Shown here: positions 1 through 45,317 of the stretch, piece after piece
Layout: the number at the start of each line of letters is the position of its first letter
Position numbering within the stretch: the first letter of the stretch is position 1
IMG/VR virus record: IMGVR_UViG_3300049255_000231
Location: 1-45,317 of that record
DNA: 45,317 nt
Origin: a virus
Reading direction: 5' to 3' (one strand)
Program-made: the position numbers and the translations under genes
Notes under the pieces: generated by a model
Databases searched by the model: none
The model's input: only the letters and a program-made list of their open reading frames with translations
Told to the model about the DNA's origin: nothing

Positions 1-1
1 G

Positions 2-1642
2 CTGGTGCGTGCGACGCCGCCGGTTGCGCCGCCGAAACGGCGCGCCGCGCTGTCGGGCGACGCGGCCTGGAGCTTTCCCTACGACGCATCCAGTTGGTAC
101 CAGCCGGAAAGCGACGGCTGGTTCCCGATTACCTACTCGCCGGACCATGAGATCAACGTCTACCGTGATCGCATGGTCGGCCGGGTGCGGGATCTCACCC
201 GCAACGACGGCGCCGCGACCGGTGCGATCCTGTCGACCCTGGATCAGGTCATCGGTGGTGCCTATCGGCTGATCTCGCTGCCGGACTATCGCTGGCTGGC
301 CCGGCATTTCGGGCCGGCGTTCGACGCGGTCTGGGCTGAAGAGTACCGGCAGGCCGTCGAAGGCGAGTGGCGCAACTGGTCGGAAGACCCGCTGTTCTTC
401 AACGACGCCGAGCGCCAGCTCAACATCGCCGATCAGATGTGGCTGGCGCTGCGGCACCAGCTGGTCGACGGCGACACGCTGGCCATCGCCGAATGGCATC
501 CCGAGCGGGTCGGTTATGGGCGTGCCCGCTATGCCACGACGCTGCGGCTGCTCGACCCCGATCGGATGTCAAACCCGAACGAAATGATCGACACGCGGCA
601 TCGTCGCGGCGGCGTCGAGATCGACGACGACGGCGTGCCGATCGGCTACCACATTCGGCGCGGCCACGCGTTCGACTGGTATCAGTCGGTCGACAGCATG
701 ATCTGGGACTTCATCCCGCGGGAAACCGACTGGGGCCGTCCGGTCGTGCTCCACTACTACGATCGCGACCGCGCCACGCAACATCGCGGCCTCGCGGCGT
801 TCATCCCGGTGCTGAACACCTTCAAGATGCTCAACCGGTTCGATGCGGTGACGCTGCAGGCGGCCGTGCTCGCGGCGGTGTTCAGCCTGTCGGTCGAAAG
901 CCCGTATGACCCGGAGGGGCTGAAGGAAATGCTCGAGCCGGGGGCCAGTACGATTGAGCTCAACAATTACTCGCAGATGCGCGCGGATTATCACCGCGAC
1001 CGGCCGATCCAGTTGAACAACGCAACCGTTCTGCCGACGTTTCCGGGCGAGAAGATCAATGCGCTGGGGGCGACCCAGCCGGGTCCGGAATACGACCCTT
1101 TTACACATGCCGTGTATCGGCGTCTGGCCGCCTCGCTTGGCACAACGGTCGAGGAAATCACCCGCGACTGGACCAAGACGAATTACAGCTCGGCGCGCGC
1201 CGGGTTTGTCTCGGCATGGCGCACCATCTCACGCCGGCGGGCGCGGTTCGACCGCGGCTTCGCCAAGGGCCTGTATGTCGCCTGGCACGAGGAAGCCTAT
1301 GAGATTGCGGACCTGCCGCTGCCGGCCAACGCGCCCGACTTCGCCGAGGCGCGCGGCGCGCTGGCCCGCTGCAAATGGATCGGCGCGCCGCGCGGTTGGG
1401 TCGATCCGGTGAAGGAAGCCCAGGGCGCCGTGCTGCGCATGGACGCGGGCGTGTCGACGTTGCAGCAGGAAGCCGCCGAGCAGGGCCACGACTATGAAGA
1501 GTTGCTGCAACAACGTGCTCATGAGCGGAAGTTGATGGCCGAATGGGGCATTCCGTATCCGGAATGGATCGCCGGTATCTCGCCGCAAACCGGCGAGGGC
1601 GAACCGGCGGCACAGCAGTCGGCAAAGCCGCGGCCGCAATAG
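2..1642 (+). CDS. Phage portal protein, lambda family (5' end cut by window edge)
   Basis: Forms the dodecameric portal vertex through which DNA enters and leaves the head. The translated product looks like a lambda-family (gpB-like) portal: a short basic N-terminus, a conserved segment with SPDHEINVYRDRMVGRVRDL around residue 50, and an arginine-rich C-terminal half with the typical TNYSSARAGFVSAWRTI run. The frame is open to the first base; a GTG at position 5 could start a 545-residue protein, but relatives usually carry some extra N-terminal residues, so I treat the 5' end as incomplete. It is followed by the S49 protease, as in lambda-type head modules. Its partner, the large terminase, is at the opposite edge of the window. 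Confidence 0.93.
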   Translation: MVRATPPVAPPKRRAALSGDAAWSFPYDASSWYQPESDGWFPITYSPDHEINVYRDRMVGRVRDLTRNDGAATGAILSTLDQVIGGAYRLISLPDYRWLARHFGPAFDAVWAEEYRQAVEGEWRNWSEDPLFFNDAERQLNIADQMWLALRHQLVDGDTLAIAEWHPERVGYGRARYATTLRLLDPDRMSNPNEMIDTRHRRGGVEIDDDGVPIGYHIRRGHAFDWYQSVDSMIWDFIPRETDWGRPVVLHYYDRDRATQHRGLAAFIPVLNTFKMLNRFDAVTLQAAVLAAVFSLSVESPYDPEGLKEMLEPGASTIELNNYSQMRADYHRDRPIQLNNATVLPTFPGEKINALGATQPGPEYDPFTHAVYRRLAASLGTTVEEITRDWTKTNYSSARAGFVSAWRTISRRRARFDRGFAKGLYVAWHEEAYEIADLPLPANAPDFAEARGALARCKWIGAPRGWVDPVKEAQGAVLRMDAGVSTLQQEAAEQGHDYEELLQQRAHERKLMAEWGIPYPEWIAGISPQTGEGEPAAQQSAKPRPQ

Positions 1643-1651
1643 ACGTGTCCG

Positions 1652-1735
1652 ATGCAGATCATTAGCCGAGCGGCAGCTAAAGAGGCTGGCGCCGCGCCTG
1701 TCGTATTCGCGCGGCAACTGGGGCTGCTGTGCTGA
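1652..1735 (+). CDS. 27-codon ORF between portal and protease (doubtful)
   Basis: A short ATG-started frame lies in the 86-base gap between portal and protease and overlaps the GTG start of the protease in a GTGCTGA arrangement, so it could act as a coupling leader. The peptide begins MQIISRAAAKEAG. That resembles the first residues of some phage HNH/recognition proteins, so it may be the stub of a lost gene. Nothing else supports expression. Confidence 0.22.
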   Translation: MQIISRAAAKEAGAAPVVFARQLGLLC

Positions 1736-2601
1736 ATTTTCCCTTTCTTTCGCAGCAGATCTTCAACCGGCCGCTGGCGATCCGGCCGGAGAAGGCCGAG
1801 ATCATTATGGGCGCGCTGGCCGATCGCCTTGGCATCGTGCGCCTGCGGCTGCCGGATGGGCGCATCCGCGCGTTTGACGGCGGCGACGTGATCTTCGACA
1901 GCGATGGGCCGGTCGGCCAGGGCGCGGGTTATGAGGCGGTCGCCGGCGTCGCGGTGATCGAGGTGCATGGCACGCTGGTGCAGCGCCAGCTCGGACTGCG
2001 GCCGGTGTCCGGCATGACCGGCTACAATGCGATCCGCACCAACATCTTCACGGCGCTGGACGATCCCGGCGTGAAGGCGATCGCGCTCGATATCGACAGC
2101 GGCGGCGGTGATTGCGCGGGCCTGTTCGATCTGACCGACGCGATCTTCGCGGCGCGCAGCGTCAAGCCGATCTGGGCCATCCTGGACGAGAGCGCCGGCA
2201 GTGCAGCTTATGCCATTGCCGCCGCGACGAGCCGGATCACGATGCCGCGCACCGGCTATGCCGGGTCGATCGGCGTGATCGCTCTGCACGTCGATGTGAC
2301 GAAGATGCTGGAGAAAGAAGGCGTCACGGTCACTGTCGTGCAGTACGGCGCACGCAAGGCCGACGGCCAGCCGATGGTCCCGCTGTCGGCTGCGGCCCGC
2401 AAACAGATGCAGGCCGACGTCGATACCCTCGGCGAGCTGTTTGTTGGGTCGGTCGCGCGCTATCGCCGCCTGCCGGCGACGAAGATCCGTGACCAGCAGG
2501 CGGCCGTGTTCCTGGGCGCCCGGGCGCTGGAAGCCGGACTGGTTGATGCGATCCTGAGCCCGGCTGCGGCGTTCGCCGCCCTGGTGCGTTCCCTGAACTG
2601 A
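1729..2601 (+). CDS. Prohead maturation protease, S49 (SppA/gpC-like) family
   Basis: Serine protease that removes the scaffold and processes head proteins during capsid maturation. The 290-residue product shows the ClpP/SppA fold signatures: a strand followed by DIDSGGGD near residue 125, the nucleophile region ESAGSAAYAIA with probable catalytic Ser158, and a downstream lysine in GARKADG (about Lys210) that would complete the Ser-Lys dyad. Lambda gpC fuses protease and scaffold; here the scaffold-like protein is a separate downstream gene. The start is GTG at 1729; an internal ATG (residue 27) is an alternative because relatives often begin near the MGALADRLG segment. Confidence 0.9.
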   Translation: MLNFPFLSQQIFNRPLAIRPEKAEIIMGALADRLGIVRLRLPDGRIRAFDGGDVIFDSDGPVGQGAGYEAVAGVAVIEVHGTLVQRQLGLRPVSGMTGYNAIRTNIFTALDDPGVKAIALDIDSGGGDCAGLFDLTDAIFAARSVKPIWAILDESAGSAAYAIAAATSRITMPRTGYAGSIGVIALHVDVTKMLEKEGVTVTVVQYGARKADGQPMVPLSAAARKQMQADVDTLGELFVGSVARYRRLPATKIRDQQAAVFLGARALEAGLVDAILSPAAAFAALVRSLN

Positions 2602-2612
2602 AGGTTCGTGTC

Positions 2613-3641
2613 ATGGCAAAAACGACCTTGCACACCGAAGCGGAAAGCGCGGCGCACGCGCTGATCCGCGTCGGCCACTACGACATGAGCGCGGCGTGGA
2701 GCTTCTCGGCCGAGGACGGCGACGCGCTGCTCGGCCCCAAGGGCGATGACTGGGACAAATTCGGCCGCTGGCATCTCGGCGAGGACGCGTCCGAGCCGCG
2801 CGAGACCAAGGCGCACTGGAAGTATCCGTATGGCAAGGACGGCAAGGTCTGGCGCCGTGCGCTGGCCTCGATCCGGTCGCGCGCCTCGCAGAACGGGGAC
2901 ACCACGATTTTCGACGCCGCCGGTCGCCTGATGACGGCGATGGATGACGAAGAACAGAAAAAGGAGAGCGATGTGAGCCTACGACAGATCCTGGCCTCCC
3001 GGTTCAGCCATTTCGCGAATACGCCGGCCGCGGCCGCGGCCGAGGATGGCGGCGAAGACGACGATGAGGCGAAGCGCGCCGCCGCCAGGAAGGCCGAAGA
3101 CGACGAAGCCAGGAAAAAGGCCGAGGAAGAGGAGGAAGCGCGGCGGGCCCGCCGTGCGCGCCGCGCGCGCAAGAAGGGGCGTCGCGCCAATTCCCGCGAG
3201 CGCCAGGAAAATGACGACGACGACGATAATGACGCTGACGACGCCGGCGACGACGATGAGGATGACGACGACGACGCGGACATGAAGAAGGCCGCCACGG
3301 CGGGCCACGAGGCTGCGCTCGATGCCGCGTTCCGCGCCGGCGCGCGGGCTCAGAGGCGCCGCTGTGCCGCGATCTTCGCCCATCAGGCCGCGGCCGCCAA
3401 TCCCATGCTGGCGATGTCGCTCGCTTTCGAGACGTCGATGACGTCGGCCGCGGCGGTCGGCGTGCTGGAAAAAACCCCGGCACCGCCCCGCAACACCGGG
3501 TCGTCCTTGCATCAGCGCATGGCTGCCAGCGGCGCCGCCGCCATCCGCGTTCCGACCGGTGCGCCGCCCGCTCCGGGCGGCTCCCAGGCGATCGCCGCAA
3601 GCTGGGATCACGCTCTGAAGGACTTCGCGCCGGTGCGCTAA
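2613..3641 (+). CDS. Scaffold-like head protein with long charged region
   Basis: Follows the protease by 11 bases. Three parts are visible. Residues 1-110 form a compact acid/aromatic module (WSFSAEDGDALLG, then WHLGEDASEPRETKAHWKYP) that I know as a stand-alone or fused domain in phage head-morphogenesis proteins. Residues 140-225 are low complexity: a Lys/Arg/Glu stretch followed by long Asp runs, probably coiled or disordered. Residues 226-342 contain RRRCAAIFAH and PMLAMSLAFET, typical of the C-terminal part of S49 protease/scaffold proteins. I infer a scaffold that has split from the protease. A role in condensing the head interior would fit the charge; it has not been shown. Confidence 0.72.
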   Translation: MAKTTLHTEAESAAHALIRVGHYDMSAAWSFSAEDGDALLGPKGDDWDKFGRWHLGEDASEPRETKAHWKYPYGKDGKVWRRALASIRSRASQNGDTTIFDAAGRLMTAMDDEEQKKESDVSLRQILASRFSHFANTPAAAAAEDGGEDDDEAKRAAARKAEDDEARKKAEEEEEARRARRARRARKKGRRANSRERQENDDDDDNDADDAGDDDEDDDDDADMKKAATAGHEAALDAAFRAGARAQRRRCAAIFAHQAAAANPMLAMSLAFETSMTSAAAVGVLEKTPAPPRNTGSSLHQRMAASGAAAIRVPTGAPPAPGGSQAIAASWDHALKDFAPVR

Positions 3642-3699
3642 GCGCCGTCCCGCGCCGGTCCAATTTCCTGCCCCAAATCCTCCAACCTGGAGCACGCTG

Positions 3700-4677
3700 A
3701 TGGTTTCGCCCGTATTGATTGAGCGCCGGCATTCGTTCGGCTTCCTCGTAAGCGAGGAAGAGCAGGGCCGTTCCCGCGATCAGGTGGTCTTGCTGCAGCA
3801 GACGCCGGCCGCGGCGCCGAGCGCGCCATCCCTGTCGGCCGGCACCAGCGGCTCACTGCCGACGTCGACCATTTACTGCAAGGTCACCTATGTCGGCGCC
3901 TTCGGCGAGACGCTGCCGTCCGCCGAGGCCAGCCAGGCGGTCACCGGTCCGAACGGCGACGTGGTCGTCACCGCGCCGTCGACCGTTGCCGGCGCGACCG
4001 GATGGAATCTCTACGCGTCAAGCGCCTCGGGTGGCGAATTCCTGCAGAATGCGGTGCCGAACGCTCTGGGCAGCAACTTCACGATCAACTCGTTGGTGGT
4101 GGGCGGGGTATCGCCGCCGACGGTGGCGCCCAGCACGGAGCTGCCGGCGGGCCTCATTCTCGGCCAGACCCTGGTCGGAACCTCGGCGACCTACACCGCC
4201 AATTCCGGCAACACCGGCAATTTCACCTGCGGCACGGTGACCGTTGCCCAGGGCGCCATCGAAGGCACCTATATGATCGAGTTCATTGCCGCGACGGTGT
4301 TCAACGTGCAGGCGCCGAACGGCGTCGAGTACGAAGGCCATACCGGGGTCGCGTTCAGCGCCGGCGGTCTCGGCTTCACCATCACCGCCGGCGGCACGGC
4401 CGCCGTCGCCGGCGACGGCGCGACGATCGCCCTGGCGACCAATGCCAACGCGGGGCTCTATGCGCCGCTGAACCTCTCGGCGGCCGACGGCACGCAAACG
4501 GCCGCGGCGATCCTCGCCAACGAGATCGACGCCTCATCTGCCAACACCAAGGTCACCGTGATCGACCGGGCTGCGCAGGTGAACGGCTCGGAGCTGATCT
4601 ATCCGGCTGCGGCGACGGCGGCGCAGATCACCGCGATCAACGCGACCCTGGCAACGATCGGCGTTATCGTTCGCTGA
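3700..4677 (+). CDS. Head decoration protein (lambda gpD family) with inserted Ig/FN3-like domain
   Basis: Capsid-stabilising surface protein. The gpD-type parts are an N-terminal arm (FLVSEEEQGRSRDQVVL) and a C-terminal core from about residue 147 (LPAGLILGQTLVG ... LILGNEIDAS-like region ... GSELIYP). Ordinary gpD proteins are about 110-130 residues; this one is 325. The extra length includes a beta-rich, Thr/Ser/Gly-rich segment at residues 38-145, containing TIYCKVTYVGAFGETLPS and GWNLYASSASGGEF, which reads like a fibronectin type III or Ig-like module. Such modules on decoration proteins can mediate weak binding to cell surfaces or mucus; that role is inference. It sits directly before the major capsid gene. 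Confidence 0.8.
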   Translation: MVSPVLIERRHSFGFLVSEEEQGRSRDQVVLLQQTPAAAPSAPSLSAGTSGSLPTSTIYCKVTYVGAFGETLPSAEASQAVTGPNGDVVVTAPSTVAGATGWNLYASSASGGEFLQNAVPNALGSNFTINSLVVGGVSPPTVAPSTELPAGLILGQTLVGTSATYTANSGNTGNFTCGTVTVAQGAIEGTYMIEFIAATVFNVQAPNGVEYEGHTGVAFSAGGLGFTITAGGTAAVAGDGATIALATNANAGLYAPLNLSAADGTQTAAAILANEIDASSANTKVTVIDRAAQVNGSELIYPAAATAAQITAINATLATIGVIVR

Positions 4678-4740
4678 TCGCGTTCCCCATCATCCTGCGC
4701 GGCCTCGGCGGCGCGATTTCCATCCCTCGGAGGCTTCTCG

Positions 4741-6051
4741 ATGGCGTCCCTCGACATCTTTCATAGCGACCCGTTCACGACGATCCAGCTCACCACGGCG
4801 GTCGAACGGACGCCGTATCTGCCGCAGGGCATCGAGGCGCTCAACCTGTTCGATGACAAGCCGATCCGCACCAAGGTCGCCATGGTCGAGCAGCGTCAGG
4901 GCCAGCTGGTCGTGCTGCCGTTCTCGGATCGCGGATCGCCGCGTACCGAGCGCACCATGGAACGCCGCCAGGCCCGCGGCTTTCAGGTGCCGCACATCGG
5001 CATGGCGGACACCATCTACGCCGAGGAAATCGCAACGATCCGCGAGTTCGGCAGCGAAACGGAACTGATGCAGGTGCAGAAGGAACTCGGCCGCCGCCTC
5101 GTTGGGCCGACAGGACTTCGTGCCAGCATTCGCTTCACCCAGGAATACCACAAGCTGGCCGCAATCCAGGGCCTGCTGCTCGACAGCGACGGCTCGGTGC
5201 GGTTCAACTGGTTCAACGAGTTCGACATCATCCAGCCGACCGAAATCGTCTTCAACTTTCCGGCCCTGGCCTCGGAGTACAGCTCATCCGTCGCGCCGCT
5301 ACGGCCGCTGTGCAATCAGATCGTCCGCAACATGAAGCGGGCCGCGCAGGGCGCCTGGATCGAGGGCCGCACCCGCGCCGTCGCGCTGTGCGGCGATGCA
5401 TTCTTCGACGCGCTGATTTCCAACCCGGAAGTGCGCAGCACCTATTTGAACTGGATGCAGGCGCAGGAACTGCGTCAGAACCTCGCCTTCGAGGTGTTCA
5501 ACTGGGGCGGCATCGACTGGGTCAATTATCGCGGTTCCGACGATACCGTCGGGCTGGTCGGGACGACCACGTCGAGCAGCGGCACCGTCGCGTGCTCCGG
5601 CATCCAGTCGACCTATGTGATCCTCGGCAAGGAGGTCAGCGTCGTCGGCCTGCAAGTCAGCGGCCCGGGCATTCCGGCCGGCTCGACGATCGGCTCGGTT
5701 TCGTCCGGGGTGAGCTTCACTCTCGCAAACAGCGTCGTGGCAACGGCGAGCGGCACCAGCGTGTTCAATCTGGGCGCCGGCAATCAATATTCCGGCGGCG
5801 GTGCGATCTCGATCCCGGCGAACAAGGTTAAATTCGCACCCCGGTTCGCGCCGGGCATCTTCGAGAAGATCATGGCGCCGGGCGATTCCTTCGAATGGAT
5901 CAACACGCTCGGCAAGCCGGAATATGTGCGCATCATCCCTGACCGCGACCGCAACGAATGGGTCCGCGCCGAGATGGACGCCTATCCGCTGCACATCTGC
6001 ACCCGCCCCGAGGTGCTGTATTCCGGCACGATGGATGCGACCGCGGACTAA
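4741..6051 (+). CDS. Major capsid protein, lambda gpE family, with beta-domain insertion
   Basis: Forms the icosahedral shell. The N-terminal FTTIQLTTAVERTPYLPQGI, the central FNFPALASEYSSSVAPL, and the C-terminal GKPEYVRIIPDRDRNEWVRAEMDAYPLHICTRPEVL (quoted here in overlapping short parts in relatives) are characteristic of gpE-type capsid proteins. Between about residues 272 and 350, after WVNYRGSDDTVG and before AISIPANKVKFAP, there is an insertion of roughly 80 residues rich in Ser, Thr, Val and Gly. It includes SGPGIPAGSTIGSV, a pattern seen in repeated extracellular beta modules. The insertion explains the length of 436 against about 340 for lambda gpE. A good ribosome site (GGAGG) precedes the ATG. 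Confidence 0.93.
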   Translation: MASLDIFHSDPFTTIQLTTAVERTPYLPQGIEALNLFDDKPIRTKVAMVEQRQGQLVVLPFSDRGSPRTERTMERRQARGFQVPHIGMADTIYAEEIATIREFGSETELMQVQKELGRRLVGPTGLRASIRFTQEYHKLAAIQGLLLDSDGSVRFNWFNEFDIIQPTEIVFNFPALASEYSSSVAPLRPLCNQIVRNMKRAAQGAWIEGRTRAVALCGDAFFDALISNPEVRSTYLNWMQAQELRQNLAFEVFNWGGIDWVNYRGSDDTVGLVGTTTSSSGTVACSGIQSTYVILGKEVSVVGLQVSGPGIPAGSTIGSVSSGVSFTLANSVVATASGTSVFNLGAGNQYSGGGAISIPANKVKFAPRFAPGIFEKIMAPGDSFEWINTLGKPEYVRIIPDRDRNEWVRAEMDAYPLHICTRPEVLYSGTMDATAD

Positions 6052-6112
6052 ATGATATTAAAAGTCGTTGTGCGATCGCTGAAAGTCCGCACTGGCGCCT
6101 GGGGAACCGATA

Positions 6113-6424
6113 ATGGACCGGATCGAAATCACCAACAAAGGCACGCTGTATCTGGGCGGCCAGCAGCACGGGTTTCCGCCGGGCAGCGTCGTTCCGCTGC
6201 GCGCCGATCATGCCGCGGTGCTGATCGCCGAAGGTCACGTGACGCCGGCGCATCATGAAACGCCGGTGACCGCCGACGTCCTCGCCGCGGCCGGCCTGAC
6301 GCCGGAGGCGCTCGCCAGGGAAGGTCTCACCGCAGAGGGTCTGGCGAAGGCGGGGCTGACCGCCGAGGAGCTGATGAAGAACAGCACGCCGGACGCCGCG
6401 ACCCGGGTTGCGCTGACCGCGTGA
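6113..6424 (+). CDS. Small head protein, possible FI-position protein
   Basis: 103 residues. The first 45 residues are a compact domain (MDRIEITNKGTLYLGG) of the sort found in small proteins between capsid and connector genes. Residues 50-90 contain three degenerate repeats of the form LTPEALAREG / LTAEGLAKAG / LTAEELMKN, which suggest a flexible helical tail. The position after the capsid gene matches lambda FI, which assists packaging, but I see no clear homology, so the function is unassigned. Confidence 0.62.
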   Translation: MDRIEITNKGTLYLGGQQHGFPPGSVVPLRADHAAVLIAEGHVTPAHHETPVTADVLAAAGLTPEALAREGLTAEGLAKAGLTAEELMKNSTPDAATRVALTA

Positions 6425-6466
6425 GTGCGAGCGGCCCATTAATATCAACGAGAGAGGTTACACGTC

Positions 6467-6760
6467 ATGGCACATGCCGCCAGCATCGGCAGGATCGTCC
6501 ACTACTATCAGGGCGACTACGACCCCGACAACTACATCAGCGCACAGGACAGCAAGCGCGAATGGCGTGGCACCAATGGCACGCGTTGGCATCCAGCGAT
6601 CATAACCCACGTTCACACCGACGATTGCGTGAATCTTATCGTATTTTTCGATGGCAAAGGCCAACAGGTCATGACCTCGATGACGCGTTTGCCTGATGAG
6701 GTCTTCGCCGAGGGTATGCACTGTACGAACAGCGGCTGGCGTTGGCCTCCAGGCGTTTAA
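6467..6760 (+). CDS. Conserved small phage protein of unknown function
   Basis: 97 residues preceded by a GAGAGG ribosome site. The sequence (SIGRIVHYYQGDY ... RWHPAIITHVHTDDCVNLIVFFDGKG) matches the general pattern of small proteins carried near structural genes in many tailed phages, with a beta-rich SH3-like feel and conserved Trp/His positions. No catalytic motif is seen. It lies between the capsid-associated gene and the head-tail connector. Confidence 0.7.
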   Translation: MAHAASIGRIVHYYQGDYDPDNYISAQDSKREWRGTNGTRWHPAIITHVHTDDCVNLIVFFDGKGQQVMTSMTRLPDEVFAEGMHCTNSGWRWPPGV

Positions 6761-6786
6761 TTGCAGCTTTTTGCCGAGCTTAGGCC

Positions 6787-7137
6787 ATGATCGACTTCGA
6801 CGTGCTGGTCAATGCGCCGTGCCATGCGGCGTTCGGGCAGACCGTCACCTATTACCCGGGCAGCGGCCCGATGCTCTCGGTGCAGGGCGTGTTCACCGAC
6901 AAGTTCGTCCAGACCAGTTTCCAGGACGGCGCCGAGATCGTTAGCTTCCGCACCGTGGTGAACGTGCGGGCCGCCTTGCTGCCGGCGACGCCGGTGCAGG
7001 GCGAGTTGTTCCGCATCCAGGGCGTGCTCTACGTCGTCAACACGGCCGAGCCGGACGGTATGGGCGATATCCGGATCTATTTGGGCCTCGCCAGCGACCG
7101 CGAAGCGCATCGCATTCCGCTGCCGCCGGTCTGCTGA
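6787..7137 (+). CDS. Head-tail joining protein (lambda FII / Phage_HTJ-like)
   Basis: Connector that closes the head-tail interface. The 116-residue product starts MIDFDVLVNAPCHAAFGQ and contains GVFTDKFV followed by a beta-rich core (VNVRAALLPATPVQGE, FRIQGVLYVVNTAEPDGMGDIRIYL). This is the length and pattern of FII-type/HTJ proteins. Its position between the head genes and the first tail gene supports the call. Confidence 0.75.
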   Translation: MIDFDVLVNAPCHAAFGQTVTYYPGSGPMLSVQGVFTDKFVQTSFQDGAEIVSFRTVVNVRAALLPATPVQGELFRIQGVLYVVNTAEPDGMGDIRIYLGLASDREAHRIPLPPVC

Positions 7138-7147
7138 GCATCCGCTG

Positions 7148-7687
7148 ATGTCCGGCGCACAACAAACCCAGGCGGCGCAGCTGCGCAGCCTCGCCGCAAC
7201 AACGTTGCTGGCCCAGAACACGATCGCCGCAACCCGGGTCGAGCAGGAACGCACGCTGCCGCTGGCGGCGGGCGATCTGCCGCATTTGAACGTCTTTGTC
7301 GATGAATCCGGTGCCGCCGAATATCAGGGCGGTCCGCGCTTCAAAGTGACGGCGAAGCTGATGATCAAGGGGACCGTGCAACGGGCCCGCCTGGCCGACG
7401 CGGTGGCCGATCTCGATACGCTGACATACCAGATCAAGGATGCGCTGCTGTGCGATCCGGTCTGGATCAAGCTCGCGAACCAGGTTCTGAGCTTCAACGT
7501 CACCGGCAGCTTCAAGAGCGACCAGGAGCAGCATCAGGGCGAGGTGCTCATGACGTTCTCCTGCGAATACCTGGAAACCATCGCGCTCCGCGGTCCGGTC
7601 GCGATCACCGGCGAAGACATTACGACGCAGGCGGGAATTGCCGGCGTCACGGCGCCGATCGTCAGCTCGTTCACCATCTCAACCTGA
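7148..7687 (+). CDS. Tail terminator/neck protein (probable)
   Basis: 179 residues, starting 10 bases after the head-tail joining gene. It has no signal peptide or membrane segment, and an alternating hydrophobic pattern (FKVTAKLMIKGTVQRARLADAV, DLDTLTYQIKDALLCD). That resembles proteins sitting between head-tail connector and sheath in Mu-like tails, where a tail terminator or minor tail protein is expected. The assignment rests on size, fold impression and position rather than a diagnostic motif. Confidence 0.62.
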   Translation: MSGAQQTQAAQLRSLAATTLLAQNTIAATRVEQERTLPLAAGDLPHLNVFVDESGAAEYQGGPRFKVTAKLMIKGTVQRARLADAVADLDTLTYQIKDALLCDPVWIKLANQVLSFNVTGSFKSDQEQHQGEVLMTFSCEYLETIALRGPVAITGEDITTQAGIAGVTAPIVSSFTIST

Positions 7688-7696
7688 GGACGGACC

Positions 7697-9235
7697 ATGT
7701 CGCAGACGGTCAACTTCCAGAGCATTCCGCCCGGCCTGCAGGTGCCGATGTTCTGGGCAGAGACGTCGAACGCCCAGGCTGGGGTGAACGTCCAGCAGCA
7801 GCGCGTGCTGCTGATTGGCGGCACGCTCAATGCCATGCCGCTGGTGCCGGTCTGGGCGCCGCCGCCGGCCGGCACCGGATCCGCCGGCGCCGGGCAGGCG
7901 GTCGCGGCGCAGACCGGGCAGGGCTCGATGCTGGCCGAAATGGCGGCGCTGTATCGGCTTAACGACCCGTTCACCGAATTGTGGTTCCTGCCGATCCCCG
8001 CGCCCTCGGGCGGCGTCGCGGCGACGGCAACCGTGGTGATCTCCGGCACGCCCACGGCGGCGGGCACGCTGTCGCTCTATGTCGGCGACCACCTGTTTGC
8101 CGTGCCCGTCACGGCGAGCCAGTCCGCCACCTCGATCGCTGCCGCCGTCGCCGCCGCCATCAACGGCGCACCGGCGCCGGTCAGCGCCACGAGTTCGACC
8201 GGCACGGTAACGCTGACGGCCAAATTCACCGGCATCCACTACAACCAGCTCGCGCTGCAGCTGAACTATCAGGGCGCGCCGGTGGGCGAGGCAACGCCGG
8301 CCGGCCTCACCGTCTCGATCACCGGCTTCTCGGGTGGCACCGGCGACGTGGTGTTGTCCGGGGTCGCGGCGGCGATCGGCACCCAGGCTTTCGACTTCAT
8401 CGTCTGCGGCTTCAATGACGCCACCTCGCGCGCCGCTCTGACCACGCTGGAAAGCGACAGCGGCGGCCGGTGGAACTGGACCAACCAGCTGTTCGGCGGC
8501 GCCTTTGTCGCCGACGTCGATACCGCAACGAACCTGCAGACGCTGGGCGGCACGATGAACGATCAGCATCAGTGCGTGATCGGCTGCACCGGCAGTCCGA
8601 CGGCGCCCTGGAAGATCGCCGCGGCCGTGATGGGAACGGCGGTGCCGCGCATTATCGCGCAGCCGAACATTCCGCTCGATGGCCTGGTGGTGCAGGGCGT
8701 GCTGGCGCCGCCGATCGGCACCAATGACGGTTACAGTGCGTCGACCCTGCAGACCCTGCTGACCACGGGCATTTCGCCGCTGACCTTCGATCGCGCCGGC
8801 GCCTGCCACATCGTGCGGCTGATCAGCACCTATCAGACCAATCAGTTCGGTGTCAGCGACCAAAGTTATTACGATATCGGCGTGCTCTACACGATCATGG
8901 CGGTGTTGCGCACCCTGCAGGCGAATTCGACCTCGCGGCTCGCACAGAAACTCCTGGTCGACGACGGCACGCCGATCGGCGCCGGACAGCCGGCGATCTC
9001 GCCCTCGATCGAGCGCATGAACATTTATCACGATTACCTGCAAATGCAGGCGAACCTCTGGGTCGAAGATGCAGCGGATTTCCTCGCCGGCCTTGTGGTG
9101 ACGCGGAACGCGACCAATCCGACCCGGCTCGACGTGCTGTTCGATCCGCATATTGTTTCGGGGCTGCACATCTATGCCGTGCTGAACCAGTTCTACCTGC
9201 GGGCCGCCACGCCGGCCACGATCACTTCCGCCTGA
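7697..9235 (+). CDS. Tail sheath protein, Mu gpL-like
   Basis: Contractile sheath subunit; its presence makes the virion a myovirus type. The 512-residue product begins with the typical FQSIPPGLQVPMFWAETSNAQAG region, in which sheath proteins open with a short strand donated to neighbouring subunits. The middle (about residues 110-230) is a surface-exposed beta-rich insertion with many Ala/Thr/Gly. The C-terminal half (DQSYYDIGVLYTIMAVLRTLQ and HIVSGLHIYAVLNQFYLR) is the conserved sheath core. The tube gene follows after 15 bases. Confidence 0.93.
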   Translation: MSQTVNFQSIPPGLQVPMFWAETSNAQAGVNVQQQRVLLIGGTLNAMPLVPVWAPPPAGTGSAGAGQAVAAQTGQGSMLAEMAALYRLNDPFTELWFLPIPAPSGGVAATATVVISGTPTAAGTLSLYVGDHLFAVPVTASQSATSIAAAVAAAINGAPAPVSATSSTGTVTLTAKFTGIHYNQLALQLNYQGAPVGEATPAGLTVSITGFSGGTGDVVLSGVAAAIGTQAFDFIVCGFNDATSRAALTTLESDSGGRWNWTNQLFGGAFVADVDTATNLQTLGGTMNDQHQCVIGCTGSPTAPWKIAAAVMGTAVPRIIAQPNIPLDGLVVQGVLAPPIGTNDGYSASTLQTLLTTGISPLTFDRAGACHIVRLISTYQTNQFGVSDQSYYDIGVLYTIMAVLRTLQANSTSRLAQKLLVDDGTPIGAGQPAISPSIERMNIYHDYLQMQANLWVEDAADFLAGLVVTRNATNPTRLDVLFDPHIVSGLHIYAVLNQFYLRAATPATITSA

Positions 9236-9250
9236 TAGGGAGCACAGGCC

Positions 9251-9634
9251 ATGGCAGTCACCGCCTCGGGCGTTGGCACGATGTCGGTCTACATCGGCGG
9301 CACGCTGATGGAGCTGACCGGAAAAGTCGATCTCGAGTACGGCGGCATCACGCGCGAGCCGGTGGTCGGTCCGGGCGGCGTGATCAGCGGCCGCTGGATG
9401 GAAAAATACAAGGCGGCGACGCTGTCGATCGAGGTCTCCGACGGCTCCCAGGTCGATGTGGTGGCGTTCAAGGACATCACCTTCGTGCCGCTGCAGATCG
9501 CCATGCGCAACGGCAAGACGATCCTAATCCCGAACGCGAGCTGCACCGGCGACGTCAAGGGCGATCTCGCCGGCGGCAAGTTCACGCTGGAGTATTTCGG
9601 CGACCCTGCACAGGACATTCTCCCCAATGGCTGA
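9251..9634 (+). CDS. Tail tube protein, Mu gpM-like
   Basis: Inner tube subunit that polymerises around the tape measure. The 127-residue protein has the expected size and beta-sandwich pattern; it begins MAVTASGVGTMSVYIGG and contains LMELTGKVDLEYGGITREP, then CTGDVKGDLAGGKFTLEYFG near the end, as in the Mu-type tube family. It overlaps the next gene by 8 bases. Confidence 0.9.
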   Translation: MAVTASGVGTMSVYIGGTLMELTGKVDLEYGGITREPVVGPGGVISGRWMEKYKAATLSIEVSDGSQVDVVAFKDITFVPLQIAMRNGKTILIPNASCTGDVKGDLAGGKFTLEYFGDPAQDILPNG

Positions 9635-9995
9635 TTCCGTTACGCTGACGCTGAGCCGTCCCATCCAGGTCGTCGGCGAGATGCGCGCGACGCTCGCCCT
9701 GCGGGAACCCGACGGCGGCATGCTGGCCCGCGCCGGATCCTATGTCCGCATCATCCATCTCGACAGCGGCGAGACGGCCATCGAGCCCATCCCCGGCGGC
9801 ATGCTGAAACTGATCGCCGCCTGCGCCGGCGTTCCGGTGCGCTCGATCGAAATGCTGGCCGGGCGCGATTTTCAGGAGGCGCAGTCGGCGGTGATGCGTT
9901 TTTTGGCGCCGGACCCGGCGCCGGAGACGAACTCCTCGACCGATACTTCGAATGCGCCCGATGGTGGCGCGACGCCGGCTTCATCTTCAGCCTGA
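9627..9995 (+). CDS. Tail assembly chaperone, zero-frame product (Mu gp41 / gpG analogue)
   Basis: Short form of the tail assembly chaperone pair that helps tube proteins assemble on the tape measure. The 122-residue product opens with a beta-strand-rich domain (VTLTLSRPIQVVGEMRATLALREP) typical of the family. It ends in an unconserved Asp/Ser/Ala-rich tail (residues 93-122) translated after the slippery site. It overlaps the tube gene by 8 bases and precedes the tape measure gene, the canonical position. The conserved C-terminal part lies in the -1 frame (see the frameshift product). Confidence 0.85.
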   Translation: MADSVTLTLSRPIQVVGEMRATLALREPDGGMLARAGSYVRIIHLDSGETAIEPIPGGMLKLIAACAGVPVRSIEMLAGRDFQEAQSAVMRFLAPDPAPETNSSTDTSNAPDGGATPASSSA

Positions 9996-10069
9996 CCCCG
10001 GCCGAGCTGCTGCTGTTTCTTAAGCAGGCGGAACGGATCGCCGAAGCGGAAAAGCCGAAGGAACGCTGA
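9627..10069 (+). CDS. Tail assembly chaperone, -1 frameshift product (GT-type fusion)
   Basis: If ribosomes slip at 9899-9905, translation continues in the -1 frame to the TGA at 10067-10069, giving about 147 residues. The -1 frame downstream of the slip reads FFGAGPGAGDELLDRYFEC, then ARWWRDAGFIFSLTPAELLL and FLKQAERIAEAEKPKER. This is the conserved T-domain pattern of tail chaperones and has no start codon of its own. Its stop overlaps the tape measure ATG (TGATG). Programmed -1 frameshifting between these two domains is well established across long-tailed phages; that it occurs here is inferred from the sequence. Confidence 0.8.
9899..9905 (+). promoter_or_regulatory. Programmed -1 ribosomal frameshift site (T TTT TTG)
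   Basis: Zero-frame codons read CGT TTT TTG GCG, so the bases T TTT TTG form a canonical X XXY YYZ slippery heptamer. Re-pairing one base back reads TTT TTT and opens the conserved -1 frame. GC-rich sequence just downstream (GGCGCCGG repeats at 9905-9923) could form a stimulatory hairpin. Confidence 0.82.
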
Positions 10070-11946
10070 TGTCCGGCACCGCGCCCGTCTTCAATGCGCA
10101 GATCAAGGGCGTCGATGAAGCAACGGGCGTCTTCGCCAAGGTCGCCAAGAGCCTGCATGGCCTGGTGGAATCGACCAAAAGCCTCGCCACCGCCACCAAG
10201 GGTCTGGGCCATACGGCGGCGACCGCCGCGACCTCGCACCAACGCTTCCTCGCCACGCTCGGCGCGCATTTCCGGCTGCTGCACGGCCATATCGGTTCGG
10301 TCAATGCCGGCATCGTCAGCGTCCGCAACTCGCTTTCGGAGCTGATTCCGGCGATCGGCGCGCTCGGCGCCGGGGCCACGTTTGCCGGCCTGCTGGAGCT
10401 CACGCACAGCGTCTCCGAGGCCCAGGTGGCGCTGGTCGCGATGACGCAGAAGCTGGGCATCAGCGAGACGCAGCTGCTCGGCCTGAGCTATGCCGCAAAA
10501 GTCTCCGCCGTTCCGGTCGAGACGGTCACCCGCAGCATCGAGCGGCTCAATAAGACCGTCGGTCAGACCGTCGTCGGCCACGACAAGCAGGCCGCCGCAC
10601 TGTTTCATCATCTGCGGATCAGCCTGAAAGACGCCAACGGGCACATCCGCAGCGCCGGCGATCTGATGCCGCAGCTGGCGGACGCCTTCAGGAAGACGCG
10701 GGATCCCGCGATGCAGGCCTACATGGCCTTCACCCTGTTCGGCCGCGCCGGACAGGAAATGCTGCCGATGCTGCTGCAGGGCGGCGACGCGATCAGGGAG
10801 CTGACCGCGGAAGGTGCGAAGCTGGCCTATATCACGACGCCAGAACAAAAACGGTCGCTGCGGGAATTCGCCGACAGCTGGATCGGCCTCGAAGCCGCGG
10901 TCGGCGGTTTCAAGACCGAAATCGGCGCCGAGCTCGCGCCCGTGCTGGCGCCGCTGATTGCGATGGCCAAGGAATGGGTGCTCGCCAATCGCGACTGGAT
11001 CGCCCAGGGCATCGCCGCCAAGGTGAAGCTGCTGGCCGACGGACTGCGACAGCTGGATATCGAGGAGATCGTTCGCCAGACGACGGAATGGGTCCATTGG
11101 ACGATGGACCTCATCAACCATCTGGGCGGCATGCGCACCGTGATCGGCGCGCTGGTGCTGATGCTGGGCTCGCCGCTGATCGAGGCGGTCAGAGGGGCGA
11201 TCGAGATCTTCTTCAGCCTCGGCCGGGTGCTGCTAAGCCTGGGTGCGATCCTGTGGGCGAACCCGATCCTGCTCGCGATCGCCGCGGTCGCGGCGGCGGG
11301 GTTCCTGCTTTACGAAAACTGGGCCTGGGTAAAGGAAAAAGTCGGCGCTATCTTCGTCTGGTTCTCCGGTCAGAAGGAATGGGTCAAGGATCTGCTGACG
11401 GCGATCATGCCGATCGTCTTCGTGCCGATGCAGATCGTTGAGCACTGGGAACCGATCAAGGCATTCTTCATCAACCTGTGGGCGGAGATCACGGGCGGCT
11501 TCGTCAAGGCGATGGCCGATATCCAGCCGATCATCGATCGCCTGATGCAGTTCGGCGACTGGGTCGCCCATCTTTCGCTCGGTCATATTGCCGACGACGT
11601 GAAATCCGCGCTGTCGATCGGCCCGTCCCCGGCGCCGTTCCTGCACGGCTACCGGCCGCCGGCGGCCACCGCACCGAACGGCGAAGGCACCGGCCAGGAC
11701 AATGCCGCGCGCGCCGGCTGGTGGGGTTCCTGGGGCGGCGGTCCGCTGCCGGCGCCGAGCCTCTATCGCGAGGGCGGTCCGGCCGCCGCGGCCGCAGTGC
11801 AACCGCCCCAGAAGGGCACCGTCACGGTCAACATCACAGGGTCCAACATGGCGCCGGGCACGGTGGTGACAACGACCAGCTCGGGCATCGCCCAGGTGGG
11901 CACGACGGATGTCGGCCATATCTCGCCGATGCCGAACCGGAACTGA
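10069..11946 (+). CDS. Tail tape measure protein, Mu-like
   Basis: Sets tail length and is threaded through the tube. The 625-residue product has an N-terminal helical region, hydrophobic segments around residues 85-125 (ELIPAIGALGAGATFAGLL) and 360-420 (VLLSLGAILWANPILLAIAAV), and Trp-rich repeats (WVKEKVGAIFVWFSG) common in Mu/P2-type tape measures. The last 100 residues are Gly/Pro/Ala-rich. Using the known relation of about 1.5 angstrom per residue, the tail would be roughly 90 nm. Its ATG overlaps the stop of the frameshifted chaperone, implying coupling. Confidence 0.92.
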   Translation: MSGTAPVFNAQIKGVDEATGVFAKVAKSLHGLVESTKSLATATKGLGHTAATAATSHQRFLATLGAHFRLLHGHIGSVNAGIVSVRNSLSELIPAIGALGAGATFAGLLELTHSVSEAQVALVAMTQKLGISETQLLGLSYAAKVSAVPVETVTRSIERLNKTVGQTVVGHDKQAAALFHHLRISLKDANGHIRSAGDLMPQLADAFRKTRDPAMQAYMAFTLFGRAGQEMLPMLLQGGDAIRELTAEGAKLAYITTPEQKRSLREFADSWIGLEAAVGGFKTEIGAELAPVLAPLIAMAKEWVLANRDWIAQGIAAKVKLLADGLRQLDIEEIVRQTTEWVHWTMDLINHLGGMRTVIGALVLMLGSPLIEAVRGAIEIFFSLGRVLLSLGAILWANPILLAIAAVAAAGFLLYENWAWVKEKVGAIFVWFSGQKEWVKDLLTAIMPIVFVPMQIVEHWEPIKAFFINLWAEITGGFVKAMADIQPIIDRLMQFGDWVAHLSLGHIADDVKSALSIGPSPAPFLHGYRPPAATAPNGEGTGQDNAARAGWWGSWGGGPLPAPSLYREGGPAAAAAVQPPQKGTVTVNITGSNMAPGTVVTTTSSGIAQVGTTDVGHISPMPNRN

Positions 11947-11949
11947 CGC

Positions 11950-13230
11950 ATGTCGGGATCGCTGCTTTCGAACCTGTCCGCGGCGCTCGGCGGCCTGCTC
12001 GGCTGGCGCGTGGCGCTGCTGCCGGGCTCGTTCAACGGCGTGCCGTTCTACATGAACACGGCCCGAGGCTCCGGCGGCCGCCGTCTGGTCACGCACGAGT
12101 TTCCGCTGCGCGACATTCCGGCCCTGGAAGACCTCGGGCAGAAGGCCAACGAATTCCGCCTGCAGGTGTTCGTCGTCGGCAACGGCTACATGGCGCAACG
12201 GGATGCGCTGATTGCCGCGTGCCAGGGCAGTGCGAACGCGGGTATCCTGGTGCACCCGACGCAGGGCGTCATCAGTTGCCGGGCCGGTATCATCGACTGG
12301 CTGGAGAACCCGAAGGACCAGGGCGGCTTCTGCGTCTTCGAGATCGACTTCCACAAGGAGGGCGATCAGCCGGCGCCGTTCGGCTCGGACAGCGTGAGCC
12401 AGCTGCTCGGCGGGGTCACCTCGATGATCTCCCTGGCCGTCGGCGTCTACGCCACGGTCAGCGCGATCGTGCAGAACCCGGCACTGCTGCTGGGCTACGC
12501 GTCGACGTGGCTGGGCGAGCTGGGAGGCGCGCTGCTCGGGCTGCCGGCGGCCACGATCGTCGGGCTGTCGCTGGCCGTCGGCACGATTACCCAGGCGGTG
12601 ATCAACGACCTCGCGACCGGGAACGCGGTGCAGAACGTGTTCCAGGCGGCCGCGGCCAACGTCATTACGGCGCAGACGCCGCCGGTCGATCCGAACGACC
12701 CGATCCAGGGCATCACGCCGCTGATCGCCGCGGCGGCCGATCTCACGGGCGGGCTGGCGGCGCTGGCCACCTGGGGCGATACGCTGACACCCCCGGTCGG
12801 GGCCGGCGCCGCCCTGGCCACGCTGCAGGCGCAGCAGGCGGCGATCGTCGCTTTGGTCGAGGGCGCGGCGACCCTCGCGGTCATGACCGTCTACGCCAAC
12901 ACGGACTTCGTCAGCGCCAATGCGGCAACCGCGGCGCGGGCGCAGGTGCTGTCGTTCGTTGACCGCCAGTCGGCCGCCGCCAATCTGGCAGGCAACGATA
13001 ATCTCTATCGCGCATGGCTCGCTCTCGGCGCGCTGGCGATGCAGGACTTCATCCAGCGTGCGCAGAACCTGCCATCGCTGGTCGCCTACAAAATTCCCGC
13101 CAGCCGATCGAGCCTCGTGCTGGCGCAGCTCTGGTACCAGGACGCCAATCGGGCCACCGAGTTGGAGGTATTGAACGATGCACCGCATCCTTTGTTCATG
13201 CCGACTTCCGGCGTGAGGCTGTCGGTATGA
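11950..13230 (+). CDS. Baseplate protein with DNA-circularisation N-terminal domain (Mu gpN-like)
   Basis: 426 residues. The first 130 residues carry the gpN/DNA_circ_N pattern: GSFNGVPFYMNT, then HEFPLRDIPALEDLGQKANEF, VFVVGNGYMAQRDALIAAC, and LVHPTQGVISC. The rest is Ala-rich and helical. In Mu the protein belongs to the baseplate hub/tail tip and was first linked to DNA circularisation. It follows the tape measure by 3 bases and overlaps the next gene by ATGA. Confidence 0.88.
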   Translation: MSGSLLSNLSAALGGLLGWRVALLPGSFNGVPFYMNTARGSGGRRLVTHEFPLRDIPALEDLGQKANEFRLQVFVVGNGYMAQRDALIAACQGSANAGILVHPTQGVISCRAGIIDWLENPKDQGGFCVFEIDFHKEGDQPAPFGSDSVSQLLGGVTSMISLAVGVYATVSAIVQNPALLLGYASTWLGELGGALLGLPAATIVGLSLAVGTITQAVINDLATGNAVQNVFQAAAANVITAQTPPVDPNDPIQGITPLIAAAADLTGGLAALATWGDTLTPPVGAGAALATLQAQQAAIVALVEGAATLAVMTVYANTDFVSANAATAARAQVLSFVDRQSAAANLAGNDNLYRAWLALGALAMQDFIQRAQNLPSLVAYKIPASRSSLVLAQLWYQDANRATELEVLNDAPHPLFMPTSGVRLSV

Positions 13231-13478
13231 GCGATCGGTTTCGCGGCAGCGACCCGGCCGGCCGGCCGGCGGACTTCGGCGGCACGTTGCCGCCGCGCCG
13301 GCTGCGCCAACTGGAGGTGGCGCCGGATCCGCTGGCGCCGAGCCCGGGCTGCAGCGATGAACAGTGCGAACAGTGCGCGGTCCACGGATCGGACTGCGTG
13401 GCCTGCCTCATCCTGGGCGCGGTTTCGGGGGGCGTCGCCGTCCTGGTCGTGCTTGGGCTGCTTTGGGTTTTCGTGTGA
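13227..13478 (+). CDS. Small single-pass membrane protein inserted in baseplate operon
   Basis: 83 residues: a polar, Pro/Arg-rich N-terminus, then a cysteine cluster (CSDEQCEQCAVHGSDCVACL, five Cys within 20 residues), then a strong transmembrane helix (residues about 62-82) ending at the C-terminus. It overlaps gpN by ATGA and gpP by GTGA, so it is translated within the tail operon, yet Mu has no gene here. I do not recognise it. The Cys cluster could bind a metal, or the protein could tether tail assembly to the inner membrane; both are guesses. Confidence 0.72.
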   Translation: MSDRFRGSDPAGRPADFGGTLPPRRLRQLEVAPDPLAPSPGCSDEQCEQCAVHGSDCVACLILGAVSGGVAVLVVLGLLWVFV

Positions 13479-14626
13479 CGGCGCCGCCCGATCAGATCTC
13501 GCTGGTGGTTGCCGGGCAGTCCTATACCGGCTGGAAGGAAATCAGCATCACGCGTGGCATCGATCGTTGCGTTTCCACGTTTTCCATGCTGACCATGGAC
13601 CGGCCGAGCGGCCCGATCGTGGCACCGTTCGATCCGATCCAGATCTATGCCAACACGGATCTGCTGCTGACCGGCCATGTCGAGACGGTCGAGATCGACC
13701 TCGACCGCGGCAGGCACGATGTTCGCATCACCGGGCACAGCCTGACCAAGGATCTGACCGACTGCACGCCGGACATCAAGCCGGGCCAGTATGCCGGGTT
13801 CACGGTTGCGGCGATCGCCAGGGCGATCTGCCAGCTGTTCAACATCACGGCGGTGATCCAGAGCGCCAATGCGAACGTCGTGGTGGAGAACACGAACCTG
13901 CAGCGTTCCGAGAGCGCGTTTCGCTTCCTCGAGCGGCTGTGCAACCTCGCGGGCGTGCTGACCACGGACAACCCGATGGGCCAGCTGGTGCTGACCGTCG
14001 CCGGTCAGGCCCGCAGCGCGACGCATCTGACCCAGGGCGGCAATCTGGAGCGGCTGCGCGGCTCGTTCAACGTCGCGCGCCGGTTCAGCGAGTACATCGT
14101 CAAGGGTCAGGCTGCCATCGGCTACGGCAATCCGTTCAACCTCGACGGCGCCGGTGGCACGACGGGATCGACGTCCGGAAAGGTGCAGACCGCGATGCAG
14201 GCCATGGCGATAGATGCGGGCGTGCCGCGCTACCGCCCGCACGTCACTCTGGCGGAAAGCCAGCTGACACCGCAGCAGCTGCAGGCGCGGGCGAACTGGC
14301 AGAGACAGTTCGCCTACGGGAAGTCGATCATCGTTCATGCCCGGCTGCGCGGGTTTCGTCAGGATAACGGAACGTTGTGGCAGCCGAACCTGATGATCCC
14401 GCTGACGGCGCCGGCGATCTATGCCGACGACGACGTGCTGATCGCCCAGGTGACCTATACGCTCGATGCGACATCGAACGGACATGTCACCGACCTCGTG
14501 CTCGGTCCGGTCGAGGGCTATACGCCGGATCCCGGCAGCGTGAAGCTGAAGAAGCAGAAGAAGGGCAAAAAGGGCAAGGCCGGCGCTGCCGGCTACAACT
14601 TCGACGGGGCGGGCGGCTTTCCATGA
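13475..14626 (+). CDS. Baseplate hub protein, Mu gpP (gp44)-like
   Basis: Forms the baseplate hub ring that carries the spike. Starting at GTG 13475, coupled to the upstream stop (GTGA), the product is 383 residues. Conserved pattern: ISLVVAGQSYTGWKEISITRGIDRC, FDPIQIYANTDLLLTGHVE, VRITGHSLTKDLTDC, typical of gp44/gpD hub proteins. The extreme C-terminus is lysine-rich (KLKKQKKGKKGKAG), which may contact DNA or the neighbouring spike protein. It overlaps the spike gene by ATGA. Confidence 0.9.
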   Translation: MTAPPDQISLVVAGQSYTGWKEISITRGIDRCVSTFSMLTMDRPSGPIVAPFDPIQIYANTDLLLTGHVETVEIDLDRGRHDVRITGHSLTKDLTDCTPDIKPGQYAGFTVAAIARAICQLFNITAVIQSANANVVVENTNLQRSESAFRFLERLCNLAGVLTTDNPMGQLVLTVAGQARSATHLTQGGNLERLRGSFNVARRFSEYIVKGQAAIGYGNPFNLDGAGGTTGSTSGKVQTAMQAMAIDAGVPRYRPHVTLAESQLTPQQLQARANWQRQFAYGKSIIVHARLRGFRQDNGTLWQPNLMIPLTAPAIYADDDVLIAQVTYTLDATSNGHVTDLVLGPVEGYTPDPGSVKLKKQKKGKKGKAGAAGYNFDGAGGFP

Positions 14627-15081
14627 GCGTTCCGGCCGATTCCAACCTGACGCGCGCGACCGTCACCAACGTGAAGATGGGCCAGCGCACCTTCATCCAG
14701 ATCAACGGTCTCGATGGCGTCACGCAAAACTGGGTCGAACTGCTGCTGCCGCCGGGCTACACGGCGCACCCCGTCGTGGGGGCGGACGTCGCGCTGTTTC
14801 AGGTGATGGGCAGCAGCGATCACGTGATCGCTCTGGGCGGCGATATGCTGGGCAATGCCGTCGCGGACCTCGCACCCGGCGAATTCGGCTTTAGCGACGG
14901 CAGCAACATGGTGCTGTTTCAGGGCGGTTATCTGAAACTGATCAGTCCGACCAAGGTGCGGGTGCAGGCGCCGCTGCTGGAGTGCACCGGCCAGATCACC
15001 GCGAACTGCGACGGCGCCTTCACCACGCTCTCACAACACGTGCATCCGGCGATCGATACGCCGCCGACGCCCGGCACCTGA
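14623..15081 (+). CDS. Baseplate spike protein, Mu gp45-like
   Basis: Membrane-piercing central spike. 152 residues: an OB-fold-like N-terminal half (residues 1-100: GQRTFIQINGLDGVTQNWVELLLPPGY) then a short beta-helical C-terminus with repeated strands (VRVQAPLLECTGQITANCDGAF). Near the end is an H-x-H motif (His139, Val140, His141). In the P2 and Mu spikes an HxH motif binds iron at the needle tip, so the tip is probably conserved here. Start overlaps the hub stop. Confidence 0.88.
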   Translation: MSVPADSNLTRATVTNVKMGQRTFIQINGLDGVTQNWVELLLPPGYTAHPVVGADVALFQVMGSSDHVIALGGDMLGNAVADLAPGEFGFSDGSNMVLFQGGYLKLISPTKVRVQAPLLECTGQITANCDGAFTTLSQHVHPAIDTPPTPGT

Positions 15082-15095
15082 AAGGCACTGTGCAA

Positions 15096-15512
15096 ATGGC
15101 ATATGTTTACGTGCAACGCACCGGCGAGCTGTTCGAGGCCGCCGGGCATGTGGTGGGCAACGGCTATTCCGGCCACGGCGAAGGCCTCAACAATCCGGAA
15201 TGGGAGGACAAGGTCGGCGCCGGACCGGTGCCCTGCGGCAAATATGCCATTGGATCGCCGCATACGCCGATCGACCATCTGGGGCCGGTTGCGCTGCCGC
15301 TGATCCCGGCGCCCGAGAACGACATGAAGGGCCGCTGCGGTTTCTTCATCCACGGCGACAATCAGTTCCTGAACCAGTCGGCATCGAACGGCTGCATCAT
15401 CCTGGTGCGTCCGGTGCGCGAGCTGCTGGCCTATCATGCCCGCGAGAAGCTGTTGATCGTCGTCGCCGAACGTGACGATGTCGCCGGGCTCTACAAGAGC
15501 ATGACGCCCTGA
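15096..15512 (+). CDS. DUF2778 / tlde1-like cell-wall protein in the baseplate operon
   Basis: 138 residues. The sequence matches the DUF2778 pattern: an N-terminal strand region with VVGNGYSGHGEGLNNP, a conserved GPVPCGKYAIG, then GRCGFFIHGDN (His about 86) and SASNGCIIL (Cys about 100). The His...S-x-G-C arrangement is that of L,D-transpeptidases and of the antibacterial effector Tlde1, which attacks peptidoglycan stem peptides. There is no signal peptide. Lying between the spike and gp46, it could be a virion-borne wall-modifying enzyme used during entry; an alternative is a lysis role. Confidence 0.8.
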   Translation: MAYVYVQRTGELFEAAGHVVGNGYSGHGEGLNNPEWEDKVGAGPVPCGKYAIGSPHTPIDHLGPVALPLIPAPENDMKGRCGFFIHGDNQFLNQSASNGCIILVRPVRELLAYHAREKLLIVVAERDDVAGLYKSMTP

Positions 15513-15532
15513 CGTTCTGGCGCTGATCGCCG

Positions 15533-15985
15533 ATGACCGATATCGCGCTGGTCTGGGACAATGTGAACGGCCGGGCTGATTTCGCGATCGTGAACGGCGA
15601 CCTGCAGATGGATGCCGGGCTGTGGACCGCGGTGCTGATCAGCCTGTTCTGCGATCGCCAGGCGGATCCGTCCGACATCATTCCCGACGGCAGCACCGAT
15701 CCGCGCGGCTGGTGGGGCGACACGCCGCCGGCCGGGGTCGATGCCGCCGGCATCGATCTGACGGGATCGAAACTGTGGCTGCTGCCGAAACTGCAGGTCG
15801 ACAACACGCTGCAGCAGGCCGAGGCCTATGTGACGCAGGCGCTGCAATGGATGATTGCCGACGGGGTCGCGACCGCGGTCAGCTGCGTCGCGTCGTATCC
15901 GCAGCGCGGCTGGCTCGGCCTGCAGATCACGATCCAACAGGGCGCCACGTCGACCGTTTACGATCTCCAATGGAGCGCCAGCTGA
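15533..15985 (+). CDS. Baseplate wedge protein, Mu gp46-like
   Basis: 150 residues matching GP46-type wedge proteins (lysozyme-like fold of T4 gp25). It begins DIALVWDNVNGRADFAIVNG and contains GSTDPRGWWGD with a Trp pair, then TLQQAEAYVTQALQWMIADG. It lies between the wall-active protein and gp47, in the order seen in Mu. Confidence 0.9.
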   Translation: MTDIALVWDNVNGRADFAIVNGDLQMDAGLWTAVLISLFCDRQADPSDIIPDGSTDPRGWWGDTPPAGVDAAGIDLTGSKLWLLPKLQVDNTLQQAEAYVTQALQWMIADGVATAVSCVASYPQRGWLGLQITIQQGATSTVYDLQWSAS

Positions 15986-15988
15986 GCC

Positions 15989-17095
15989 ATGCCGTTTCCG
16001 GTGCCTTCGCGCGATGATCTGACGGCACAGATCACCGCGGACCAACAGGTCCGGATCGCCGGCGCCGATACCTCGCTGCGCTATTCGGTGCTCGGGATCC
16101 TGGCCAAGGTCTGGGCCGGGCCGCTGGCGCTGATCTGGGGTTTCCTCGGCCGCTACTGGTCGAAGCAGTTCTTCGTCGACAGTGCGGAAAGCCCGTATCT
16201 GGAACGCCGCCTCGCGCCTTATGGCATCGTGCCGGAAAATGCGGCGCCGGCGACCGGCAATGTGATCTTCACCGGCACCTCGGGCGTTTCGATCCCGATC
16301 CCGATCGGCACCATCGTGCAGACGCAGGACGGCTCGATCCAGTATGCGACGCTGGCGGCGGCGACGATGACCACCGGAACCGTCACCGTTGCGGTGGCCG
16401 CCACGGTGGGCAGCAGTGCCAGCAATCAGCCGGCCGGCACCATCCTCGCGCTCTATGCGGCGATCGCCGGGGTCAACCCGGCAGCGATCGTCGACCCGAG
16501 CGGCTTGTCCGGCGGTGCGGATGCCGAGACCGACACCAGTCTGCGCACCCGTGGCATCGCGCGTCTGGCCCAGCCGCCACAGGGCGGCGCGTGGTTCGAC
16601 TATGTCGCCTGGGCCAAGACGGTGCCGGGGGTTACCCGGGTGTGGGTTTATCCGCTCAATCGCGGTGCGGGGACGGTCGACGTGACCTTCGTGATGGACG
16701 GCCGAACCAACATCGTGCCGCTGTCGGGCGACGTCGCCAACGTGCAGGCGGCGCTCAACAATCTGCGGCCGGTCACCGCCAACGTGCTGGTCTGGGCGCC
16801 AACGACGGCCGCGCTGACCATCACGATCGCCAACCTGAACCCGAACAACGCGCAGACGCAGGCGAACATCACGGCGCAGCTGAACCAGCTGGCGGATTCC
16901 GTGGCGCCAGGCGGCGCACAATATGGCGACGGCGTCTCGACCGCCGCGCCGGGCGGCGTGCTGGATCTGTCGCAGATCTATGCGGCGATCGAGGCGGCCG
17001 GCGGTATCGTCGACTTCGATCTGACGGCGCCGACCGTCGATACCACGTACGGCACCGGGGTGATCCCGGCGGCGCCGACGATCACGATTACATGA
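15989..17095 (+). CDS. Baseplate wedge protein, Mu gp47 / baseplate J-like
   Basis: 368-residue baseplate J family protein. Typical features: LTAQITADQQVRIAGADTSL near the N-terminus, SGLSGGADAETDTSLRTRG in the middle (residues about 170-188), then RLAQPPQGGAWFDYVAWAK with VPGVTRVWVYP. It forms the baseplate wedge with gp46 and gp48. It starts 3 bases after gp46 and overlaps the next gene by ATGA. Confidence 0.93.
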   Translation: MPFPVPSRDDLTAQITADQQVRIAGADTSLRYSVLGILAKVWAGPLALIWGFLGRYWSKQFFVDSAESPYLERRLAPYGIVPENAAPATGNVIFTGTSGVSIPIPIGTIVQTQDGSIQYATLAAATMTTGTVTVAVAATVGSSASNQPAGTILALYAAIAGVNPAAIVDPSGLSGGADAETDTSLRTRGIARLAQPPQGGAWFDYVAWAKTVPGVTRVWVYPLNRGAGTVDVTFVMDGRTNIVPLSGDVANVQAALNNLRPVTANVLVWAPTTAALTITIANLNPNNAQTQANITAQLNQLADSVAPGGAQYGDGVSTAAPGGVLDLSQIYAAIEAAGGIVDFDLTAPTVDTTYGTGVIPAAPTITIT

Positions 17096-17691
17096 GCTTT
17101 CTGTCCGGGCTGGGGCCGCCGGATTTTCTCCGGGCGCTGCTCGATGCGCCGCCGCCGGGACGCGCCTTCAGCGGCGATCCCGATACGGTGCAGGCCCAGA
17201 TGTTCACCCCGCCCGGGGATGCGCTGGCGGCGGTGCACGCGGGCGCGGTGCAGTTGCTCGAGATCGAGGCCGACCCGTTCTACACGATCGAGATGCTGTC
17301 GGAGTGGGAAACGGATTACGGCTTGCCGGATCCCTGCACGCCGTTGGCGGCGACGATGGATCAGCGCCGGGCGGCGCTGCTGGCCAAGATCGCCGCGATC
17401 GGCGGCCAGTCGATCGCCTACTTCACCGCGGTGGCCGCGGCGCTCGGCTACGCGATCACCATCAGCGAGCCGCAGCCGTTCCGTTTCGGGTCGCGCTTTG
17501 GCGGCGCGCTGCTGGGGCCCGGCTGGCAGTTCGTCTGGCGGGTCAGCGTGCCCACCATCACGATCCGCTTCTTCACGCTCGGCAGCAGCGGCTTCGGCGA
17601 GCCGTTCGCGGTGGCCAGCGCCACCGATCTGCAGTGCCGGCTTAACGCGCTGAAGCCGGCCCACACGGTCATTCAGTTCATTTTTGGGTAA
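17092..17691 (+). CDS. Baseplate/tail protein, Mu gp48-like (YmfQ/DUF2313)
   Basis: 199 residues starting at the ATG that overlaps the gp47 stop. Conserved pattern: LLDAPPPGRAFS, then FYTIEMLSEWETDYGLPDPC, RRAALLAKIAAIGGQS and YFTAVAAALGYAITI. These proteins are the last conserved baseplate component and connect the wedge to the fibre-bearing proteins, which follow immediately. Confidence 0.9.
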   Translation: MSFLSGLGPPDFLRALLDAPPPGRAFSGDPDTVQAQMFTPPGDALAAVHAGAVQLLEIEADPFYTIEMLSEWETDYGLPDPCTPLAATMDQRRAALLAKIAAIGGQSIAYFTAVAAALGYAITISEPQPFRFGSRFGGALLGPGWQFVWRVSVPTITIRFFTLGSSGFGEPFAVASATDLQCRLNALKPAHTVIQFIFG

Positions 17692-17700
17692 CAACGATCC

Positions 17701-18666
17701 ATGCATCTGATCGACAACGGCACCCAGGTCGCCTCGCTTGGCGCGCCGCAGGCGGCGTCCGGCACGCCGGGCTATGCCGCAACCGGCGCGCCGGGCACGT
17801 TCACCGAAACGATCCTGGATCCCGACATCTTCAATTCGACGATGATGGAAATCATCAACGTCGTCCTCGCCTCCGGCCAGACGCTCAATCGCACGAACAA
17901 TGCGCAGCTGCTGGCTGCGATCCCTTCGGTCGGTGTGCCGGTCGGCCAATGCCGCCTGTCGGTCGCCAGCACGACCCAGCTGCTGCTGTCGCCGCATCAG
18001 GGGCGGTTCCTGACCATCAACGGCATTTCCTGGCCGATCCCGGTGGCGGGCGTGACGCTCGCCAATACCGGCCTCACGGCGAGCACGCTCTATTACATCT
18101 ACGCCTTCATGTCCTCCGGCACGATGACGCTGGAAGCAGTCACCACCACCCATGCCACCGATACGACCGCGGCAAATTACGGCGTCGAGATAAAATCCGG
18201 CGACAGTTCCCGTTCGCTGGTTGGCATGATCTATACAGATGCCAGCACGCATTTCGTGGATTCCGTAACCTCGCGCACCTGCCTGAACTGGTTTGGCCGG
18301 CGCGCGCTGAACTGCGTCGCCGTAAACAGCTCGTTCGGCATCAGCAACACAACGATTGCCGACGTGGCGGCCGGATTGCACCTGCAGTGGCTGACCTGGT
18401 CAGATGAGGCCGTCTACACGGCGGCCAACGGCAATGCCTCCAACAGCACCGGCGGAGCGGCAACCGTGCTGCAGCTCTACGTCGATGGCGCAGCGGCGGG
18501 CGCGCAGAACGTGTTCAACGTCTCGGCGGGCGGCAGCTCCGGTTCGTACAACAGCTCGACGGTCGCGGCATTTTCGGAAGGGCTGCATACCAGCGAGATT
18601 TACGGCAACGTGAGCGCAGGCACGGCCACCTGCAACTGTCAGACCAACGCTCTCGTGCGCGGCTGA
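17701..18666 (+). CDS. Tail fibre-type protein
   Basis: 321 residues, Ser/Thr/Ala/Gly-rich and beta-predicted, starting 9 bases after gp48. The first 60 residues (GTFTETILDPDIFNSTMMEIINVVLASGQTL is the region, read in parts) resemble the baseplate-attachment end of fibre proteins. The remainder (TASTLYYIYAFMSSGTMTLEAV and WFGRRALNCVAVNSSFGIS) is similar in style to fibre shaft/tip domains of alphaproteobacterial phages. Position after gp48 supports a host-recognition role. Confidence 0.75.
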   Translation: MHLIDNGTQVASLGAPQAASGTPGYAATGAPGTFTETILDPDIFNSTMMEIINVVLASGQTLNRTNNAQLLAAIPSVGVPVGQCRLSVASTTQLLLSPHQGRFLTINGISWPIPVAGVTLANTGLTASTLYYIYAFMSSGTMTLEAVTTTHATDTTAANYGVEIKSGDSSRSLVGMIYTDASTHFVDSVTSRTCLNWFGRRALNCVAVNSSFGISNTTIADVAAGLHLQWLTWSDEAVYTAANGNASNSTGGAATVLQLYVDGAAAGAQNVFNVSAGGSSGSYNSSTVAAFSEGLHTSEIYGNVSAGTATCNCQTNALVRG

Positions 18667-18667
18667 C

Positions 18668-19033
18668 ATGAGTGTCTGGCTCGCGATCGGTGGCGCGGTC
18701 ATTGACGGCGTGCTCACGGAAATGCCCGGTCTCGCGCGCCAGGCCGTTGCGGCGGTTGTTTCTGGCACAGTCATGACGTTGCCCGAAGGCGTCTCGTTCG
18801 GCCCGTTCGCGGCCGCCGCGGGTCCGTTCGCGGCGTTCGGCCTGTTCACCGCGGCGACCGGCGGCAGCATGACCAACCAGGGCACCATCGTGCCGCTGTC
18901 GGTCGCCGCCGGGCAGTATCTGTCATTTGGAGCGGGAGGCTACGCGGTCGGGAGCGCGGCCGCGCCGGGTGGCGACGTGCTGACCATCGGCGGCGTGCCG
19001 CTGACCCTCGCCGGGCAGCCGTTGCAGACATGA
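18668..19033 (+). CDS. Small tail-region protein, unknown
   Basis: 121 residues, strongly Ala/Gly-rich and hydrophobic, with no signal peptide. A hydrophobic stretch (FAAAAGPFAAFGLFTAATGG, residues about 46-65) could be a buried helix or membrane segment; the end (GGDVLTIGGVPLTLAGQPLQT) resembles beta-strands of fibre accessory proteins. It overlaps the next gene by ATGA, so it belongs to the fibre operon. Function unknown. Confidence 0.62.
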   Translation: MSVWLAIGGAVIDGVLTEMPGLARQAVAAVVSGTVMTLPEGVSFGPFAAAAGPFAAFGLFTAATGGSMTNQGTIVPLSVAAGQYLSFGAGGYAVGSAAAPGGDVLTIGGVPLTLAGQPLQT

Positions 19034-19680
19034 CGGATCTTCTGGACGTTCCGGACGGTTCGCCGGCAGAGCCCGGCGACCTGGTCATGGTGCTGCGGGC
19101 CGGCGCGCCGATGACGATCACGATCGCCGAGTTGGCCGCGACATTTCAGGATGCGATCAACCTTGCCGCGGGAACGTTGGTCGGCCGTTCCAGCAACACG
19201 GCTGGAGGTCCGCAGCAAATCACATTCGGCCCGGGTGCGACGCTCGCAGGCACCGAATTTCTGTTGAACGGCGAAGACCACCTCGGCTTTACGTTGTTGG
19301 CGGCCGCGGACTTCAATTGCGAACTGATCGTCAACAGCGCGGGGCAACCCGCGCGCCTGCCGTTCCTGCTCGCTGCGCTGGGCATCCAATCGGTCGCGAG
19401 CAGTCTCGCGGCTATCGCGGGCGGCCAGTCCGCGGCCTTGCCGCTGACCGCGCGGGTCAACGTCGTCACTACCGTGCCATCCGGCGGGGGCGTGATTTTG
19501 ACGGTGGGAACTGGCGGTTCGCAGCAGATCTTCAATCGTTGCGGCACCGGGCAGGAGCTTGCGGTTTATCCGACCGTCGGCAGAGACATCGAGGGCAACG
19601 CGACAAACGTCGCGGTGACAATCCCGGATGGCGGCTCGGCGACGTTCACCAACGACGGCACGATGTTCCGGGTGTCATGA
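19030..19680 (+). CDS. Tail fibre/collar-type protein
   Basis: 216 residues without signal peptide. The N-terminus (LLDVPDGSPAEPGDLVMVLR) is of a kind often seen in short fibre or adaptor proteins. The C-terminal half (VVTTVPSGGGVILTVGTGGS, ELAVYPTVGRDIEGNATNVA, SATFTNDGTMFRV) is a beta-rich tip-like module. It overlaps genes on both sides by ATGA, a coupled arrangement. Confidence 0.68.
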   Translation: MTDLLDVPDGSPAEPGDLVMVLRAGAPMTITIAELAATFQDAINLAAGTLVGRSSNTAGGPQQITFGPGATLAGTEFLLNGEDHLGFTLLAAADFNCELIVNSAGQPARLPFLLAALGIQSVASSLAAIAGGQSAALPLTARVNVVTTVPSGGGVILTVGTGGSQQIFNRCGTGQELAVYPTVGRDIEGNATNVAVTIPDGGSATFTNDGTMFRVS

Positions 19681-21464
19681 TCCGTTCAGTGCTCTGGCTC
19701 CTGATCTTTGCGGCCGGCCTGCTGCGCGGCGCTTTGGCCGCCGACGTCGGGCCGGCCATGTTGCAGAACGCCAACAAATTTGGCCCAGGGCAGACATTCA
19801 ACAGTGGAACGATCGTGCCGTCGGCGCGGTATGACGCCACAGCGTTCACGAACGGCGGCACGCCGTGCGTCTGGGATGGCGCACACGACGACTATCCCTG
19901 CATCGCAGCAGCGATCAGTGCCGCGGCCGCCGCGGCCGATGCGGTGGTCTCGCTTCCGGCTGGCATGATCCAGCTGTCTCAGCCGCTCTCTGCGCCGAGT
20001 GGGATGACGATCGCTGGCGTCGGCAGGGCGACCGTGCTGACGCAAACATCCGGAAATTCGTCGAGCCCTTATCTGCTAAGTGAATCCTCGGTTTCCAACG
20101 TGACGATCCGCGATCTGGTGTTCGATGGCGGAAACCAGCAGGGCACGCAGACAAATCCGCTCACGCAGACCTTTCGGACGACCGACGTCCATTTCATCAA
20201 CGTGACGTGGCAAAACGCTGCCGGCATCGGCCATAACGGATCGGAGGACAACGGGCTGGTTTTCCTCAACCCGATCGTCCAGCATGTTGGCAACCGGTGG
20301 AAGGCGACCTTGGCCTCGGGCGACCGCCACCAGGGAATCAGTGAGTGCTGCGGCGATCTGGTGAACTACGGTTTCGACGTCAGCGTCATCGGCGGTAAGT
20401 TCGCCGATATCGGCCTCGACGCTGTGAGCACAACAGGCCTCACGCGGTTTGTTGGGGTGGGAAACCGTTTCAATCTGGCGAATAACCAGGTTTCGCAGAT
20501 GCCGACGGCCACCGGATTCGCCGCGTTCTATTTGTCCCAGGACGTGAACTCCACGATTGCCGACAGCGTGGTGACCGGACCCACCGGAAATTGCATCGAC
20601 GCGCCCGGGCTGCGCAACTCCTCGATCGAAGGAAACACGCTCGTCCAGTGCGGCGGCGCCGGGATTGGACTGTTCCAGGGCACCGATCAGGCGGACTTCA
20701 GCGGGTCGTTGGTCGCGGGAGTTCTGACGGTTAACACCATGATCTCAGGCACGGTCGCGGCCGGCCAGGCGCTTGGCCAGGCCGCAGGGGCCGCCACGGC
20801 CATTCTTCCCGGGACTTACATCGTTTCGAGCATTTCGGGATCCGGCAATGGCTCGACCTGGCAGACCAATAAGTTGCAGACCGTCGCGCTGGAGAACCTT
20901 CAGTCCGGCACCAATCAGAGGGCGGTCAACGTCAGTGGAAATACGGTCGTTGACAGCAATATTTACTTCATTACAGGGGCCCCATGGCAAGGCGCGATCA
21001 CGATCGGCAACGGTGTGCCGGACGGCGTGACGGTCGAGGGCAACACGCTTATCGATCAACAGGTTTCGCCGACGATGCAGTATGGGATTGCCATCGAAAA
21101 TGGCAACGCCAGCTGGGCCGTGGCGCCGATTAATCTGACGATCGGAATCAACACGATTGTGAATCCGGCGATCGCACAATTTCTCGCGCGGCCCACTTTC
21201 ACGGTGTCGGGCAGCTCGGCGACGTCGCCAGCGGGGTCCGATCGCGTTGGCACGTTCACGGCCGGTACGACCGGGCTCAACACGGTCACGATTACGCCGG
21301 GCGGCGGCGAGATCCCGATCCCGCCAACCGGATGGATTTGCCGAGGGGTCGACGTCGCGATCGGGTCAGTCCTGGAACAATCTGGCGGGAGCCAGACGAC
21401 TGCCGTCATCACTGGCCCGGCAATCGCCGGCGACACCATCAACCTCACCTGCTCATCGTTCTGA
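19677..21464 (+). CDS. Right-handed beta-helix (pectate-lyase-fold) protein with signal peptide
   Basis: 595 residues starting at the ATG that overlaps the upstream stop. Residues 1-22 look like a Sec signal peptide: a basic start, a hydrophobic core, and ALA-A before ADVGPAM. Residues 90-345 show parallel beta-helix repeats (SNVTIRDLVFDGGN, VHFINVTWQNA, SVIGGKFADIGL, SIEGNTLVQCGG). About residues 345-400 (FSGSLVAGVLTVNTMISGTV ... GTYIVSSISGSG) form an inserted beta module of the kind also seen in the capsid protein. The C-terminal region is another beta domain. A tailspike-like depolymerase or adhesin is likely; export of a tail protein by signal peptide is unusual. Confidence 0.78.
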   Translation: MIRSVLWLLIFAAGLLRGALAADVGPAMLQNANKFGPGQTFNSGTIVPSARYDATAFTNGGTPCVWDGAHDDYPCIAAAISAAAAAADAVVSLPAGMIQLSQPLSAPSGMTIAGVGRATVLTQTSGNSSSPYLLSESSVSNVTIRDLVFDGGNQQGTQTNPLTQTFRTTDVHFINVTWQNAAGIGHNGSEDNGLVFLNPIVQHVGNRWKATLASGDRHQGISECCGDLVNYGFDVSVIGGKFADIGLDAVSTTGLTRFVGVGNRFNLANNQVSQMPTATGFAAFYLSQDVNSTIADSVVTGPTGNCIDAPGLRNSSIEGNTLVQCGGAGIGLFQGTDQADFSGSLVAGVLTVNTMISGTVAAGQALGQAAGAATAILPGTYIVSSISGSGNGSTWQTNKLQTVALENLQSGTNQRAVNVSGNTVVDSNIYFITGAPWQGAITIGNGVPDGVTVEGNTLIDQQVSPTMQYGIAIENGNASWAVAPINLTIGINTIVNPAIAQFLARPTFTVSGSSATSPAGSDRVGTFTAGTTGLNTVTITPGGGEIPIPPTGWICRGVDVAIGSVLEQSGGSQTTAVITGPAIAGDTINLTCSSF

Positions 21465-21476
21465 GGAATATGCCCC

Positions 21477-22415
21477 ATGACCGCGAAGTTTCTGCGCAAT
21501 CTGCGCTTTGCGGCGTTGCTTTGCCTGCTTCCGACCGCCGTTGGCGCGGAAACGAGTTTTGTCACGACCGCCCGCGCCAGCCAGACAATCGCCTATCTCG
21601 CAAGCGGCACGTTCGTTAAGGCAAATTTCCCAGGTTACACGTGGGTCAAAGTGTGGGCCTATCCGGGCGGCACCGGCGGCGCTTTTGGTTTTGCCTGTCC
21701 GAACTCGACGGTTTGCTCAGGATCGTCCGGACCGGGCGGAGGCTCCCTCGGTTACTGGGAAGGGCCGCTGTCCTCGCTGCCGACGAGCGTCACGGTGACG
21801 GTCGGGGTCGGCGGCGCTGGGGCAACCTCGGGCACATCCGGGCTGTCGGGCACGCTGGGCGGTGCGTCGTCGTTCGGCAGCCTGGCATTGAGCTATCCTG
21901 GCTGCCAGGGGACGATCGGTATCGCGACCACCTTGACGAACGGGGGGTGCGGTGCTGGCATAAACGGTACGACTGGTCAGTTCGATGACACGGTTAGCGG
22001 GCAGGGGGCGTTCACGCCCTATGCGGGCGGCGCCGGAGGTGGAAGTGCTGCGACTGGCGTTTCTGGGAGCGCTGGGCCAGCCTTGTTCGCCGGAAACGGC
22101 GCGGGCGCGGGCGGCGGAGTTGCGGCCGGCGGCGTCGCTCAGACAGGATCCAACCCGCAAGGCAATTACTCCGGCTTCCAGTACGGCTCGACGGCTGCGG
22201 GCGCCACCGGGGCGAACGGGCTCGCGGGCTCTGGGATCGCGATGGGTGGTGGCGGTTATGGCGGCGGCGCGGGCGTCGGTCAGGCCGCAGGTGCTGGAGG
22301 AGCCGGCGGCTTCCCTGGCGGCCCAGGTGGATCCGGCGGAGATGGCTATAACGGCCAGACGCCCGGAAACGGTGGCGCCGGTGCCAATGGCGAGGTCGTT
22401 CTCCTGTTGCAGTAA
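21477..22415 (+). CDS. Glycine-rich adhesin-like protein with signal peptide
   Basis: 312 residues. Residues 1-24 form a likely Sec signal peptide (positively charged start, FAALLCLLPTAVGA, cleavage before ETS). The rest begins with a strand-rich part (YTWVKVWAYPGGTGG) and then becomes a Gly/Ala-rich repeat region to the C-terminus, with GGGGYGGGAG and GPGGSGGDGYNG motifs. This is the pattern of the glycine-rich receptor-binding domains at tips of phage fibres (polyglycine sandwiches). It ends ANGEVVLLLQ, a typical closing strand. The combination with a signal peptide suggests export to the periplasm or surface. Confidence 0.75.
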   Translation: MTAKFLRNLRFAALLCLLPTAVGAETSFVTTARASQTIAYLASGTFVKANFPGYTWVKVWAYPGGTGGAFGFACPNSTVCSGSSGPGGGSLGYWEGPLSSLPTSVTVTVGVGGAGATSGTSGLSGTLGGASSFGSLALSYPGCQGTIGIATTLTNGGCGAGINGTTGQFDDTVSGQGAFTPYAGGAGGGSAATGVSGSAGPALFAGNGAGAGGGVAAGGVAQTGSNPQGNYSGFQYGSTAAGATGANGLAGSGIAMGGGGYGGGAGVGQAAGAGGAGGFPGGPGGSGGDGYNGQTPGNGGAGANGEVVLLLQ

Positions 22416-22465
22416 AGTCCGCAGGGTGTGGCCAGGACCGCGCCCCTTACCCGGAGAAGAAACCA

Positions 22466-22996
22466 ATGATCAGACGGTATCTTGGCCGGGCCGCGCTGGC
22501 GTTGGCGCTGCTCGTGCTGCTGGCCGGCGTCGCAGAGGCTTACGTCAATTACAGCGATGCGGCGGGCGCATCCTGGTCTGGCACGGTCATCGGCTGGTTG
22601 AACGGATCCTCGCTGCCTGTGCCGGTCAGTTCCGCAAATCCCTTGCCGGTGACCGGCGTCAATGCGGCGCCGGCCTCGATCGCACCGGTGGCCGCGTCTT
22701 CTGCGCTTGAATCAGGCCACGTTCTTAAAGCGTCGGGCGGCACGTTCTATGGGGTCCAGGTCAACACGACGACATCTCCCGAGTGGGTGATGCTCTTCAA
22801 CCAGGCCACTCTTCCAGGCAACGGCACGGTGACACCCGCCTTGTGGTGGCAGGTCCCGGCCAACGCCACGCTGTCGGTCAACGAAGCTCCGGGTCTCGCC
22901 TATGGTGCGGGCATCACCGTCGCTTGTTCGACGACGGGGCCTTTTACATTGACAACGAGTACGCTTTGCACCTTCGGCGGCGGCGTCGTGCAATGA
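22466..22996 (+). CDS. Tail-region beta protein with signal peptide
   Basis: 176 residues with an AAAGAAACC-adjacent ribosome region and an N-terminal signal peptide (RRYLGRAALALALLVLLAGV, then AEA before YVNYS). The mature part contains SGGTFYGVQVNTTTSPEWVM and WWQVPANATLSVNEAPGL, a family I associate with small beta-sandwich proteins in phage fibre regions. Third signal-peptide gene in a row. It is coupled by ATGA to a 10-codon ORF and then to the next gene. Confidence 0.75.
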   Translation: MIRRYLGRAALALALLVLLAGVAEAYVNYSDAAGASWSGTVIGWLNGSSLPVPVSSANPLPVTGVNAAPASIAPVAASSALESGHVLKASGGTFYGVQVNTTTSPEWVMLFNQATLPGNGTVTPALWWQVPANATLSVNEAPGLAYGAGITVACSTTGPFTLTTSTLCTFGGGVVQ

Positions 22997-23025
22997 CGCG
23001 CCTGCTGCTGATCGCGACCGCATGA
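22993..23025 (+). CDS. 10-codon overlapping mini-ORF
   Basis: Encodes MTRLLLIATA. Its ATG overlaps the upstream stop (ATGA) and its stop overlaps the next ATG (ATGA), so ribosomes could pass through all three frames by re-initiation. The peptide looks like the start of a signal peptide, so it may be the stub of a deleted gene retained as a coupling bridge. Not independently supported. Confidence 0.3.
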   Translation: MTRLLLIATA

Positions 23026-23387
23026 GCGCCTTCGTCTGGACGCCATCCGGCCACCGGATCATTCCGCTGTGGGATTATGCCGGAACCTCGCCGCGCGGCC
23101 AGCCGGGCACGCCGCTACCGTTGCGCTGGCCGGACAAGCCGGCGCTGGCGGTGTTCGATTTCTCGCTGGATGCGACGGGCCTGCTCGGCAGTGCGACCGA
23201 TACGATGACGCTGGCGATCGGCAGCACCGGGCCCCTTGCTCTGGTCATGAGCACCGTGCTCGCCGGCGTGGCGACGTTGTGGCTCGGCGATGGCACGCCG
23301 GGCGGCGATAACGTGGTCGACCTGACGCTCGCAACCGCCTCGGGCCGGCTGGTGCGCCGGTTCATCCGGATCCTGGTGACGCCATGA
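23022..23387 (+). CDS. Small Ig-like tail protein (fibre-adaptor type), copy 1
   Basis: 121 residues, beta-rich, no signal peptide. The second half (TMTLAIGSTGPLALVMSTVL ... VATLWLGDGTPGGDNVVDLT) matches the small beta-sandwich repeated as phage fibre-tail adaptor domains. The next gene encodes a similar domain, so the pair probably arose by duplication or works as a heteromer. ATGA coupling on both sides. Confidence 0.68.
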   Translation: MSAFVWTPSGHRIIPLWDYAGTSPRGQPGTPLPLRWPDKPALAVFDFSLDATGLLGSATDTMTLAIGSTGPLALVMSTVLAGVATLWLGDGTPGGDNVVDLTLATASGRLVRRFIRILVTP

Positions 23388-23737
23388 CGCCGATCGCCAC
23401 GGTCACCCGCTTTGATGGTGTGCCGGGATCCTTCGGCGCCAAATCGCCGGACGACGTGCTGGACTATGGGTTCAACTATCCGGCGCTCGCAGCGGGCGAA
23501 AGTCTGACCGGCACGCCGGCGGTGACCGTCGAGCCGCCCGGCCTGACGGTCAACAGCGCGACGATCGCGGGCACGATGGCCGTGCTGTGGCTCGCCGGCG
23601 GCGTGCCCGGAACCAGCTACACGATCGCTTGCACCATCAATACGACACAGGGCCGCACGCTGGCATCGGGCGCTGTGCTCCATGTCGGCCCGGTCGGCCT
23701 GGATGATCCGTCTGCCATCGCGCCCGGCGGTCCATGA
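23384..23737 (+). CDS. Phage fibre-tail adaptor-like protein, copy 2
   Basis: 117 residues containing KSPDDVLDYGFNYPALAAGE, then LTVNSATIAGTMAVLWLAGG and TSYTIACTINTTQGRTL. This is a clear match in pattern to small phage Ig-like fibre-tail adaptor proteins. The strand pattern parallels the preceding gene. It overlaps both neighbours by four bases. Confidence 0.72.
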   Translation: MTPIATVTRFDGVPGSFGAKSPDDVLDYGFNYPALAAGESLTGTPAVTVEPPGLTVNSATIAGTMAVLWLAGGVPGTSYTIACTINTTQGRTLASGAVLHVGPVGLDDPSAIAPGGP

Positions 23738-24111
23738 GCGGCCCAGCCTCTGACGCGACTGGTCTTCAATGGCTCATCAACCTGGGCGTCGTGGCGCTCG
23801 CGGGGTTATGCGGCTGGGCCCAGGTGCAGATCAACTGGTTGCGCCAGGACAATGAGCGTACCGAGAAGCGGGCCGTGGAGGGGACGCAGGCGCTTCGGAA
23901 TGAGTTCAACACGCGTTATGAAGATGCGGAAAAGGTAAGAGACCGCCAGCACGAGGATAACAGAGCCGAGCAGACGGCCATGCGATCCTTGATCAAGGCC
24001 ACTGCCGATGAGGCGACCGTCGAACACCGGCTCATGCGCGCTTCGATCGAAAAAATGAACGAGCGCCTCAGCGATCTTGCGTCGGCGATTGCGGGCGTGA
24101 CAAAGCGGTGA
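23734..24111 (+). CDS. Membrane-anchored coiled-coil protein (lysis region)
   Basis: 125 residues: a transmembrane helix at about residues 11-30 (LQWLINLGVVALAGLCGWAQ) followed by about 90 residues of charged heptad-like helix (RQDNERTEKRAVEG ... EHRLMRASIEKMNERLSDL). The topology, one N-terminal membrane helix plus a long coiled coil, resembles inner-membrane spanin subunits or tail/lysis accessory proteins. It begins the block of membrane and lysis-type genes and is coupled by GTGA to the next gene. Confidence 0.7.
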   Translation: MSGPASDATGLQWLINLGVVALAGLCGWAQVQINWLRQDNERTEKRAVEGTQALRNEFNTRYEDAEKVRDRQHEDNRAEQTAMRSLIKATADEATVEHRLMRASIEKMNERLSDLASAIAGVTKR

Positions 24112-24491
24112 AGACGGCCGCGCAGCTCCAGGAAGAGCTGGACGAGGCCAACGAAACGATCCGTTGCCTGCGCGAGACGCTGGCGGAATCCCGGACCGCC
24201 ATGCGGGTGCCGGGCGTGCATCTGACCCGATCCGAGCGCGCCATACTCTGGTCGCTGAAGGCCGGGAACACGGTCACCAAAGAGTATTTGAGAAAGCGCA
24301 TCGATGCCGCGCTCGAGCGGTGGGACGACGTTTTCGGCATCGAATCGGTCACTGTTCACCTCGTCCGACTGCGCAGGAAACTGGCGCAGCTGACGCCGCC
24401 GATCGTTATCGAAAACGATTTCGGTGTGGGCTTCTTTCTCGACAAGGAGAACCGCGCCCGGCTCGCGCAGCTTCTTGAGGATCCGGAATAA
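24108..24491 (+). CDS. OmpR/PhoB-type winged-helix protein without receiver domain
   Basis: 127 residues from a GTG start overlapping the upstream stop. Residues 1-30 form a short coiled coil (QLQEELDEANETIRCLRETL). Residues 35-115 match the response-regulator C-terminal DNA-binding domain: HLTRSERAILWSLKAGNTVT, KRIDAALE, then SVTVHLVRLRRKLAQL as recognition-helix region, and IENDFGVGFFL as the beta-hairpin wing. No receiver domain and no kinase are nearby. A DNA-binding regulator inside the late lysis block is unexpected; it could control late genes or a host regulon. Confidence 0.72.
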   Translation: MKTAAQLQEELDEANETIRCLRETLAESRTAMRVPGVHLTRSERAILWSLKAGNTVTKEYLRKRIDAALERWDDVFGIESVTVHLVRLRRKLAQLTPPIVIENDFGVGFFLDKENRARLAQLLEDPE

Positions 24492-24521
24492 AACCCAAAA
24501 TTCCTGAAGGAACTCTCTTCC

Positions 24522-25022
24522 ATGCTGAACCTGCTGAAATACGCCGAAGCCCGGCTGGGCGAGGCGTCGACCTTCAACGCCATCGCGATCGCTCTGGCGG
24601 CGCTTCACTACAATGTCGATCCCGGGCTTTTGCATACGCTCACCGTGTGGGGTGCGATGGTCGCGACGGTGCTCGGCGCGATCATTCCGGAGATCGGCAC
24701 GGGGCGCACGCCGCTCGGCGTCGCCTCCGACGCCTTTGCCGCCTTCGTGGCAGCGATCCGGGCAGCACCCCCGGGCACGTTTCCGACCGCGACGGCCGCC
24801 GGTACCGCGGATCCCACGCGGTCGACATCAGGATCGATGCCGCTGCGGATGGCGCTGTTCGGGGCCGCGACCGCCCTGCTGTTGCTGGCTCGCCGCAGCC
24901 TGCCGTTGCCGGCCTGGCTCATCCTGCTGGCCGCGGCCGTCTGTGCGGCGTTGATCGTTGCGATCCTGCGCAGCCACGCCCGCACCTTCCGTTCGGAAAG
25001 AGCGTCCGCCGCGCGGGCCTGA
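24522..25022 (+). CDS. Multi-pass membrane protein, candidate holin
   Basis: 166 residues with an AAGGAA ribosome site. Predicted membrane segments: residues 37-58 (HTLTVWGAMVATVLGAIIPE, with a weaker preceding stretch at 18-29), 106-124 (LRMALFGAATALLLLARR) and 127-150 (LPAWLILLAAAVCAALIVAI), with a basic C-terminus. A Pro/Thr/Ala linker separates the pairs. Position after the wHTH gene and before a lipoprotein suits a holin-like permeabiliser, but no family motif proves it. Confidence 0.62.
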   Translation: MLNLLKYAEARLGEASTFNAIAIALAALHYNVDPGLLHTLTVWGAMVATVLGAIIPEIGTGRTPLGVASDAFAAFVAAIRAAPPGTFPTATAAGTADPTRSTSGSMPLRMALFGAATALLLLARRSLPLPAWLILLAAAVCAALIVAILRSHARTFRSERASAARA

Positions 25023-25053
25023 CACCTATCCCTCCACAAAAAGGACTGAAATC

Positions 25054-25605
25054 ATGATCGTGACCACGCGCCGCCGCATCCTCGGCGGCACCTCTCTGCT
25101 TGCGCTCGCCGCCGTTGGCCTGATGGCCGGTTGCAGCAGCTCCGCCGCCACCACGCCGGCGCAGATCGTCGCCGACGCCGCCGGCCTCGTCTCCGCGCTG
25201 CAGTCGGATCTGCCGTTGATCGTGGCCGCTGACCCGAACCTGATGGATGCCCAGACCGAGGCCGCGGTGCAGATGGATCTCGCCAAGGCCCAGGCGCTTG
25301 CCGCGCAGGTTACGCCGCAGATGACCGCGACGCAGGGTGCCACGACGCTGAAGACCGTCGAAGCCTATATCAACGTGGCGCTGGAGGCAGCATCCGCGGT
25401 CGCCACTGCCGGCGCCGGCTCGCCGCTGGCCGCCTACGCGCTGCCGATCCAGGCGGCGATCGTGCTCGCCGGGGTGATCGAGGCCTGGATCAATGCCACG
25501 CTGGGCGCCGGCACGACCACGGCCAGCGCACGCGCGAAAGCGGTTGCGCCCGGAATGACGCCGGAGAAGGCCCGCGTCATCCTCGGCGTCAAGACGGTCG
25601 CGTGA
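25054..25605 (+). CDS. Phage-encoded lipoprotein
   Basis: 183 residues starting at the ATG after AAAAGGAC. The N-terminus MIVTTRRRILGGTSLLALAA, followed by a LMAGC lipobox with Cys at about residue 27, indicates a lipoprotein; the triple Arg before the hydrophobic core might also suit Tat export. The mature part is Ala-rich and helical with no known domain. Next to a holin candidate it could be an o-spanin-like or superinfection-exclusion protein. Overlaps the next gene by 4 bases. Confidence 0.75.
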   Translation: MIVTTRRRILGGTSLLALAAVGLMAGCSSSAATTPAQIVADAAGLVSALQSDLPLIVAADPNLMDAQTEAAVQMDLAKAQALAAQVTPQMTATQGATTLKTVEAYINVALEAASAVATAGAGSPLAAYALPIQAAIVLAGVIEAWINATLGAGTTTASARAKAVAPGMTPEKARVILGVKTVA

Positions 25606-26306
25606 ACCGTCGCCACGGCGCCATTCACACGCCGCGGCCGGACGGCATCGCCCGTTTGGCCGCGCGCATGGGGATGGCCGAGGCGCCGATTCCGAACTGG
25701 TTCGCGCGTTTCAGGGCCGACGGCGATCCGCTCGGCAACGACCAGTTCGGCGATTGCGCCGATGCCGCCGATTGCCAGCTGATCCGGCTATGGGGTGGCC
25801 GGGCCGATCGGGCGATGGCGCTGAGCCGGTATCAAATGAACACCGGGTTCGATCCGGCAACCGGGCAGCCCGATAACGGCACCGACACGTCGCAGGACAT
25901 GGCATCCTGGTGTGCCGCGCCGATCCTCGATCTCGATGGCCGGCCGCGGCCGATCTATTGGGCCTGGGTCGATCATGCCGATGAGACGGAGATCCGTGCC
26001 GCATTGGCGCGATTCCCCCTCGCCATCTCGGTCGGACTGCCGGCGGCGATCGCCGACGATCCCGACCGCTGGGGCGAGGACCCGCAGCCCGGCTGGACGC
26101 CCGATGAGGGTCACCGGATCGTTCTGGGCTTCATGAACGATTTCGTTCGCGCTGATGCGGCTCATGCTGCTCGCGGTCGACGTGCCGATCCCGCATCCGG
26201 CGACGGCGCCGGCGGAACTGCAGTGGTCGGGGCTCGATTACGCCGCGCTCGCGCGGGATCTGGCGACGCTGCGGGCATAGCATGCCGCGCCTGCTGCTGC
26301 AGCTGA
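25602..26306 (+). CDS. Papain-like Cys/His protein, probably frameshifted at its 3' end
   Basis: GTG-started frame of 234 codons. Conserved-looking parts: DPLGNDQFGDCADAADCQLI with candidate nucleophile Cys52, RYQMNTGFDPATGQPDNGTD, and DEGHRIVLGF with candidate His171. This is the arrangement of a papain-like fold family found in phages and bacteria. After about residue 185 the frame becomes Arg/Ala-rich junk (AAHAARGRRADPASGDGAGG), while a conserved C-terminus continues in the +1 frame (26155-26280). So the protein is truncated or disrupted. It could be a lysis enzyme remnant; no other endolysin is seen. Confidence 0.62.
   Translation: MNRRHGAIHTPRPDGIARLAARMGMAEAPIPNWFARFRADGDPLGNDQFGDCADAADCQLIRLWGGRADRAMALSRYQMNTGFDPATGQPDNGTDTSQDMASWCAAPILDLDGRPRPIYWAWVDHADETEIRAALARFPLAISVGLPAAIADDPDRWGEDPQPGWTPDEGHRIVLGFMNDFVRADAAHAARGRRADPASGDGAGGTAVVGARLRRARAGSGDAAGIACRACCCS
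26155..26280 (+). pseudogene. Detached C-terminal fragment of the Cys/His protein
   Basis: In the +1 frame relative to the upstream gene, an ATG at 26155 opens MRLMLLAVDVPIPHPATAPA, then ELQWSGLDYAALARDLATLRA and a stop. This reads like the natural end of a protein of the upstream type, implying a deletion or single-base indel near 26140-26160. A separate 41-residue gene is the alternative. Confidence 0.45.
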
Positions 26307-26413
26307 TCCTCTGCCTGTCGCCTGTGGTGTTCACGGCGCCGGCGGGACGGCCGCATCGATGCCTGCTGCGCGGGCTGATGCTGCAGTCGCGTGGCGGCCG
26401 GGCGCCGCCGTAA
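26282..26413 (+). CDS. Small secreted-type peptide (43 aa)
   Basis: ATG at 26282, one base after the previous stop. Product MPRLLLQLILCLSPVVFTAP followed by a basic tail (RPHRCLLRGLMLQSRGGRAPP in relatives' style, ending at TAA 26411). The first 20 residues look like a signal peptide or membrane anchor. Last ORF before the terminator. It may be a small o-spanin-like or lysis peptide; low certainty. Confidence 0.42.
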   Translation: MPRLLLQLILCLSPVVFTAPAGRPHRCLLRGLMLQSRGGRAPP

Positions 26414-26439
26414 AGATCGATCGTTATCTGTGATCAGAA

Positions 26440-26472
26440 GCCGCCGGCCCTTCGGGGTCGGCGGCTTTTTTT
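26440..26472 (+). terminator. Rho-independent terminator of the late operon
   Basis: An 11-bp stem (GCCGCCGGCCC pairing with GGGTCGGCGGC, one G-T wobble) with a TTCG tetraloop, followed by seven T. It marks the end of rightward late transcription that begins before the left edge of the window. In the other direction the hairpin is not followed by a T run. Confidence 0.93.
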
Positions 26473-26586
26473 GTTTGGACCAACCCATTCATCTCGTCCT
26501 TTTTGAATGTTCCCGCCCCCGAAACCCACGATGTACGCTCTCGATCCTCCAACCGTTGGGCACGGTGCCGTCATGGCTCGAATAAT

Positions 26587-27042
26587 TTAAATGCTCGCCG
26601 TTCGGTCCGGAGAGGCGCCAGACGAGCGGCCAGGAGCCGCGTTGCAAGACTGCCGCTCGATGGCCGCTTCTCTGTCCGCGGCGGACAGGCTCATGTCCGC
26701 GGTGATCCTCTGCGCGACGTAGACTGCTCGCCCCTTCGAGCGCTGGATCACAGTGGTAATGGTGGTGCTCGATTTTCCAAATTTCCGCGCGATCGCCGAT
26801 TTTCTCTCGCCGCGCCGGAAAAGCCTCACGATTTCGGCGCACTGGCGCCGGTACGCAGTGCGCCGCTCAGCTTCTTCTGCCGCCGCTTCGCGGTTTCGCA
26901 TCTGTGCAACGCGTTCGACGGCGAGCGCATCTCTCAGAACCCGCCATACGTCGCTGCGCGCTGCGATGGCGGTTGCCGCGACCGCTTTGGCCGCTTCGTA
27001 AGCCTCGCGCGCTACCCGAACGGCATCGATCATCTCACTCAT
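26587..27042 (-). CDS. HTH DNA-binding protein of the accessory region
   Basis: 151 residues. The N-terminal half is a long Ala/Arg/Glu helix (ALAVERVAQMRNREAAAEEA). Residues 80-115 contain EIVRLFRRGERKSAIARKFG and KSSTTITTVIQRS, a helix-turn-helix of the resolvase/sigma-like type. It is the last leftward gene before the late terminator, beyond the attP-like site, so it would lie at the far end of an integrated prophage and might be expressed in lysogens. Function unknown. Confidence 0.68.
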   Translation of the reverse strand: MSEMIDAVRVAREAYEAAKAVAATAIAARSDVWRVLRDALAVERVAQMRNREAAAEEAERRTAYRRQCAEIVRLFRRGERKSAIARKFGKSSTTITTVIQRSKGRAVYVAQRITADMSLSAADREAAIERQSCNAAPGRSSGASPDRTASI

Positions 27043-27103
27043 TTTGGCTTCCCTTCTCTGCCCACTGATGCCTGATCACTGGCGACCGCTTTCCGCAACG
27101 ACC

Positions 27104-27312
27104 GTGAGCCAGTGCCTCTATAACCCATTGATCCTGTGTGGTGCCGCCGGCGGCGGAAACTGGCTCGCGGCGTTGAAATCATTGGCCAATGACCGGAATC
27201 ATAATCCCTTGGTCGGTGGTTCAAATCCGCCCGCCGCTACCATCTTCTCAAGCACTTACCAGCCAGCGGCGGACGCGTTAGCCACTTTTGGCGCCAGGCG
27301 TGAGCCAGTTTC
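27104..27312. repeat. Repeated GTGAGCCAGT(TTC) sites flanking attP (candidate integrase arm sites)
   Basis: Three copies surround the tRNA-like core: GTGAGCCAGT at 27104-27113 (+), GCGAGCCAGTTTC at 27156-27168 on the minus strand, and GTGAGCCAGTTTC at 27300-27312 (+). Two lie on one side of the core and one on the other, which is the layout of arm-type sites bound by the N-terminal domain of tyrosine integrases. This 270-base gap between genes holds nothing else I can recognise. Confidence 0.55.
27195..27242 (+). other. attP core: 3' half of a tRNA-Met (CAT) gene
   Basis: The 48 bases match the 3' part of a tRNA: anticodon loop with T33 and CAT at 27200-27202, 3' anticodon strand, a 5-base variable loop, T-stem GGTGG, loop TTCAAAT, T-stem CCGCC, acceptor strand CGCCGCT, discriminator A, and CCA. 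The 5' anticodon stem breaks down upstream of 27195 and no D-arm or 5' acceptor is present, so it is not a tRNA gene. Such 3' tRNA halves are the usual core where tyrosine integrases recombine and restore the host tRNA. Integrase lies about 0.8 kb away. Confidence 0.85.
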
Positions 27313-27314
27313 GG

Positions 27315-27545
27315 TCACGCTGTGTTCTTCGGCAACGGCATCCCGCCCTCGGGCACGAGAAATCCGGCGCCGCCACAAGTCCGACAGATGGCTCCCGTCG
27401 AGATGCCACCGTCACCGGCGCAAGCCGGGCAGCGTGGACAGCCGGTGGCAATCGCTGCCTCGGTGCGTTGTCGAGCGAGCGCCAGGGCTGTTTCGCGGCT
27501 GCCGCCGTTCCAGGCCTTGCGCGGTGGCCGCTGCCCGGAGGTCAT
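27315..27545 (-). CDS. Small zinc-finger-like protein
   Basis: 76 residues from the ATG overlapping the stop of the upstream gene (ATGA). Contains CPRCPACAGDGG and then CRTCGGAGF, two Cys pairs with Gly-rich spacers like DnaJ-type zinc ribbons. The N-terminal part is a charged helix (SRETALALARQRTEAA). The nearest gene to attP on the integrase side. Probably a small zinc-binding phage accessory protein; role unknown. Confidence 0.65.
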   Translation of the reverse strand: MTSGQRPPRKAWNGGSRETALALARQRTEAAIATGCPRCPACAGDGGISTGAICRTCGGAGFLVPEGGMPLPKNTA

Positions 27546-27778
27546 GCTTCCTCCGAGGCCGCGTCGAACCCTTCCTCGACGATCTGGCGCTGACGTTCCA
27601 CGGCGATCGCCGCCAGCGGCGCGAGGCCGGCCTGCGGATCGGCGCAGGCGCTGCACAGATCCGCCTCGATCCAATGGCACGGCGCGCCGGTGCGCGCGAT
27701 GCAGCATGAGCAGTCATTCTCGGTGCAACCGCATTCGCGGCAGGCGCGCTGCTGGGAGGCCGGCTTCGCGCAGCGCAT
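27542..27778 (-). CDS. Small Cys-rich zinc-binding protein
   Basis: 78 residues. The core CRECGCTENDCSCC, followed by ARTGAPCHWIEADLCSAC, is a pattern I know from many small phage proteins (Cys-rich domain with PCHW-E--LCSAC). The C-terminus APLAAIAVERQRQIVEEGFD is helical. Upstream the same frame stays open without a start, and a second frame (APIDDPRVRNLPIEDALREAG) also looks coding at 27755-27830, so the 5' end may be damaged or the start is uncertain. Confidence 0.62.
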   Translation of the reverse strand: MRCAKPASQQRACRECGCTENDCSCCIARTGAPCHWIEADLCSACADPQAGLAPLAAIAVERQRQIVEEGFDAASEEA

Positions 27779-28074
27779 CCTCGATCGGCAGGTTGCGTAC
27801 GCGAGGATCGTCGATCGGTGCCTGACATAAAACGAGAGTGCCGCGAGGACGCGCGGCGGATCGCTGGCCTCGTCATAGATGACGTTGCAGCCGATCCGTT
27901 TGTTGGTGACCTGGACGAAAGGTGGGGCCGGCCGCCGTCAAGCCGCAGCCGCTGCAATGTCCGCACGGAGACGGCCAGAAGCGTAGCGGCTTCTCTTTCC
28001 CGCAACACCAGCTTGTCGTCCGCCAACGTCCGGTAATCTCCGGCAATGTCCGGTCGGTCATCCGGCATCGTCAT
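27779..28074 (-). pseudogene. MerR/excisionase-like HTH gene, apparently frameshifted
   Basis: ATG at 28074 overlaps the integrase 3' end. The first 52 residues (LREREAATLLAVSVRTLQRL) form a winged-helix/MerR-type HTH as in phage excisionases. After RLRLDGGRP the frame loses sense, while the +1-shifted frame reads PFVQVTNKRIGCNVIYDEAS, the expected continuation (family members read LDGGGPPFVQ). The shift lies near 27918-27925. The shifted frame then runs on toward the downstream zinc-protein frame. A sequencing indel would give the same picture. Confidence 0.5.
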
Positions 28075-29188
28075 CCTCCCGTCTGCTCAACCGCACCATC
28101 AGACCCTTGGCGAGTCCCTTCTGATCGGCTGCCGCCCGATACCGTGCCCGCACCCGCGGGTCGGTGTGCGGCACGATCGCATCGAGCTCGGCGTCGGTGG
28201 CGCCGCGCTCAGCCGCCCAGGCCATGAACCCTTTGCGGAGCCCGTGAAACGACAGGCCGGCGAGCCCGGCCTCGGCGACCGCCGCAGCGAACCGGTGATT
28301 GAAGTGGTCGATCCGCCAGGGCCGGCCGTCGGCCCGCGTCAGCAGCGTCACCGCGGCCGAGGCCGGGGCAGCATCCAGGATGCGGGTCAGCTCGGGATGC
28401 TCCATTACCATGCGCCGGGCGGCCGAGGACCGGCTGGTCTTGGCGGGCACGACCTCGATCCAGCCGCCGGCGCGTGCCGTGCGCGTCATGGCAAGGCAAT
28501 CGCCCTTGCGCTGCCCGGTATACCAGCCCAGGGCGGCGGCACGTTTCAGCGGCTCCTCGATCGCCTCGCAGGCCATGAATTTGTCGAAGTCCGCCCGCGT
28601 CCAGGTTTTGAAGCCCTCGCCCTCGCTCGGAAGACGGCGGGGACGCTCAGCTGGATTGTCTGATCGCCATCCCAGCGATCCGCGGGCATAATTCATCAAG
28701 ATCGACAGCACCGCGATCATCCGGTTCGCCTGGCGCACGTTGCCAACGATACGCGTTTCACCGGGCTTTGCGGGATCTGGCGTTTGACGGGTTGCGTAAC
28801 GGTCCCGCAGCTTCCGAACATGGTGTGCCTGAAGCGTAACCGCCGACAGATGCCCGTGTGCTTTCTCCAATGGTCCAAGCGCCTTCTCGTAGTCGCGCTT
28901 TGTTGCGGGCTTGAGCCATTGAAAATCGACTGATTTGCGATAACGCGCGATCAAATCAGACAGGCTTTTTGGCGCGACAGTTTGCTCCTCGCCGGCGGCG
29001 ATCGCCGCGGTCTCCCCGGCTTCGAATGCGGCATGCGCCAGGTTCCACGCCGTCGCCAGCGCCGTCGCATCACCCGGGTCCACCGGACGTCCGGCCGCAT
29101 CCAGCAGGCGGCAATTGGTCCCCGCGCGCCGGTAATAGGCGACATGCCCGTGCCGCGCGCGATAGATGTGCAGATATTTAAGCCGCAC
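28058..29188 (-). CDS. int: Tyrosine recombinase / integrase
   Basis: Catalyses site-specific recombination between attP and a host tRNA. I choose the GTG at 29188 (GTGCGGCTTAAA) because it gives MRLKYLHIYRARHGH, the usual start of this integrase group, and overlaps the excisionase stop. The 376-residue product has an N-terminal arm-binding domain, a core-binding domain (residues about 75-170), and a catalytic domain with TGQRKGD (Arg about 223), a KTSR lysine region, HGLRKG (His-x-x-Arg about 310-313), a further His in VPHTDP, and the nucleophile Tyr about 349 in RARYRAAADQ. All six catalytic positions appear present. Its 3' end faces attP. Confidence 0.92.
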   Translation of the reverse strand: MRLKYLHIYRARHGHVAYYRRAGTNCRLLDAAGRPVDPGDATALATAWNLAHAAFEAGETAAIAAGEEQTVAPKSLSDLIARYRKSVDFQWLKPATKRDYEKALGPLEKAHGHLSAVTLQAHHVRKLRDRYATRQTPDPAKPGETRIVGNVRQANRMIAVLSILMNYARGSLGWRSDNPAERPRRLPSEGEGFKTWTRADFDKFMACEAIEEPLKRAAALGWYTGQRKGDCLAMTRTARAGGWIEVVPAKTSRSSAARRMVMEHPELTRILDAAPASAAVTLLTRADGRPWRIDHFNHRFAAAVAEAGLAGLSFHGLRKGFMAWAAERGATDAELDAIVPHTDPRVRARYRAAADQKGLAKGLMVRLSRREDDDAG

Positions 29189-29462
29189 GGCCGTCACCGA
29201 ATTCACGATCCCAGTCGCTTGGCGCATCCGCATCAGATGCCGCTTCAGCGCGAGCGTTGGGCCGGCCGGCCTTCGCGTCAAGCCAACGGTCGAGATCTTC
29301 CTTCAGCCACACCACGCGCCCGGGCGAGATCCGCACCGGCGCCGGAAACCGTCCGGCAACCAGCTCGGCGCGCAGCAGGCTGGGTGAAATGCCCAGATAC
29401 GAGGCGGCCAGTTCGATCCGCATCCCACGCGGCCAGTCCGGCAGGACCACGGGATCAGTCAT
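29178..29462 (-). CDS. AlpA/excisionase-type HTH protein
   Basis: 94 residues from ATG 29462. The segment MRIELAASYLGISPSLLRAE followed by FPAPVRISPGRVVWLKEDLD is the winged-helix pattern of AlpA/Xis proteins. It overlaps the integrase start, so it is coupled to integrase and likely sets the direction of recombination. The C-terminal tail (residues 65-94) is acidic and unconserved. Confidence 0.85.
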   Translation of the reverse strand: MTDPVVLPDWPRGMRIELAASYLGISPSLLRAELVAGRFPAPVRISPGRVVWLKEDLDRWLDAKAGRPNARAEAASDADAPSDWDREFGDGRAA

Positions 29463-29817
29463 TGGCGAGCTCCAGCAACACCGTACGGTGACAGGGCCGG
29501 TCCAGCGCACACCAGCAGGCAAGGTTATGTCCGCGCAGCTCGGCGCGGGCACGCGCCATCAGCGCCATCCCGGCAGGATCAGCGAGTGCCCAGCATCGAA
29601 ACATCGCAACGAGCTGCTCTGGCGCATCGGTGGTGTCTTCGCTGGTGATGACGACGATCGCCCCTTCGTCCCGTTTGAGGCGGAACGGATTGCCGAATGG
29701 TGACGCGCGATCGACGCGGCGCGCCGGCAATCCGTTGGTTGCGTAACTGAGCTGATGCAGCCGAAACCCCCGCGCCCGCGACAGCTGCAGGCCGACAGGG
29801 CGCACGAGGGTGCTCAT
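29455..29817 (-). CDS. DUF4326 protein
   Basis: 120 residues. Diagnostic patterns: GLPARRVDRASPFGNPF and, at the C-terminus, LRGHNLACWCALDRPCHRTV with Cys pairs (CWC...CH). DUF4326 is widespread in phages and mobile elements; its role is not established, though the conserved Asn/Cys/His positions suggest a nucleotide- or nucleoside-related enzyme fold. Overlaps both neighbours by a few bases in the leftward operon. Confidence 0.85.
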   Translation of the reverse strand: MSTLVRPVGLQLSRARGFRLHQLSYATNGLPARRVDRASPFGNPFRLKRDEGAIVVITSEDTTDAPEQLVAMFRCWALADPAGMALMARARAELRGHNLACWCALDRPCHRTVLLELAND

Positions 29818-30077
29818 AGCGGATCGATCCCGATCCTGTCAGCCACGCGGATCCAGCGCCTGATGGCCGCCTGCGTTGTCAGGCCATCGACGTCACGGCG
29901 CAGCTGGTCGACGTCCTCGCCGAAAAATCCCGGCGCCATGATCCATTGTCGCAGATAGGCCCGCATCGCTGCGATCTGCGCCGGCGTCATTTCCTCATCG
30001 AGAAGATAGGCGCGCACCGCCGGACGCAGCACGCCGGAGGTTTCGTTCATCCAGTAGCCCGGGATGACGTCAGCCAT
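29814..30077 (-). CDS. Small conserved phage protein of unknown function
   Basis: 87 residues, mostly helical: MTPAQIAAMRAYLRQWIMAP and GEDVDQLRRDVDGLTTQ. Similar short helical proteins occur next to DUF4326 genes in alphaproteobacterial phages. Overlaps the DUF4326 start by ATGA. No motif indicates function. Confidence 0.68.
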   Translation of the reverse strand: MADVIPGYWMNETSGVLRPAVRAYLLDEEMTPAQIAAMRAYLRQWIMAPGFFGEDVDQLRRDVDGLTTQAAIRRWIRVADRIGIDPL

Positions 30078-30252
30078 CTGCGGATCCTCCGCGCAAATGT
30101 GAAACCGCAGCCCCCGGCGGACAGCTCAGGCGCTTCCGCCTGCCAGGGCTGCGGTTCCGGACCGTGCTGTACTCACGGCCAGACGCTGCGCACCGAATAA
30201 ACGCAGCGTTTTCGGTTGAACGAATTGGGCAAACCAGCGTTCTCTCGCTCAT
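30070..30252 (-). CDS. Possible 60-aa basic protein (weak)
   Basis: ATG at 30252 overlaps the stop of the membrane microprotein (ATGA) and the frame ends just inside the start of the next gene, giving continuous coupling. The product is Arg/Ser-rich (NRSPGRRKRLSCPPG) and does not look like a known fold. Kept because the spacing is right; it may be non-coding. Confidence 0.35.
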   Translation of the reverse strand: MSERTLVCPIRSTENAAFIRCAASGREYSTVRNRSPGRRKRLSCPPGAAVSHLRGGSADG

Positions 30253-30332
30253 GTCAGCCACCACACGAGCCAGAGCGTGCCCCAGAACAGGATCGCGAGG
30301 GTCACGGAACTGAGCCAGGCGCGTCCGCTCAT
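30249..30332 (-). CDS. 27-aa single-helix membrane microprotein
   Basis: ATG overlaps the stop of the upstream gene and its stop overlaps the next ATG (ATGA on both sides). The peptide MSGRAWLSSVTLAILFWGTL followed by WLVWWLT is a short positive start plus one Trp-rich transmembrane helix. Too short for usual gene callers. Trp-rich ends are common at membrane interfaces. Function unknown; could be a regulator or toxin-like peptide. Confidence 0.6.
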   Translation of the reverse strand: MSGRAWLSSVTLAILFWGTLWLVWWLT

Positions 30333-30571
30333 TGGCCGTCCTCCTCGATCGTGCGATCGGCGAGCGGCCCTTCCGTATCCAGAATGATCAGATATGCGTC
30401 ATTAAGGTGATCGTAGACGCGTTGTTCCGATAGACGAACAGACTTCGCCACCGCACCCACCGTCGTTTGCCACTTGCCGGTGACACGGCCATTCTTCAGA
30501 CACTGCCGGCGAACCTGCAGAAGGATGCGACGATATTCGTCAAGGATCGTGGGGTCCGAAAGATCGAGCAT
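30329..30571 (-). CDS. Small HTH-type protein
   Basis: 80 residues from ATG 30571, chosen because GAGGA sits 6 bases upstream. The core TTVGAVAKSVRLSEQRVYDH resembles a helix-turn-helix, preceded by a helix (DEYRRILLQVRRQCLKNGRV). Probably a small DNA-binding or phage regulatory protein. It ends overlapping the membrane microprotein start. Confidence 0.68.
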   Translation of the reverse strand: MLDLSDPTILDEYRRILLQVRRQCLKNGRVTGKWQTTVGAVAKSVRLSEQRVYDHLNDAYLIILDTEGPLADRTIEEDGQ

Positions 30572-30603
30572 CGTGCGTCCTCGTCCGTGATTGATCCGTT
30601 CGT

Positions 30604-30711
30604 TCACAGTGAGCAAGGCCCGTGTGCCGGCGGCTCGCTGACCCCGAATGCGTAGACGTGCAAACCGCACCCTTCGCAATAAAACGCGCACGTCCCATCG
30701 TTGACATCGGC
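30604..30711 (-). pseudogene. Zinc-ribbon ORF lacking a start codon
   Basis: Immediately after the DUF5131 stop, in the same frame, 35 codons read TCAFYCEGCGLHVYAFG and VSEPPAHGPCSL before a TGA. Cys pattern and composition look like small phage zinc-ribbon proteins, but no ATG, GTG or TTG opens the frame. An ATG TCA ACG ATG lies in another frame. Either a start-region frameshift has occurred, or the segment is read through from DUF5131. Confidence 0.35.
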
Positions 30712-31704
30712 TCAGGCGTTCTGCGCCAGGACGCGTCCGACCGCCGGCGCAATATCGAGCGCTGCCGGAAACGCCCGATATTCCCACTCGTCCAGCCTCG
30801 CCCCGGCCGCGTGCTTGCCAACGCGTACAAATCGCTGGCCGCGGACATGATCAGGGTTGACGTCGTCGTCGATCGGCATGCCGTACAAGCCAATCGCGCA
30901 CTGACGCCGATGATCGCACGACCATTCAGCGATCGGTGCCCAGTCGCCCCACTGCTTGAAAAAGAACGGCACGCCCGCAGCGGCGCATTGACGCCGCAAT
31001 TGCCGAAACCATTCCGGATGCGCCGGACGCGCACCGTTGCCGCTCTCGCCGCCGGCGATCACCCAGTCGACCCGCGGCATCCCGCTGACCGCACCGGTCT
31101 CGGGATCGAACCGGCGGCCGGTCAGGCAACCTTCCCAATGGCTATCGCCATCGATCAGCCTGGGCCGCGCCCGTAACCGGTTCAGATCGATCGGACCAAG
31201 CAACGGCTCGCAGGACAGGAAACGATGCTTCGCCGGCGTGCCGCACAGGATGGGGATGCGCCGTGCCGCCTCCTCCTGGTTTTCCGCGGTGACGCCGAGC
31301 CAGACATTCGTCCATCCGCTGCCCCACACGCGCGGCAGCATCTTCTCCATGTTCTGCGGGCGTTTCGTCAGCAGCAGCCAATCAAGATGCCGGCATTGAA
31401 AGATCAGGTCCCACAGATCGAGGCGCCACTGCGCGTCGATCTGATTGTCGAACACATCGGCAAGCGATGCACAGAAGACCCGCTTGCGGATGCCGGACTC
31501 CCTGGCCACCCGATTCCATTTGATCGGCAGCTGCCAGTTTTCGACGCTGCTGCGCCGGCGCTCGCCACGCCACAGCTCCGGCGATCCGGTGCGTTTCGCC
31601 AACGCTTCGGCATAGCAATGATCGCAACCGCAGCTCACCTTTTCGCAGCCGATCCACGGGTTGAAAGTGCAGTCGCACCACTCGATCTTGCTGTTCTCGC
31701 CCAT
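30712..31704 (-). CDS. DUF5131 / phage Gp37-Gp68 family protein
   Basis: 330 residues. The start KIEWCDCTFNPWIGC, then CGCDHCYAE, is the family hallmark; Cys20, Cys27 and Cys30 form a C-x6-C-x2-C set reminiscent of a radical SAM/Fe-S site. Further family motifs: FCASLADVFDNQ, LLTKRPQNMEKMLP, VWLGVTAENQEEAA, HRFLSCEPLLGPIDL and GGESGNGARP. Widespread on phages and plasmids; the reaction is not established. Separate transcription is unlikely: it sits 6 bases from the gene upstream. Confidence 0.9.
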   Translation of the reverse strand: MGENSKIEWCDCTFNPWIGCEKVSCGCDHCYAEALAKRTGSPELWRGERRRSSVENWQLPIKWNRVARESGIRKRVFCASLADVFDNQIDAQWRLDLWDLIFQCRHLDWLLLTKRPQNMEKMLPRVWGSGWTNVWLGVTAENQEEAARRIPILCGTPAKHRFLSCEPLLGPIDLNRLRARPRLIDGDSHWEGCLTGRRFDPETGAVSGMPRVDWVIAGGESGNGARPAHPEWFRQLRRQCAAAGVPFFFKQWGDWAPIAEWSCDHRRQCAIGLYGMPIDDDVNPDHVRGQRFVRVGKHAAGARLDEWEYRAFPAALDIAPAVGRVLAQNA

Positions 31705-31710
31705 CGCTTT

Positions 31711-31944
31711 TTATGAACCCCCCCGCTCTGGCCAGGCATCCGCGCCCGGTAAACAATTTTCGGCCGTCCGCTCGCGCCGGCGCGCATAGACGACGGTTAT
31801 TTCGGCTTCCGCGCTTGTGGTGCGGCCGTTGCTGACCTCGCCGCGCTCGATGCGATCGGCAAGCAGGCGCAGCTCACCGGCAAGCCGCGCGGCGCTATCC
31901 GCGCCGGCGCTCAGGACAAGCGAGTGCGCACGACACATGCTCAT
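31711..31944 (-). CDS. Small phage protein, unknown
   Basis: 77 residues from ATG 31944, which overlaps the upstream stop (ATGA). A helix (ADSAARLAGELRLLADRIER) is followed by a beta stretch (EAEITVVYARRRERT). No recognised domain. Part of the coupled leftward operon. Confidence 0.62.
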   Translation of the reverse strand: MSMCRAHSLVLSAGADSAARLAGELRLLADRIERGEVSNGRTTSAEAEITVVYARRRERTAENCLPGADAWPERGGS

Positions 31945-32126
31945 CCCGCGACTTCGCTTGCGGCCGCCTGCCGCACTACGGCAATCGCCATCGCCAGCGT
32001 GGCGAGGATCTCCGGCACGGTCAGCCCTTCTTCCATCAGCTCGCCGATCAGCCGCACGCCGCGCGCGCTCGCGGCATAAGCCATCGCCAGCCTGCCTTCG
32101 TCGGGGTTGAACGGACTGGCGCTCAT
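31941..32126 (-). CDS. Small helical phage protein, unknown
   Basis: 61 residues from ATG 32126. Helical throughout: FNPDEGRLAMAYAASARGVR, LIGELMEEGLTVPEILATLA. Its start overlaps the membrane microprotein stop and its stop overlaps the next start, so all three are coupled. No motif. Confidence 0.62.
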   Translation of the reverse strand: MSASPFNPDEGRLAMAYAASARGVRLIGELMEEGLTVPEILATLAMAIAVVRQAAASEVAG

Positions 32127-32269
32127 CGTGCCGGCCTCGCACCGTGCGTCGCGCCGGAGAGCGTCACGCTCCACGGCGCAAGGCCCTCGGTAAACGGCCA
32201 CGCGATGCCGTAAGCCACCGCAAGGATGGCGGCCGCCACGGCCACCATTTCAACAACGCGATTAGCCAC
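32123..32269 (-). CDS. 48-aa membrane microprotein
   Basis: GTG at 32269 overlaps the stop of the ParB-like gene (GTGGCTAA). The product starts MANRVVEMVAVAAAILAVAY and continues GIAWPFTEGLAPWSV. Residues 5-24 form a hydrophobic helix, the rest is polar. Coupled on both sides. Function unknown. Confidence 0.58.
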   Translation of the reverse strand: MANRVVEMVAVAAAILAVAYGIAWPFTEGLAPWSVTLSGATHGARPAR

Positions 32270-33920
32270 GATTTTTCTCCTTGGGTGCGGGTGCCCCGAA
32301 CACAGCCGTGTCCGGGCGATAATCCGGGGCCCGACCGATCAGCCGTTCGCGCAAGGCCGTTGCGTTGCCGCCTGTGATCCGGCGCCCGGCCGCTGCGCGT
32401 TTCAATTCGGCAACGGTTGCGGTTTCCAGAAACTCTGCCGTGTCGAAACGGTCGAGTTGCGCAGCAGCGTCGATCGCCGCCCCCACCCATTCCGCCGCGT
32501 CGCCGCTGAACGGGCTCGTATAAAATCCGCGATCAGCGCCTTCGAAACTCAATATGCGGCCGATCGCCGTCTGCCCGATCGTAACGATGTCGGCCGTTGA
32601 AAGATCGAGCAGGTTGCCGCCCGGTGCGAGGATCCGCGTCGCCAGATCGTCGAAGCCACCCTCGACGCCGCGCACTGTGACGTTGCGTGCCGACAACGCG
32701 AGCACCAGCAACGCCAGCGTCGTCGCCGTCGGCATCGCCGTGCCATCGAGTGCCTTGCGTAATGCTGCGGTTTTCGCAGCCGCGATCAGCGCCAGTCCCT
32801 TTTTGGTAAACGGCGGCTTCGCCTCGGGCTCGCGCGGCTCCGGGCCGTCATCGCCATCCAGGTCATCGTCGTCTGCGTCTTCGGCTTTCGCGTCGGCGCG
32901 CTCATCGTCGCGGCGGTCGGCCGGCGGCTTTGCCGGTTGCTTCCGCTCGGCTGCCTTCGCGGCCTTGGTGTCGATCGCCGTCACGACCTTGATGGTGCCG
33001 TCCGGCGCCACCGCATGAAACGCCCATTCGTGCGCCTTCAGCCGTTCCGGTTTGCCCCAGCTCTCCTTGAAGCCGCCGGGGACCGCGACGTTGTAGGCAT
33101 CCTTCATCGTCGCGACCTGATGGCGCTTCTTCGTCTTCGCCAGGGCGGCGACGCGCGCCTGCAGCGCCTTGGTCTGACGTTTGATGAACCCGTCGACGTC
33201 GGCCGTGGTGAACTGATCGTCAGCGCCCGGCTCGGCAAACAAGTCCTCGTCCCAGACAAGACCTTTTTCGGACGTGTCGAAAATCGCCACCGCCCGCGCG
33301 ATCCGCTGCGTCGTGCAACGCATCACGACCTGGTGCCAGTCGACGCTTTCCTGATCGCCGCGCGCAACGATCAGATCCTTGATCTTCGCTGCCTGAGCCT
33401 GCAGCTTCGCCGGCGCTGCTGCGATCTTCCGCAACGCCGCCGGCGTCGGCATGTCGATCTCGGCCAGTTTCAACAGCGCCGGGTTCAGCCGGCCGAGTTG
33501 CTCCATCCGGCGCATCAGCCGATCGTCAAGGCCGAGCGCGCCGGCGGCCTGTTCGAATGTCAGCCCATGATCCTGAATGAGCGCGCGCACCGCGCGCCAC
33601 TGGTCGACCGGATGCATCGCCTGCCTCTGGATATTCTCGGCGACCTGGGCTTCTTCGACCTCGACGTCGGTCATGACGCGGATCTCGGCCGGAATTTCGG
33701 TCAGTCCAAGCGCCCGGGCCGCAGCGAAGCGGCGGCCGCCAAGCACCAGTTCCAGGGGAGACGTCGTTGCAAACGGCTCGCCCATGGGCCGTAACAAAAC
33801 CGGCTGCAGTACGCCGACCGCGGCGATCGAGCGGCGCAACCCTTCGTCAAGCTCTGGCGGGACCGGAACCGTGCGCGCGTTGCGGCCCGAAACGATCTTG
33901 TCCACGGCGACCATTGGCAT
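32262..33920 (-). CDS. ParB/Spo0J-like protein with long C-terminal extension
   Basis: 552 residues from ATG 33920. Residues 1-115 form a ParB N-domain (IVSGRNARTVPVPPELDE, VGVLQPVLLRP, LVLGGRRFAAARALG, AENIQRQAMHPVDQW), including the GxRR box involved in nucleotide binding in ParB CTPases. An HTH follows (LTFEQAAGALGLDDRLMRRM). Residues 330-385 are a charged Asp/Glu/Lys linker; the C-terminal 170 residues are an unknown helical domain. No ParA is present, so classical partition is unlikely; roles in plasmid-like maintenance, nuclease activity or DNA condensation are possible. Confidence 0.85.
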   Translation of the reverse strand: MPMVAVDKIVSGRNARTVPVPPELDEGLRRSIAAVGVLQPVLLRPMGEPFATTSPLELVLGGRRFAAARALGLTEIPAEIRVMTDVEVEEAQVAENIQRQAMHPVDQWRAVRALIQDHGLTFEQAAGALGLDDRLMRRMEQLGRLNPALLKLAEIDMPTPAALRKIAAAPAKLQAQAAKIKDLIVARGDQESVDWHQVVMRCTTQRIARAVAIFDTSEKGLVWDEDLFAEPGADDQFTTADVDGFIKRQTKALQARVAALAKTKKRHQVATMKDAYNVAVPGGFKESWGKPERLKAHEWAFHAVAPDGTIKVVTAIDTKAAKAAERKQPAKPPADRRDDERADAKAEDADDDDLDGDDGPEPREPEAKPPFTKKGLALIAAAKTAALRKALDGTAMPTATTLALLVLALSARNVTVRGVEGGFDDLATRILAPGGNLLDLSTADIVTIGQTAIGRILSFEGADRGFYTSPFSGDAAEWVGAAIDAAAQLDRFDTAEFLETATVAELKRAAAGRRITGGNATALRERLIGRAPDYRPDTAVFGAPAPKEKNRG

Positions 33921-33937
33921 GGTTCGTTGCTCCCCGC

Positions 33938-34198
33938 TCAGGGCAAGTGCTCGCCACCGGCGAAACCCGCCATCAGTCCGTCGCGCCACTCCGTGAACTG
34001 CGCCGGCACGCGCGGGTGTTCCGTCGGCACGCTGGCGTCGATGAGCCGCTGCCAGTAGGCCGGGTCGCGCATCTGTTTCGATGGTTGATCGTTTTGCAGC
34101 ATCGCCTGCAGGCGGACTTTGGCGAAGTGGATGCGCTCGGCGCTGGTGTAAGCGAACCCGGTAAGAAAGACCTGCGGCAACTCGTATGGATCTTGCAT
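33938..34198 (-). CDS. Small phage protein, unknown
   Basis: 86 residues. The ATG at 34198 is preferred to an upstream one because GGGAGGG precedes it. Helical with Trp/Tyr: YWQRLIDASVPTEHPRVPAQ, FTEWRDGLMAGFAGGEH. Seventeen bases before the ParB-like gene. No known domain. Confidence 0.65.
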   Translation of the reverse strand: MQDPYELPQVFLTGFAYTSAERIHFAKVRLQAMLQNDQPSKQMRDPAYWQRLIDASVPTEHPRVPAQFTEWRDGLMAGFAGGEHLP

Positions 34199-34246
34199 CT
34201 TTTTCCCTCCCCAAAACACGACGATATTTGTTTTATCCCGAGGTCG

Positions 34247-34690
34247 TTACGGCGCGATCGGCTCGTTGCCATGCACCAGGCGCCGCATCGCGCGCGCCTT
34301 CGCTGCGGCGGCAATCAGGAACGGGTCCGGCTCGGCACCCTGCATCATCAGCCGCGCCGTAACGATCGGCTCCAGCTCAGCAAACGTGCTGATCAGCGTC
34401 AGCATGTCCCAGGCTGCTGCCATGGCACGCGCGTTCGTCGCGATCTGCGCCGGATCGCGGCCGCATGGCATGACCGTCTCGTCCGTGTGTCCGATCGCGT
34501 CCGTGGCCCAGCCGATCACCGCGCCGCACAGATCCACGATGGGCACCGCGCCGCAGGGGGTTGGCGTCAACGCCTCCCACGGCCCCGGGCTGACCGGTGC
34601 GCTCGTGAGACAAACCGGATCGTCGTTCGCCGGGATCGCCACGACCTCCGAACGAAAAAATCCAGCCTGTCGCAGTGCTGTCTGTTGCAT
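34247..34690 (-). CDS. Hypothetical phage protein
   Basis: 147 residues. N-terminal half is Pro/Cys-rich (PGPWEALTPTPCGAVPIVDL); C-terminal half is helical (ATNARAMAAAWDMLTLISTF, FLIAAAAKARAMRRLVHG). This two-part layout, a beta/N-terminal module with a helical end, occurs in short proteins encoded in phage accessory operons. No function assigned. Confidence 0.62.
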   Translation of the reverse strand: MQQTALRQAGFFRSEVVAIPANDDPVCLTSAPVSPGPWEALTPTPCGAVPIVDLCGAVIGWATDAIGHTDETVMPCGRDPAQIATNARAMAAAWDMLTLISTFAELEPIVTARLMMQGAEPDPFLIAAAAKARAMRRLVHGNEPIAP

Positions 34691-34945
34691 CTAAACACCT
34701 GTGAGTTCGGGTCGCGCGGGTTGCGCCACCGGTTCGTTCGTTGTCAGTACGCGGACCGCCGCATCCGCTTTCGCGCGCAAGGTCGCTTTGCCGCGCGCCA
34801 CGCCGTCGATCAGGATCTCCGCGGTGAGCTCCACCGTGTCGGGCGACACGGCGATGCGCGCCACGCGCAACAAGCGTCCGTCATCGCGAAACAAATCGCC
34901 GGGCTGCAGATATCGCGCCTGGTGCACGGATGTGGTCCGGCTCAT
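34691..34945 (-). CDS. Hypothetical beta-rich phage protein
   Basis: 84 residues from ATG 34945. Contains ARYLQPGDLFRDDGRLLRVA and VSPDTVELTAEILIDGVARG, an SH3-like or barrel-like strand pattern often seen in small phage accessory proteins. No motif for function. Confidence 0.62.
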   Translation of the reverse strand: MSRTTSVHQARYLQPGDLFRDDGRLLRVARIAVSPDTVELTAEILIDGVARGKATLRAKADAAVRVLTTNEPVAQPARPELTGV

Positions 34946-34989
34946 TGCAGACCCGGATGCGTCGTGCGGCGGCGGTGCATTCTTGCTGC

Positions 34990-35181
34990 TCACGGATTGC
35001 GCAGGACGGTGAAGCGATTGTCCGAGGTCCCGAGCCGCGGCGCACCGCGATCGCCGATCGCCTGCAGCACGAGCAGCAAAACCACGCTGAACACCATGAT
35101 CACGACGATAAGGAAGAGCGTCGTTGCGCAAGCGGTGAGCGCCCGATCGATGTGACCGAAATCTGTCTCTCGCCGGCGCAT
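34990..35181 (-). CDS. Single-pass membrane protein (63 aa)
   Basis: ATG at 35181 overlaps the stop of the preceding gene (TGATG). Residues 18-40 (TTLFLIVVIMVFSVVLLLVL) form a strong transmembrane helix with a positive N-terminus. C-terminal 20 residues are polar. Early-operon position raises the possibility of superinfection exclusion or lysis regulation; unproven. Confidence 0.65.
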   Translation of the reverse strand: MRRRETDFGHIDRALTACATTLFLIVVIMVFSVVLLLVLQAIGDRGAPRLGTSDNRFTVLRNP

Positions 35182-35495
35182 CAACCGGTCGCCGCCTGGG
35201 CCGCTTCGGGCGCGGCGATGCGGCAGCGCCGGTCGATCGCGGAATGGGTCAGTTTCCGGCGGCGGCGGTGTTCCGCACGCGCATGGGCTTCGTTTTCGAA
35301 CAGATCGGCGAACAGGCACATCGACGTGTTCAACGCGAAGCCGGCGGCGTCACCGGGCGCCCGAATCAGCCCAACGAAACGCGAGATGTAGGCGCGCGTG
35401 CCTCTGGTCTGCCGAATCAGGACCTGGCGGACGCCACAGCCGGTAACCTGCCACGCCCGGCCGAGCATCGACGGATCGAAAGGGATGAGGGACAC
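35181..35495 (-). CDS. First gene of leftward operon, unknown
   Basis: 104 residues from a GTG at 35495, with GGAG 8 bases upstream. Contains YISRFVGLIRAPGDAAGFAL and FADLFENEAHARAEHRRRRK; basic C-terminal half. No domain recognised. It is the first gene after the OL operators, the position of N-like or anti-repressor genes in lambdoid phages, but no N-like arginine motif is obvious. Confidence 0.62.
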   Translation of the reverse strand: MSLIPFDPSMLGRAWQVTGCGVRQVLIRQTRGTRAYISRFVGLIRAPGDAAGFALNTSMCLFADLFENEAHARAEHRRRRKLTHSAIDRRCRIAAPEAAQAATG

Positions 35496-35527
35496 GTGGG
35501 ACTCCGCGGTTGGCGGAATCCGGTTTA

Positions 35528-35572
35528 GCAGGTTTCGCTAATTCGTGACAAGTCCCATTTTGCGAATATCGC
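35528..35572 (-). promoter_or_regulatory. Left operator region (OL) and candidate leftward promoter
   Basis: GCGAATATCGC at 35562-35572 is a perfect GCGA-N3-TCGC palindrome overlapping the repressor stop. A weaker relative lies at 35528-35538 (minus strand GCGAAACCTGC). Between them, on the minus strand, TTGTCA (35546-35551) is a good -35 element; no convincing -10 is seen. It sits just upstream of the leftward operon. Confidence 0.6.
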
Positions 35573-35988
35573 TAATCAGTCCGCCGGAGCAATCCTTCCG
35601 GCCTCGAGATTTTGCTCTCTTCCGCGGTTTCGTCACGCGTCCGTAAGCCTTCGCCAGTGCGAAGCCAGCCTTCGACAAGCTCTGGATCGGCGGACGTGAT
35701 AATCTCGAACGCGCGCCGGATCTGCTCAGGCGTTCTAACATCGCCCGGCGGAAAGAACAGCCGGTCGGCTGTGACCCCGTAAATCTGAGCCAGCAAGTAG
35801 AGATCTTCGACTCGCACGGCGGTTTCGCCATCCTCCCACTTCGCGAGCGTCGCCTGGTCAATGGGAATTTCGCCGGGCGTGAGCGCCGCCATCCTATCGA
35901 CAACAATCTGTCGGGATAGTTTCAAACTGTCCCGCCAGGAACGAAGGTAAGGCATGGCATGATGCCTGACACGGCTGCGTTTTCCCAT
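35572..35988 (-). CDS. CI-like XRE-family repressor
   Basis: About 138 residues from ATG 35988; TTG 35997 and ATG 35955 are alternatives, and no clear ribosome site decides. The HTH region is SLKLSRQIVVDRMAALTPGE, then IDQATLAKWEDGETAVRVED, followed by LYLLAQIYGVTADRLFFPPG, the standard XRE pattern with insertion loop. It lacks a LexA-type autocleavage domain, so induction would not follow the classical RecA route. It is divergent from the Cro-like gene and bordered by matching operators on both sides. Confidence 0.85.
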   Translation of the reverse strand: MGKRSRVRHHAMPYLRSWRDSLKLSRQIVVDRMAALTPGEIPIDQATLAKWEDGETAVRVEDLYLLAQIYGVTADRLFFPPGDVRTPEQIRRAFEIITSADPELVEGWLRTGEGLRTRDETAEESKISRPEGLLRRTD

Positions 35989-36036
35989 GACAGACAATGT
36001 GCAGAAGCCTTTGAAATCAGTGTTAGATCAGATTTA

Positions 36037-36072
36037 GCGAAAATAGCTTGACGGGAATCTAGCGAAAATCGC
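36037..36072. promoter_or_regulatory. Right operator region (OR)
   Basis: Two operator copies, GCGAAAATAGC (36037-36047) and GCGAAAATCGC (36062-36072), spaced 25 bases centre to centre, between divergent repressor and Cro-like genes. They share the GCGA-N3-TCGC consensus with the OL site. TTGACG at 36048-36053 could be a -35 element, but no matching -10 is clear. Confidence 0.68.
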
Positions 36073-36084
36073 AAGCCCCGAATC

Positions 36085-36363
36085 ATGAAACTCTCCGAAT
36101 GGCTTCACGGCCACCGCGAAACCCAGTCCGATTTCGCCGGCCGCCCGGAAATCGGCGTCCATCCGATGACCGTGGCGAAATGGGTGACCGGGCGTGCGGT
36201 GCCTCGGCCGGCGCGGATGGCCGCCATCGAGCGTGTCACCGGCGGCGCGGTGCGGGCCAACGACTTCTACGGCAATCGCCCGGCCGGAGAAACCGAATCG
36301 GACGCACTCACAACGAGCGGCGAATGCGCGATTCCCGCGTCGGCCAGGGAAATCGCCGCATGA
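36085..36363 (+). CDS. Cro/YdaS-like antirepressor HTH protein
   Basis: 92 residues. MKLSEWLHGHRETQSDFAGR, IGVHPMTVAKWVTGRAVPRP and RMAAIERVTGGAVRANDFYG form the YdaS/Cro-type HTH. It is first in the rightward early operon, immediately after OR, and overlaps the next gene by ATGA. It likely competes with the repressor for the GCGA-N3-TCGC operators to favour lytic growth. Confidence 0.88.
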   Translation: MKLSEWLHGHRETQSDFAGRPEIGVHPMTVAKWVTGRAVPRPARMAAIERVTGGAVRANDFYGNRPAGETESDALTTSGECAIPASAREIAA

Positions 36364-36635
36364 CCGACCAGCCATTTCGTGAAGCGATCGTCCACGCACT
36401 CGCATACCGCGGCAGAACGTTCCGTGAGCAGTCCGACGCACACGCCGAGCGGGCGCGCCGCAATCGGGTGCTTGCTGACGCCTTCGCGGGCCTCGCCGCG
36501 CGCGTCGCCGCCGGCGCCGCGGTCGATGCCCACGCGATCCTGAGCGAGGTGCTCTCGGGTGATGTGGGCGATCTCGAAGCGCGTGCCCGCACTCTCGACA
36601 GTCTTGGCTGCATGCCGGCGGAGCCACTGCCATGA
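36360..36635 (+). CDS. Early helical protein, unknown
   Basis: 91 residues from the ATG overlapping the Cro stop. Helical, Ala/Arg-rich: AYRGRTFREQSDAHAERARR, ADAFAGLAARVAAGAAVDAH. No motif. Coupled by ATGA to the following GcrA-like gene. Confidence 0.65.
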   Translation: MTDQPFREAIVHALAYRGRTFREQSDAHAERARRNRVLADAFAGLAARVAAGAAVDAHAILSEVLSGDVGDLEARARTLDSLGCMPAEPLP

Positions 36636-37687
36636 CGGTCGCAATCCCCGATCCCGCGCCGTTCACGATTGTGCTGCGTTTTGAGCCGTCGCCGGCGTTC
36701 CTCGCCGCGCTCCAGGAACTCGTGATTTGTCTGCGGCCGCTGTTCGCGGTCGCCGGATCTCTCCCGCCCGGTACGATGCCGGCGGGATCCTCCCCTTCGG
36801 CAGTGCATGTGCCTGCCGGAGACGCGCCCGCGAGGGCGCATCGGGGTACCTCCCAGGGTGCGGCGAGCCCCGCATCCCACTTGCCGGCGGCGGCAACCCA
36901 GGCTGCGCCGCCGCCGGTTCTTTCCGGGGGGGGCATGGTTAAGCGAGGCAATCGCTTCGGGACCCGGCTGAAAGACGCCGCGAACTGGCGTACGCCAGCG
37001 CGCGCGGCCGTCGTCCGCCGGCTCTATCCGGCCGGGATCCCGGTTCCCGAGATCCGGCGCGAACTGAACGCGCTGCCCGGCCCCGAAGTAACGAAGGTCC
37101 ACGACATTCCAAACTGGGCCTTCAGCCTCGGTCTCCGACGGCCGCCCGGGACACCGAACCCGTTCCGGAAGGATCCAGCGCCGGCACCGTCGGCTACTGC
37201 CCCAAAGCCGGCGCCCGTCGCATCAGAGCCTGTTGAAACGACCGCGAACGCGGACCCCGCACCGGCGATCGCTTCCGACAATGCCCTCGGCGCGCGCGCG
37301 CAGATTGCCGCTTCCCCGACATGGAGTGCCGAGCGCATCGCCTTGCTGCGTCGGGATTATCCCAATCCCCGCCTCGATCCCTCTGTCATCCTGACACAGA
37401 TCAATACGCTGCCGGGCGGCCCGATCAGCGAGGTCTGGATGCACAATTACGCGGTCTCCGCGCTGAAGATGAGCCGGCGGTTCGACGCTCCCCGGCCAGC
37501 TGCTGCCTCGGGACCGGCTCCGGAACGAAAAGCCGTTGCGCGTGAGGCGATCGACGCCTGGTGCCGCGCCCGTGGCTGGCATTTCGAAAAATTCGACATC
37601 GAGGCGGTCAACGAGCGCTGCGCCAAGGTCGGGCATCCGGGGTTCACCTTGCTGGACCCGGCGCGCCGGGCCGGAGCCGCCGCGTGA
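36632..37687 (+). CDS. Tandem GcrA-like DNA-binding protein (putative)
   Basis: 351 residues. After a Pro/Ala-rich N-terminus, two related helical repeats appear: residues about 115-175 (TPARAAVVRRLYPAGIPVPE, IRRELNALPGPEV) and about 230-290 (WSAERIALLRRDYPN, ILTQINTLPGGPIS). Both recall the GcrA/Myb-like helix set of alphaproteobacterial cell-cycle regulators. The C-terminus (residues about 300-345: REAIDAWCRARGWHFEKFDI) is a third module. I infer an early transcriptional regulator; the family call is from pattern only. Confidence 0.6.
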   Translation: MTVAIPDPAPFTIVLRFEPSPAFLAALQELVICLRPLFAVAGSLPPGTMPAGSSPSAVHVPAGDAPARAHRGTSQGAASPASHLPAAATQAAPPPVLSGGGMVKRGNRFGTRLKDAANWRTPARAAVVRRLYPAGIPVPEIRRELNALPGPEVTKVHDIPNWAFSLGLRRPPGTPNPFRKDPAPAPSATAPKPAPVASEPVETTANADPAPAIASDNALGARAQIAASPTWSAERIALLRRDYPNPRLDPSVILTQINTLPGGPISEVWMHNYAVSALKMSRRFDAPRPAAASGPAPERKAVAREAIDAWCRARGWHFEKFDIEAVNERCAKVGHPGFTLLDPARRAGAAA

Positions 37688-38175
37688 CGCGCAAGCCGCG
37701 CATCCTCCCGGCGATAACCCTCTGGCAGCCCTGGGCCTCGCTGATCGCGCTCGGGCTGAAGCCATACGAGACCCGCGATCGCCGGCCGCCGCATCGGTTG
37801 ATCGGCCAGCGCGTCGCCATTCACGCCTCGCTGCGCCGGCCGAAATTCGACGACGTCACGCCGGAAATCCATCAGGCAATGACGGCCAAAACCGGCAACG
37901 CCCTGTGGTTCGAGCTGCTGCCGTACGGCGCCGTGGTCTGCACCGCGACGCTGGAAGGCGCGTCGCCGGCGGATCAGGTGCCGTCCGATCCATTCGGCGA
38001 TTATGCCGCCGGCAGTTGGGCCTGGCGCCTCACCGATGTCTTCCCGCTGCGTCCGCCAGTGCCGGCCAAAGGATGGCAGATGCACGGCTGGACCTGGGCC
38101 GTGCCCGACGCGGTGGAACTCTCGCCGCCGGCGGTCGGACCCCGCCGCGCATCTGAGTCCGCCGATGCCGGCTGA
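37684..38175 (+). CDS. ASCH-domain protein
   Basis: 163 residues from GTG 37684, overlapping the upstream stop (GTGA). ITLWQPWASLIALGLKPYET and then GQRVAIHAS are the ASCH (PUA-like) signature, with a later WAWRLTDVFPLRPP. ASCH proteins bind RNA or modified nucleosides and recur beside phage replication genes. In this position it may act on nucleic-acid metabolism or host mRNA. Confidence 0.85.
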   Translation: MTRKPRILPAITLWQPWASLIALGLKPYETRDRRPPHRLIGQRVAIHASLRRPKFDDVTPEIHQAMTAKTGNALWFELLPYGAVVCTATLEGASPADQVPSDPFGDYAAGSWAWRLTDVFPLRPPVPAKGWQMHGWTWAVPDAVELSPPAVGPRRASESADAG

Positions 38176-39211
38176 AGCGCGCCGGCAATGGCCGGATGCC
38201 AGGGAAGTCGCGGCCGGCCTTGCGGCCCATATCGAGGCCCTGGCGGCCGATCTGCTGCCGGCCGGCAAGCGTAAAGGCCATTACTGGGTGTGCGGCGGTA
38301 CCGGCGGCGAGGCGGGCGGCTCGCTGTTCATCCACCTGACCGGCAGCAAGCGCGGCCACTGGCAGGACGCGGCCACCGGCGAATTCGGCGACGCGCTCGA
38401 CCTGATCGCCGCCTGCGCCTTCGGCGGCGACAAGAAAGCCGCCTGTGCCGAAGGCTTGCGCCGGCTCGGCCTCGCCGGCGTCAAGGGCGGCCCACCACCG
38501 TCGCGGCCGGCGCGGCAGGATCCGCCGCCGGCGACGGAAGATCCCGCATCGGCCAACAACGCGGCGGCCATGCGCATGTGGCTCGAAGCGAAGCCGTCGA
38601 TCATCGATACGCCAGTGGAAAATTACCTCAAAAATCGCAACATCGATTTACGGTCTCTGGGCCGCGCGCCGCGGGCGCTGCGGTTTCATCCGGCGCTCTG
38701 GCACAGCGGCGTTAAGATGCGGCTGCCGGCCATGGTCGCGGCGATCACCGACGGCAGCGGCAGGCACGTCGCCACGCACCGCACGTGGCTGGAATACGCC
38801 GGCGGCGGCTGGATGAAAGCGCGTATCCCAGACAACAAAATGGTGCTCGGCGCATTCCCGGGCGGATCGATCCGGCTGTGGCGCGGCGCGTCCGGAAAAT
38901 CGCTGAAGGATGCGCCGGCGGGCGATCCCGTGGTGATCACCGAAGGCATTGAATCCGGCCTGTCGATCGTCGCCGCCTGTCCCGAGCTGCGCGTCCTCGC
39001 CGCCGTCAGCCAGGGCAACCTCGGCGGCGTCGAGCTACCGCCGCAGATCGGCGTGGTGATCCTGGCGATCGACAACGATCGCAAGCCGCAGGCGCAGGCG
39101 GCGGCGGCGCGGGTGGTCAACCGCTGGTTGGACCGCGGCTACCGGAACGTGCGGATCGCGCGCAGTCCGTTCGGCAACGATTTCAATGATGCACTGCAGG
39201 GGGTTGCATGA
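38165..39211 (+). CDS. Toprim primase-like protein
   Basis: 348 residues from ATG 38165. The N-terminal part (residues 35-75: GHYWVCGGTGGEAGGSLFIH, GEFGDALDLIAAC) resembles the CHC2-derived domain of phage primases with the zinc ligands lost. The C-terminal Toprim domain has VVITEGIESGLSIVAAC (Glu about 258) and VVILAIDNDRK with the acidic D-x-D pair (near residue 300). It would prime DNA synthesis together with the downstream helicase. A catalytic primase core separate from Toprim is not evident. Confidence 0.82.
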   Translation: MPAEARRQWPDAREVAAGLAAHIEALAADLLPAGKRKGHYWVCGGTGGEAGGSLFIHLTGSKRGHWQDAATGEFGDALDLIAACAFGGDKKAACAEGLRRLGLAGVKGGPPPSRPARQDPPPATEDPASANNAAAMRMWLEAKPSIIDTPVENYLKNRNIDLRSLGRAPRALRFHPALWHSGVKMRLPAMVAAITDGSGRHVATHRTWLEYAGGGWMKARIPDNKMVLGAFPGGSIRLWRGASGKSLKDAPAGDPVVITEGIESGLSIVAACPELRVLAAVSQGNLGGVELPPQIGVVILAIDNDRKPQAQAAAARVVNRWLDRGYRNVRIARSPFGNDFNDALQGVA

Positions 39212-39414
39212 ACTACCTGGCCGATGACGCCGCGGATATTCGCGCCCGGCTGCGGCAGATCCGTCTGGACGAGGGGCGTGGCGATGACAACTACGCGACT
39301 GCGACCGGCAAGGACCTCGAGACGATCGCCGCCCGCTATGGGTTGATGCGGATGTCCGCCGAGGGCGATTACGCACTGCGCCAAAGAATAGCGGCCGCCA
39401 TCGGCGCCGCATAA
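39208..39414 (+). CDS. Small replication-region protein, unknown
   Basis: 68 residues, overlapping the primase stop by ATGA. Acid-rich helical start (DDAADIRARLRQIRLDEGRG) and ending RQRIAAAIGAA. It sits between primase and helicase and may be a loader or accessory; no motif. Confidence 0.65.
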   Translation: MNYLADDAADIRARLRQIRLDEGRGDDNYATATGKDLETIAARYGLMRMSAEGDYALRQRIAAAIGAA

Positions 39415-39433
39415 CACGCTTCGGGGGAACGGC

Positions 39434-41347
39434 ATGGCCAAGGCGAAAGATGGGATCCGCGACGCCATTCTCGGCGCCGATCGTCCGTTTCGGGTGATCG
39501 ATGGCGGCGGCGGCAAGCCGCCAACCGGCGGCCGTCCCGCCGACGGCGAAACGCCCTGTCCGGTGACGCCGCTCGGCGATGCCGACGGCGTCTGGCATTT
39601 TCTCGATCCGCTCGGTCAGAAACGCCAGCTGACCGCGCGCGAATTCGGCAATCGTCATGTCGTGCGCGGATTGTTCCGTGGCGACGAACGATGGCTGCGC
39701 GAAAAATTCCCCGACCGCAAGGAATTCGAAAACGAGCACGGCGGCAAGGCGGTGCGCGTGGTCGGCTTTCAGCTCAACGCCGCCGCGGCATGGCTGCAAA
39801 AATTGTGTTCCGATCAGGGTCTTTACGGCGACTTCCTGCAGCTGCGCCGCCCCGGCATCTGGCGCGGCGACGATGGGCTGCCGATTGTGCACGCCGGCGA
39901 CGCGGTGCTGATCGAAGGCAGCTGGTGCGCCGCCGGCACCCGCACCGGCAATCAGATCTGGATCGCCACGCCGCCGGCCCCGCGCCCCGCTGCGCCGTGC
40001 GATCACAGCGTCGGGGAATCGTTTCGTGAGGAAATCCAGCGGCTGTGGAAGTTCCGCCTCGGCGGGGCGCCGCATCTGCTGCTCGGGCTGATCGCCACCG
40101 GCATGCTCGGCACCGCCGCGCGCTGGCGGCCGAACGCGTTTCTGTGCGGCGAGGGCGGCAGCGGCAAGACCATGCTGATGGATGTGCTGCGCGCCGCCTG
40201 TCCGATGCATGCCTACAGCAACAACGCCAGCGAGGCCGGCGTCACCAGCCTGATGAACGGCCGCGTCGTGCCGATCTTCATCGATGAGAGCTCGGACCGG
40301 CAGAACCAGGGCGGTGCCGATGCGCTGATGGATCTCGTGCTGGCCTCGGCCTCGGGCGACGGCACCAAGGCGGTCCGCGGCCGCGCCGACGGCGGTTTCC
40401 GCACGATCGAAATGGCCGGCTGCATCCTCTACGGCTCGGTCAACCCGCCGAGCATGCAGCCGCAGCATCTCGGCCGCATCACCTTGATCGAGCTGCTGAA
40501 GCCCGATGGCGGCGAAGATGCGCGTGCCGAGCAAACCGCGCTCGCCGAATGGGCCCGTATCAACGGTCCGGCGTTGTGGGGCCGGGTGATCGCCAGCGCC
40601 GAGCGTTGGCATGCCAGCCTGACGGTGTTCCGCACCGCGCTGGCCGAGGCAGGCTGCGCGGCACGCGAGATGGATCAGATGGGCGCGCTGCTGGCCGGCT
40701 GGTGGATCCTCACGCACGAAGGCCTGCCGGGCGAGGCGGGTGCGCGCGAAGGCGTCGGCATGGCCGCCGAATTCATCCGCCCGGCCTCGGATACGATCGA
40801 GGACAGCGGTCCGCGCCGCGCCGTGCAGCACCTGCTGTCGCAACTGATCCAGTTCGACGGCACCACGCGACAGGAACAGGTCGGGATCCTGCTGGAGCGC
40901 GCCTGGACGCCATCGGATGAGGCCTGGGACCATCAGGCCGACGCCAAAGTGCTGGCGCGCTTCGGCATGCGTCCGATCCGCCCCTGTCTGGAGCGGTTTC
41001 AATGGCGGGTGCCGATGCCGGAGGAGCCGGATTTTCCTAACGGTCCGGTGAACTGGCGGGCGCGTCCCGATCGGCCGGGTGACGTGATCGCCGGCTGCAC
41101 CTGCAAATCCTGTCTCGACCATCAGAAGCGTCCCGTGCCCCGGCTGAGCGCCGGTGGCGGCATCTGGTTGATGCCAATGGCGCTCAAGCCGCTCTATCGC
41201 GGCGTGCACGGCCTCGATGGCGATCGCTGGCAGATCGAGCTGCTGCGGCTCGGCACCCGATCGCGGACGTCGGTGCGCGTCGGCGGCGTCGTAGGCAAGG
41301 CGATCTGGCTGCCGCGCGAGGCGATCGATGACGGCGGTGGCCAATGA
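39434..41347 (+). CDS. Replicative ATPase/helicase-like protein
   Basis: 637 residues. Walker A GEGGSGKT at residues 239-246; Walker B FIDES with Asp284-Glu285; further motif SVNPPSMQPQHLGRI (a sensor-like arrangement) around residue 338. The N-terminal 200 residues form a unique domain. The layout resembles DUF927/VapE-like phage helicases that follow a Toprim primase. A Cys pair (CTCKSC, about residue 556) could bind zinc. The repeats that follow immediately may be its origin. Confidence 0.8.
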   Translation: MAKAKDGIRDAILGADRPFRVIDGGGGKPPTGGRPADGETPCPVTPLGDADGVWHFLDPLGQKRQLTAREFGNRHVVRGLFRGDERWLREKFPDRKEFENEHGGKAVRVVGFQLNAAAAWLQKLCSDQGLYGDFLQLRRPGIWRGDDGLPIVHAGDAVLIEGSWCAAGTRTGNQIWIATPPAPRPAAPCDHSVGESFREEIQRLWKFRLGGAPHLLLGLIATGMLGTAARWRPNAFLCGEGGSGKTMLMDVLRAACPMHAYSNNASEAGVTSLMNGRVVPIFIDESSDRQNQGGADALMDLVLASASGDGTKAVRGRADGGFRTIEMAGCILYGSVNPPSMQPQHLGRITLIELLKPDGGEDARAEQTALAEWARINGPALWGRVIASAERWHASLTVFRTALAEAGCAAREMDQMGALLAGWWILTHEGLPGEAGAREGVGMAAEFIRPASDTIEDSGPRRAVQHLLSQLIQFDGTTRQEQVGILLERAWTPSDEAWDHQADAKVLARFGMRPIRPCLERFQWRVPMPEEPDFPNGPVNWRARPDRPGDVIAGCTCKSCLDHQKRPVPRLSAGGGIWLMPMALKPLYRGVHGLDGDRWQIELLRLGTRSRTSVRVGGVVGKAIWLPREAIDDGGGQ

Positions 41348-41356
41348 AATCAACGC

Positions 41357-41508
41357 TGTAACCGCTGTGACCGGCTTGTGACCGCCCTGTGACCGGGGAA
41401 TGGTAAGGAATTCAATGCTGTAACCGCGTGACCGCCTGACCAGCGATTTCCTTTATGTGAGTTCTCGCTCATAGGACAAACACCGGTCACACAGGTTACA
41501 GGTTACAG
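41357..41508. repeat. Iteron-like TGTRACCG repeat cluster
   Basis: Plus-strand copies TGTRACCG at 41357, 41366, 41377, 41388 and 41419, with a near copy CGTGACCG at 41427. Inverted copies lie at 41485-41492 (CGGTCACA), 41494-41501 and 41501-41508 (both GGTTACAG). Near-identical 23-base blocks start at 41350 and 41412. The array fills the 188 bases between helicase and the next gene. Candidate origin or operator; no other gene is visible there. Confidence 0.72.
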
Positions 41509-41535
41509 ATAGATAAATAGAATAAGGATATCAGC

Positions 41536-42021
41536 ATGCTGGAAGATTTTCGTTACTGTGCCCGAACTGAGACCGCTGTGACCGCCCGTCGCACAATGAC
41601 GGACGCCATGACGCAGCTGGTTGCCGGCGTCATCGTCGAGCTGGAAGCCGCCGGCGCCACGCTTCTCGCGCTGCCGATGAGCGGCTATTCGACCACGCTG
41701 CGCACCGGCGGTCTCGACTTCGTGCGCGACGCGATCGAGAGCTACGGCTGGACCGACATGCCGATCCGCCCCGCGGTGCCATCCTCGCGCGCGATCAGTC
41801 GGATGGACGCCGCGTTGGCCTGGATCTCGCTGATCCCGGAAAACCGTCTGGTGCTGCGCCGCATCGTCGGTGCGCGCGCGCTGGTGCATCCGATCACCGA
41901 ACGGCATCTGTTCTCGTGGCGCCGATTGGGCAATCTGCTGAAGACCGATCATCACGCGGTGCAGCGCCAGCACCTGGAAGGGATCGAGCTGATTGTGGCC
42001 CGTCTGGCGACCCAAAAATAA
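41536..42021 (+). CDS. HTH protein of the DUF6362-like type
   Basis: 161 residues; AAGGA lies 8 bases upstream of the ATG. Residues 30-120 form a mixed domain; the C-terminus HLFSWRRLGNLLKTDHHAVQ, then HLEGIELIV, is the HTH recognised in DUF6362-like phage proteins that precede the terminase. Likely a DNA-binding regulator of late genes or packaging; not proven. Confidence 0.68.
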   Translation: MLEDFRYCARTETAVTARRTMTDAMTQLVAGVIVELEAAGATLLALPMSGYSTTLRTGGLDFVRDAIESYGWTDMPIRPAVPSSRAISRMDAALAWISLIPENRLVLRRIVGARALVHPITERHLFSWRRLGNLLKTDHHAVQRQHLEGIELIVARLATQK

Positions 42022-42140
42022 ATTTCAATATGCGCTCCACAAATCCCACGGAATCGGGTATCGATTTATCACGCTACGCGAATCCCGTGCCCGCCCGGTC
42101 TCCTGACCTGGTGGGCACGCTGCGTTTGGGGGTAATCCGT

Positions 42141-42836
42141 GTGATCGAGCTCTCGATTGACGACGCCGGCCTGACGCGAATGGAGCGCTCGCTGACCATC
42201 ATCGCCCGCGAGCAGCTGCCCTTCGCCATGTCGCGCGCCCTGAACGATTGCGCCAAAGCCGCAACCGTGGCCGTCAATCGTGCCATGCCCGAAGTCTTCG
42301 ATCGGCCGACGCAGTTCACTGAACGCGCGGCCGTCGCCCCACGTGCCCTGGCTGCCACCAAAACCCGCCTGCTTGCCGAACTGACGCTGCGTCCCATCCA
42401 GGCGCAATATCTGCAGCTCGAGGAAACCGGTGGTGTGCGCACCGGCGCGATGAACACCCGCAAGCCGTCGAAGACCGTGCTACTGCCAGGCAAGGCGATG
42501 CCGCTCGACGAGTTCGGCAATATCCCGCGCGGCACGATCGCCGGATTTGCCGCGCAGGTCAGACCGCCGTCGAAACGCACGCGCGCCAAGGCTGCGGCAA
42601 AATCTGCGCCCGCCGTGTTCTTCCTGCCCGCTGCATCGCCGGCCAATCTGGCGAAGATCTCGGGGTGGTTCCGTCGCCTCCCCGGTCACACCCTGACCCG
42701 GCTGACCGCCTTCGAAAAATCCACGCACTATCACGAACGCATGGGCTACCGCGCCCGGGTCGAGGCCGCCGTCCGTGCGACGTGGCCGAAGGCGATGCTC
42801 GGCCGGCTGCACGAGGCCATAAAAACCGCGCGCTGA
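42141..42836 (+). CDS. Putative virion/tail-associated protein (FDRPT-type)
   Basis: 231 residues from GTG 42141, preceded by GGGGG; the upstream ATG 42030 has no ribosome site. The segment PFAMSRALNDCAKAATVAVN, then MPEVFDRPTQFTERA and LTAFEKSTHYHERMGYRARV, is found in a recurring tailed-phage family of probable morphogenesis proteins. Its position just before cos and terminase is unusual for a tail gene, so the role is open. Confidence 0.65.
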   Translation: MIELSIDDAGLTRMERSLTIIAREQLPFAMSRALNDCAKAATVAVNRAMPEVFDRPTQFTERAAVAPRALAATKTRLLAELTLRPIQAQYLQLEETGGVRTGAMNTRKPSKTVLLPGKAMPLDEFGNIPRGTIAGFAAQVRPPSKRTRAKAAAKSAPAVFFLPAASPANLAKISGWFRRLPGHTLTRLTAFEKSTHYHERMGYRARVEAAVRATWPKAMLGRLHEAIKTAR

Positions 42837-42841
42837 CGCCG

Positions 42842-42910
42842 CGCGGGTCCTTCCCCCCGGTCCCGGCCACCACGGGTATTTCGCACCCCGGTATGGGGGT
42901 GGCGCTTAGT
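42842..42910 (+). other. Probable cos packaging site (lambda-type)
   Basis: The 13 bases CGCGGGTCCTTCC (42842-42854) match the sequence at the lambda right end beside cosQ, as I know it. About 30 bases downstream is a symmetric GC-rich element, CACCCC-loop-GGGGTG (42884-42901), in the place of the cosN nicking site. The small terminase follows, as in lambda. This intergenic space has no ORF. The exact nick positions cannot be read from sequence alone. Confidence 0.68.
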
Positions 42911-42929
42911 AAAATTTTTGGAGGTTCGG

Positions 42930-43529
42930 TTGTCATTGGCGTGCTCGTCTGAGGCGCCGCCCGGCATCCCAGCCGTGCGCGTCAACAAGCGGGAGCTGGC
43001 CCGTATACTCGGCGTGTCCCTGCCGACGATCGGCGCGTGGCTCGACCGCTATCCCGAGTTCCCGGTGCTGCAATCCGGCACCAACGGCCGCGAGTATCAG
43101 TTCGACGCCGTCGCCGTCCGCGACTTCATGGCGATCAAGGATGCCGAGGAAGAGCGGCTCGAAAAGGAGCGGGAGGCGGCGATCGCCCAGCTCGGGCTGC
43201 CGCTGGAAGAGCAGACTGAGGACGGCGCCGGCGCCCTGAAACCGCGCGAGCGGCTCGACCATGTCCGGGCAATCTCGGCCGAGGACAAGCTGCGCCAGGA
43301 ACGCGGCTTCCTGGTCAGCGTGCCGGCGGCGCGGCAGGCGATGACGGCGGCGGTCGCACGGTGGAACCGGGCGATCCATGCCCGCATCCGCCAGGACGGC
43401 CGAGACTTCAACCTGCCGGATGCCGTGGTGCGGGCCTTGCTCGCCGGCGTCGCCGAGACCCAGCACCAGTTCGTGCGCGAGCTGGGCTACGACGCGGGCC
43501 TGACCGAAGCCGGCCGCAATGCCGCCTGA
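42930..43529 (+). CDS. Terminase small subunit, Nu1-like
   Basis: 199 residues from TTG 42930; GGAGG ends 5 bases upstream, so I prefer it to the in-frame TTG at 42918. Residues 20-75 form a winged HTH (VNKRELARILGVSLPTIGAW, TNGREYQFDAVAVRDFM) as in lambda Nu1, which binds cosB. A Glu-rich helix follows, and the C-terminal part (QERGFLVSVPAARQAMTAAV) would bind the large subunit. Directly after cos, overlapping terminase large by 11 bases. Confidence 0.87.
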   Translation: MSLACSSEAPPGIPAVRVNKRELARILGVSLPTIGAWLDRYPEFPVLQSGTNGREYQFDAVAVRDFMAIKDAEEERLEKEREAAIAQLGLPLEEQTEDGAGALKPRERLDHVRAISAEDKLRQERGFLVSVPAARQAMTAAVARWNRAIHARIRQDGRDFNLPDAVVRALLAGVAETQHQFVRELGYDAGLTEAGRNAA

Positions 43530-45317
43530 TATCCCTTACTTCGACGCCGGCCAGCTGGTCGCCGAGGTCTTCGCCGCTGCCTTCCTGCCGCCGACGCCGG
43601 TCAACGCCGCCGAATGGGCCACACGCCATCGCTGGCTCACCAACGACGGCGGCGGCTATGTCGGCCGCTGGCGTCACGATATCGCGCCCTATCTCCGCGA
43701 GCCGATGGAGGTGGTCAGCGACAATGCGTTCCTTACCGGCGTGGTGGTTGGGCCGGGGCAGTGCGGCAAGACAGAAATCGGGCTGAACTGGCTCGGCGCC
43801 TCGATCGACGGCAACCCGGGCGATCTGCTGTGGTACATGCAGACCGATTCGGCTGTGCAGGCCTTCGTGAAGTCGCGCATCAACCCAATGATCGACGAAC
43901 ACGAGGTGCTGCGCTCCAAACGAGGCCTGCGGGCAACCGACGACAGCCTGTCCTACAAGCAGTTCACCGGCATGGCGGTCGAGTTCCTGGCGGCCACCCG
44001 TAGCGCAATGATCAACAAGCGGGCGCCGCGGATCCTGGCCGACGAATGGGACGCCTATGATCCGTCGATCGGCGATCCGAAGATACTGCTCGATATTCGC
44101 CGGCAGACCTTCGGCCGCGAATCCATGCTGCTGGCGCTGTCGCACCCCGATCGCGCCGGCGGCCTCGATCCGCGGCACTGGAATGCCGGAATCATGGCGC
44201 TCTATGCGCAGTCCGACCGGCGGATCTGGTACTGGCAGTGCCCGGAGTGCGGCGCCTGGAGCTCGCCCAATCCGACCGCCGAGCGCGTGATGGTCCTTGA
44301 CTATCCCGACGCCGACGGTGTGCCGCTCGATGAGATCGCCGACGCGACGCGGCTGCTCTGCCCGGTCAACGGCTGCGTGCTGGAAGACGCGGCTCGCAAG
44401 CAGATGAACCTGACGGGCCGCTGGATCGGCGCCGGTCAGACGATCGACCAGGACGGCACGGTGACCGGCGCGCTGGCGCCGTCCGATGCCGCCGGCTTCT
44501 GGATCGTGGGCCTGATGTCGCCGTTCCTGCTGCAGGGCATGGGCGGCCTTGCCCGCGACCGGGTGAAGGCCACGCGGGAGCGGGAGGCGACCGGCAGCGA
44601 CACGACGCTGAAGGAAGTCATCGTCAAGGGCTGGGGCCTGCCATACGAACGGCCGCGTGCCGTGGGCTCGATCGACGCCAACGTGCTCGCCGATCGTGCC
44701 GACGCCTCGCTGCCCCTGGGCATTGTGCCGGAGGGCGTGCGTTTCCTGACCGGATTTGCCGACGTCCAGGCAAACCGTTTCGAAACCCTGATCCGCGGCT
44801 GGGGACCGCGCGGCGAGAGCTGGATCATCGATCACCGGATGCACCGGGCGGATACCGCGACCAGTCCGGAAGCCTGGGATGCCCTGTTCGTCTGGTTGCT
44901 GGACACGCCATGGCCGCTGGCCGGCAATCCGGGTCGCTTCATGCGCCTGCGGGCAGCCGGTTTCGACAGCGCCGGCGCGCCCGGCGTGACGCAACAGGCC
45001 TATGACGCGTGGCGGCGGGCGCTGGCGGCACGGAAAACCCGGATGCTGGGCCGGTTCGACGGCCGCGAGGCCTGGAACCTGATCGGCACGAAGGGCGCGG
45101 CCTCGCTTGGGGCGGCGCCGCTGCAGGTGACCCGGCCCGACAGCGCGCGGAATGATCGACGCGCCCGCAGCGGCGGCGCGGTGCCGATCGCGTTATTCGG
45201 CGCCAACGGGTTCAAGGACAATCTCGCCGGCCAGCTCGGCCGCGGCGAGCCCGGTCCCTGGTATGTGCACTTTCCGGCCGGCCTGCGATCCGAGGCGCCG
45301 CCGCACCTGTGGTTCGA
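43519..45317 (+). CDS. Terminase large subunit, GpA family (3' end beyond window)
   Basis: Packaging motor and nuclease. The reading frame is open from ATG 43519 to the window edge (599 codons seen). Walker A GPGQCGKT (residues 78-85; Cys replaces the usual Ser) and Walker B-like LADEWDAYD (Asp175-Glu176) mark the ATPase. A zinc-ribbon pair follows (CPECG at about 239, CPVNGC at about 278). The nuclease part contains FLTGFADVQANRFE (acidic residue for metal) and GFDSAG. The last visible part, HFPAGLRSEAPPHLWF, is near the usual C-terminal helix, so perhaps 50-80 residues are missing. Confidence 0.93.
   Translation, partial: MPPDIPYFDAGQLVAEVFAAAFLPPTPVNAAEWATRHRWLTNDGGGYVGRWRHDIAPYLREPMEVVSDNAFLTGVVVGPGQCGKTEIGLNWLGASIDGNPGDLLWYMQTDSAVQAFVKSRINPMIDEHEVLRSKRGLRATDDSLSYKQFTGMAVEFLAATRSAMINKRAPRILADEWDAYDPSIGDPKILLDIRRQTFGRESMLLALSHPDRAGGLDPRHWNAGIMALYAQSDRRIWYWQCPECGAWSSPNPTAERVMVLDYPDADGVPLDEIADATRLLCPVNGCVLEDAARKQMNLTGRWIGAGQTIDQDGTVTGALAPSDAAGFWIVGLMSPFLLQGMGGLARDRVKATREREATGSDTTLKEVIVKGWGLPYERPRAVGSIDANVLADRADASLPLGIVPEGVRFLTGFADVQANRFETLIRGWGPRGESWIIDHRMHRADTATSPEAWDALFVWLLDTPWPLAGNPGRFMRLRAAGFDSAGAPGVTQQAYDAWRRALAARKTRMLGRFDGREAWNLIGTKGAASLGAAPLQVTRPDSARNDRRARSGGAVPIALFGANGFKDNLAGQLGRGEPGPWYVHFPAGLRSEAPPHLWF

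Follow-up and report, generated by a model that had tools for sequence, protein, structure and literature searches.

The coat proteins of filamentous phages (Inoviridae) are virion proteins that are made with Sec signal peptides. Assembly of a filamentous virion takes place at the membrane as the particle is extruded, whereas for tailed phages the accepted view is that virions are put together entirely in the cytoplasm.

In the tailed phage lambda, the gene for Lom, a protein with a signal peptide, lies between the tail-tip and fibre genes (PMC12309495). The locus described here resembles that arrangement in that its fibre region appears to encode exported products. It differs in that Lom is a single outer-membrane beta-barrel expressed in the lysogen, whereas the present locus carries several consecutive proteins of fibre, spike or adhesin type in what is probably a late operon. 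The fibre module of podophage GP4 offers a further comparison, as gp77-like adaptors and a weakly gp80-like protein are found around the genes considered here, although the phage that carries them appears to be contractile-tailed. Our search of the open-access full-text literature returned work on exported or disulfide-bonded proteins of phages or hosts, and none on signal peptides in tailed-phage fibre modules.

The DNA analysed here (the window) comprises the 45,317 bases of a virus record. An initial reading of this sequence, referred to below as the original prediction, proposed that three consecutive proteins of the fibre region begin with Sec signal peptides. It suggested that they might be exported, might be attached to virions after export, or might form a secreted receptor-blocking, decoy or conversion system.

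Three consecutive genes encode proteins with Sec-type signal peptides

The ORFs at positions 19677-21464, 21477-22415 and 22466-22996 are consecutive and co-directional, with the spans originally described, and each begins with a strong signal peptide of the Sec/signal peptidase I type. The N-terminus of the first protein reads MIRSVLWLLIFAAGLLRGALA up to the predicted cleavage site and continues with ADV; the second reads MTAKFLRNLRFAALLCLLPTAVGA followed by ETS, and the third MIRRYLGRAALALALLVLLAGVAEA followed by YVN. Cleavage is thus predicted after ALA, VGA and AEA, respectively. All three proteins have a positive n-region, a hydrophobic h-region and a small-x-small cleavage site, and none has a lipobox with cysteine at +1, a feature that is present in a lipoprotein encoded further downstream (25054).

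Signal peptides were called with a purpose-written scorer (positive n-region, hydrophobic h-region and the -3/-1 rule) rather than with SignalP, and the gene caller was likewise home-made. Known Escherichia coli Sec signals scored 6.0-8.2 on calibration, soluble cytoplasmic proteins less than 0.4 and LacY 2.6. The three proteins score 7.47, 7.82 and 9.40, and a score of at least 5.5 is reached by only four ORFs of the window, namely these three and the lipoprotein, and by 2.2% of 1,543 called ORFs from 104 loci. With residues 1-45 of each protein shuffled, its own score was attained in 0.32%, 0.36% and 0.02% of trials for proteins 1, 2 and 3, respectively.

The original prediction had pointed to downstream starts that omit the peptides as the observation that would speak against it, and no better-supported start of this kind is visible in the three genes. 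Shine-Dalgarno-like motifs precede the signal-including ATG codons of the second (GAGGA) and third (GGAG) genes. The start of the first overlaps the stop codon of the preceding gene (ATGA, 19677-19680), and its sole internal ATG near the front, at 19758, lacks a Shine-Dalgarno-like motif.

Protein 1 (19677-21464, + strand like all window features below; 595 aa) has its signal peptide at 19677-19739 and a mature part from 19740 with eight cysteines. It was originally described as a beta-helix protein, and this description finds weak support in a right-handed beta-helix match (Pfam Beta_helix, E 0.0028, below cut-off), which is the only candidate for a fibre or attachment domain within the three window proteins themselves. 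A secreted beta-helix protein encoded on a chromosome, outside any prophage (L161/L219), shares 39% identity with protein 1. Protein 2 (21477-22415, 312 aa; signal peptide 21477-21548) is glycine-rich and adhesin-like, with four mature cysteines. Protein 3 (22466-22996, 176 aa; signal peptide 22466-22540) has a C-terminal domain from about 22619 and two mature cysteines, Cys154 and Cys168, whose positions would fit a disulfide. Searches with the domain of protein 3 gave no PHROG at E 0.01 and no convincing PDB sequence match, and Pfam returned nothing for this protein; on these comparisons the domain represents a phage family that has not been catalogued (alignment A2). AlphaFold single-sequence models of proteins 1 and 3 were unusable (pLDDT 35-38), and the beta-sandwich fold originally described for protein 3 is putative.

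The genes lie within a tail-to-lysis run

The window carries lambda-type head genes (portal, S49 protease, decoration protein and capsid E) and a putative contractile tail, the latter recognized by a sheath match (E 8e-6, below its cut-off) and by DNA-circulation and baseplate J proteins. Its genes are ordered head, tail, and then the fibre module with lysis-type genes. The closest genome-level relative found is a prophage in an Acetobacteraceae metagenome-assembled genome (MAG; L085, baseplate J 49% identical), and because of this relationship the host of the window phage is likely to be a member of the Acetobacteraceae. As the relatives are prophages, the phage family appears to be temperate. 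An identical baseplate J occurs in a contig from another sample (L002, IMGVR_UViG_3300049215_000578), which stops just past that gene, before the fibre module.

The three genes are placed in the tail module, between the baseplate and lysis genes. Downstream of baseplate J (15989) lies a fibre anchor protein without a signal peptide (17701-18666, 321 aa; PHROG tail fiber protein, E 1.2e-6; signal score -3.0), which is presumed to be the baseplate-proximal part. It is followed by two further proteins without signal peptides: a 121 aa protein resembling Podophage GP4 fiber I gp80 (18668-19033; PF23140, E 7.9e-4, below cut-off) and a 216 aa fibre-region protein (19030-19680) whose stop codon is the one that overlaps the start of the first signal peptide gene. 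Beyond protein 3 are two copies of a GP4 gp77-like fibre-tail adaptor, again without signal peptides, at 23022-23387 (PF23148, E 2.9e-7) and 23384-23737 (PF23148, E 4.2e-22; PDB 8jou_D, E 3.3e-6). These adaptors are tandem and diverged, and represent a podophage part within an apparently contractile-tailed phage. The lipoprotein gene (25054-25605; lipobox LMAGC, signal score 6.56) also belongs to the tail-to-lysis run. Its family is common to the window and to an Acetobacteraceae prophage (L200), where the homologue lies 1611 downstream of gp48; both copies are near lysis genes.

A terminator-like hairpin with a 15-pair stem and a following T run (26436-26469) closes the run. Our consensus scan of the + strand from 17000 to 26436, which covered promoters of the sigma-70 type, revealed no promoter beyond chance and no convincing terminator ahead of this hairpin. 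The absence of such elements points to transcription of the three genes late, together with the tail-to-lysis run, and not as separate units.

Signal peptides recur in fibre modules of other phages

Scans of viral contigs and tblastn searches of phages with proteins 1 and 3 individually gave no relatives. These were instead obtained from 249 Acetobacteraceae genomes, which yielded homologues of the C-terminal part of protein 3, and from a scan of viral contigs with the family alignment, which added 16 further homologues. The sequence base consisted mostly of contigs and MAGs, and phylogenetic independence was handled by clustering only. With the signal-bearing relatives as queries, tblastn found no cultured phage carrying the same proteins.

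Relatives of the window proteins also carry signal peptides, a point that the original prediction had proposed as a check. Signal-bearing relatives of protein 3 lie beside tail genes in phage modules, and more signal peptide genes often come after them. In two siphophage-type prophages a protein 3 homologue directly follows the tail-tip genes (signal score 8.9 in L163 and a weaker 4.3 in L164), and after it comes a glycine-rich protein with a signal peptide. Pairs or triplets of signal peptide genes are present in four DUF2460-anchored siphophage-type Acetobacteraceae loci (L163, L164, L235 and L243). A Mu-type prophage (L165) encodes three such proteins (846, 753 and 405 aa) after its tail genes. 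Longer runs occur in L329, with seven genes scoring above 4 (7295-17086), in L331 (504, 151, 898 and 1554 aa) and in L327 (285, 157, 534 and 753 aa).

Among Acetobacteraceae Mu-type prophages, non-lipoprotein signal peptides were found in 15 of 152 fibre-region proteins (at least 150 aa, encoded downstream of Mu gp48-type genes) versus 1 of 171 upstream tail proteins (Fisher p=1e-4). When start codons could be chosen freely and the threshold was tightened, the counts are 11/152 and 1/171 (p=0.002). Outside this group, 3 of 56 general viral fibre genes matching the fibre of phage L061 have signal peptides, so that the trait is that of a minority yet is not confined to one clade. None was seen in seven other alphaproteobacterial and four gammaproteobacterial loci, numbers too small to claim clade restriction. 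Judged from these sequences, a signal peptide on fibre proteins is a recurring minority architecture that is enriched in fibre modules and found beyond one clade.

Two apparent exceptions were set aside. The tailspike of L185 had seemed to lack a signal peptide through a miscalled start codon, and an upstream ATG adds a probable signal; in L328 the signal is cut off by the end of the contig.

Several neighbouring observations concern the surroundings of these genes. A secreted relative of the third L165 protein is encoded between dnaK and grpE, on the opposite strand, in genome G186 (L166:4402-5628). In L007 (786-4647) three signal peptide genes are flanked by truncated and full baseplate-W-like copies (MSDIALRWDVYAADLAIEAG... 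and MGDIALRWDVYAADLAIEAG...), an arrangement that would suit insertion of the cassette by recombination or duplication. An outer-membrane-protein-like gene (AADLVVKAPQ..., C-terminal aromatic residue) adjoins the signal-bearing fibre genes of L327 (8773-9630) and recalls lambda Lom. The C-terminal half of a signal-bearing protein in L235 (6793-8493) reads as an SGNH/GDSL-type esterase (GDSIT...GTNDIG...DGLHPT); this protein has seven mature cysteines, one of the few odd counts.

Cysteine pairing accompanies the signal peptides

Exported proteins of Gram-negative bacteria favour even numbers of cysteines (PMC7678975). The mature cysteine counts of the three window proteins (8, 4 and 2) are all even, and the same bias is evident in the sets of signal-bearing proteins compared here, which were chosen without regard to cysteines. 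In the Acetobacteraceae-centred set, among cysteine-containing proteins, even mature counts were found in 22 of 25 with a signal peptide versus 103 of 225 tail and fibre proteins without one (p=7e-5). In a wider set of 53 signal-bearing fibre-module proteins, 44 of the 49 with cysteines have even mature counts, compared with 187 of 417 controls (p=5e-10). The bias persists when each homology cluster is represented by a single signal-bearing protein (24/28 versus 45%, p=2e-5).

Within the protein 3 family, paired cysteines are present in all 14 members with a signal peptide and in none of the five without (L330, L332, L334, L337 and L342, which have zero or one cysteine). The 14 comprise 13 with intact N-termini and L328, whose cysteines are paired; without L328 the association gives Fisher p=1.2e-4. 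In the 13, the pair lies inside the domain, as C-STTG...C-TF in the window protein and L327 and as TPxxC...STTGC in the others. Glutamine at +1 after a small-x-Ala site, a residue that the scorer does not consider, is found in 40 of 191 cases versus 42 of 1,055 controls (p=1e-13).

Because of the even-cysteine bias and the cysteine pair linked to the signal peptide, the products most likely reach the oxidizing periplasm. Taken together with the glutamine bias, these features make export to an oxidizing compartment the most economical reading, and one that we regard as very probable. What the sequences show directly is that the signals are present, that homologues also carry them and that a disulfide signature goes with them.

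Virion-fibre domains lie behind signal peptides in other phages

A signal-bearing protein of L061 contains a Phage Tail Collar domain (E 8.7e-25). In L331, a signal peptide of 20 residues is followed by a tail-fibre N-terminal domain: residues 21-145 align with positions 2-118 of phrog_1640 (E 3.6e-8), and the domain also aligns with residues 2-120 of tailspike Dpo31 (E 6e-12). This domain likens the L331 protein to the tailspike/depolymerase Dpo31 and to podophage fibres (Cobetia phage Carin1 and Bordetella BPP-1 Bbp9), with the difference that in annotated tail proteins it begins at residue 2, in Dpo31 without a signal peptide, whereas in L331 the 20-residue signal stands ahead of it. Searching with the L331 fibre returned that protein and no relative.

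The L331 phage (genome G772) is a 62.9-kb podophage record that is taken as complete because of its 470-bp terminal repeat. This genome has only two matches to the fibre N-terminal domain, both in signal-bearing proteins, and no copy lacking a signal peptide was found in it. All of the large fibre- or spike-like proteins of this phage carry signal peptides. If none of them joined virions, the phage would be left without a recognizable large receptor-binding protein, although small or unrecognized ones may exist.

By reading, tailspike-like sequence stands behind the signal peptide in L179, L180, L208 and L209. A pectate-lyase-type stretch with GAxxDGxxDD-like spacing is present in all four, and FxPGQxLxAAQL in L179, L180 and L208. 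Behind its cleavage site, the L208 protein aligns with a tailspike without a signal peptide in L183.

Discussion

We propose that the signal-bearing proteins of the window are fibres or spikes that are exported and become attached to virions at lysis, a chain of events to which, as a whole, we assign a probability of about one half. The three genes would encode the distal components of the tail fibres, those that face the host, in a contractile-tailed phage whose host is probably a member of the Acetobacteraceae, and would be expressed late together with the tail genes. Sec would export the products, signal peptidase I would cut after ALA, VGA and AEA, and folding and disulfide formation would take place in the periplasm, while the signal-less anchor and adaptor parts (17701, 18668, 23022 and 23384) would remain with the tail in the cytoplasm. 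Lysis by holin and endolysin would then bring the virions together with the spikes and adhesins of the periplasm, which would most likely dock on them, and surplus protein may bind or cut glycans in free form. The most fibre-like cases (L061 and L331) belong to phages other than that of the window, and it is from sequence that we infer joining to virions, as we do export itself, docking and any enzymatic activity. Docking would also require that virions meet the exported proteins only after the inner membrane opens, and receptor binding by the window phage could fall to the signal-less anchor (17701) alone.

The alternative that deserves most attention is that the proteins are exported yet never become virion parts, acting late in infection as soluble or surface proteins that cut or bind exopolysaccharide, cover receptors against loss of virions on debris, or serve as decoys. 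We consider this possible, if not the favoured explanation. Its case draws on the chromosomal secreted relative of protein 1 (L219), which counts against a virion role since it lies outside any prophage, on the protein 3-type secreted gene between dnaK and grpE (L166), on the esterase-like protein of L235, on the outer-membrane-type neighbour in L327, and on Lom, whose gene lies in a fibre region and whose product is exported (PMC12309495). The strict tail-operon position of the genes speaks against it, as do the fibre-type domains retained behind some signal peptides and the failure to find a signal-less fibre N-terminal domain in the complete genome G772. Exported virion fibres or spikes are favoured over soluble or surface decoys because virion-fibre domains sit behind signal peptides (L061 and L331), and docking at lysis is preferred mainly because the large fibre-like proteins of L331 all carry them. 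Of the interpretations originally offered, export and attachment after export therefore stay live, with the signals in homologues, the even cysteine counts and the disulfide-pair signature on their side. A dedicated receptor-blocking, decoy or conversion system is less well supported, given the late tail operon, the coupling to a tail gene, the lack of a detected promoter or terminator of its own and the virion-fibre domains in related signal-bearing proteins, although the chromosomal secreted relatives (L219 and L166) do lend something to a decoy or surface role.

A role in lysogenic conversion, with expression in the prophage state and a changed host surface, would have the precedent of Lom (PMC12309495) and would suit a phage family that appears temperate. 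We give this explanation little weight in view of the negative sigma-70-type promoter and terminator scan (17000-26436, + strand), the coupling of the first start codon to a tail gene and the presence of such genes in the complete 62.9-kb podophage record. It is also improbable that the hydrophobic N-termini go unused for export, remaining as anchors or remnants on proteins assembled in the cytoplasm as normal tailed-phage fibres are; the even-cysteine bias, the cysteine pair found only with the signal peptide in the protein 3 family and the bias for glutamine at +1 all argue otherwise. That the calls are an artefact of an alanine-rich genome is hardly credible: hydrophobic N-termini do arise in high-GC genomes and the scorer is home-made, but in the Acetobacteraceae Mu-type prophages only 1 of 171 upstream tail genes was positive, shuffled sequences reach the scores in fewer than 0.4% of trials, and the signals are conserved in homologues.

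Exported fibres and spikes that complete the virion may extend beyond the window phage. The same pattern in unrelated tailed phages suggests that part of their host-binding equipment is made outside the compartment in which virions are usually assembled. Our tentative generalization, which we hold with somewhat less than even confidence, is that some tailed phages use receptor-binding spikes or fibres that are exported by Sec and matured by disulfide formation in the periplasm, so that virions are completed at or after lysis. Such phages would possess a second, extracytoplasmic assembly line, with protein families existing in cytoplasmic forms, which have neither signal nor cysteine pair, and in exported forms, which have both a signal and a disulfide.

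Should the proteins prove soluble instead, they would represent an unrecognized multi-gene secreted arm within a phage tail operon. If fibres do use export, host factors such as SecA, signal peptidase and DsbA would help to determine the host range and infectivity of phages. Fibre annotation would then have to include a check for signal peptides, and these modules would be a source of disulfide-stabilized spikes and depolymerases.

Follow-up and report, generated by a model that had tools for sequence, protein, structure and literature searches.

A probable lambda-type cos site ahead of the terminase genes of an uncultured phage with a contractile tail

The element that lies between the tail genes and the terminase genes of this phage can be assigned with high confidence, by analogy with lambda, to a compact cos site of the lambda type, and the packaging mechanism would be lambda-like as well. 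The window, by which we mean the whole stretch of DNA analysed (45,317 bases), is an entire IMG/VR record. The assignment draws on sequence anatomy, conservation, spacing and the contig ends of relatives, from which we infer binding, nicking and packaging in the window phage. On the lambda model, TerS would bind just to the right of cosN, at a cosB-like site, and position TerL. TerL would then nick cosN about 12 bases apart, leaving 5' cohesive ends, and would package rightwards through terS, terL and the portal gene until the cosQ block of the next cos signalled the terminating cut. The features are collected in Table 1.

Table 1. Features of the putative cos site and the adjoining terminase genes, in window coordinates.
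Feature	Position	Strand	Basis
cosQ-type block GGGTCCTTCC	42845..42854	+	inside 13-mer 42842-42854; exact, unique
Variable spacer, cosQ to nick	42855..42874	+	30 bases counted from 42845 to 42874, the lambda and N15 distance
Predicted 5' cohesive end GGTATTTCGCAC (cosN core), 12 bases	42875..42886	+	aligned to lambda, N15, RcCronus, R4C and BZS1 ends and to relatives' contig ends
Inverted arms GGGT (42874-42877) / ACCC (42885-42888)	42874..42888		sequence; similar arms recur in the alignment of relatives
A/T tract, possible bend site (putative function)	42909..42919	+	A/T-rich there in most of 74 aligned sequences
Possible cosB (R3-like) GAGGTTCGGTTGTC	42921..42934	+	bp 47-60 from predicted left end; resembles N15 bp 48-59, same place
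Small terminase terS, Nu1 family	42930..43529	+	Pfam PF07471 Phage_Nu1 (E 8e-9), phrog_57
Large terminase terL, GpA family	43519..45315	+	PF05876 GpA_ATPase, PF20454 GpA_nuclease, phrog_15; record end cuts the gene

A sequence-only reading of the window had picked out a block at 42842. The 13-mer CGCGGGTCCTTCC has a single exact match in the window (42842-42854, + strand), and the other 27 matches carry two or three mismatches. When the 1.4 kb from 41601 to 43000 was dinucleotide-shuffled 2000 times, no copy of this 13-mer or of the composite cosQ-cosN motif arose. The same reading had likened the block to the sequence beside cosQ in lambda; the likeness is close, with the difference that GGGTCCTTTCC, at lambda's right end, has one T more, and the placement needs correction, as the 13-mer contains the cosQ-type sequence itself rather than lying beside cosQ. 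As expected of a lambda-type cos site, the cosQ-type block stands at the lambda distance from the predicted nick, 30 bases in the window, lambda and N15 alike. Across 74 non-redundant sequences (window included) the distance was 30 bases in 52, 29 in 18, 31 in three and 32 in one.

The top-strand nick is predicted between 42874 and 42875, with an overhang of 12 bases or perhaps 13 (to 42887). Base 42875 would thus be the left end of the virion DNA and base 42874 the right end. The GC-rich symmetric element that had been noticed in cosN position corresponds to the GGGT/ACCC arms flanking the predicted cohesive end. They provide the two-fold symmetry typical of cosN; only the arms pair, and the centre of the overhang is unpaired. 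The predicted length also agrees with the short cohesive end of 10-12 bases anticipated from the letters, and the predicted left end falls, as had been proposed, just ahead of the small terminase gene. We rejected one apparent correspondence, that of window CGGGTATTTCGC with lambda CGGGTTTTCGC as homologous flanks: by the virion ends, the window stretch is the overhang and the lambda stretch lies to the right of it.

Since the stretch is intergenic and GC-rich and has inverted arms, we also considered whether it might terminate transcription or act as an RNA element, placed as it is between the tail genes and terS, and have no part in packaging. Its RNA fold is no more stable than that of shuffled sequences (z +1.44), terminator-like matches occur on the other strand only (42826-42846), and what is conserved beside the terminase genes is the letters and not a stem. 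We consider this explanation hardly credible, and return to the cos reading.

The terminase genes adjoining the site are of the expected kind, a Nu1-type TerS followed by a GpA-type TerL, both assigned by Pfam, and the Phage_Nu1 match bears out the earlier description of the small terminase as Nu1-like. Read as its longest frame, terS would begin at 42918. Because a Shine-Dalgarno-like GGAGG lies at 42920-42924, the TTG at 42930 is the probable start codon. A tblastn search with the window terS as query matched no phage record.

If the block belongs to the packaging site, it should recur upstream of related terminases, and its absence from close relatives with the same terminase had been named as grounds for abandoning the cos reading. 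Relatives were collected by TerL alignment, giving 75 loci from genome_contigs and the best 80 of 563 from viral_contigs; with viral loci L005 and L114 left out, the test set comprised 153 loci (L192-L344). We scored GGGTCC(C/T)T within 1300 bases upstream as the block and a profile E-value of 1e-150 or lower as a close TerL. The block was found upstream of the close TerL in 46/46 genome loci and in 37 of the 42 testable viral loci (among the best 80 of 563; nine more were too short). In the same close-TerL loci, the antisense control scored 0/46 genome and 1/42 viral, the reversed motif 4/46 and 1/42, and the interior of terL 0/46 and 0/42. As for the five viral misses, the contigs of L280 and L316 start at cosN, L301 and L304 carry GGGTCCTCCC in place of the block (one substitution), and in L268 the block lies 1.6 kb upstream.

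With distant TerLs the block was present in 18/26 genome loci and 5/23 testable viral loci and absent from 8/26 and 18/23, respectively (viral loci again from the best 80 of 563; three genome and four viral loci were too short). The block is therefore not universal for GpA terminases. It should also be noted that L245, L246 and L247 have equal-score TerL matches (27% identity, 6e-49) in genomes recorded as Aeriscardovia, Vreelandella and Clostridia, and look like one contaminating phage; the first letters of L247 resemble what we take to be a sequencing adaptor.

The association also holds from motif to terminase. A scan of IMG/VR with a DNA-only pattern returned at least 119 motif loci. Among the listed loci, 100/119 have a GpA-like TerL downstream on the same strand, mostly at 0.5-0.9 kb and in a few cases at 1.4-4.4 kb; the raw tally of 105/124 takes in the window, L002, L004, L005 and L006. 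Most of the remaining 19 listed loci have little downstream DNA, and GpA_ATPase scored above the cut-off in 11 of the 12 records that were searched whole. Clustering at 45% identity divides the 86 longer TerLs from these loci (at least 119), the window and its close relatives among them, into 15 clusters. A blastn search with a 76-base piece of L067 gave nothing useful among phages.

Several loci have features of their own. L031 and L046, in which terL is not near the motif, were examined as PICI-like satellites, and this was rejected as GpA_ATPase is present in both records. In L046 a ParB/methyltransferase gene and then a terS-like frame follow the motif. A ParB-like/methyltransferase gene also lies between cos (or the left end of the record) and terS in the Rhodobacter phage RcKemmy (L142:110-811) and Vibrio phage X29 (L631:140-745), as at L046:930-2333. 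The composite motif at L031:6202-6238 is about 10 kb before terL, ahead of a phrog_1924 tail gene like the one that precedes cos in the window, and may be either a cos that has moved or a coincidental match. The contig start at L008:1-134 is a long run of TGCCTG hexamer repeats.

Contig ends were used as a stand-in for read-end mapping, and those used here come from relatives in other samples rather than the window phage. If linear virion DNA has its 5' ends filled in, the contigs assembled from it should have their first base at the start of the overhang or their last base at its end. A search with GGTAATTCGCACCCCGNT returned 68 stretches; in L157, L160 and L181 the match is at contig base 1, and in L172 it is one base after, so that this contig starts one base early. 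Among the TerL-selected viral contigs (best 80 of 563), the predicted base is the first base of L280, L302, L316 and the more distant L318, while L286 starts one base early. L299, whose first base falls within the predicted cosN overhang, is left out of the supporting set. Among contigs that stop near the cut, the last base of L465, L475 and L545 lies exactly 12 bases past the nick; that of L017 and L074, apparently a single phage, lies 13 bases past it. Locus ends within 80 bases past the nick fall at 12 (three), 13 (two), 20, 32, 36, 54 and 76 bases; the first five of these and L178 were checked in whole contigs and the other four were taken from the loci. L178 had been a candidate for a contig end at the cut and proved to be internal. 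For the fixed ends expected in virions of a cos phage, the contig ends of relatives agree with an overhang of 12 or 13 bases.

The exact cut may differ from the predicted one by at least one base, for example with a 13-base overhang at 42875-42887. The contigs that stop at 13 or start one base early (L172 and L286) would fit such a shift, as would the 13-base overhang of RcCronus, the 14-base overhang of R4C and the GGGT/ACCC arms, which are centred on a 13-base overhang. The three contigs that stop at 12 bases, and the 12-base overhangs of lambda, N15 and BZS1, argue against it. We regard a shifted cut as possible but unlikely.

Much less probable, to the point of being very unlikely, is headful packaging from a pac site, in which the block would serve only for TerS recognition and the first cut and the virion ends would be permuted. 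This possibility arises from the topology of the assembly. The window opens within a portal gene of the lambda family and breaks off within the GpA-type terL. In the contig L004, which comes from another sample, a match to window 39491-45317 is followed after 621 bases by a match to window 1-4377, at 99.98-100% identity, so the two ends of the window are neighbours, as in a circular or permuted genome, and the genome unit would come to about 45,938 bases (45.94 kb). Because both the window and L004 cross the cos site, part of the sequenced DNA had joined ends; taken alone, this does not discriminate between cos and pac. Against permuted ends, the contigs of relatives have fixed end points on either side of the predicted overhang, and related records with fixed ends have the block 26-32 bases before the cut. 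Our data favour cos packaging on these grounds.

The tail genes include a sheath gene (phrog_165), matches to DNA_circ_N, Mu Gp45 and Baseplate_J, and the phrog_1924 gene, which ends at 42836, upstream of the cos site. By these matches a Mu-type contractile tail is well supported for the window phage. The window also holds integrase-like phrog_1 (28058-29281, -), ParB-like (32262-34214, -), TOPRIM primase (38003-39211, +) and DUF5131 (30712-31704, -) frames; because of these, the phage may be temperate.

To the right of cosN, relatives have an A/T tract followed by either GTTACAC repeats (about bp 47-60) or GTTGT-rich sequence. Direct repeats in the cosB region were significant by shuffling (p 0.05 or lower) in 33/74 sequences; in the window the same shuffle test of the cosB region gave no significant R-type direct repeat. 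GTTGT or its complement was found at bp 43-70 in 35 of the 46 members of the non-GTTACACG class (shuffled mean 7.1, largest 18), in a test devised post hoc on the same data. In N15, R3 is reported at bp 48-59 (PMC4669245); the letters there are GAGGTTGTTGTT. Since the candidate cosB of the window overlaps the terS ribosome-binding site and start and has no significant repeat, a TerS site at bp 47-60 is offered as a suggestion only.

Taken together, it seems reasonably likely that a large part of the Nu1/GpA phages of Proteobacteria, of any tail type, share a single old cos architecture: cosQ, then a ruler of roughly 30 bases, cosN, and at about bp 45-62 a TerS site like that of N15. It would be so strict that virion ends are predictable from the sequence, and the ends of public metagenome contigs would record the cut to the base. 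PMC4669245 describes cosQ as highly conserved within the lambda-like group; here the same cosQ-30-cosN ruler is extended to at least 15 TerL clusters. Neither this reach across TerL clusters nor use of the ruler to predict ends came up in searches of the open-licence PMC literature, most older lambda papers lying outside it. For an uncultured phage, the cos site sets the likely ends of the virion DNA together with its unit length and the direction of packaging, and the DNA signature finds cos and the adjoining terminase in proviruses and in metagenome contigs without reads.

The closest points of comparison are lambda, N15, R4C, RcCronus and BZS1. In lambda (J02459) the GGGTCC block lies 30 bases before the right virion end, the left end opens with a 12-base 5' overhang, and the Nu1/GpA terminase lies to the right. 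Apart from the additional T in the block, lambda differs from the window in its overhang letters and in its terS start (bp 191, compared with bp 56, or 44, in the window). Its cosB has three R sites, according to PMC4669245, and none were seen in the window. N15 (AF064539), with its 'simple' cosB, has the block 42 bases before the end of its record, 12 of them a repeat of the overhang, which leaves 30; it shares the 12-base overhang and a GAGGTTG-type sequence at bp 48-59. Its terS starts at bp 89, whereas the R3-like letters of the window overlap the terS start.

Roseophage R4C and Rhodobacter phage RcCronus likewise infect alphaproteobacterial hosts and have a GGGTCCTTC block upstream of terS, but at 26 bases from the nick once their overhangs (14 and 13 bases) are removed; the distances in MAR and Mano are 31 and 32. 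R4C is a siphovirus and its 5' cohesive end is a PhageTerm prediction. In six of the 13 phage records with ends compared, the block lies no more than 40 bases from the right end; this is not so in the other seven. Several of these seven have a record that opens with the first terS codon, a start that looks arbitrary; in mEp460, a GGGTCC lies 190 bases from the end. Stretches upstream of terS/terL carry the block in VHML and phiAP1, and have no GGGTCC in Pyei1 and X29. Pben1 and phi2LM21 also carry it. In Paracoccus phage Pben1 (L139), about 108 bases before terS, GGTCATTCGCGC occurs twice in near tandem downstream of the GGGTCCTTCC block, a pair that resembles a duplicated cosN half.

The sequence-only reading had presented the union of a Mu-type tail with lambda-style cohesive ends as the point of interest. 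Both parts are supported, but the combination was already known. Serratia myovirus vB_SspM_BZS1 (MT843275) has a contractile tail, a Nu1/GpA terminase and a 12-base 5' overhang with the block 31 bases ahead of it; these ends were identified with PhageTerm and then checked by PCR across the prophage site (PMC7556043). BZS1 differs in its overhang letters (GCATTGCGCGCC), and its TerL is only distantly alike. The cos site of the window phage is thus of an ordinary kind, and the evidence from relatives supports it well at the level of single bases.
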